DNA of 33,419 nucleotides from an uncultured Ruminococcus sp. (GTDB lineage Bacteria; Bacillota; Clostridia; Oscillospirales; Acutalibacteraceae), in NCBI GenBank assembly GCA_902799245.1, contig CADBZY010000027.1, positions 4,200-37,618 of the forward strand, given 5' to 3'. Under the pieces are notes generated by a model, which saw only the letters and a program-made list of their open reading frames with translations, made no database searches and had not been told where the DNA came from. A program made the position numbers and the translations under genes. Numbering within the stretch: the stretch's first letter is position 1; each line of letters begins with the position of its first letter. Of this stretch, positions 1 through 33,419 are shown one piece after another.

Positions 1-120
1 ATCGATCTTTGCCTTTCAGAGCATCACTTTTCGGTATCTTTTCCTGTGGATGACGTATTTACGTGAGTTTGTATAGTCCGATATTTTGGGAAAGTTTTAC
101 TTTACCGGAACCGCTCAATG

Positions 121-170
121 AAAAACAAAACCCCAGATAATCCGCGCCGTTTAAACGGGGAATATCCGGG
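121..170 (-). terminator. Probable intrinsic terminator after the TIR gene
   Basis: Read on the minus strand, CCCGGATA (170-163) pairs with TATCTGGG (139-132) with one G-U pair. The loop contains the palindrome CCGTTTAAACGG, and a T-rich tail (GTTTTGTTTTTC) follows. It lies about 140 bases beyond the stop of the TIR-domain gene and points the right way to end its transcript. Bases 1-120 hold no gene that I can support. Confidence 0.5.
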
Positions 171-210
171 ATTTCTGTTTATGCATTTTCTATCACATCA
201 AGCGAATTAT

Positions 211-235
211 TTTACATTCGTGTGTCGAATGTAAA
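211..235. repeat. Perfect 10-bp inverted repeat
   Basis: TTTACATTCG and CGAATGTAAA flank a 5-base loop (TGTGT). No T-run follows on either strand, so it is not a clear terminator. It could be an operator or an RNA hairpin in the 3' part of the TIR transcript. Nothing else of note is seen in 171-307. Confidence 0.5.
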
Positions 236-307
236 TCTGAAAAGCAACCCTCCAAAAATCGAAAATGGATTAATGATATGATGATTTTTAGATTTGAAGA
301 TTTTTTA

Positions 308-2398
308 TTATAGATTCAACCAGAAAGCCGGACGAACACACCAGTAATTGCCCTCGACGTTGCCGTACTGTTGGATCCCGCCAAAGCTGAGCACGTACGC
401 GGCGTCATAACTTATGCCGCCGGGCGAACGGAGCCACCAATCGCCCGTTTTTTCACCATTTGGAAGTAAATGACCGTCACTTACAGAACAACCCTGCTTT
501 TTTGCATATTCTGTCGGCGCCGCCATTCTGTCGTCTTTACTTCCGAAATATTTCTCTGCCTCGTCTATGCTGAGTGCAAAGATTCTGTCCTGCGTAGCGT
601 TGCCGCCTTTTGTTCCGCGTGAAGGATTATCCGGATTCTGATTGGTGACAGTGATTATTTTTGCCTGTTGACTTGAGCTGAACGCTTTGCTGATGAAATC
701 ATTATTCAGCCATTTTCGCAGTGTGCAGGTTTCCCATGTTACATCTGTCCTTGTTTCATTGTACTGTACACAATCAAGAAGCTTTTCCGAAATGACAAGC
801 GCCCTGCCGTTCTCCACCGCCAGCACACGCCATTCGATCGGCTGTTCTTCACCGTCTTCCCCCTGCGGATAGTTTCCGAAAGTGAACGTATAATACTTAC
901 CGTTATATACAGCATTAAGTCCCGAAAGATCGGATATATCAATTTGACTGCCTATTTTTTCTAATGATTCACTTTCTGTTGAATCGTCAGTTGAGTCGCT
1001 TGATAGATTCAGCCAGAAAGCGGGGCGAACAGCAACCCTATTGTCACGGACGCTGCTACCAGACTGAGTGATGTCGCCATAGCCGTCCACGAACGCGGCG
1101 CTACTACCACGTTCGCCGGGCGAGCGAAGCCACCACCATCTAACATCATAACCTTTTTTATGAGCGTAGTCTGTGGTAAATGCTTCTCTGTCAGTATCGA
1201 ATGAAAAATATTTCTCTGCCTCGTCTATGCTGAGTGCAAAGATTCTGTCATGCGTGGCGTAGCCGCCTTCTGTTCCGTATAAAGGATTATCCGGATTCTG
1301 AATGGTAACGGTTGATATTTTTGCCTGTTGACTGCTGCTGAATGCTTTGCTGATGAAATCATTGTTCATCCATTTTCGCAGTTTGCAGGTTTCCCATGTT
1401 ACATCTGTCCTTGTTTCATTGTACTCTACACAATAAAGAAGCTTTTCCGAAATGACAAGCGCCTTGCCGTCCTCTACCGCCAGCACACGCCATTCGATCG
1501 GCTGTTCTTCACCGTTTGCTCCCTGCGGATATTTTCCGAAAGTGAAATGATCCCCAACTGATACGCTTCCAAGTTCCGACAACGACTTTACACTTTCTGT
1601 TGAATCGTCAGTTGAGTCGCTTGAAGAGCTACTTGTTAAATCGCTTGCAGGATTGCTGTTTGAATGGCTTACCGCCCATATGCTGCTTACCATTGCAATC
1701 ACAAGCACCACCGCAACGGTCACGATCAGCGGAGTATGCTTGACCAATTTTTGGATAACAGGTTTCATCTGCTCTTGCTTCGGAGTGCTGTCTCTGAAAA
1801 TCGGTACGGGGGCAGGCTTTGTCGCTGTAGCAGGCTGTTGGGGAATTGGCGCAGTATAGGTCGCCGGATTTGGCTGATTTACCGGTTGCGTCACAGGCGG
1901 CTGGAACGTCGGTGACGGCGGCTGCGGCTTCTTTCCCTGTATCAGATGAAATTCCGTAACCATGCTCCATGCGATATGCTCGACCGTTTTTCCTGCCATT
2001 CTGATTCCCTGCAAATCGTCCACATCTACAAACCAAGACTTCAGTTTACTGTGAACGTCATTGGGATTTTCATAGGGATTGAGGTCATCTAACCATACGA
2101 CATATTTTTTCTTTTGGCTCATACTGGCAAGACGAAATTCTTTGCGTACCCATGTGTCTTCAGCGGCAAATAGCTTCCTTGTAGCAAAAAGAATAAATGC
2201 CTCGCACTCTTCAATATTTCGGTTTATCTCATCGCTCCATCTTTCGCCCTTTTCTATGCCGTAATCGTACCACATCGGCACGCCCATCTGGTTGAGCCGG
2301 CGGGTAATTTCTCCCACACGAGCCGTGTCCTCATTTTTATAGCTGATAAAATACCGCTTGCCCGTCTGCACCGGCATAAATCCAAAATTCGTTGCCAA
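308..2398 (-). CDS. Membrane-anchored TIR-domain protein with two DUF6273 domains
   Basis: A 696-residue protein. Residues 15-130 are a TIR domain (RYFISYKNED, then WYDYGIEKG and VRKEF). The Glu of VRKEF (about residue 87) sits where TIR NADases carry the catalytic Glu. A Pro-rich linker (about 150-205) leads to one transmembrane helix (about 224-244) and a Ser/Asp-rich spacer. Two DUF6273 domains follow (about 285-465 and 501-696), each ending WWLRSPG...VRPAFWLNL. The expected topology is TIR inside the cell and DUF6273 outside, like a receptor. I chose TTG at 2398 because GAGGTGG lies 5 bases upstream; an earlier in-frame TTG at 2476 falls inside the promoter -35. The gene diverges from the Fic-fold gene. 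Function is inferred: NAD-consuming or scaffold TIR signalling triggered by an outside ligand. Confidence 0.85.
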   Translation of the reverse strand: MATNFGFMPVQTGKRYFISYKNEDTARVGEITRRLNQMGVPMWYDYGIEKGERWSDEINRNIEECEAFILFATRKLFAAEDTWVRKEFRLASMSQKKKYVVWLDDLNPYENPNDVHSKLKSWFVDVDDLQGIRMAGKTVEHIAWSMVTEFHLIQGKKPQPPSPTFQPPVTQPVNQPNPATYTAPIPQQPATATKPAPVPIFRDSTPKQEQMKPVIQKLVKHTPLIVTVAVVLVIAMVSSIWAVSHSNSNPASDLTSSSSSDSTDDSTESVKSLSELGSVSVGDHFTFGKYPQGANGEEQPIEWRVLAVEDGKALVISEKLLYCVEYNETRTDVTWETCKLRKWMNNDFISKAFSSSQQAKISTVTIQNPDNPLYGTEGGYATHDRIFALSIDEAEKYFSFDTDREAFTTDYAHKKGYDVRWWWLRSPGERGSSAAFVDGYGDITQSGSSVRDNRVAVRPAFWLNLSSDSTDDSTESESLEKIGSQIDISDLSGLNAVYNGKYYTFTFGNYPQGEDGEEQPIEWRVLAVENGRALVISEKLLDCVQYNETRTDVTWETCTLRKWLNNDFISKAFSSSQQAKIITVTNQNPDNPSRGTKGGNATQDRIFALSIDEAEKYFGSKDDRMAAPTEYAKKQGCSVSDGHLLPNGEKTGDWWLRSPGGISYDAAYVLSFGGIQQYGNVEGNYWCVRPAFWLNL
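311..1635 (-). repeat. Tandem duplication of the DUF6273-coding segment
   Basis: Two copies of about 660 bp lie head to tail inside the TIR gene. For example, bases 781-860 and 1441-1520 are nearly identical. The copies include the Ser/Asp linker coding DSTDDSTES. Identity is high in the first two thirds of each domain and falls sharply in the last 35 codons before VRPAFWLNL, so the duplication looks recent with local divergence at the domain's C-terminal end. Confidence 0.8.
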
Positions 2399-2447
2399 TT
2401 TTTCCACCTCGTTTGATATATATTTTGTGACATTTATTTCTTTTGTC

Positions 2448-2476
2448 ATTATATCATGCTTTGTTGCGTATTGCAA
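2448..2476 (-). promoter_or_regulatory. Sigma-A promoter of the TIR gene
   Basis: On the minus strand there is TTGCAA (2476-2471), exactly 17 bp, then a perfect TATAAT (2453-2448). Transcription would begin near 2441. This places the -35 and -10 inside the 5' end of the longest open frame and supports the downstream TTG start at 2398. No equally good promoter was found for the divergent Fic-fold gene. Confidence 0.8.
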
Positions 2477-2520
2477 GTTGATTTTTGGATGATTTTAGCC
2501 ACAAGTTAAGGAGATTATTT

Positions 2521-4971
2521 ATGGATCGTGAAAAGCTATTCAGACAAATGGATCGTCAATATTCGTCAAAGCGCGATATGATTACGAGAATTCCCCTCGG
2601 AGTACAACCCGACGCTCTGTGGCAGGAGCTTCTGAACAGGCGTCGATCCAGAAGCACCGTGCTGCCCCTCTATAACGGCAAAGGTTCTCCCTACTGGTAT
2701 GTGACAACCGAGAAGATGGTGGCGGCAAGCGAAAAAATCATCGAAACGCTGTATGATATGGAATCCGACTTTGACCCTTATACGGATTCCGTTCCCATTT
2801 CGCCGCTGGAAGAAGTATTCTACACAAGCTATGTGGACGGCTCCCAGATCACCATTCAGGACGCGATGAATTTTCTTACCGATGACAGAGCACCCCGCGA
2901 CATCGAGGAACAGCTGATCGCCAACAACAGAATGGCGGCGGGCTTTGCCTCCGGGAATCTTTACAGATTGGTTGATGAGAATTACATGAGTGAGTTGGTT
3001 GGAATTCTCACCGACGGCATGGACGAAGGCGGTCAGGACTACCGCTCATTTGAATTGGAGGAAAGCCTGCTCGAAGGCGGAGAGGTTTATGAATATCCTC
3101 CGCCTTACGCATTGCCCGGACGAGTGGGCGACCTTTGCGGTTTCCTTGCGTCAAAGGACGTTCATCCCCTTGTCAAAGCGGCGGTCGCTCAAGGCTACAT
3201 TTCAGCGGTGCGGCCGTTCCCGGAAGGCAACGAGCGTCTCGGGCGCATTCTCTCCAGCGTAATTCTGATCAGAGCGGGCTATACCTTTTTCGGAGAAGTG
3301 AGCCTTTCCGCTCTGATTGCCAGAAAGAGCTACGCCTATTATGAAGCGGTCGCCAACATTCTCCGGGAGGAAAACGGCGGCGACCTGACGTATTTTATCG
3401 AGTATTTCCTCGACCTGCTTTCAAGAGCAATTGACGAAAGAAAACTGAAAGCGCAGCAGGAAGAAGAAAGTCTGCACGAATCAGAAACGGAATTAGCACG
3501 GATACCGCTGATTCCGCCCGGTCAACCGCAACATGAAGCAGTCGAGCATCCGGAGGAAAGCGCAGAAACAAACGAACCGACCGATACCCAGCAGATAGAA
3601 ATAACAGATATTGAGACTTTATATACCCCCGAGGTTCCGATCGACTATACGCCGACACAGATCATTGACGATGAGGTAGGCAGTCTGCGACTGCGTGATG
3701 AGCTTTTAACTTTAGCTGAAAACAGTTCTTCCCGGAGGCAATCGTGCGCCAGACTGCTTCTGAGCTTTCTGGATAAGGGGATTGACAGCTTTACGGTCGA
3801 TGACATTTCCTCCGGGTGCGGAATCACGCTGGATCAGGCGGGCAATCTGGTAAACAGTCTGAAAGACAAAGGGCTGATTGAAAGCGGTGACCGCCGCGTA
3901 GGGAAGATGATGGTATATCGCTTCGGCAGGGACTTACCGCCGCTTAAGCCGGACGATTACTCAAAGGAGATTCTGCGTACCATCAGTAAGCTGCTCAATT
4001 CACATAAATCGGCAAAAGACAGACGCATAGGCGAATTGATATTCTCCTGTATACACAAAGGTCTGATTACCTCCGCTGAATACTCAAATTCTGACAGCTA
4101 CTTCAGTATGTCAACCGAGCTTGCCCTTCTTGTGCAGATGGGCATCCTTACCAAGCTGAATAACGGAATGTACCGGATCAACAGAGCCATTCCTGAGATA
4201 TTGCCTCCGCTCACTGCCCTTCAGAGAACGGCTGTAAATGCTTTGTATGAGAGTTACCATGACGAACAGTTCAGTACGGAGATGGCAATGACGGTCATGC
4301 GACACACAAAGGACAAGACCTATGTTCTGCTTCGTCAGCTCACCATGCTTGGCGTGCTGGAAAAGCAGGAGAGCAGCGCCTACACCTATCGTATGCTTGT
4401 CAATCCGAATGACAATCCGGAATATTTTGCGGAAGACGACATTCCGGGGCATGGTGACAATTATGAGAGAAACGATATGTATTCAGAACGCGTTTATGAG
4501 CAATTGGATATCCTTGCCAACTCATCCAGTTCTGTCAGAGACAGGCGGCTTGCCGAAAACCTGCGCCGCTGCCTTGCGAAAGGGACTTTGCTCCAAAGCG
4601 ATTATGAGGCGTGGAATCACAGCGAATGTATGTGGAAAAACGACACTGATTTTGCCATGCAGCTCGGACTGATACGTCCGGATTCCTTCGGAGGTTTTAT
4701 CATCAACCGGGAAGTCAGCCATGATCTTCCGGTACTCAGGCCGGGGCAGAAGAAAACCGTCACGGAAATATTCGATGCGTTCGGGTGCGACAATTTCTCC
4801 TGTGAGATGTACATTGCCACCCTGAATTATTCGGAATCCCACGCTTATGCGACACTTCACAAGCTGACGCTTCTGCGAATCCTTGGGCAAAAGAAAACGG
4901 ACGAGGGAAGCAGTTACCAGCTTCTTGTGAATCCGGACGAACATCCCGAATGCTTTGCCACCGTGGCGTGA
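2521..4971 (+). CDS. Fic-fold protein with degenerate active site and repeated C-terminal region
   Basis: An 816-residue protein starting at ATG 2521, seven bases after AAGGAG; an in-frame TTG at 2485 lacks a ribosome site. Residues about 100-315 match the Fic domain: TSYVDG at 102-107 resembles the inhibitory (S/T)xxxE(G/N) motif, and RPFPEGNERLGR at 231-242 aligns with the HPFxxGNGRxxR active-site loop. The catalytic His is Arg (codon CGG) and the second Gly of the loop is Glu, so AMP transfer is doubtful. After an acidic, Pro-rich linker come winged-helix-like segments. One unit of about 150 residues is repeated (about 480-640 and 650-816), each copy ending in a LLVNPDEHPECF-like motif. 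It diverges from the TIR gene. It may be a pseudoenzyme used for binding or regulation; its target is unknown. Confidence 0.8.
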   Translation: MDREKLFRQMDRQYSSKRDMITRIPLGVQPDALWQELLNRRRSRSTVLPLYNGKGSPYWYVTTEKMVAASEKIIETLYDMESDFDPYTDSVPISPLEEVFYTSYVDGSQITIQDAMNFLTDDRAPRDIEEQLIANNRMAAGFASGNLYRLVDENYMSELVGILTDGMDEGGQDYRSFELEESLLEGGEVYEYPPPYALPGRVGDLCGFLASKDVHPLVKAAVAQGYISAVRPFPEGNERLGRILSSVILIRAGYTFFGEVSLSALIARKSYAYYEAVANILREENGGDLTYFIEYFLDLLSRAIDERKLKAQQEEESLHESETELARIPLIPPGQPQHEAVEHPEESAETNEPTDTQQIEITDIETLYTPEVPIDYTPTQIIDDEVGSLRLRDELLTLAENSSSRRQSCARLLLSFLDKGIDSFTVDDISSGCGITLDQAGNLVNSLKDKGLIESGDRRVGKMMVYRFGRDLPPLKPDDYSKEILRTISKLLNSHKSAKDRRIGELIFSCIHKGLITSAEYSNSDSYFSMSTELALLVQMGILTKLNNGMYRINRAIPEILPPLTALQRTAVNALYESYHDEQFSTEMAMTVMRHTKDKTYVLLRQLTMLGVLEKQESSAYTYRMLVNPNDNPEYFAEDDIPGHGDNYERNDMYSERVYEQLDILANSSSSVRDRRLAENLRRCLAKGTLLQSDYEAWNHSECMWKNDTDFAMQLGLIRPDSFGGFIINREVSHDLPVLRPGQKKTVTEIFDAFGCDNFSCEMYIATLNYSESHAYATLHKLTLLRILGQKKTDEGSSYQLLVNPDEHPECFATVA

Positions 4972-4996
4972 TTCCATCTATTAAATCCTAAGTACT

Positions 4997-5133
4997 CTGT
5001 GGTCGACTGATTAAAAAAATCAGCTCCACAGGGGCTTTTGGAGGTACTTGCATTTTTATGTAAAGTGTATCATCAAAATATGAAAAAATCTACATTCCGA
5101 GGCAGTCGATGTAAAAAATCGGCTGTTTTTTTT
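4997..5133 (+). terminator. Two hairpins after the Fic-fold gene, the second a good intrinsic terminator
   Basis: The first hairpin (4997-5031) pairs CTGTGG with CCACAG and inner CTGATT with AATCAG, but has only a short T-tract (GGGGCTTTTGG). The second pairs CAGTCGAT (5103-5110) with ATCGGCTG (5118-5125) and is followed by about eight Ts. Together they should end the Fic transcript before the transposase remnant. Bases 4972-5238 otherwise carry no gene. Confidence 0.65.
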
Positions 5134-5142
5134 CGTGTTCGG

Positions 5143-5176
5143 AAAACTTACCCCCCTCGGGATAAAACTTACCCCC
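5143..5176. repeat. Two direct copies of AAAACTTACCCCC
   Basis: The 13-mer occurs at 5143-5155 and 5164-5176, a 21-bp period. Short repeats of this kind are found at the ends of some insertion sequences. Here they may mark the end of a lost element next to the transposase remnant. This is a guess; only the repeats themselves are seen. Confidence 0.4.
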
Positions 5177-5238
5177 TTTAGGAAAATGGGATTTAATAAT
5201 TAAATTGTATCAATTGTTGAGTTTATATTTCAGCATAA

Positions 5239-6330
5239 ATATGGATCAAACAAAACCGAAACGACCAATACTACTGCATGGATATAACGAGCGTATCTTC
5301 TTACAGTGAACAAAACGAATTCGTATCTTACGGATACAACAGAGACAAGGAAAAACTGCCGCAAATTAATCTGCTTATGGTCAGCGGACACACCAGTCAT
5401 CTGCCTCTGTTTTTTAGAACAATACAGGGCAGTATTCGTGATGTCTGTACCATGGACGAAAGTCTGAAACGACTTGATCTGATTGACACAAAGCTGTTGC
5501 ATATGGTTATGGATAAAGGTTTTTACAGCGAAGATAATGTTGACGCAATGTACAAAAGGCATATGCGTTTCCTTGTAGGAGTTCCTTTTACTACATCTCT
5601 CGCGCTTGATGCCGTAGAACGCCATCGCAATGATGAAATGGTTTCTTACCGGCATTATTGCAATGTTCTCGGAAACGAACTCTATGCCGATACAGAACTA
5701 ACCAAGTGGAAAGGGCACCGTCTTTATTTGCACACCTATTTTGACAGCGTGAAGGCTGCACTGGATGAAAAAAAGTTCGGTCACAGGCTGCTTACGGAGT
5801 ATGAGGAGCTTGTTTCCGGCAAAACCGTCAAAGCACATCAGAAAGATTATGAAAGATTCTTTGTTGTCAGGGAAACTCCTAAACGTGGTCGGAAAGTTGA
5901 ATACAATCAGGCTGCCATTGACAAATACAGAAAGAATACGGTTGGCTGGTTTGTTCTTGCCACCAACGACATTAAGGATGCTGTGAAGGCACTCGAAGTA
6001 TATCGTATGAAAGATACAGTTGAAAAGCATTTCGATGATCTCAAGAATGACCTTGACATGAAACGTCTTCGTATACATTCTTCCGCTGCAATGGACGGGC
6101 GCTTGTTTGTTCAATATATTGCTCTCATACTTTCTTCTCAAATCAAAAATGTTATGCATCAACATGATTGGTTCAAAAATCACAATATGCAGGATGTGAT
6201 TGATGAAATGAAGTCTCTCAGGGCTGTCTATATTGACTCTAACCCCAAACCCATTTTTACTACTCTTACCGCCTTTCAAAAAGATATTCTTTCCCTTTTT
6301 CATCTTTCCCTCGATTCTACCTATGTATAA
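5239..6330 (+). pseudogene. 5'-truncated DDE transposase (IS4/IS1634-like)
   Basis: The frame is open from 5239 (stop codon at 5236-5238) to the TAA at 6328-6330. It covers the C-terminal two thirds of an IS4-superfamily DDE transposase: the first Asp in MDITSVSSYS, the second Asp in MDKGFYSEDN, and the Glu in YRMKDTVEKHFDDLKNDL. The N-terminal DNA-binding part expected in this family (roughly 150-200 residues) is missing, and an ATG at 5278 is only a chance internal start. At its 3' side the element abuts the broken lipoprotein gene within a few bases. It is very probably inactive. I could not define terminal inverted repeats, so the exact limits are uncertain. Confidence 0.8.
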
Positions 6331-6750
6331 TTCTTTCGGGATTTTAGGATTGAATACAACGCTGCCGGTGCCGTCAGTATAGATGACATCTTCCTTTTCA
6401 ATCTCGCCGTTGCCATTGTATGTAATCTCGGACTTAACGCTGTCTGTGTAATTGACGGTCAAAGTCTCGGGGTCAAGCTTACCGGTAATGACCCAGCGGG
6501 AGAGTTCTGTAGCGCTGCCGCCCCATTCAATTGTGATTTTTGCCTCATCGTTTCCCTCGGCTTCGACCAAAGCGTGTGCTCTTTCCCACTGATACTCGCC
6601 AATGAAGTTCATGACGATGTTCTGCCAGTCAGCCGATTCGTCTTTGTCCGAGACGTTAGATGTCCCGCTTTCCTTGCCGCAAGCGGCGAGCGCAAGAAGC
6701 ATGATAGCCGCCAGCACGAAGCATACTGACTTAATAATGTTTTTTTTCAT
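6331..6750 (-). pseudogene. 3'-truncated lipoprotein gene interrupted by the transposase remnant
   Basis: Starts at ATG 6750 after AAGGAG. The product begins with a lipoprotein signal (MKKNIIKSVC..., lipobox LAAC at about residues 21-24) and a Ser/Asp-rich mature N-terminus. About 110 residues follow, with WQNIVMNFIGEYQWERAHAL and a predicted beta-strand region. Host sequence ends near FNPKIPKEL; beyond that the frame runs antisense through the transposase and is not meaningful protein. The missing 3' end was not found on the far side of the transposase, so the locus was rearranged rather than simply interrupted. Function unknown; likely a surface lipoprotein when intact. Confidence 0.75.
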
Positions 6751-6830
6751 AGTAGTTTTTCTCCTTTTTACTGAGACAGTGCGCCTTCAAAGAAAGAACA
6801 CTGCATCACAAAATTTACGGTTTTATAGTT

Positions 6831-8096
6831 CTACATATCCTGGAATTCGTTGTCAGAAGAAGGAATGTTAATGAAAGCCTTGCGCTTAGTGTAATGTCCC
6901 TTTACGAAGAAAAACGCGGCAGACATCATGGAAAGAATCAGAACCACCCACACCGGCACGAACGTGGTGTCGTCTCCCGTGGAGGGACTTTCAGTGCTTT
7001 TATTTTCTATGCTGAGGACAGTCTCCGCTTCTCCGCCGTCGGAAAAGACAGCCTTGACGGTGTGCTTTCCGTTTTTGAGAGTATTGAGATAGGAGGGCTT
7101 GAGAGTAATAATGACGCTGCCCTTTTCAAGACTGTAATTTGTTTTGGCAACCGTCTCGCGATCGATATAAAGCGAATCAAATTTTTCAAACGCCTCTATA
7201 CCGGAATAGTTGTTGTCGGCTGTCAAAGAGCAGCCGCTGTTGCTGCCCTTGACCCATTTGTACGCGGACGCTTTGTAGGAGTAAGCAAGCTTGTCGATAA
7301 CAAGATCGGCGTCGGTTGCTTCATTTTTACCGTCCTTGTCAAGACACTTCTTACCGCAGTCGGAACATTCCCAATGAGCTTTTTCTCCATAGGAAGAGAT
7401 GGTGGGAGCTTTTTCCTCAACATATATCAGGTCGCTCTTGTGGTTATTTGGCGCGATAGCTGTATCTTCTGTTTGAGAATGCTCACTATTGAGCGAACAG
7501 ACCCGCTTCCGGGTTCCCTTTTCGACGCAGTTGGCAGGAGTAACTTCAGTCCATTCTCCCCATTCGTGCGCATCGGAATTTTTCGGAACATTCTCTGTTT
7601 TGGTATGATCGGCATCGTTCTTGCACACATAAGTTTTTACTCCTTCAGCGGAGCAAGTGGCGGGAGTGGTAACAGTTCCATCATCCCAGGCGTGACCGAG
7701 GGGGTTTATAGGTAAAAGAACGATCGTGCTATCGTCATTGCAATCCTCATCGGAAAAATACTCAACGCCCCATTTATAACATTTATTGTATTCCTCGGGC
7801 ATACTCTTCCCTGCTTTGGTACAGGTAGGAGGCTGGATGATTCCTTTATTTTCCGCCGTTCTGGTAAACTCCTCGGCAGTTGCCTTTACAGTAAAGGTCT
7901 TTTCGCCCAATGAAGTGTATGTATCTGCTCCTTTAGGACGATATTGAAACTCGGATTTAAGCGAATAAACACCGGGCTTAAATACCTTGATTGCAAAAGA
8001 AACAGGTCCTCCGCCGGTTGCTTCTGACATTGCCACGAGATTTTCAGATAACGCTGAACCGTTGGAATATTTTTTCCCTAAATAAGAATAAATATC
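6831..8096 (-). pseudogene. 5'-truncated surface protein with C-terminal SPSTG anchor
   Basis: The frame is open right up to the IS66 end at 8097 (residues NGSALSENLVAMSEATGG and upstream), so the N-terminus and signal peptide were removed. Visible parts are a beta-rich segment, then two or three Cys-containing repeats of the type TPATCSAEGVKTYVCKNDADH common in Firmicutes surface proteins. A domain follows that is shared with the surface protein at 23006-24997 (YSLEKGSVIITLKPSYLNTL). The end is SPSTGDD, a hydrophobic helix and KGHYTKRK, which resembles a sorting signal. GTG at 8036 could restart translation but has no clear ribosome site. It is probably not expressed as a secreted protein. 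Confidence 0.75.
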
Positions 8097-9682
8097 GTAA
8101 CTATTCAGTCACCCTAAGAAATCCACAAATTCTGCACAAAGTTGAAAAACGGAAAGGGTCAGAAAAAAATCAGCGAAATGTCAATATACAAGAAGCGAAA
8201 AAGGTGGTATGCTGAAGAAAAGGAATGGTGGTGAAGTTATGGGAATGGCAACATATGAGGAGCTTCTTGAGATAATCAAAAAGCAGCAGACAACCATAGA
8301 AAAACTGACTACGGAATTAGAGGAGACCAAGTCAAAATTAGCGAAAGCTGAAGCAAGAATTGCGGAATTGGAAGAACAGCTGCATAAGAACAGCCATAAC
8401 AGCAGTAAACCACCATCATCAGACGGTTACGAAAAGCCTGCGCCCAAGAGTCTGCGAAAGAAAAGCGGAAAAAAAGCGGGCGGACAAAAGGGGCATAAGG
8501 GACACCATATGGCACTTGATCGTCCGGATCGGGTTGAAAGAATCTATCCGAAGCATTGTGCGGATTGTCCTCACAGGGAGAACTGCGCCAATCTGAAGGT
8601 TCACGACTCTTGTTATGTGGTTGACGTTACCGTTAAGAAAGAAACTGTCAAATATCAGATAATGGAATGCGATTGCAACGGCTTTCAGGAAACCGCTGAA
8701 CGCCCTGCCGGAATCAAAGGAACAGTCACTTACGGCGCTGATCTGAAATCGCTGATATGTATCCTGAACACACAGGGAATGGTGGCGATGCAGAATCTTT
8801 GCAATATCATCAAAGACCTGACAGGTATCAAACCGAGTGTTGGCACCGTTGCCAATATGCTGCACAGTGCGGCGGGAGTAGCAAATCCCGTCGTGGATAC
8901 TTTTCCACAACTTTTGCACCAAAAACCTGTTGTGAATTGTGACGAAACAGGAGCAGACGTCAATGGTAAGCTGCACTATGTTCATGTGATGTGTACGGCG
9001 AATCTGACTTACTATGCGCTTTCCAAAAAGCGAGGGAAGGAAGCGATGGAACAAATCGGTTTTCTTCCGGAGTATAAAGGGATCGTGGAACATGATTTCT
9101 GGCAATCGTATTTCATAGCAACCGAAGCGGAACACGCTATGTGCTGCGCTCATATTTTACGTGAGCTTACAGGCATTTTCGAGAATCATCCGGAGCAGGT
9201 GTGGGCGCGCGAGATGTATGATCAGTTGCTTGCCATGCACCAAGCGGCTGATTTCTACAATCAGCATCCGGAAATCACATCACGCCAGCATTACATGGAA
9301 TGCCTGAAAGTGCATTATGATGAGATTCTCGAAAGGGGCGTGCGGCAAAATCCCATTCCGGAGAAGGAAAAGGGAAAACGAGGAAAACCGAAGAAAGGCA
9401 CCATTCGCGCCTTGATTGATCGCCTTATTGAACACAAGGGAGACGTCTGTCGTTTTGCAGATAATCCCCTCGTTCCGTTTACCAACAATCAGGCGGAACG
9501 TGATCTCCGTATGATCAAAATGAAAAACAAGGTAATTGGCACGTTTCGTTCCGAGCAAGGCGCTAAAGATTTCCTTATTCTCAAGTCCTTTACATCCACC
9601 GCTGTCAAAAATGGGTTTACTGCTTTTGAAGCGCTGCGCTCTCTTCTTTATGGGCATTTTTCCCTGGTTACTGAATAGTTAC
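8097..9682 (+). mobile_element. IS66-family insertion sequence (single-transposase type)
   Basis: A 1,586-bp element bounded by inverted ends. The left end begins GTAACTATTCAGTCACC and the right end, read inward, GTAACTATTCAGTAACC. It encodes only the large IS66 transposase and lacks tnpA and tnpB, as in the ISBst12-like group. The 8 bases outside the two ends (TAAATATC and GTAGATTT) do not match, so no target duplication is present. The left flank is inside a surface-protein gene and the right flank inside an ABC-ATPase gene. This is consistent with deletion or recombination next to the element after insertion. Confidence 0.85.
8239..9678 (+). CDS. IS66-family transposase (TnpC type)
   Basis: A 479-residue DDE transposase. 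The N-terminal 50 residues form a leucine-zipper-like coiled coil (ELLEIIKKQQTTIEKL...). SSKPPSSDGY and a basic KKSGKKAGGQKGHKGHH stretch follow, then a Cys-rich zinc-finger-like part (HCADCPHRENC). The catalytic Asp is in VNCDETGADV, the second in EHDFWQSY, and the Glu in FTNNQAERDLRMIKMK. All family landmarks are present, so the enzyme looks intact. ATG 8239 follows GGTGG by seven bases; ATG 8209 is in frame but has a ribosome site only one base away. The stop lies four bases before the right end of the element. Confidence 0.9.
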   Translation: MGMATYEELLEIIKKQQTTIEKLTTELEETKSKLAKAEARIAELEEQLHKNSHNSSKPPSSDGYEKPAPKSLRKKSGKKAGGQKGHKGHHMALDRPDRVERIYPKHCADCPHRENCANLKVHDSCYVVDVTVKKETVKYQIMECDCNGFQETAERPAGIKGTVTYGADLKSLICILNTQGMVAMQNLCNIIKDLTGIKPSVGTVANMLHSAAGVANPVVDTFPQLLHQKPVVNCDETGADVNGKLHYVHVMCTANLTYYALSKKRGKEAMEQIGFLPEYKGIVEHDFWQSYFIATEAEHAMCCAHILRELTGIFENHPEQVWAREMYDQLLAMHQAADFYNQHPEITSRQHYMECLKVHYDEILERGVRQNPIPEKEKGKRGKPKKGTIRALIDRLIEHKGDVCRFADNPLVPFTNNQAERDLRMIKMKNKVIGTFRSEQGAKDFLILKSFTSTAVKNGFTAFEALRSLLYGHFSLVTE

Positions 9683-9755
9683 GTAGATTTAATCTATCAA
9701 CTGCGGTTAAATCCTTATACCTCTTCGTTAGGTTAATCGTCTTTATGGCTTCCAA
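9683..9755 (-). pseudogene. 5' fragment of an ABC-transporter ATPase gene cut by IS66
   Basis: Directly outside the right IS66 end an open frame reads, from a TTG at 9755, EAIKTINLTKRYKDLTAVDRLNL. This is the typical first strand and A-loop region of ABC ATPases (NLTKRYxxxxAVDxLxL). GGAGG lies nine bases before the TTG. Only about 24 codons remain before the sequence enters the element. The gene is dead, but the fragment shows which gene originally stood here. Upstream bases 9756-9890 are intergenic; TTATAATTATAAT there could be its -10 region. Confidence 0.7.
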
Positions 9756-9890
9756 ATTTCATTTCCTCCATATCAGTAATGTGCGATTATAATTATAACA
9801 GCTCATTTTGAGGAAATGTGATTTTTTGTCTTATCGGTCAGTTTCAGTGTCTAATCGGCAAAGATTACTTTGTTGCATCGCCATTCCTTG

Positions 9891-10874
9891 TTATGTTTCC
9901 TCATCAAAAATAGGCTCAACATATTTCTTAATAAATTCAATTCTGTCCTTTGCTCTTGGATAGAAAAGAGATGTAATTCCAACAACCATATTTCTATCAG
10001 GACTAACATAAATAATATTGCCGCCATCACCCATAGCTGCATAACCGTTATCCGGCTCTCCAATCCACCACAAATATCCGTATGGCAAATTACGTTGTTT
10101 CCATCTGCTTTGTTCCGATGTACTATCAGCAACCCATTTTTCGGATACAATACGATTTCCATTCCAAATACCGCCGTTCAAGAATAGTTGTCCGATTTTA
10201 GCCATATCTTTTGGTGAAAGAGTAAGTCCCCAACCTGCTGTATTTATGCCTGTCGGATCTGCTACCCAACCACTTATATCAGTTGCTTTATAGAAATCCA
10301 TTTGTTCTTCCTTACTGTGAAAAATGACATTTTTCTCAACAGTAATGCCTAATGGAGCAAATAAATTTTCCTTTGCAAAATCGAATACTGATTGTCCTGT
10401 TGCTTTCACAAGGATACCCGACAAAATATCAGGTCCAACAATAGGAGCATATCTAAATTCTCCTATATGTCCTTTCCCACCTAACACATCAAGAGAAAAC
10501 TTTACCCAATCACTGCTTGTAAAGTATTTTACATAAGGATTAAACTTGAATTTATAGGGAGCAGTCATTGTAAGCATATCTCTGATCGTGATATTTTGTA
10601 TCGTTCTTTCACCTTTTTTGATAGCATACTCTGAATAAAACTCTAATACTTTTTGATCAACGCTATCTATACACCCCTTATCTATTGCGATCCCAATCAG
10701 TATAGAAATAATACTCTTAGTTACAGAAAAAATATGAATACGGTTGGCTTCGGTACAACCATTAAAGTATTTTTCATAAACGGCTTCGCCGTCTTTCATT
10801 ATGACCATACCTGCCATATTCGCATAGTCTTTGTTAATGATATTTTCCATTCTTTCGATTTGTTCTTGCCTCAT
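9891..10874 (-). CDS. Serine hydrolase, beta-lactamase/DD-peptidase (class C) fold
   Basis: A 327-residue protein. SVTK (SxxK, nucleophile Ser, about residues 50-53) follows the MVIMKDGEAVYEKYF strand typical of this family. RYAP stands at the second (YxN-like) motif and GDGGNIIYV at the third (HxG/KTG-like) motif. No signal peptide or membrane helix is visible, so it is probably cytoplasmic or released. Substrate unknown: family members are esterases, peptidases or beta-lactamase relatives. I chose ATG 10874 because GGAGGG lies seven bases upstream; a TTG at 10889 has none. It follows the MerR gene by 30 bases and is probably co-transcribed from the MerR-type promoter, which suggests induction by a small molecule. 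Confidence 0.85.
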   Translation of the reverse strand: MRQEQIERMENIINKDYANMAGMVIMKDGEAVYEKYFNGCTEANRIHIFSVTKSIISILIGIAIDKGCIDSVDQKVLEFYSEYAIKKGERTIQNITIRDMLTMTAPYKFKFNPYVKYFTSSDWVKFSLDVLGGKGHIGEFRYAPIVGPDILSGILVKATGQSVFDFAKENLFAPLGITVEKNVIFHSKEEQMDFYKATDISGWVADPTGINTAGWGLTLSPKDMAKIGQLFLNGGIWNGNRIVSEKWVADSTSEQSRWKQRNLPYGYLWWIGEPDNGYAAMGDGGNIIYVSPDRNMVVGITSLFYPRAKDRIEFIKKYVEPIFDEET

Positions 10875-10904
10875 TTGTTTTCCCTCCAAAATGTAGTTTC
10901 TAAC

Positions 10905-11738
10905 TTAATCCTTAGATATAATCTTTCTTACAGGATAATATACTTCAGTGATATTATCTTTTACATCGGCAACCTGTGATGGGTCTGTCACATAGACTTC
11001 AAATAGAGCATTTGTGCATCGGTATCCCTCTTTTTCTGCCCATTCTATTTGTTTGGCATAAACCGAAGAAAGTTCAGAGTATTCCCCTCGTACAACAGTT
11101 TTTAAGCATAATCCGGGGCAAAAATCTCTCGTGCCTGTGACATACTCTTGTACGGGGATAGCAAACTCTGTATCTAAACCAGATGGAGAATATTCTGCAC
11201 TATGGAAAAGCACCATTGGTGCACCACTCATTGTCAACTTATCAACTGCAATCCTTTCGAATAACTTTTCATAACACTTGATGTATTCGGTAGGATAATC
11301 TTCAGCTTGCACCGTTTTCCTAATAGACAAGAGATACATTTTAGGCACATCTACAAGCTGAACATCTATTTCCTCCATATATGACATAATAGATTTTCCC
11401 TGTTCAATAGCCGATATATCGTCCTCTAACTGTGTTAAAATTTGGCTGTAATTATGTACTTGTTTTTCGATTTCTTTTTTCTTGTGAATAAAAGCAAGAT
11501 ATAAATTATCATCTTGTATTTCTTCCGACTGCAAAATTGCTTTAATTTCTTCTAACGAAAACGAATACGCTTTTAACCGATTGATTAACAACATTTTTTC
11601 AAGCTGTTCAATAGCATAGTAGCGATAACCATTTTCGGGATTAACCTCACTTGGTTCAAGCAAGCCTATCTCAGCGTAATAACGAAGTGTCTTTGTTGAC
11701 ACCTTACATATATTTGAAAATTCTCCGATTGATAACAT
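10905..11738 (-). CDS. MerR-family regulator with GyrI-like ligand-binding domain
   Basis: A 277-residue protein. Residues 1-70 are a MerR winged-helix domain (LSIGEFSNICKVSTKTLRYY, then NGYRYYAIEQLEKM). A dimerisation coiled coil follows at about 75-120. The C-terminal half (about 125-277) reads like a GyrI/BmrR effector-binding domain (VQLVDVPKMYLLSIRKTV...). Start ATG 11738 follows AAGGAGG by nine bases. The upstream promoter has the 19-bp spacer that MerR proteins need, so the gene is likely autoregulated and activates itself and the serine hydrolase when ligand binds. Proteins of this layout often sense hydrophobic drugs; the ligand here is unknown. Confidence 0.88.
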   Translation of the reverse strand: MLSIGEFSNICKVSTKTLRYYAEIGLLEPSEVNPENGYRYYAIEQLEKMLLINRLKAYSFSLEEIKAILQSEEIQDDNLYLAFIHKKKEIEKQVHNYSQILTQLEDDISAIEQGKSIMSYMEEIDVQLVDVPKMYLLSIRKTVQAEDYPTEYIKCYEKLFERIAVDKLTMSGAPMVLFHSAEYSPSGLDTEFAIPVQEYVTGTRDFCPGLCLKTVVRGEYSELSSVYAKQIEWAEKEGYRCTNALFEVYVTDPSQVADVKDNITEVYYPVRKIISKD

Positions 11739-11764
11739 AACAGTAATCCTCCTTGTCATTATAT

Positions 11765-11795
11765 ATTATAAACTTTGCCGTAAGGGAAAGGTCAA
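11765..11795 (-). promoter_or_regulatory. MerR-type promoter with 19-bp spacer and operator dyad
   Basis: On the minus strand there is TTGACC (11795-11790), a 19-bp spacer, then TATAAT (11770-11765). The spacer holds the dyad CTTTCCCTTACGGCAAAG. An overlong 19-bp spacer that only a bound MerR protein can twist into a working promoter is the family hallmark. It lies directly upstream of the MerR gene at 11738. Confidence 0.85.
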
Positions 11796-11995
11796 TAGGG
11801 GTTTTCGGCTCCTAAAATATACTGTATATATTATATTCATTTGAATAAATGGTATCAACTATGCAAATATGAACTTTTATCTCTTGCAAACGGAGATTTA
11901 ATATCCTAATACAAGAGATTTCAAACCGTTCAATAAGAACTCTCATTTCTGTAAAATATAATAGAAGCATTATACAGATACAAGGTGGTGAGTTT

Positions 11996-12271
11996 ATGGA
12001 CGCAAGAAACAATGATTTTGACTTCGATTTTATTCCGATAGGACAAGCAATAAAGAAAGCAAGAACAGCAAAGGGTATGACAAGAGATGAGCTTTCCCGT
12101 ATTGTGGACTATGATCCAAGGCATCTGCAAGCGATTGAAAATGAAGGGCAAAAGCCAAGTCTGGAGCTATTCATTCAGCTTGTAACAATATTTGGGGTAT
12201 CGGTTGACGAATACATATTCCCTAATAACGAAGTCAAGAAAAGCTCCGTCCGCAGACGCTTAGTGTCGCTG
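11996..12271 (+). pseudogene. XRE-family regulator, 3' end lost at a rearrangement junction
   Basis: Starts at ATG 11996 after AAGGTGGTGAG. Residues about 16-75 form an XRE helix-turn-helix (IGQAIKKARTAKGMTRDELS...LQAIENEGQKPSLELF), followed by DEYIFP and RRRLVSLL, typical of small clostridial regulators of about 110-120 residues. After about codon 92 the similarity to that class stops. The frame stays open by chance to 12856, but that part runs antisense to the secretion-protein stub and a response-regulator gene on the other strand, so I do not treat it as coding. A TATAAT at 11957-11962 may be its -10. Bases 11800-11990 otherwise hold only an 8-bp inverted repeat (ATCTCTTG/CAAGAGAT). Confidence 0.65.
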
Positions 12272-12334
12272 CTCCGGGGATGCGATACGGTCGAGCGTCT
12301 TTCTTCGGAATACGATCTGTTCATTCTTTTCCAT
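12260..12334 (-). pseudogene. 5' stub of a secretion-protein gene resembling NHLM/HlyD type
   Basis: Begins at ATG 12334 with AAGGAGG seven bases upstream, 12 bases after the stop of the leader-bearing response regulator. The first 22 residues contain RRKTLDRIASPEQ, which resembles the start of HlyD-like NHLM bacteriocin-system secretion proteins ((F)RxxALDRLSSPEQL). After SPEQ the frame reads RH and stops because it has entered the inverted XRE gene; CTGCTC at the junction (about 12269-12274) fits both genes. The assignment rests on this short motif only. If right, the operon once continued into an ABC peptide exporter that is now lost. Confidence 0.5.
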
Positions 12335-12346
12335 AGCTTTGCCTCC

Positions 12347-13027
12347 TTAATGCTCAGGGAAACCGTCCAGAGATCCGTATTTCTCAATCCAAACGAACTT
12401 TTCCCAGTCCGCCTGATTCAGACAAATGCGTGCGGCAACATAGTGATGGCGCTTCCCTTCAGTGCTGTTCATCGCGCGATGGAAAGTTTCTTCTCCCACG
12501 CACTTCCGAAAAAACGCAAGCGCCGCGTCTTTGTGCTGAAATCCCGACTGATAAATGCCGAGATGCTGCGTCCCGCCACTGACAGCTTCCATTTGCTCCC
12601 GCGACAGTTCTTGCGGTATCTCTGCCTGAGCATCCGCGGACTTAGCAATAAAGCCGGCGACAGGATAACGCAGATTGCGAAACTCTTCCGCAAGCGTTTC
12701 CTCTACCCATGGTTTTGCGAGAAAACCGCTGATGCGAAGACGTATCAGCTCTTCGGCGCATTCACGCTCGGACAAGGCGGTAATGAAAATGATATTGACG
12801 TTCGGATGAAACTTCTTGATGCTTTGGGCAAGCTTCAGCCCATCCCATTTGGATGAGCCCAAATCCATCTCGCTCAACAGCACGTCACAACCATCACTGT
12901 CAGCAAAAGCAAGCGCCTCCTTGGTTTCCCGGCAGCATCGCACGGAAGCGTCCGGGACGATGCGTCTGACACTGCTCCGCAAACGCGATAGGCTAAGAGC
13001 GCTTCTATCCACACATATTATCTTCAT
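12347..13027 (-). CDS. Degenerate receiver domain joined to a double-glycine leader-like tail
   Basis: A 226-residue protein. Residues 1-120 align with response-regulator receivers (MKIICVD at the start, FITALS, GFLAKPW with the conserved Lys105). The phospho-acceptor position (LLSEMD) has Glu53 instead of Asp, and the acidic pair is reduced to Asp-Arg-Ser. No DNA-binding domain follows. Residues 137-152 read IPQELSREQMEAVSGG, the pattern of double-glycine leader peptides cut by C39 peptidase-type exporters. A 74-residue tail follows with two Cys and many His and aromatic residues. It stands directly before the secretion-protein stub and has its own promoter. It might be an exported signal peptide precursor or an adaptor docking on the exporter. 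Both ideas are inference. Confidence 0.75.
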   Translation of the reverse strand: MKIICVDRSALSLSRLRSSVRRIVPDASVRCCRETKEALAFADSDGCDVLLSEMDLGSSKWDGLKLAQSIKKFHPNVNIIFITALSERECAEELIRLRISGFLAKPWVEETLAEEFRNLRYPVAGFIAKSADAQAEIPQELSREQMEAVSGGTQHLGIYQSGFQHKDAALAFFRKCVGEETFHRAMNSTEGKRHHYVAARICLNQADWEKFVWIEKYGSLDGFPEH

Positions 13028-13056
13028 TATCCGATCCCTCCTGTCTGAATGTATCC

Positions 13057-13088
13057 ATTATAATCCGAGAAGCGTTCAAAAACGTCTC
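13057..13088 (-). promoter_or_regulatory. Promoter of the leader-bearing receiver gene, variant 11-bp repeat box
   Basis: On the minus strand a perfect TATAAT (13062-13057) is preceded by 8 bp and then two related segments with an 11-bp period (plus strand AGCGTTCAAAA and ACGTCTCAAAA, 7 of 11 identical). The geometry equals that of the four TGGACA-type promoters in this island, but the repeat sequence differs, so another SARP-like regulator could act here. There is no normal -35 at 17 bp. Confidence 0.5.
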
Positions 13089-13107
13089 AAAAAAACGGTC
13101 GTCGGAT

Positions 13108-13134
13108 AAAAAAATGAGGCGCGTGCTGCGCCCC
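13108..13134 (-). terminator. Intrinsic terminator after RR1
   Basis: Read on the minus strand, GGGGCGC, loop AGCAC, GCGCCTC, then ATTTTTTT. It lies 30 bases past the RR1 stop at 13166 and ends the RR3-lipoprotein-HK1-RR1 transcript. This leaves the leader-bearing receiver gene as a separate unit with its own promoter. Confidence 0.85.
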
Positions 13135-13165
13135 ATTTCCCATATTCGGATTGATATTCAATTTA

Positions 13166-13954
13166 TCAGTGAAAGGTCAGCCAGCCCTTCGTGATTTCCG
13201 CCCAACTGTACTGTTCCATATATTCTCCGCGAAATGCGTTGACAGCCGACATATCGCCCTCCAGCATCCGGTAATAGTCGCAGTCCAACAGCTTTGGCAG
13301 GATCGCAATATTGCCGCCCTGACGGATCAGCACCTTGCTCATGCCGATGGTTTTCAGTGTGGCTCTCAGATCGCTGACAAGATTGCGGAGACGCTGCTTC
13401 GCGGCTGACATTTCCTCCGCGTCTTCCCACAGCGTGGCAATGATTTCCTCCGCAGTGCAGGAAACGCCCCGGCGGTCAACCAGATAGGCGAGCAGCTCCT
13501 TCGTCTGCCTGCGGGCAAACCACAGCGGCTGGTCATCCCAGAACACCTCAAACGATCCAAAGCACTGTACGCGTAGTCTGTTCTCTGTCTGAGAACACGG
13601 AGGAAACAGGTTATCCAGCTCCTCCCGTACCCGCCTTGCCTCCACTGGCTTCATAATATAGCCGCCGACGTGCAGCCGATAGGCATCAAGCGCATAGTCG
13701 AAGCCTGTAACGAACACGAGCTTTGTATCAGGTGCGAGCTTCTTGAGCCGGACAGCCAGTTCCAGCCCGGTCATGCCTGGCATTTGAATGTCCGAGAATA
13801 CAGCGTCAGGCTTAAACCCGGTATCCATGAGGAATGAAACGGCTTCCGCGCCGAGGCGGAAGTCTATGATCTCGGCCTCCGGCGCTGCCTGCGCAATGGC
13901 TACATGCAGCAGACGCAGCATCTTAGGCTCATCGTCGATTGCAAAAACACGCAT
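13166..13954 (-). CDS. Response regulator with SARP-like output domain (RR1)
   Basis: A 262-residue protein. Residues 1-120 are an intact receiver: the acidic pair DDE at 7-9, phospho-acceptor Asp in VFSDIQMPGMTG, Thr in FVTGFD and Lys in YIMKPVE. Residues about 128-262 form an OmpR/SARP-like winged-helix domain (RVQCFGSFEVFWDDQPLWF, RRQTKELLAYLVDRRG, EEIIATLWED), ending in a segment matched in RR2 (SAVNAFRGEYMEQYSWAEITKG). SARP-type proteins bind paired direct repeats next to the -10. Its stop precedes a terminator. It starts 2 bases after the stop of the HK1 kinase, so the two form a two-component pair, but HK1 carries a frameshift. Confidence 0.9.
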   Translation of the reverse strand: MRVFAIDDEPKMLRLLHVAIAQAAPEAEIIDFRLGAEAVSFLMDTGFKPDAVFSDIQMPGMTGLELAVRLKKLAPDTKLVFVTGFDYALDAYRLHVGGYIMKPVEARRVREELDNLFPPCSQTENRLRVQCFGSFEVFWDDQPLWFARRQTKELLAYLVDRRGVSCTAEEIIATLWEDAEEMSAAKQRLRNLVSDLRATLKTIGMSKVLIRQGGNIAILPKLLDCDYYRMLEGDMSAVNAFRGEYMEQYSWAEITKGWLTFH

Positions 13955-13956
13955 TT

Positions 13957-15214
13957 TTACTTCTCCTTCGGTAGCAATATCGTCACAGTTGTCCCGCCTC
14001 CGGCGGAAGATTCAATCTTTATACTGCCTCTACAGACAGTTTTCAAACGTATCCGCACGTTTCTGATGCCTACATGGGACTTGTCGTCATACACAGTCTT
14101 GGGATCGAAGCCGTGACCGTCGTCCGTTACGAGCACCTCATAGTGATTTTCGCACTCTCTTGAGGAAATCATAACCGTTCCCTGACCGTTTGCGTTTCCT
14201 CGGATGCCATGTCGCACGGCATTTTCCACAATGGGCTCCAATGTCAGCGTTGGAATCATGAAGTCGGTACAGGCGATATCGTATTCGACCCGTAGCGCGT
14301 CCTCAAATCGGATCTGCTCAAGCTCCAGATAAAGACGGGTATGCTGCAGCTCCTTTTCAAACGGAATCACACCCTCCTCGGAGAGTGAATTCACGTTGCC
14401 CCTCAGGTACTGAGCAAACTTTACTGTTGCCTGCTTTGCCGCCTGCGGGTCGCTGTCGCACAGCTCCTCGATGGCGCCAAGAGAATTGTACAGGAAATGA
14501 GGCTTAATCTGACTGAGCATAAGCTGGATGCGCTGAGCCGCCATAAGATCCCGCTCATGCTCGCGGACAAATTGCAGGTGAAGCAAGGTATAATAGAATA
14601 CGCTGCCGACGACAATGGAGATGGTCAGAAAGGCGACCGGCTGCCGCTCCATCCCAACCATGTAATCCAGAACAACAGACGCAGTAATCATCAATACAAT
14701 AAAAAGAGGGATAAGCTGCTCACATTTTCTCATATTACGGTAACGGACGATCGTCTGCCACACGAGCTGAGCAAGCAGGATCGCGCTGATAACGGAGCAT
14801 GTATGCCACATCGGTCCCCGCAGAGAAGCGTAGTCCATTTCCCTTATTTCAAAACAGAGCTTAGTAAACGGAGAACTGCAATAAAGCGCAGCGTTTATCC
14901 CCACCAGCATCCACCCGAGGCACTTTTTCCCCTTTGGCTGTGTTAAATAATAAAACAGAACCAAAAAAACAGGTCTTACAGAATAACCATAGGCGGACAA
15001 AGCGTTCTTCAGCGCCAGATTGGTGCGGGTGATGAACAAACTCGTTTTCCCATAGATTCTGAACGATCAGGCTGAGGCAGAGTACCACGATAAGGAGCAT
15101 AATCTTTCGGTGCTCGCGCTTTATATACGGGTCGATCACCACGATAAACCCCAGCCCAAGCAACAAAAGCAGCGACGGAAAGAGCATGGTGAGTGTGTCC
15201 AAATCCATTGTCAT
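13957..15214 (-). pseudogene. LytS-type sensor histidine kinase (HK1) with one frameshift
   Basis: Starts at ATG 15214. The first part codes five to six membrane helices (LLLLGLGFIVVIDPY and on). Around 15034-15040 the frame must change: GAGTTTGTTC has one T more than needed to join NLWENE to LFITRTNLALKNAL. With that base removed the chain aligns in length with HK2 from QN to GYSxRP. The C-terminal part is complete: H-box QIKPHFLYNSLGAIEEL, N-box ENAVRHGIRGN and G-box DDGHGFD. The intact second frame (13957-15039) would give a kinase lacking the first helices. It could be a real inactivation, a phase-variable site, or a sequencing error. It overlaps no neighbour and sits 2 bases before RR1. 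Confidence 0.8.
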
Positions 15215-15235
15215 ATGCTTGCATCTCTCTTTTTA

Positions 15236-16159
15236 TTATTTGATCTCATAAGTAAACACTTCTGAGATTTCTCTGTCATATCCGTCATAGAAACCTTTGG
15301 GCATACCAAGCACAATGCGGGCGCCTCTGTTATAAAGAACAAGAAGCGTACCGTTTTTCTCGTCAAAGGTAAGACCCTCGATTTCGCCTTGACGGGAGAC
15401 GTCGTCAAAGGTACGTTCCAGCGTAACAATGCAATTGGTTGCTTCATTTTCGATTTTTGTGCGGTATAGATGATCGGGTTCATTGTCGTCCGCCGTACCG
15501 TCGTCGGCAGTCAGATAAAAACAGCCGTTATGATAGGCAATTCCCTGAATCCACTGTGGTGGCATCTGCATATGGACTTTTCGGAGATAATGACCTGTAA
15601 TCAGGTCATATTGGTACAAGTAACGTCCGCTTTCTTCGCCTACCCAAGAGCACATCCAGACGGTTTTGGTATCGGGATCGACTGCAATGCCGGAGCATTC
15701 GAGCTGACCGCTGCCGGCTTCAAATGAAAACGTGCGTTTTAGTTCCAGCGTGTCTCCGTCATAAATTGCTATCTGAATGTTTTTCCCCACGCCGTCCATA
15801 AAATATTCTGCGCCGATATACAGTTCGTTTTGGTAAACGTCAATATCTGCAATGTGATTGACCTCTGTTTCATAGCCTTTAAACGGTTCCTCGTTAAATG
15901 CTATGAGATTCCAGTCCTTGTCGTATTTTGCGAGTGTTGTCGAACCGCTTACCCAATAATAATTCCCTTCGCTGCATACTCCCTGTCTCCCTTTCACCTC
16001 GACGGAGCCTGCAAGCGCATAACGGTTCGCAGGGAGCATGAGGGAGACATTTTCCTCCGGTCTGGTTGAAGTCGTATCCTTATCTTTATTATAGGAACAG
16101 CTCGACGTCACCAAAAGCACTGCAAACAGCAACATTATAAAATATATTGACTTTTTCAT
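15236..16159 (-). CDS. Beta-propeller-like lipoprotein
   Basis: A 307-residue protein with a lipoprotein signal (FAVLLVTSSCSYNK, Cys at about residue 21). The mature part has regularly spaced GIAVD, GIAYH and GLTFDEK blocks, as in six-bladed propellers of the SMP-30/SdiA-regulated/phytase-like kind. It should be anchored on the outer face of the membrane. ATG 16159 follows AAGGAGG by eight bases. A GTG at 16276, also after AGGAGG, is in frame and would add 39 residues with a transmembrane helix (LIILLVVYAALFVLGGILTGL), so a longer form is possible. It stands between RR3 and HK1 in one operon and could present a ligand to the kinase. That role is inference. Confidence 0.75.
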   Translation of the reverse strand: MKKSIYFIMLLFAVLLVTSSCSYNKDKDTTSTRPEENVSLMLPANRYALAGSVEVKGRQGVCSEGNYYWVSGSTTLAKYDKDWNLIAFNEEPFKGYETEVNHIADIDVYQNELYIGAEYFMDGVGKNIQIAIYDGDTLELKRTFSFEAGSGQLECSGIAVDPDTKTVWMCSWVGEESGRYLYQYDLITGHYLRKVHMQMPPQWIQGIAYHNGCFYLTADDGTADDNEPDHLYRTKIENEATNCIVTLERTFDDVSRQGEIEGLTFDEKNGTLLVLYNRGARIVLGMPKGFYDGYDREISEVFTYEIK

Positions 16160-16355
16160 GATAAAATCCTCCTTAATAATAGACCCGATCTTCCATCGTC
16201 GCAGGCAAAGTCCGGTCAGAATCCCTCCTAACACGAATAATGCCGCATAGACGACGAGCAAGATGATGAGTTTCACATTTCTGTCCTCCTGACATTAAAT
16301 TTTGTTGAAAAAATATTGAATAATCCCACTTCACAATACGGCATCAGAAGTGTTT

Positions 16356-16718
16356 TCAATGACAAAGCTGCATCGCATATTGAATAGCTTCGGTTAGCTT
16401 TTCAGATGTAACCGGTTTTAACAGGTAGCCGGACGCATGAATTTTGAAAGCATCTACTGCAAATTCCTTATGAGAAGACAACAATATAATCACTGTTGTG
16501 GGAAAATGCTTCTTGATGTTTTGGGCTAAAATAAGTCCGTTCATATTTCCGTCAATTCCCAACAGTGCAATATTAACAGAATGACCTCTCTCCATCCATT
16601 CCACTGCGTCCCGTACCTTTGAAAAAGTTTTGGTTTCATCCAGTTGATATTTTTTTTTGCAAATCATTTCAACTCTACGCAACATGGATATGTCGTTATC
16701 TACACAGATTAAATTCAC
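16356..16718 (-). CDS. Stand-alone receiver lacking the phospho-acceptor Asp (RR3)
   Basis: A 120-residue protein made of a receiver domain only (NLICVDNDISMLRRVEM at the start, IILLSSHKEFAVDAFKIHASGYLLKPVTSEKL at the end in two blocks). It aligns closely with the RR2 receiver, but where RR2 has LLDID this protein has LLGID, so the phosphorylated Asp is Gly. It has no output domain. It may act as a phosphorylation-independent partner or competitor of RR1/RR2. GTG 16718 is chosen because AAGGAG lies eight bases upstream; an in-frame ATG further up at 16766 lies at the expected transcription start region. It is first in the operon RR3-lipoprotein-HK1-RR1 and has a repeat-type promoter. Confidence 0.8.
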   Translation of the reverse strand: MNLICVDNDISMLRRVEMICKKKYQLDETKTFSKVRDAVEWMERGHSVNIALLGIDGNMNGLILAQNIKKHFPTTVIILLSSHKEFAVDAFKIHASGYLLKPVTSEKLTEAIQYAMQLCH

Positions 16719-16756
16719 AGTCACATCTCCTTTACGCCGTTTTTCTCCCTCTTTGC

Positions 16757-16788
16757 ATTGTAACATTCTCTGTCCAGTAAATGTCCAG
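16757..16788 (-). promoter_or_regulatory. SARP-type repeat promoter before RR3
   Basis: On the minus strand there is CTGGACA-TTTA-CTGGACA (16788-16771), then 8 bp, then TACAAT (16762-16757). The two heptamers have an 11-bp period. The spacing equals that at 18957, 19089 and 29228. Transcription would start near 16750, about 30 bases before the RR3 start. Confidence 0.85.
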
Positions 16789-16829
16789 TATAAACCGCTA
16801 TGTTCGGAATATTTTTTACGAAAACATTA

Positions 16830-17630
16830 CTATCTGTTCCACTTTTTCCATGTCATATAGCCTTCGGTTATACTTGCCCATGCATAAGAGCTCATATATT
16901 CCCCTCTGAATGCATTTACAGCATCAGAGTCTCCCTGAAAGAACAAATAAGCGTCACAGGATAATTTAGCGGGAATGATTCTCATCGTTCCGTTTTTCAA
17001 TTCAAAAATATCTTCGACACCGTATTGTTTCAAAGTATCTCTCATATCCCTGATCACGCCGTCAAATTGCTTCTGCATGGGGCGATCATACAGGCGATCC
17101 TCCCACAAGGCTGCAAATGCCTCCGCTCGCGTTACGCTGCTTCCCTGTTTGTCTATCAGGTAGGCAAGCAGTTCCTTACATCGCGCCAGCTTGAATGTGA
17201 CCAGTTTATCGTCCACGAACACGTCGAAGTTGCCAAAGGTTCGCACTACCACACGCTCTGACGCCTTGATCGGTCTGACAGAGGCGACATAGGCTATCTC
17301 CTCGGCAAGTCTTTCCTTTGTGATCGGTTTTAACAAATAACCCGACGCATGAACATTGAAAGCGTCCAGTGCATATTGTGAGTATCCTGTTAAGAAAATG
17401 ACGGCCACCTCGGGACGGAGCGCCTTTATTTTCGCAGCCAGTTCAATGCCGCTCATAGAGGGCATATCAATATCCAGCAGCGCAATCTCCGCCGAATGAT
17501 TCCCCAGCCATGCCAGCGCTTCATCGGGATAGCTGAACCCTATCGCTTCATCAATCTGCGGCAGTTCAAGACACGTAGCAACAGCATCTTCGACCAGCAA
17601 TTCTTCATCGTCCACGCATATGATTTTCAT
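16830..17630 (-). CDS. Response regulator with SARP-like output domain (RR2)
   Basis: A 266-residue protein. The receiver (1-120) is intact: DDE at 7-9, Asp in ALLDIDMPSMSG, Thr in FLTGYS and Lys in YLLKPIT. The winged-helix output domain (about 128-266) matches RR1 in order: VVRTFGNFDVFVDDKLVTF, ARCKELLAYLIDKQG, FAALWED and DAVNAFRGEYMSSYAWASITEGY. It starts 25 bases after the HK2 stop, so HK2 and RR2 are a cognate pair. The paired TGGACA repeats upstream of HK2, RR3, the ABC importer and the second YdcF gene are plausible binding sites for it, which would include positive feedback on its own operon. Confidence 0.9.
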   Translation of the reverse strand: MKIICVDDEELLVEDAVATCLELPQIDEAIGFSYPDEALAWLGNHSAEIALLDIDMPSMSGIELAAKIKALRPEVAVIFLTGYSQYALDAFNVHASGYLLKPITKERLAEEIAYVASVRPIKASERVVVRTFGNFDVFVDDKLVTFKLARCKELLAYLIDKQGSSVTRAEAFAALWEDRLYDRPMQKQFDGVIRDMRDTLKQYGVEDIFELKNGTMRIIPAKLSCDAYLFFQGDSDAVNAFRGEYMSSYAWASITEGYMTWKKWNR

Positions 17631-17655
17631 GGTTTCCCTCTTTTTTCAGATTATT

Positions 17656-18903
17656 TTATTCAATCGGAATACGAATGGTAACGGTCGTTCCGGTTCCTAT
17701 ATGACTGTCAATGGTCAGAGAACCCCCGCACATGGATTTGATCCGTTCCCGTACATTCCTGATGCCGATATGGCTGCTGCCGTCGGTTTCCGCTTCTTTC
17801 ACATCAAATCCCTGCCCGTTATCTTCTATGACAATTTCATGACATCCCATGCTTTGTCTGGTCACTACACGGACAATTCCCTCTTTACGAATCCGAACGC
17901 CATGACGGATGGCATTTTCCACCATCGGTTGAATTGTCAATGGAGGCAGAGAAAAGTCACTGTCGCTTATATCGTATTCCACCTTTATATTACGGAAACG
18001 TACCATTTCAATGTCTGTGTATATTTTGGTGTGTTCCAGTTCGGTTTGAAACGGAATCTTTCCGGTCATACCCAGAGAATCCAGATTCTGGCGTAGATAA
18101 ATGCCGAATTTTGCCGCAATATCCGCAGCCTTGTCCGGGTCTTTGCGGCACAGCACCTTAATAGTGGATATGGTATTGTAGAGGAAATGCGGCTGAATCT
18201 GTGTCATCATGATCTGAATGCGCTGCGCTTCCATCAGTGACTGTTCATGCTCCCTCACAAGATGCAGGTGCAGCCAGATATAGTAAAAAAGGCTGCTGGT
18301 CACAATTGCCATCGTGAGGAATGATATGAAAAGCTGGCGTTCAATCAACGAGTCCGTGACGACAGCCGCTGTAATGAGAAGAAAATTGAGCAAGGGAATA
18401 CATTCTTCCAGTTTCTTCTCGTGCCGGAATCTTTTTACGGAAATCACAAAAAGGTACACCAGCAGAATGCCACTGATCATATGACAGCTGAATCCCAGCG
18501 GACCTCTGATAAAGGCATTGTTCCGGTCAATGGTAAAGCATATGTTTGAAAAAAATGACGTCAGATGAATCAATGTATTCAGCCCGACCAGAAGCCACAT
18601 CCATCGTTTCCTTTCTTTATATTCAATGATATCAAAAAACATCACGATAATAATGGGGCGTATGCTGTATCCGATGATTGCTGTGACGGTTCTCGCAAAC
18701 GGCTCGGCCGTGTAGAATACCATCAGATACTCAGCAATATTCTGGGCAACTAACAGAAAAGTCAGCGACACGATAATCAGCATAGCCTTTCTTTGTCCCT
18801 TGCAAAGATAGGTATCAATCATTACGGCAAAGGCCAGACCAATTAATTGTAAAAGCAGCGCAATGGTAAGCATGAACTCTGTCAGAATAACTGTTCGAAC
18901 CAT
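17656..18903 (-). CDS. LytS-type sensor histidine kinase (HK2)
   Basis: A 415-residue protein. About six N-terminal membrane helices fill residues 1-195 (FMLTIALLLQLIGLAFAVMI, then AMLIIVSLTFLLVAQNIA and others) and form the sensor. The His_kinase domain carries the H-box QIQPHFLYNTISTIKVL, and the ATPase domain carries ENAIRHGV (N-box) and DNGQGFD (G-box). This is the PF06580 class that usually senses peptides or membrane signals and pairs with a cytoplasmic regulator, here RR2 downstream. Start ATG 18903 has only a weak GAGTG-like ribosome site. The promoter at 18957-18988 is of the repeat type and divergent from the ABC-importer promoter. Confidence 0.9.
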   Translation of the reverse strand: MVRTVILTEFMLTIALLLQLIGLAFAVMIDTYLCKGQRKAMLIIVSLTFLLVAQNIAEYLMVFYTAEPFARTVTAIIGYSIRPIIIVMFFDIIEYKERKRWMWLLVGLNTLIHLTSFFSNICFTIDRNNAFIRGPLGFSCHMISGILLVYLFVISVKRFRHEKKLEECIPLLNFLLITAAVVTDSLIERQLFISFLTMAIVTSSLFYYIWLHLHLVREHEQSLMEAQRIQIMMTQIQPHFLYNTISTIKVLCRKDPDKAADIAAKFGIYLRQNLDSLGMTGKIPFQTELEHTKIYTDIEMVRFRNIKVEYDISDSDFSLPPLTIQPMVENAIRHGVRIRKEGIVRVVTRQSMGCHEIVIEDNGQGFDVKEAETDGSSHIGIRNVRERIKSMCGGSLTIDSHIGTGTTVTIRIPIE

Positions 18904-18956
18904 AATTTCACACTCTTTTCTTAAAGTTTCGGTTTGGTGTGTCTAGTTACTTGTAA

Positions 18957-18988
18957 ATTATATCATACCTTGTCCAGCAAATGTTCAG
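18957..18988 (-). promoter_or_regulatory. SARP-type repeat promoter before HK2-RR2
   Basis: On the minus strand there is CTGAACA-TTTG-CTGGACA (18988-18971), 8 bp (AGGTATGA), then a perfect TATAAT (18962-18957). It is one heptamer base off the consensus seen at the other sites. It faces away from the ABC-importer promoter; about 100 AT-rich bases (18989-19088) separate the two boxes. Confidence 0.85.
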
Positions 18989-19088
18989 CGTCAATCTTCT
19001 TCAAGTGACAAATTTGCATTTAAAAAATTGTAGATTTTGCCTAAAAATCAACATAAAAAATGACTGAAAAAAATTTTATTTAATTATA

Positions 19089-19120
19089 CTGGACATTTAT
19101 TGGACAGCGTATGGTATAAT
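19089..19120 (+). promoter_or_regulatory. SARP-type repeat promoter before the ABC importer
   Basis: CTGGACA (19089-19095), TTTA, TTGGACA (19100-19106), GCGTATGG, then a perfect TATAAT (19115-19120). There is no -35 hexamer at 17 bp; the second heptamer ends 8 bp from the -10. Transcription would begin near 19127, only about 10 bases before the first possible ATG. Confidence 0.88.
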
Positions 19121-19136
19121 ATAAAATAAAATAAAG

Positions 19137-20681
19137 ATGGGCGTGATGATTTTGAAAAAAAGCAGATTTTATGTATTTACTGCGGCATGGCTTGTACTGG
19201 CGGTTCTTTTCCTGACCGCGTCCGTTACGGTCATGGCGGAAGGAGAAGCGACAGCCGAGCGAACGCCGGAATATGCTTCCTTTGAGGAACTGAACGGGAA
19301 AACGATCAGTATGCTGACCGGCGCGCCGTTTGAATCGCTCATCAGCAGCAAGGTACCCGACGTGAAGGAATACACCTATTATACTTCTCCCTCTGAGCTG
19401 CTGATGGCTTTGCGAACCGGCAAAACCGACGCTTTTCTGAACAATACCGCCATCGCCGATTTGTATGTCAATCAGTACGACGATGTGGCACTCTTTCCCG
19501 AACCGCTCAAAGAAGCGGTGTTTGGCTGCGGTTTTTCAAAGAATTACAAAAACCTGCCCGAATGGGAAAGGGCATTGGCGGAAATACCCGCCGATGACAT
19601 AGAAGCGGTGTGGAATAAATGGACAAGCGCTGACGAGAGCAAGAAGATCATGCCGAAGCAGACGTGGAAGGGAAAAGCCGGAAAAATACGTGTCGCCGTA
19701 GGCGACAGTATGCAGCCCGCCGCATACATCAATGCCGCCGGAGACGTGCTGGGATTTGAACCGGAAATCCTTCTGATGATTGCCAAGAAACTGGATTACA
19801 AGGTAGAGTTTATCCCAATGGAGTTTGCCGCGCTGATTGCTTCGGTGGAATCCGGCAAGGCGGATGTTTGCGCCGGTTCCCTGATTATTACCGAGGAACG
19901 TCAGAAAGTGCTGAATTTCCTGCCCTACCACGAGACGGCGTTTGTGCTGATAGTCCGCGCCGAAAAATCCTCCGGCGAGGGGTACAGCCTCTTCGGCGGC
20001 ATCACGGATAAACTGCGCGATACGCTGATTACAGACGGACGGTACAGACTGATTCTCTCCGGCATGGGAACCACCGTTCTGGTTTCGCTGCTTTCCGGCG
20101 TTCTGGGGCTGCTGGCGGCATTTGGCATGGTTTCTCTTAACCGAATGAAGCGTCGGTGGATCAGCCGGTTGATTGCCGCCTATTGCAGAGTGATAGCCGG
20201 ACTGCCCGTGGTCGTGATACTGATGCTGCTGTATTACGTCGTGTTCGCTTCTTCCGATATTTCTTCCACATTGGTGGCAGTTATCGGATTTACGATGATT
20301 TTCGCGCCAAAAGCCTATGCGCTCATCTCCAACGCCGTGGACGCCATCGACCGCGGACAGATGGAAGGGGCATTGGCGCTCGGTTACACCGAAAAGAGAG
20401 CATTCCGCAGGATTATTCTTCCGCAGGCGAGAAAAATATATTTTCCGCTGCTCAAAACGCAGTTTTCACTGTTGATCAAAGAAACCTCCGTAGTTGGCTA
20501 CATCACCGTGACAGACCTTACACGGGCGGGAGATATTATCAGGGGACATACGCTGGAAGCCTTTGTCCCGTTACTCCTGATTGCCCTGATTTACTTCTTC
20601 CTGACATGGGGTATGGCAACCGCCATAGAAGCGGGCAGCCGCACCGTTGAAAAATACATGGAAAAGAGAACAGACAAATGA
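19137..20681 (+). CDS. Amino-acid-type ABC importer, binding domain fused to permease
   Basis: A 514-residue protein. A signal or first membrane helix at about 8-32 (YVFTAAWLVLAVLFLTASVTVMA) is followed by two family-3 solute-binding lobes: a diverged first copy (about 45-165) and a second (about 178-290, KIRVAVGDSMQPAAYI, SGKADVCAGSLIITEER). A GlnP-type permease with five helices follows (about 300-510) with the EAA loop EGALALGYTEKRAFRRIILPQA that docks the ATPase. The substrate is probably a polar amino acid or small peptide; which one cannot be told. It overlaps the ATPase gene by four bases. The start is unsure: the transcript leader is very short, and ATG 19146 or TTG 19152 are alternatives. 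Confidence 0.85.
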   Translation: MGVMILKKSRFYVFTAAWLVLAVLFLTASVTVMAEGEATAERTPEYASFEELNGKTISMLTGAPFESLISSKVPDVKEYTYYTSPSELLMALRTGKTDAFLNNTAIADLYVNQYDDVALFPEPLKEAVFGCGFSKNYKNLPEWERALAEIPADDIEAVWNKWTSADESKKIMPKQTWKGKAGKIRVAVGDSMQPAAYINAAGDVLGFEPEILLMIAKKLDYKVEFIPMEFAALIASVESGKADVCAGSLIITEERQKVLNFLPYHETAFVLIVRAEKSSGEGYSLFGGITDKLRDTLITDGRYRLILSGMGTTVLVSLLSGVLGLLAAFGMVSLNRMKRRWISRLIAAYCRVIAGLPVVVILMLLYYVVFASSDISSTLVAVIGFTMIFAPKAYALISNAVDAIDRGQMEGALALGYTEKRAFRRIILPQARKIYFPLLKTQFSLLIKETSVVGYITVTDLTRAGDIIRGHTLEAFVPLLLIALIYFFLTWGMATAIEAGSRTVEKYMEKRTDK

Positions 20682-21769
20682 GCATTTTGGAAATCAAGAA
20701 CCTCAGAAAAGAATTTGAAAATGCCGTACCGCTGAAAAACGTCAGCTTTACCGTGGAAAAAGGCGATGTGATCAGCCTGATCGGACCGTCCGGCACGGGC
20801 AAATCCACCCTTATACGTTGCATCAACCGTCTGGAAACGCCTACCTCCGGCGAAATCCTGATTGACGGCGTAAACATCTGTGCCTCCGACACCGATCTTT
20901 CCGCCCTGCGCAGGAAGGTGGGCATGGTGTTTCAGTCCTTCAACCTGTTCGGACATATGACGATTCTGCAAAACATCGTGGTACCCCAGATCGACCTTCT
21001 CGGAAAAAGCGCGGAGGAAGCGCGGGAAGAAGCATTCAGGCAGCTTCGCCGCGTGGGATTGGAAGGAAAGGCGAAAAACCGCCCCGATGAGCTTTCCGGC
21101 GGTCAGAAGCAGCGAGCCGCTATCGCCCGTGCGCTGGCGATGCAGCCGGAGATCATGCTGTTTGACGAACCGACCAGCGCGCTCGACCCGACGATGGTAT
21201 CGGAAGTAAAAAACGTCATGCGTTCTCTGGCGGGAGAAGGCATGACCATGCTGATTGTCACACATGAGATGCAGCTGGCACGCGACATTTCCTCACGCAT
21301 ACTGTTTCTGTCCGACGGAGAAATTTGCGAAGAAGGAACGCCGGAGCAGATTTTTGAGCGTCCGCAAAAGGAGCAGACCAGACAGTTTGTGATGAAGGTC
21401 ACGAGCTGGCAATGGAATACTAAATCAGACGGCACGGATTTCTTTGGGATGATGGGATCGCTGGAGGATTTCTGTCGCAGCCGATTTATGAACCGCCGCC
21501 TGATGAATTCCTGTGAGATCGTATTGGAGGAACTTTATACAGGCTGTCTTAAGCCTTGCATCGACGAAAACGATGGAATGAGCGTGACGTTTAGTCTTGA
21601 AACGATAGGGGATAACGAAAGCGTAACGCTGACAGCGGATTACACCAGTATTGACTTTGACCCATTCGAGAGGGAAATGGATGATGTGTCAAAAGCCATA
21701 ATAAAATCCAAATCGCACTTGCTCCCTGCCGATGAAAAGAACCGTAGAAAATGGGAAATAATCATCTGA
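20678..21769 (+). CDS. ABC importer ATPase (GlnQ-like) with RsbW-like C-terminal extension
   Basis: A 363-residue protein. Residues 1-242 are a standard polar-amino-acid ABC ATPase: Walker A GPSGTGKST at 36-44, Q-loop in FQSFNLF, signature LSGGQ at 139-143, Walker B IMLFDEP and H-loop VTHE. That is the usual family length. The last 120 residues are extra. They contain CEIVLEELYTGCL and a strand VTLTADYTSIDFDPFERE that resemble the N-box and G-box regions of RsbW/HATPase_c_2 anti-sigma kinases, but key Asn and Gly residues are changed, so the domain is probably non-catalytic. It may be a regulatory domain linking transport to signalling. Translationally coupled (ATGA) to the permease fusion. 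Confidence 0.85.
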   Translation: MSILEIKNLRKEFENAVPLKNVSFTVEKGDVISLIGPSGTGKSTLIRCINRLETPTSGEILIDGVNICASDTDLSALRRKVGMVFQSFNLFGHMTILQNIVVPQIDLLGKSAEEAREEAFRQLRRVGLEGKAKNRPDELSGGQKQRAAIARALAMQPEIMLFDEPTSALDPTMVSEVKNVMRSLAGEGMTMLIVTHEMQLARDISSRILFLSDGEICEEGTPEQIFERPQKEQTRQFVMKVTSWQWNTKSDGTDFFGMMGSLEDFCRSRFMNRRLMNSCEIVLEELYTGCLKPCIDENDGMSVTFSLETIGDNESVTLTADYTSIDFDPFEREMDDVSKAIIKSKSHLLPADEKNRRKWEIII

Positions 21770-21882
21770 CGTGAAGAATCTTATCAATACAAAAATCTGT
21801 CAATACTTTTAAATTTTCATTTACTCTGGAGATTTTCATGATAACCATCGACAAAAGAACTTTAATAGAAAGGAGAACAACA

Positions 21883-22908
21883 ATGCAAACAAGTAAAAAG
21901 ACAATTACCGATAACAAGCAAGAATCGTTCGCCGAGGCGGTCGAGGTCGAAATCGCGGAGGAAGCGAAGATGTCCGAACCTGCTCATGTTGAAACCGAGA
22001 AAGCAACTGAACCTGCTGATGCTGCCAAACCAAGAAAAAAAGCAGGAAAGATCCGCAGGATCATCGGCGATAGTCTCATCGGAATCACCGTTGCTTTTAC
22101 TGTGTATCTCTGTGCCGGAATGCTCTATCGCATTCACACCGTTGCCAATCCGTTTTTTTATTGGAAGGTTTTCTGGAATGAAATGGTTATTTTCGGCATT
22201 TTAACTCTGCTGACAGTTGACCTGCGAACCGGTTTTCTCACCAAGTTGCGTGCGATTCCCTTCAAAGTAATCGGTTGGTGTGCGCGAATCGCCGCCTGTG
22301 TGGTAGCTGGAGCCGTTCTCGCTGTTGCAGGCAGCGTCATCGGCAAGGGGATGATCCGCACCGCTTCTTCCGCAGATTATGTTATTGCTCTGGGAATGGC
22401 GCTGGAAAACGGAAAGCCCACACAAGATCTCCTTTACAGGGTAAAGACAGCGGAAGACTACGCTGCGAAACACCCTGAAGTGACACTGATTGTGACCGGA
22501 GGCAATCAGAGCGAAACTTCACTGTCAGAAGCGGAGGTGATGAAACAGCTGCTGATTAGCGACGGCATAGACGAAAGCCGCATTATCACGGAGGATCAGG
22601 CGCAAAGTACGCAGCAGAATTTTGAAAACGTGGCAAAAATGATTGACCCGACCAAGCCGGTTGTCATAGTCACCAACAATTATCATATGGACAGAGCGGT
22701 CAAAATCGCACAAAAAGCGGGATTTACCACTGTAGAACGTCTTCCTGCTCTCTCAGATCCTGTTTTTTACGGGGTCAATATCATGTGGGAAGTAATGAAT
22801 GACCTGGACTCTGCCATTAATTGGAACAAGAAAAAGCCTTATGGTCTCCCCTCCAACCGGAATGGTTTAGTCTCAACGTCCGACCAGACTCCGGAAATAA
22901 AGAGGTAA
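21883..22908 (+). CDS. YdcF/SanA-family (DUF218) membrane protein
   Basis: A 341-residue protein starting at ATG 21883, seven bases after AAAGGAG; an ATG at 21838 lacks such a site. The first 60 residues are acidic and disordered. Three membrane helices follow (about 65-160), then a DUF218 domain (about 170-310) with YVIALGMALENGKPT, VTGGNQS, SEAEVM, TQQNFEN and VTNNYHMDRA. Family members (SanA, ElyC, YdcF) act in envelope barrier or lipid-carrier metabolism; the exact reaction is not established. It follows the ABC importer by 113 bases with no terminator seen, so it may be in the same transcript. A second family member stands at 27675-29195. Confidence 0.85.
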   Translation: MQTSKKTITDNKQESFAEAVEVEIAEEAKMSEPAHVETEKATEPADAAKPRKKAGKIRRIIGDSLIGITVAFTVYLCAGMLYRIHTVANPFFYWKVFWNEMVIFGILTLLTVDLRTGFLTKLRAIPFKVIGWCARIAACVVAGAVLAVAGSVIGKGMIRTASSADYVIALGMALENGKPTQDLLYRVKTAEDYAAKHPEVTLIVTGGNQSETSLSEAEVMKQLLISDGIDESRIITEDQAQSTQQNFENVAKMIDPTKPVVIVTNNYHMDRAVKIAQKAGFTTVERLPALSDPVFYGVNIMWEVMNDLDSAINWNKKKPYGLPSNRNGLVSTSDQTPEIKR

Positions 22909-23005
22909 TACGCATATTTATACGCGAAAAGAGATAATGAACAAAGGCAAAAAAATTCAATCTTTGTGAAATACTGTTTTCACTTAAAATAGGAGGTATA
23001 TATTA

Positions 23006-24997
23006 ATGAAGCATCTAAAAACAAAAATCGGATTAGTATGTGTAATCGCTTTTTTGACCACGGTAGCATTCATTGTTCCCGACAGAATTCTGGCTGTCAA
23101 GGCGGAGAATGCGAGATTTAAAATGATGATTTCTACAAATGCCACACATCCGGAGGAACCCGCAAATGCGGACACAGTGTATTTTTACGGTGACTCGGAT
23201 GACTATTTTGATAGCAAAAGCTACACCTACTATCTGCATGTTTACAGTGAAAACTTAATTGCATGGACCACGGTAAAGATAACCGGGATAAACTATGACG
23301 GCATTACCGAAGAACCGGCGTCGGGCTTCTGCGACTTTGCCTGTGATTCCGATTCTAATAGTTTTTCTATCATGCCGCACAGCTACTCAAGCGGAGGCAT
23401 GGCGAATATATGGTTTAATGCTTATGACGGGAATAATGCCCTGATCGGCAATTACAATCTCACCATCAAAGTTCATACGCGAAAGGTCACTAAAAAGATA
23501 TACCTCTACAACTGGCTGGTTCCGGTCAACAAAACATACGGCGGTAAGGATGGATATTCCGTTCAGACGCCACGTATCTTTGAAAGGCTTGAAAAAGAGC
23601 CGGAACATATGGAACCGGATTTTACTGGCGTAAAATGGCAACATGATTCCGATGAGATTACTACTCTGGACTGTCAGGAAGGGAATTTGACCACGAAACC
23701 GAGTTTTAAATTCACTTCCAATGAGCTTGGCGTAGACCATGTGACTTCGTGGAGAAGGATCGGCATGGACGGAAATATAGTTGCCAGTCCTGACAGCAGT
23801 GCCGGTAAATGCGAAATTATAGTCGCCGAGATCACTCCGACAAAGGAGGGTACGATAGATACTTCCCAAAATCTGCAAACCATTTGCTTTGTCGGCAACA
23901 GCGTGGATTCCCCCGCCGTTATTACTCCGTCAGGAGAAGGACTGACCTATAAATGGGGCATTTATGACAGTTCGGAATCCGGTGATGACGTTTACACCAC
24001 CAGCCAATCAAACGATTATATCAGATTAAACAGCGATTTCACCATCACCGGACTCAAAGAAACGCCGTCCGGCAGTCCCGTAACAGTGTGGGCAGAGATT
24101 ATTGAGCCGCAGGATGGCAATTACTGGAATTATCCTGACAAGATACGCTGCACATGGGATGTTGAGGTTGTCAAAATTCCTGTCACGGTCAGTGCGGGAA
24201 TTATCAGATACACGGGACGCAAGATGCAGAACAGCCTTGCCGTTGACATTGCCGACTCTGCCACCTGCAAAGACAATAAAGGCAACACGGTGACGGATTT
24301 GGATTTGAGTGACAAGCTGGATTCCGCCGTTTGGACTCCGTCAAAAGGAAAAGCGGCTTTTGACGATGGCAAACTAACGCCAAAGTCGGTCGGAAATGAA
24401 AAGCTGACCGCGCCCGTTTCTGTGAGCAGCGACAAGTATTCCGTAGCCGGCGGAAAAGCGACGCTCAATGCGGATATTTATGGCTATCAGTTTACCGGAA
24501 AAACCGAGCTTTCATGGATAAAGGGCAGCAAAAAAGACCTCGATTACACCATAGAGCTTGCGTCTCCCGCATCCGCCTCCGTTGCTACCGGTTCATCTTT
24601 TAAGGACAACAGTGCAATATTTGATGAGCTTGTGCGGGTAGAAATCATGGACAAAGACGAAAAAAAGCTGATTTGCACTCTTACCGACAATGGGGAAAAG
24701 GAAGGCGTTGATTATGATCTTACCTCCGGTTCGGTCAAAATCAATCTGAAGAGCACTTACCTTGAAACGCTTGACAGCGGCACCTATAAGATCATCGGCT
24801 ACTTCAAGCCTGCCGCCGAAGGAGGAAATGAAGTGGACACATTGAATGTTGCTGCATTTACGGTCAATTCTGATCCTGCCCCTTCTCCGGGAACAGGCGA
24901 GAGCCAAGTGATGATCGTCCTGTGTCTGGTATTCATTGCGATTTCCGGCGCATATATAGCTTCGCTCATGATAAAGAGAAGAATGGAAAAAGCTTAA
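23006..24997 (+). CDS. Large surface protein with Ig-like repeats and SPGTG anchor
   Basis: A 663-residue protein. The signal peptide is KIGLVCVIAFLTTVAFIVPD. The mature chain is beta-rich with several Ig-like blocks; CTWDVEVVKIPVTVSAGII is one block boundary. The last block (about 500-625) matches the C-terminal block of the truncated surface protein at 6831 (YDLTSGSVKINLKSTYLETL). The end is SPGTGESQ, a hydrophobic helix and KRRMEKA, a sorting-signal-like anchor of variant LPxTG type. AGGAGG stands ten bases before ATG 23006. It is followed by a strong terminator. Ligand unknown; adhesion or sensing at the surface is likely from the type of protein. Confidence 0.85.
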   Translation: MKHLKTKIGLVCVIAFLTTVAFIVPDRILAVKAENARFKMMISTNATHPEEPANADTVYFYGDSDDYFDSKSYTYYLHVYSENLIAWTTVKITGINYDGITEEPASGFCDFACDSDSNSFSIMPHSYSSGGMANIWFNAYDGNNALIGNYNLTIKVHTRKVTKKIYLYNWLVPVNKTYGGKDGYSVQTPRIFERLEKEPEHMEPDFTGVKWQHDSDEITTLDCQEGNLTTKPSFKFTSNELGVDHVTSWRRIGMDGNIVASPDSSAGKCEIIVAEITPTKEGTIDTSQNLQTICFVGNSVDSPAVITPSGEGLTYKWGIYDSSESGDDVYTTSQSNDYIRLNSDFTITGLKETPSGSPVTVWAEIIEPQDGNYWNYPDKIRCTWDVEVVKIPVTVSAGIIRYTGRKMQNSLAVDIADSATCKDNKGNTVTDLDLSDKLDSAVWTPSKGKAAFDDGKLTPKSVGNEKLTAPVSVSSDKYSVAGGKATLNADIYGYQFTGKTELSWIKGSKKDLDYTIELASPASASVATGSSFKDNSAIFDELVRVEIMDKDEKKLICTLTDNGEKEGVDYDLTSGSVKINLKSTYLETLDSGTYKIIGYFKPAAEGGNEVDTLNVAAFTVNSDPAPSPGTGESQVMIVLCLVFIAISGAYIASLMIKRRMEKA

Positions 24998-25061
24998 CAT
25001 TATGTGATTGATTACCGCGAATGTGATATGAAAAAGGCCTGACAAGTCAGACAATACAGAA

Positions 25062-25115
25062 CCACGTCCGAAGCACAGCCATCGGTTGGCGTTTCGGACG
25101 TGGGTTGTTTTTTTT
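25062..25115 (+). terminator. Strong intrinsic terminator
   Basis: CCACGTCCGAA (25062-25072) pairs perfectly with TTCGGACGTGG (25093-25103), then about nine Ts. It closes the plus-strand block that begins at the ABC importer. Read on the minus strand the tail is poor, so it mainly works in the plus direction. Bases 25116-25184 hold nothing I recognise. Confidence 0.92.
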
Positions 25116-25184
25116 CATTCTGACTTATACGGACATCATTAAATCCCTGATTTCGGATATTACCTATTAGTATGGCAGCATTGT

Positions 25185-25837
25185 TTATGCGTTGCGGTCG
25201 ATTACCACGAGAGTATTCGCAATATTACTGAACCGTCTCCCAAATCCCTCGGCACTTTCCATCGTGTAGTATGCTCTGATGACGCGGCAGCCATCGGCTG
25301 CGGGGATGATATACGCCGTCTGCAACCTGTCAGGCGTTTTGTTGTCTTTGCCGCTGGACGCATCGATTCGTATGCAGTCTCCCGCACGGTCAAGCGTGAA
25401 CGATTCCTTTATGATATCATAATCTTTTGAAAGTGCCTTGCTTATAGACGCTGCGACAGTGTCGGACCCTCCGCGCTGTATGTGACATCAAGATAGATCT
25501 CGGGCTTTTCGGGATCGTCATAGACCGAAACAAAGCGTTCGCGATCCGATTCACTGTATCGTTTGAGCGATTCGTAGTCGTAGTCCATTTCGATTCCTAT
25601 GGAATCGTTTATGATATGCTCGTATCTGACTGTTTCCTCCATACCTTCGATCATGATAACGTCCTCAAAGCGCTCGCCGTCCTGCCTTCCCGTTCCAATC
25701 TGAGTTGCAGCGGATTCGGCAGGCTCGGATGACTCTGCGGCGTTATTCTGCCCTCCGCAGCCGCAGAGTTGCGTTAACAGAAGGAACGCCATTGTGAGAG
25801 TTGCGATTGTCGTGTAAATCGTTTTTTTTTTCATCAT
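25185..25837 (-). pseudogene. Lipoprotein gene with a frameshift
   Basis: Starts at ATG 25837. The signal is MMKKKTIYTTIATLTMAFLL with a lipobox ending at the Cys of LCGCGG. The first frame reads to TYSAEGPTLSQRL and stops at 25442. Shifting by one base within the G-run near 25466-25475 (GAGGG) gives a continuing frame, SDTVAASISKALSKDYDIIK...NTLVVIDRNA, that ends at TAA 25185. The joined product of about 217 residues looks like one domain of alternating strands and helices, such as PsbP/Mog1-like lipoproteins, but I do not assign a family. One G lost from the run explains it; sequencing error is possible. It is last in the sigma-factor operon. Confidence 0.7.
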
Positions 25838-25881
25838 TTTCAGACTCTTTTAAATAACAATTTTTGATATGGTAATTATCG

Positions 25882-26397
25882 TCAAACGATTCCGTTCAGC
25901 CCGAATATTCTCAGCTCTGGCTCTGCGACCTGCTCTATTCCGTTATAATTAACGTCCCTGATCCAGACTTCTCCGCTGCCGAGGAATACCCCTTCGCCAT
26001 TTTTTCCCAGATCGACACAGGTTTCATTTTCCATAGCGGTGCGGTCGCTTTCGCTGATATGCTTCCCCTTGACATAAGAGAGAAATTCCTCTGCGTTATT
26101 GACTTTCACATCAGGATACAGTGTGATCGGGTAGTCTATAAGGGAAGAAATGGTTTCCCAGTCCTCGTCCAGATACGCCTTTTTAACCGTGGATGCAAAT
26201 TCTTCCACTTCACTGCTGGGAAGAGTGGTTATACCGGAATATGCCTTTGTGTCGATGACGGTATCGTTGACCGACTGCATATCAGAGGATTCATTGTCAG
26301 TGTCAGTATGACTCTTGTTTCCTGTGCAGCTTGTGATGGAAAGCATAATTGACAAAATTACTGCTACGCTTAAAATGCTCAATTTAAAAAATTTCAT
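25882..26397 (-). CDS. Small lipoprotein, NTF2-like region
   Basis: A 171-residue protein with a lipoprotein signal (ILSVAVILSIMLSITSCTG, Cys at about residue 24) and a Ser/Asp-rich spacer. The mature domain carries EEFASTVKKAYLDEDWETISSLIDYPITLY and VWIRDVNYNG, the pattern of small NTF2-like/DUF-type surface domains. AGGAG precedes ATG 26397. It lies 34 bases after the anti-sigma factor gene and is probably co-transcribed with it, so its production should follow the ECF sigma factor. Ligand unknown. Confidence 0.8.
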   Translation of the reverse strand: MKFFKLSILSVAVILSIMLSITSCTGNKSHTDTDNESSDMQSVNDTVIDTKAYSGITTLPSSEVEEFASTVKKAYLDEDWETISSLIDYPITLYPDVKVNNAEEFLSYVKGKHISESDRTAMENETCVDLGKNGEGVFLGSGEVWIRDVNYNGIEQVAEPELRIFGLNGIV

Positions 26398-26431
26398 TCC
26401 ATTATCTCCTATTCTTTAAAATCCGTCCGCA

Positions 26432-27103
26432 TTAATCGGCTGCACTCGTCGTGTTGCCGCCGGCGTCAGATTCCCCTGACGCTTTGATCGTCATATCGCC
26501 GTTCGCACCCTTCTTTGCGGTAATACGAATGGTGTAATCCCCTGCGGGTAATTCATAGAAATCAGCATTAATAGCGGTAAACGTTTCTTCCATCAACACT
26601 TTGGTTGTTGCATCCACATTGGCTGGCAGCACTTCAATGGTAATTGAGCTGTTATCCGTCAGATTTGTTCTGACTTCCATCTCCTGTCCTTCGGCGATTG
26701 TGATGTATCCGATACCGGATGAACCTTTTGCCGCGTTCTGTGCCGTTACGGTAATCACACCGTCATCACCATTGTCTACTATGAAATAGGAGGACGGGCG
26801 AGTGGCGGCATAAATGATGGCGCCGCAAATCACCAACACAGCGGCCACAATGCTGCACCAGACGATCAGACGTGTTCTTTTCTTGTTTTTCTTAAGGAAA
26901 TCAAGCTCGGCTTTTTCCTCCCCCTGAATCACAGGGGACATTTTTTCGTTGTTTTTCATATTCTCCACTACCTTTCTGCATTCCTCACAATCTGCGAGAT
27001 GTTGCTCAACCAATTCATTTGTCTCGCTGCCCGTCAGTTGTTCAACATAGGACGGCAGCAAATCGCGAATCACGCCGCATAAAATTTGTTTTGTTTCATT
27101 CAT
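26432..27103 (-). CDS. Membrane anti-sigma factor with zinc-finger (zf-HC2-like) domain
   Basis: A 223-residue protein. The N-terminal cytoplasmic part has the zf-HC2 pattern HLADCEEC (His-x3-Cys-x2-Cys) at about 35-42, which in this family holds the sigma factor. One membrane helix (about 80-101, LIVWCSIVAAVLVICGAIIYAA) is followed by an outer beta-rich domain of about 110 residues (VDNGDDGVITVTAQ..., LPAGDYTIRITAKKG) that would sense the envelope state. The gene overlaps the end of the ECF sigma gene by eight bases, the usual arrangement for a sigma/anti-sigma pair. Confidence 0.88.
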   Translation of the reverse strand: MNETKQILCGVIRDLLPSYVEQLTGSETNELVEQHLADCEECRKVVENMKNNEKMSPVIQGEEKAELDFLKKNKKRTRLIVWCSIVAAVLVICGAIIYAATRPSSYFIVDNGDDGVITVTAQNAAKGSSGIGYITIAEGQEMEVRTNLTDNSSITIEVLPANVDATTKVLMEETFTAINADFYELPAGDYTIRITAKKGANGDMTIKASGESDAGGNTTSAAD

Positions 27104-27575
27104 CTTGATGCATTTCCTTTCTTAATTTTTCTTTGCTGCGGTAAAATGTCACTCTTGCCCATGTTTCGTTTTTCGCATATACTTCGCCGATCTGTTGAAA
27201 GGATAATCCCCCATATATCCGCAAATACATTATTTCTCTGTAAGGCTCCGGCAATTCATGAATCTTTTTAAAGATTGTCATTTCTCCCGAAGCGTCCATC
27301 GCTTGATTTTCCGCGGAATCCACAGGAATTTCCTGTTCTGTGACGTCCTCATATTCCGGATATTTCCGTCGATAAGCAAGATAGACATTTTTTGCAATCG
27401 CATACAGCCAAGTGGATACTTTATAGCTTTCGTCATACCGATCGATGGATTTGATTGCCTGATAAAAGGTTTCCTGCGTCAATTCCTCGGCAATATCATG
27501 CGAGCGGCACAGTGACAGCAAGTAATGATAAACGGCTTTGGCATACTTTTGATAGACTTCCTCCATTGACTGCAC
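27096..27575 (-). CDS. ECF-type RNA polymerase sigma factor
   Basis: A 159-residue protein with region 2 (YAKAVYHYLLSLCRSHDIAEELTQETFYQAI, then STWLYAIAKNVYLAYRRK) and region 4 (LPEPYREIMYLRIYGGLSFQQIGEVYAKNETWARVTFYRSKEKL). Length and content are typical of ECF factors of Firmicutes. GTG 27575 is a sure start: AAGGAGGTG lies nine bases upstream. It heads an operon with its anti-sigma factor and two lipoproteins. A TGTAACAAA stretch lies about 60 bases upstream and could be an ECF -35 for autoregulation, but I could not fit a convincing -10. Confidence 0.92.
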   Translation of the reverse strand: MQSMEEVYQKYAKAVYHYLLSLCRSHDIAEELTQETFYQAIKSIDRYDESYKVSTWLYAIAKNVYLAYRRKYPEYEDVTEQEIPVDSAENQAMDASGEMTIFKKIHELPEPYREIMYLRIYGGLSFQQIGEVYAKNETWARVTFYRSKEKLRKEMHQDE

Positions 27576-27674
27576 AGGTTTTCACCTCCTTTTGTCCGTT
27601 CTATTTATAATTGATTATAAAACCCGCTTTGTTACAGCTCTGCATCAATTTTCGGCGTGAAATTTTTCTATCAA

Positions 27675-29195
27675 TCAAAGAATATTGGAGCTATGAAACA
27701 TAATCACCATGATTATCATTGCGACGGAGAGCATCGCCATTGTAATAACGTGCGTCTTCCGCTCGGAAACCAGAGTAGCGACAAATTCACGGACAAAGGC
27801 GTTGATCCAGAAATAGCGCTTGGTGAGACTGCCTATTCCGTCCATATGAAAACCTTGCCGCGCCGCAAGCATTCCCGCCCGGAACACATGATAATTGGTG
27901 GTGGAGAATGCCACCTTCGGTTCGGAATTGTCTGAGTGCGCCTTGATGATCTCCATGGAATTATTCAGATTTTCAAGCGTGTTGACCGATTTATCCTCCG
28001 GCAGAATCCGTTCATCCGGAATGCCAATGCTGAGAAGGTAGTTTCTGATCGCCTGTGCCTCCGGCATGACTTCATCGGAGCCTTGCCCGCCGGAAGGTAC
28101 GAAGGTGATTTCCTTGCCGGTTGCCTCACGTTGCATTTCAGCAAATTCCACGGCGCGGTCGGCTCGGCTTTGGAGGAGCTTAGTGAGTGTGCCGTCCTTT
28201 CTGATCTGGCAGCCGAGAATGAGGATATAATCCTTGTCAAACGTCGGGATATGGCGCGCAGCCTTCACCGCAAACACTATCGTACCCACGAGCACACATT
28301 CCAGATAGGCGATTGCTATAGAAAACGAGGCGGAAAACGCTTCCTCAATATACATGGCAGTTCCCTGCTCGTTATGAACATTAACAATCGTTGTTTGCTG
28401 CAGCATATCGCTTACAATCATCGGCAGTATCGTTCCCGCAATGACCAGAATGCCAAGCATACAGCCCAGCATATTGCGCCAGTTCCTGCCCTCCTTGCGC
28501 ATGAGTCTGATGTTGCTTACCGTGACATAAACTGACACAACAAGAATCAACGGAAGCGCAAGTCCTGCAAACAGTTCGGCAGTCCCAAGAATCGTCCTTA
28601 TCGTTTGAATCAGTCCTTGGTAGTTGAAAACGATTGATATCTGATTGAATATCAGAAATGACGTGAATATGATCAACGCAAGGTAAGTGACGTTTTTGTA
28701 CTGGTAGAAGCTATGCCTGATATTTGCTTTTAGTTCCTGAATGAAAGCATAAAGAACAACTGTCAGAAACAGTGCGGCTGCAAGAGGAATCACAAAATCG
28801 CCGTTTGATTTGCCAAAATAGGAGTTGAATGTAATATATCCTGTGGGATGCACATAAAAAACGTCCGAAAAATAATAGTTGCCACTCTTTGACACATCTA
28901 CATAAACCTTACCCGCACCTACCGCTCTGAGTTTCAAACTTAGCTTGCCGTTATATAGCTCTTTCTGCTCCACTTGCAGAATATCGCCTGGCGACACGTC
29001 AATATTTCGCTTGGACGATTCCAATATGACATTGATTGATTCGACGTCGGTCAGTGAAACAGGCACATCAGCGGTCACGGTATAGGTTTTGCCACACAGC
29101 GACAGAAACAGGAAGCTCACGATTGCCAGACACAGTCCGATGATGATAATGATTTTCTTTTTCATTTTAATAGGCTGTTCTCCTTTCAAGATCAT
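27675..29195 (-). CDS. YdcF/SanA-family (DUF218) protein with extracytoplasmic domain and six or more helices
   Basis: A 506-residue protein. A first helix (about 13-32) is followed by an outside beta domain (about 35-125, VTADVPVSLTDVESINVILE...). Four to five membrane helices come next (about 130-310). The DUF218 domain (about 320-460) has DYILILGCQIRKDGTLT, SGGQGSDEVMPEA, VNTLENL and STTNYHVFRAGM, and a last membrane helix follows. It is larger than the relative at 21883. The start is either ATG 29195 or ATG 29165; neither has an ideal ribosome site (AAAGGAG lies 14 bases before 29165). It is driven by the repeat-type promoter at 29228-29259, so it belongs to the same predicted regulon as the kinase and importer although it is 10 kb away. 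Confidence 0.82.
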   Translation of the reverse strand: MILKGEQPIKMKKKIIIIIGLCLAIVSFLFLSLCGKTYTVTADVPVSLTDVESINVILESSKRNIDVSPGDILQVEQKELYNGKLSLKLRAVGAGKVYVDVSKSGNYYFSDVFYVHPTGYITFNSYFGKSNGDFVIPLAAALFLTVVLYAFIQELKANIRHSFYQYKNVTYLALIIFTSFLIFNQISIVFNYQGLIQTIRTILGTAELFAGLALPLILVVSVYVTVSNIRLMRKEGRNWRNMLGCMLGILVIAGTILPMIVSDMLQQTTIVNVHNEQGTAMYIEEAFSASFSIAIAYLECVLVGTIVFAVKAARHIPTFDKDYILILGCQIRKDGTLTKLLQSRADRAVEFAEMQREATGKEITFVPSGGQGSDEVMPEAQAIRNYLLSIGIPDERILPEDKSVNTLENLNNSMEIIKAHSDNSEPKVAFSTTNYHVFRAGMLAARQGFHMDGIGSLTKRYFWINAFVREFVATLVSERKTHVITMAMLSVAMIIMVIMFHSSNIL

Positions 29196-29227
29196 TCGTT
29201 TTTTGCCTTTCCCTATGCTATTATTTC

Positions 29228-29259
29228 ATTATACCGGTGCTTGTCCAGTAAATGTCCAG
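29228..29259 (-). promoter_or_regulatory. SARP-type repeat promoter before the second YdcF gene
   Basis: On the minus strand there is CTGGACA-TTTA-CTGGACA (29259-29242), then AGCACCGG (8 bp), then a perfect TATAAT (29233-29228). Its heptamers and 4-bp spacer are identical to the RR3 promoter. Transcription would begin near 29221, about 26 bases before ATG 29195. Confidence 0.88.
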
Positions 29260-29360
29260 TATAAACGGTTTTTTGGATAACAAATTTTGGACAAATTTTT
29301 AATGTAGGATTAGTGCATTCTCCCTACAGAGCGTGCGACTATCTTAGCAAGATAACTCTA

Positions 29361-29396
29361 TTACTATGTACATAGTAATTACTACGTATATAGTAA
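29361..29396. promoter_or_regulatory. Two adjoining 18-bp palindromes, probable tandem operator
   Basis: TTACTATGTACATAGTAA (29361-29378) is a perfect palindrome. TTACTACGTATATAGTAA (29379-29396) follows with no gap and has one mismatched pair. They stand just before the broken SLOG-like gene. A perfect hairpin TATCTT-AGC-AAGATA is also present just upstream. No dimeric regulator gene sits next to them; such operators are bound by small GntR- or BlaI-like repressors, but which one cannot be said. Confidence 0.7.
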
Positions 29397-29405
29397 TATT
29401 CAGAG

Positions 29406-29816
29406 GTGAGCAAATAGCGTAACAGGAAGGTCTGTTTCTTCGGACACAGCGACACGCCGTGGAGCGTTCAACCGAAACTGCGGAAGGTCATTCTCGACCT
29501 GATTGACAACGAAGGAGCCGATGAATTCTACGTCGGCACTCACGGTAATTTTGACCGCATGGTTCTTGCTGTTCTCTCGGAACTGTCGGAAACACGGGCT
29601 TTTCGCTTCTACGTCGTGCTTGCGTATCTACCGGCAGAAAAAGAAGATGGGATTGAAAATATCCCTCCGCGATTTGCCATCAATTACCGAAACAAATTCA
29701 TGGTCGAAGCGGCTGACATCGTGGTCACCTACGTCCAGCATTCGTGGGGAGGAGCAGCCAAGTTCAAGCTACTGGCAGAAAAGAAGAACAGGAGAGTCAT
29801 CGAACTTTCCACATAA
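29406..29816 (+). pseudogene. SLOG/DUF1273-like protein gene with in-frame stop near its start
   Basis: The frame ending at TAA 29816 reads from 29421 as NRKVCFFGHSDTPWSVQPKL, then EFYVGTHGNFDRMVLAVLSEL, VVLAYLPAEKEDG, FAINYRNKFMVEAADIVVTY and GGAAKFKLLAEKKNRRVIELS. This matches the DUF1273/YpsA-like SLOG fold, which binds nucleotides or their derivatives. A GTG at 29406 is in frame but is followed by TAG at codon 4, and no other start with a ribosome site precedes the core. ATG 29559 would give only the C-terminal half. About ten residues usually present between EDGIEN and PPRF also seem lost. It is likely a decaying gene. Confidence 0.7.
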
Positions 29817-29995
29817 AAACACAACTCACACGCCGATTTTTCAACTGTTTCAACTCCGTTGTCCACTTTTCAACGTGCATAACCTCCTGAAAATTTCTTA
29901 GATTCTCGCGCATATCTCTATATTTTCAACTAGTACGTTAACCCTAATATTTTCTCTTTCTGCCGGTAATATTACTTCCGTTGAATAAGTTCTTC

Positions 29996-30068
29996 ACCTG
30001 TCACTATGACAGGTACCACCTGTCACTTGCAAGAGGGTATAGTTCTCCCCTTGTATGTGACGGTGGTA
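29996..30068. repeat. Hairpin cluster with CACCTGTCAC repeats
   Basis: ACCTGTCA-CTA-TGACAGGT (29996-30014) is a perfect hairpin. It is followed at once by a long imperfect one: TACCACC...GTCAC...CAAG..GGG (30014-30037) pairs with the segment ending GTGACGGTGGTA at 30068, followed by CTTTTTC. CACCTGTCAC occurs twice directly (29995-30004, 30017-30026). It lies just beyond the end of the HTH gene, so it may be a terminator, or a site used by the mobile element. The rest of 29817-29995 is AT-rich with no gene. Confidence 0.6.
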
Positions 30069-30078
30069 CTTTTTCGCG

Positions 30079-30336
30079 TCACTGTGAATTCAGCTTGTAG
30101 AGCAGACTGCTCTTGCCGCCGTTGTCACGGTACCGCTGTTCGGATTCGATGACGCCAGCCTTGCGCAGATCCTGCAAGGCACGCCGGACGGTGGATGGGG
30201 ACAGTTTCAGATCACGGGCAATCGTGCTGATGGCCGGCCAGCACTCACCCTGTCTGTTGGTTCTGTCCGCAAGATAGACATACACAGTCACCGCACGATT
30301 AGGTAATTCTTTCTGATAGATATCATGTTTCACCAT
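30079..30336 (-). CDS. Small helix-turn-helix protein of the mobile-element module
   Basis: An 85-residue protein with a winged helix-turn-helix (GECWPAISTIARDLKLSPSTVRRALQDLRKAGVI) of the HTH_36/replication-protein N-terminal kind. Such proteins stand beside recombinases in clostridial mobile elements and may control excision or replication genes. ATG 30336 is preceded by AAAGGCGG; an ATG at 30357 is in frame without a better site. Its 5' end overlaps the end of the acidic small protein gene, so the two are coupled. Confidence 0.8.
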   Translation of the reverse strand: MVKHDIYQKELPNRAVTVYVYLADRTNRQGECWPAISTIARDLKLSPSTVRRALQDLRKAGVIESEQRYRDNGGKSSLLYKLNSQ

Positions 30337-30655
30337 TTGCGTCACCGCCTTTCTCATCAGCCGGTTTGTTCTTCAGCTTGGCGGTGGGCAGAGGCTTCTT
30401 TTCTTCGGAGGAATCCGATTCACCGGAGGGAAATGCTTCTGTCGATTCTGCTGGCGGTTGTTCTGTCGGCTGTACGTCCGCCGGCATTGCCACGGGAGGG
30501 ATTTCCTCGGTCTGGTAATCATCGGCGTGGTATTTCGCCATGATGCCGTCGATGATTTCTTCCTTGTCTGCGTAATAGACCTTGCGGTTGCCTTTTTCTT
30601 CGACAGTGTAGGGTTCTTCAAAGGTGACAGACGGGCATTTCAGGTGATTGCCCAT
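30323..30655 (-). CDS. Small acidic, proline-rich protein of the mobile-element module
   Basis: A 110-residue protein. The N-terminal half is ordered (VTFEEPYTVEEKGNRKVYYADKEEIIDGIMAKY) and the C-terminal half is low complexity (Pro, Glu, Ser) with no membrane segment. Start ATG 30655 follows AAAAGGACAG closely. It begins 13 bases after the recombinase stop and overlaps the HTH gene at its end. I do not recognise the family; the position suggests an accessory factor of the element. Confidence 0.7.
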   Translation of the reverse strand: MGNHLKCPSVTFEEPYTVEEKGNRKVYYADKEEIIDGIMAKYHADDYQTEEIPPVAMPADVQPTEQPPAESTEAFPSGESDSSEEKKPLPTAKLKNKPADEKGGDANGET

Positions 30656-30668
30656 CTGTCCTTTTTCT

Positions 30669-32348
30669 TTACTCGTCGGTTTCTGTGGCCATCTCGTTCA
30701 GCTTCTGCTGTCTGTCAAGGCAGGTTGGGAAATCAATATACCTGAAATAGATGTCAATCTGCTGCGGTGAATTTCTGCCCCACTTCTTTTCTCTCTCGTG
30801 AATAACGATTTTACTGATGAAAGTATGCAGGATTTCCGTTGTCAGTTCCTCTATCATCACATACTTTTTCGCGAGATCAGTGAAGCGTTGCACGTTAGAA
30901 GTGCTTTCCTTGAGTCGTTCAACTTCTTGTTCCAGATCAGGAATGGCGGCATCCAGTTCTCTTTTTTCAGTAGTATATGCTTCTGATAGCATCTTGTACT
31001 GATCTTCACTGATTCTTCCAAGCACACTGTCTTCGTACAATCTTGTGAACAGAGTTGCCAGTTCAGAGGAGCGATGTTTTGCTTTCGCCAACTCTTTCGT
31101 CTTGGCGTTAAGCTCCTTACGAGACTGGGCAGAAGTTTTTTGATTGATGTACTCGGCAAACTCATCCGTCCTTGTACGTGCGAAGTACAGCGCCTTGTTG
31201 ATTTCCTCAAGAACGATTTGGTCAAGTTGAGTTTCCTTAATACGGTGAGGTGTGCATATTGAGCAGCCGGACTGGTTGCGATAAGAGTGGTTGCAATAAT
31301 TACTGCACTCGAATCCAATTCTACCGCCCTTACTTTTCTTGCACAGGAGGGAAAGAGATGAACCGCAATCAGAACAATATAGGAGACCGCTGTACTTGTT
31401 GACCTCTCCCAGTAGAGTATGCCTTCGTTTATTTGCTCTAATGGATTGAACGATATCCCATGTGGTCTGATCAATGATAGCTTCATGCGTGTTTTCGATG
31501 CGTATCTGTCCTTCCTTAGGAACCTTAACTTTTCGCTTGTCCTTGTAGGATATGACTTTGGTACGGCAATTAACGGTATGACCAAGATAGACTTCATTTT
31601 CAAGAATCAGACCAATAGTTCTTTGATTCCAGCCATATGGCTCATTGACATCTGTGGGCGTTCCGTAGTTGCCTGTCGTCTGGTAGCGATAGCTCGCTGG
31701 TTTCAGAATTTTATTGCGCCTTAATGCGGAGGCAATCGCAGCGGGCCCGAGACCCTGAGCGCACATTTGGTAGATGCGTCTGACGACTTCTGCCGCTTCT
31801 TCATCGATTACCAAGTGCGGTTTGCCCTCCTTGCCACGCTTGTAACCGTAGGGCGCGTTGTTGGTAAGCGACTTTCCGCTTGTGGCTTTGGACTTCAAGA
31901 CTGCCCGAATCTTCTTGCTGGTATCCCTTGCATACCACTCGTTGAAGAGATTTTTGAAGGGCGCAAGCTCATTTCCGTCCAGATCATCCGAGTCAAATCC
32001 GTCGTTGACGGCGATATATCTGATTCCAAGACCGGGGAACAACACCTCAGAATACTTGCCGACCTCGATGTAATTTCTTCCAAGACGCGACAGATCCTTC
32101 GTGATGATGACGCCAACCTTGCCAGCGTTTGCCAGACTGAGTAGCTCCTGAAAGCCGGGGCGGTCAAAGCTGACGCCCGAATATCCGTCGTCGGAAATGA
32201 TTTTGATGTTGGTAAATCCATGTTCCTGTGCGTATCGGAGGAGCAATTCCTTCTGATTAACGATGCTGTTGCTGTCGCCTTCGTTTTCGTCCTCGCGCGA
32301 AAGTCTGAGATAGAGAACGGTTAATAGGTTATCGGTTTGATGTAACAT
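30669..32348 (-). CDS. Large serine recombinase (TndX/TnpX-like)
   Basis: A 559-residue protein. The resolvase domain (about 9-150) has the nucleophile Ser17 in YLRLSRED, then DDGYSGVSFDRPGF and ITKDLSRLGRNYIEVG. The recombinase domain (about 170-290) has APYGYKRGKEGKPHLVIDEEAAEVVRRI and GWNQRTIGLILENEVYLG. A zinc ribbon (about 320-380) has YCSDCGSSL and several more Cys, and a coiled coil (about 410-500) precedes the end. All parts of an active enzyme of the Tn4451/Tn5397 kind are present. ATG 32348 follows AAAGGAG by six bases. It should cut and join att sites with a 2-base overlap; I could not identify those sites. Confidence 0.92.
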   Translation of the reverse strand: MLHQTDNLLTVLYLRLSREDENEGDSNSIVNQKELLLRYAQEHGFTNIKIISDDGYSGVSFDRPGFQELLSLANAGKVGVIITKDLSRLGRNYIEVGKYSEVLFPGLGIRYIAVNDGFDSDDLDGNELAPFKNLFNEWYARDTSKKIRAVLKSKATSGKSLTNNAPYGYKRGKEGKPHLVIDEEAAEVVRRIYQMCAQGLGPAAIASALRRNKILKPASYRYQTTGNYGTPTDVNEPYGWNQRTIGLILENEVYLGHTVNCRTKVISYKDKRKVKVPKEGQIRIENTHEAIIDQTTWDIVQSIRANKRRHTLLGEVNKYSGLLYCSDCGSSLSLLCKKSKGGRIGFECSNYCNHSYRNQSGCSICTPHRIKETQLDQIVLEEINKALYFARTRTDEFAEYINQKTSAQSRKELNAKTKELAKAKHRSSELATLFTRLYEDSVLGRISEDQYKMLSEAYTTEKRELDAAIPDLEQEVERLKESTSNVQRFTDLAKKYVMIEELTTEILHTFISKIVIHEREKKWGRNSPQQIDIYFRYIDFPTCLDRQQKLNEMATETDE

Positions 32349-32367
32349 AGTGAACTCCTTTCAAAAA

Positions 32368-32658
32368 TCAAACCGATTGAGAGATCGCAGTTGCTTCATT
32401 TTGCCGCTGCAAATCCCTGTCGATCAGGTGCCTGATACCGTTCACAGCACTCTGATTTTCCAGCATATTGAAGACAGAATTGACCGTGATCCTCTTGCCT
32501 TCGACGAAATATTTTCTCTGTGTGATCATGTTTTCATCGTCCGTTCTGTAAACTGTTCTGCGACGAATCGCAAGATCCGTGTTGATAGAGGACTCACCGT
32601 CAGAGAGAAGAAAGCTCTCCTCCTGATCAAATTTCTGATCAAATTTCAATTTTTCCAT
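32368..32658 (-). CDS. Small protein before the recombinase, TnpW-like
   Basis: A 96-residue protein. The second half (KRITVNSVFNMLENQSAVNGIRHLIDRDL) resembles the small TnpW-type proteins that precede recombinases in clostridial transposons; the first half is polar. AAAGGAG lies ten bases before ATG 32658, and a longer start at 32703 lacks a site. Its stop is 19 bases before the recombinase start, so the two are one operon. Role unknown; the family name is tentative. Confidence 0.65.
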   Translation of the reverse strand: MEKLKFDQKFDQEESFLLSDGESSINTDLAIRRRTVYRTDDENMITQRKYFVEGKRITVNSVFNMLENQSAVNGIRHLIDRDLQRQNEATAISQSV

Positions 32659-32719
32659 AAAAATTTTGCTCCTTTCAAATTTTTTCAAAGTTTCATTTTT
32701 CATTGGTCATAACCGACAG

Positions 32720-32825
32720 GTAACACCTTACGGAATACGCCCTGTAACACACATTAATGGCTGAAACAACGCTATACAGGCGTTTGAAAAATACAACAGG
32801 TAACACAAATAGTAGTTAGTAACAC
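32720..32825. repeat. Four direct copies of GTAACAC
   Basis: GTAACAC occurs at 32720, 32744, 32800 and 32819, three of them within a wider AGGTAACAC or AGTAACAC context. Spacing is irregular (24, 56 and 19 bp). They lie upstream of the TnpW-like/recombinase operon and could be binding sites for a recombinase-associated factor or part of an attachment region. No gene is supported in 32659-32930. Confidence 0.5.
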
Positions 32826-33064
32826 CTTTTCAAACTCCCGAACGGCGTTGCCGGTCGGCGTACAGGGGAATTGACCACCCCTCAATTAACACACCCTTTT
32901 TCCTGCTTGATATTAAGACAATATAGCTTTGAAAAAGACTGAAACAATGCTTCCTGATACGCTGTCAACTAATTCGGCACAAAAATTAGACGCTGTTTTT
33001 TTCGTGCGTGAAATCTGGCGTTACAGCCCTTTTTTCAGTCAGACGGGTACGTGTCGCCCTTCGG

Positions 33065-33419
33065 CAAAGAAATGCGACACAGGGCATTTACGGGCGAACT
33101 GTCGGGGCAGAAAAGGAAGAATGTAATCATGCAGGTTGTCATCTTCATTCTCACACGGTTAATTTTCGCGGGCTGGTTTTTCTTTTTCTGCCGGTTTAGC
33201 ATGACTCACTCGGTTAAAGAACGAGCCGCAGGGCGTAGCGTCGGGCAGAAAAAGAAGAATGCAACAATGCAAACACACTCAAAAGAAGAATGCAACCTCT
33301 GCATCCTTCCTCAAGGACAGCCTGCAATGTTGCACTCTTCATCTGAAACACTTTCGCAACGTAGCATCCGACTTTGTAATTTAGCAAGACAAAAGAAGAA
33401 TGCAACAATGCAAACGCAC
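33065..33419. repeat. Right-edge repeat region without genes
   Basis: Three copies of AAAAGAAGAATGCAAC (33250-33265, 33281-33296, 33391-33406); the first and third extend to 29 bp with one difference, the third reaching the window edge. A degenerate copy is at 33111-33134. An inverted pair, TCTTTTTCTGCC (33181-33192) and GGCAGAAAAAGA (33244-33255), is perfect over 12 bp. The stretches 33063-33134 and 33212-33275 also align loosely as a duplicated unit ending in GTCGGG-CAGAAAA. Open frames here are short and lack ribosome sites. The region may be near the end of the mobile element. Confidence 0.6.

Follow-up and report, generated by a model that had tools for sequence, protein, structure and literature searches.

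Response regulators of the SAPR family (COG3947) combine REC, wHTH and BTAD modules. In Streptomyces, AfsR, which acts at afsS, and the SARPs use 11-bp direct repeats whose 3′ copy lies 8 bp from the -10 element, at promoters with a poor -35 element and an extended spacer; residues T88 and R92 of AfsR contact bases, its BTA domain has seven helices, and EmbR of Mycobacterium tuberculosis carries an additional FHA domain (as given in excerpts of PMC10936776). OmpR/PhoB regulators also use 7-bp direct repeats with a 4-bp spacer, and CiaR of Streptococcus is associated with TTTAAG-N5-TTTAAG at a fixed 10 bp from the -10 element (excerpts of PMC4832192 and PMC3091779). In open-access PubMed Central, we found no description of the motif reported here or of targets for response regulators with a SARP-like output domain, and searches with the sequence strings gave no match.

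The DNA analysed here (hereafter the window) is a 33,419-bp stretch of the genome of an uncultured Ruminococcus sp. It contains four sites with one layout, i.e. a heptamer, 4 bp, a second heptamer, exactly 8 bp and a -10 element (consensus YTGRACA-4-YTGRACA-8-TAYAAT). Site A (16757–16788, minus strand; CTGGACA-TTTA-CTGGACA-8-TACAAT) reads into the receiver gene RR3, site B (18957–18988, minus strand; CTGAACA-TTTG-CTGGACA-8-TATAAT) into HK2-RR2, site C (19089–19120, plus strand, divergent from B; CTGGACA-TTTA-TTGGACA-8-TATAAT) into an amino-acid-type ABC importer, and site D (29228–29259, minus strand; CTGGACA-TTTA-CTGGACA-8-TATAAT) into the second of two YdcF/DUF218 genes. The original prediction had placed all four exactly, and its statement that none has a normal -35 element at 17 bp agrees with scores of 0–1 of 6 at 17 or 18 bp, which rule out an ordinary -35 element at 17 bp. 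The TGGACA of the upstream heptamer is a -35-like element with an over-long spacer: it lies 19 bp from the -10 element and shares 5 of 6 bases with TTGACA at sites A, C and D, while the TGAACA of site B shares 4 of 6 at the same distance. An extended -10 element had been missed earlier. The 8-bp gap mostly ends in TGn, with T at 13 and G at 15 of 18 sites in the source genome, and at 50 and 49 of 67 sites, respectively, in the 80-locus set described below. The pattern matches four times in the window and not at all in 100 shuffles, but it was written from these four sites themselves, so this test is post hoc and a fair one lies outside the window.

Behind site A, RR3 (16356–16724, minus strand) encodes a stand-alone receiver that more likely starts at GTG 16724, because the listed open reading frame begins inside the -10 element of the site. 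Its receiver is 41% related to that of RR2 and could be a phosphate sink or competitor. A lipoprotein-like gene without a Pfam match (15236–16276, minus strand) probably belongs to the same row, together with the LytS-type histidine kinase HK1 (13957–15039, minus strand) and RR1 (13166–13954, minus strand), a receiver joined to a SARP-like domain. Behind site B lie HK2 (17656–18903, minus strand), a LytS-type histidine kinase (PF06580) and the predicted partner of RR2, and RR2 itself (16830–17630, minus strand), the predicted reader of the sites, with a receiver, a SARP-like winged helix and a truncated, three-helix BTA-like tail. Its predicted recognition helix (17025–17084, minus strand; residues 183–202) includes Q188, D190 and R194. 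Site C is followed by a fused substrate-binding/permease protein (19137–20681, plus strand; SBP_bac_3 and BPD_transp_1), the importer ABC ATPase (20678–21769, plus strand) and the first YdcF/DUF218 gene (21838–22908, plus strand), which may be co-transcribed with the importer; site D is followed by the second (27675–29195, minus strand). Elsewhere in the window, a gene for a TIR + DUF6273 protein (308–2476, minus strand) adjoins one for a Fic-domain protein (2485–4971, plus strand), beyond which lie transposase genes (5278–6330; IS66 at 8209–9678).

The members named in the original prediction (i.e. HK2-RR2, the importer, the RR3 row and the second YdcF gene) each stand behind a site, but the sites are not local, although a local regulon had been proposed. 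In the source genome (G000; 3.03 Mb, 84 contigs), the TGGACATTTNNTGGACA core occurs 16 times exactly and four times with one mismatch, against none for the reversed pattern. The sites are spread over six contigs, mainly in three clusters on C27 (the contig of the window), C37 and C43, and every cluster includes an HK-RR pair of its own that is related to HK2-RR2. TAnnnT follows exactly 8 bp on in 17 of the 18 distinct NTGGACA pairs in the stretches fetched from this genome, a count that leaves out site B (TGAACA) and a pair on C9. The latter (C9:85458) has no -10 element at 8 bp and, like a C20 match with three mismatches, was not counted as a regulon member. The full motif, present 16 times in the source genome, is absent from 390 other sampled genomes of the class, a sample in which G000 alone represents the 11 RR2-clade genomes.

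Among the first genes behind sites are those for six STAS proteins, two SpoIIE phosphatases, ABC transporters, receivers, an AIM24-family protein and large surface proteins. These assignments come from a Pfam scan covering the genes of 54 of 83 sites: one site has no gene, 11 open reading frames were tagged as regulator or kinase (not all were dropped, since L240:8998–9882 was scanned), and the remaining first genes omitted were short, doubtful, near-duplicate or very long. The predicted targets are mainly envelope and signalling genes. A full site at C36:9286–9317 has no clear gene behind it within 350 bp and might serve as promoter for a small RNA or for a peptide that is not listed. The RR2 paralogue on C43 (C43:557–1255; L068:560–1345) has an in-frame stop near its end, i.e. 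it is either a pseudogene or affected by an assembly error. Directly after the RR2 paralogues on C37 (L067:7126–7395, plus strand) and C43 (L068:125–394, minus strand) lies an 89-aa open reading frame whose leader is of the double-glycine type (SPEQLEILNGG on C37). It may code for a peptide that belongs to the regulon and is exported; the C37 copy has a weak NCBIfam bacteriocin match (0.03) and the C43 copy none.

We then compared the distribution of the motif with that of RR2. Of the 135 genera sampled from the window's family, 29 have response regulators with SARP-like output, and RR2 relatives occur at E 1e-22 or better in 46 of 300 family genomes (G000 included). The TGGACATTT-type pair occurs in 8 of the 11 genomes of the close RR2 clade (E 1e-78 or better) versus 1 of 289 others (Fisher 1e-12), and with any 4-bp spacer the counts are 9 of 11 versus 10 of 289 (1e-10); the clade limits in these tables were set after viewing the E-values, and both searches presumably cover one set of 300 genomes, as the handles agree among the genomes listed. 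The reversed control for the any-spacer pattern matched 14 of 300 genomes, so single odd-spacer matches are at chance level. In G008, the exception for TGGACATTT, a contig ends in what appears by eye to be a fragment of a kinase of this type. The window's genus is represented by 18 genomes, of which 13 have a relative at E 1e-10 and nine have exact core sites. In eight of the 18 the relative reaches 63% identity or more; seven of these hold exact sites and the eighth (G014) holds a two-mismatch pair with a -10 element at 8 bp. Only G004 and G008 among the remaining ten have sites. Four genomes run against the association: G008 and G004 hold sites without an RR2-clade match, and G130 and G222 hold RR2 relatives without an exact pair. 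A single match in G057 lies outside the window's genus.

The geometry is conserved around more distant relatives. Near 40 relatives from outside the window's genus (28–61% identity to RR2), exact 9-mer noncoding repeats with period 11 occur at eight loci from seven genera, against at most three loci for any other period from 9 to 30; two looser settings on the same relatives gave 13 versus at most 7 and 12 versus at most 5 loci. In a set of 80 loci with RR2 relatives (titled genome records, 51–71% identity, many from ruminant gut samples), period 11 stands out at 37 loci, all other periods from 9 to 30 reaching at most five, although several of L225–L304 are apparently the same records as G-contigs (L225/L132, L226/L136, L269/L152 and L290/L156). 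The -10 element is exactly 8 bp away in 62 of 67 distinct NTGGACA pairs, identical sites being counted once, and other offsets reach at most 11. An exact pair is found at 50 of the 80 loci, all with at least one -10 element at 8 bp, and a pair within one mismatch at 64. By contrast, 30 loci lack an exact pair and 16 lack one even within one mismatch; many, but not all, of these are short contigs. L241 looked like an exception but has an exact NTGGACA pair at L241:9985 with TAnnnT at 8 bp. Many relatives below ∼45% identity have no detectable repeat nearby. A triple 11-bp repeat (TTTGTTGGACA) at L302:8835–8868 in one relative suggests a three-subunit site. Apparent NHLM/C39-type peptide exporters, recognized by eye at L158, L182 and L141 (near regulator relatives) and at L204 (G008:C67) and L230:8917–9396, lie near RR2 relatives or directly behind TGGACA-type sites; the last of these has no Pfam match.

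The paired repeats themselves fit two regulator classes: the sites show SARP geometry (11-bp-period direct repeats, with the 3′ copy 8 bp from the -10 element) and also OmpR/PhoB geometry (7-bp direct repeats with a 4-bp spacer). Geometry alone was therefore rejected as proof of the SARP type, since PhoP and CiaR use similar repeats. RR2 has its receiver at residues 3–112, with the DNA-binding domain C-terminal to it. A full-length model ranked OmpR/PhoB response regulators first in Foldseek, and receivers filled a second inspection, so the output domain was modelled alone; its predicted fold is SARP-like, in line with the original assignment. The model contains a putative SARP-type OmpR-like winged-helix domain, without a complete BTA domain: three helices follow the wing and the protein ends. 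Pfam gave no BTAD match and no LytTR match in RR2 at E 0.01, and likeness to LytTR systems is limited to the kinase (PF06580) and the LytR-like receiver, the output domain having the predicted SARP-like fold instead. By sequence alone, ArlR-type OmpR/PhoB domains match the output domain of the RR2 clade better than EmbR does. It is thus mainly the predicted fold, and less the geometry, that supports the SARP label, because OmpR/PhoB regulators share the repeats and the base-pair count to the -10 element depends on where the repeat is cut.

RR2 and its predicted sites resemble AfsR and the SARPs in repeat period, the 8-bp rule, the poor -35 element with an extended spacer and (for RR2, as predicted) the output-domain fold. 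They differ in domain order, since the DNA-binding domain is N-terminal in SARPs and follows the receiver in RR2; in the BTA region, of which RR2 has only about three helices; and in host and targets, i.e. antibiotic clusters of Streptomyces versus envelope and signalling genes of a Clostridia-type gut bacterium. EmbR differs from RR2 in its FHA domain and is not known to have a receiver. CiaR and the PhoB/PhoP-type regulators are response regulators on 11-bp-period direct repeats, as is predicted for RR2, in the case of CiaR at a fixed distance from the -10 element. The SAPR family, as generally described, has the same domain order, but the BTAD part of RR2 looks much shorter.

The strongest evidence for an RR2-type reader is that heptamer and recognition helix changed together in one clade. 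The regulator at L304 shares 53% identity with RR2. Its helix is RKMQNSFNVIVHCLK instead of the usual RxMQKQ[LF]DVxIRSLR, and the three sites that go with it have the form TTATACA-tttg-TTATACA-8-TAnAAT; a whole-genome search found these three sites in the L304 genome and none in 15 others. In the TTATACA clade, Q188, D190 and R194 are replaced by S, N and H/Y, respectively. Across the genus of L304, where relatives at E 1e-30 occur in 13 of 60 sampled genomes, TTRKACA pairs are present in 9 of 11 clade genomes and in one of the remaining 49; the reversed control matched one genome of the 60. Regulators with QKQFD...R adjoin TTGGACA-type pairs, some with one change (L331–L335 and L346), those with S188 and N190 adjoin TTATACA-type pairs (L304, L328 and L329; L336 is a truncated copy), and L337, with a third kind of helix, adjoins TTGTACT/TTGTACA. 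G398 carries both systems intact, i.e. C38 (S188, N190, Y194) with TTATACA and C178 (Q188, D190, R194) with TTGGACA; in the similar G395 the second copy is broken. Outside the close clade, the same layout occurs with other heptamers, including TTGCACT (G160), TTGTACT (G223) and TTGTAAC (two loci of one genus). All five TTGCACT pairs of G160 have TAnnAT 8 bp on, G007 has TTGCACT with one change beside its own HK-RR pair, and the TTGCACT pattern within one mismatch is absent from 10 of 12 genomes tested.

Eight of 266 columns combine conservation of at least 85% among 60 TTGGACA-type regulators with a change in each of the three full-length TTATACA-type ones, and five of these columns (188, 190, 193, 194 and 197) lie in helix 3. 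D190 and R194 are present in 60 of 60 regulators beside TTGGACA-type sites, a set that leaves out three regulators of <45% identity whose locus also has a closer relative (two at L296, one at L302). Among 73 regulators with a nearby site, site divergence tracks helix divergence when that of the receiver is controlled for (partial r 0.54, p 0.001), but it does not track receiver divergence when the helix is controlled for (r 0.01, p 0.41), in Mantel-type tests that correct only partly for the tree. Raw per-column mutual information, by which five columns outside the helix rank above Q188, was dropped as uninformative because variable columns rank high. Positions 191 and 195 align with T88 and R92 of AfsR (through RR1-AfsR and RR1-RR2 alignments), which would place 190 and 194 next to base-contacting positions on the helix.

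The TTATACA regulators form one clade (100/97), so the switch is a single evolutionary event, with L330 of G387 as sister (87/93). Among 188, 190 and 194, L330 has only R194 changed (to H), and the single pair of G387, TTGGACA-tttg-TTAGACA, looks intermediate, but a similar mixed TTGGACA/TTAGACA pair lies beside an intact helix at L245. The region upstream of L330 itself has only a single TTAGACA and was not counted as a site. An AIM24 gene stands behind a TTATACA site in L304 and in a same-strand row behind a TTGGACA site on C43, which suggests that this target was kept through the switch. We give about even odds to the fuller account in which the regulon changed its DNA code: an older Q188/D190/R194 form would read TTGGACA and the S188/N190/H-Y194 clade TTATACA, R194 having changed first and Q188 and D190 later, several promoters having followed, and G398 keeping both forms.

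The original prediction left the choice of reader between RR2 and RR1. Both were said to have SARP-like output domains, and for RR1 this agrees with the best PDB sequence matches of its domain, which are AfsR chains; its gene is also inside the regulon, behind site A. RR1, which is 37–39% identical to RR2, differs from it, however, at all of 188, 190 and 194 in its helix (SAAKQRLRNLVSDLR), whereas D190 and R194 are shared by all 60 regulators beside TTGGACA-type sites, and the motif tracks the RR2 clade. RR1 was therefore set aside on its recognition helix as an unlikely reader, and we regard its reading the sites in place of RR2 as very improbable. The layout would also fit if the sites were Pho-box-like and their reader an ordinary OmpR/PhoB response regulator with its gene elsewhere, since PhoP binds 7-bp motifs with a 4-bp spacer and the CiaR repeat is also at a fixed distance from the -10 element (excerpts of PMC3091779 and PMC4832192). 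This reading is improbable too, as the sequence of a site changes along with the helix of the SARP-like regulator beside it, and the sites co-occur with the RR2 clade.

Two further readings both seem most improbable. Constitutive sigma-70 promoters with a duplicated -35-like TGGACA and without a dedicated activator would explain the 5 of 6 TTGACA bases at 19 bp, but not why a second copy is conserved 8 bp from the -10 element, why the motif is absent from the 390 sampled class genomes or why other regulators have TTATACA and TTGCACT versions beside them. If the sites were instead copies of a DNA element, mobile or duplicated, that travels with the gene clusters, this would fit the grouping of most sites in three clusters, each with an HK-RR pair, and a short upstream TTATA common to the genus; yet, apart from TTATA and the -10 element, the flanks (12 bp up and 26 bp down) have little in common, and strands and target genes differ among sites.

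We therefore favour, with a probability of roughly 0.8, the reading that sites A–D belong to a genome-wide regulon of ∼20 promoters read by RR2 and its close paralogues through SARP-like activation. It draws on computed results, i.e. the sites, their fixed geometry, the co-occurrence with the RR2 clade, the predicted SARP-like fold and the joint heptamer/helix change. In the proposed mechanism, HK2 would phosphorylate RR2, and two RR2 molecules would bind side by side as a tandem dimer, one per 11-bp unit TTTRYTGGACA, each placing its recognition helix into the major groove at the heptamer. By analogy with AfsR at afsS, the pair would occupy the -35 position, 8 bp from the extended -10 element, and recruit RNA polymerase. 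HK2-RR2 is itself behind site B and would thus probably activate its own expression.

In brief, these predictions would supply a DNA target, a regulon and a recognition code that can be tested for response regulators with SARP-like output. They would also extend SARP-type promoter geometry to two-component systems outside actinomycetes, and the paired old and new systems may illustrate how specificity can shift in a regulator and in several promoters while the regulon is kept.
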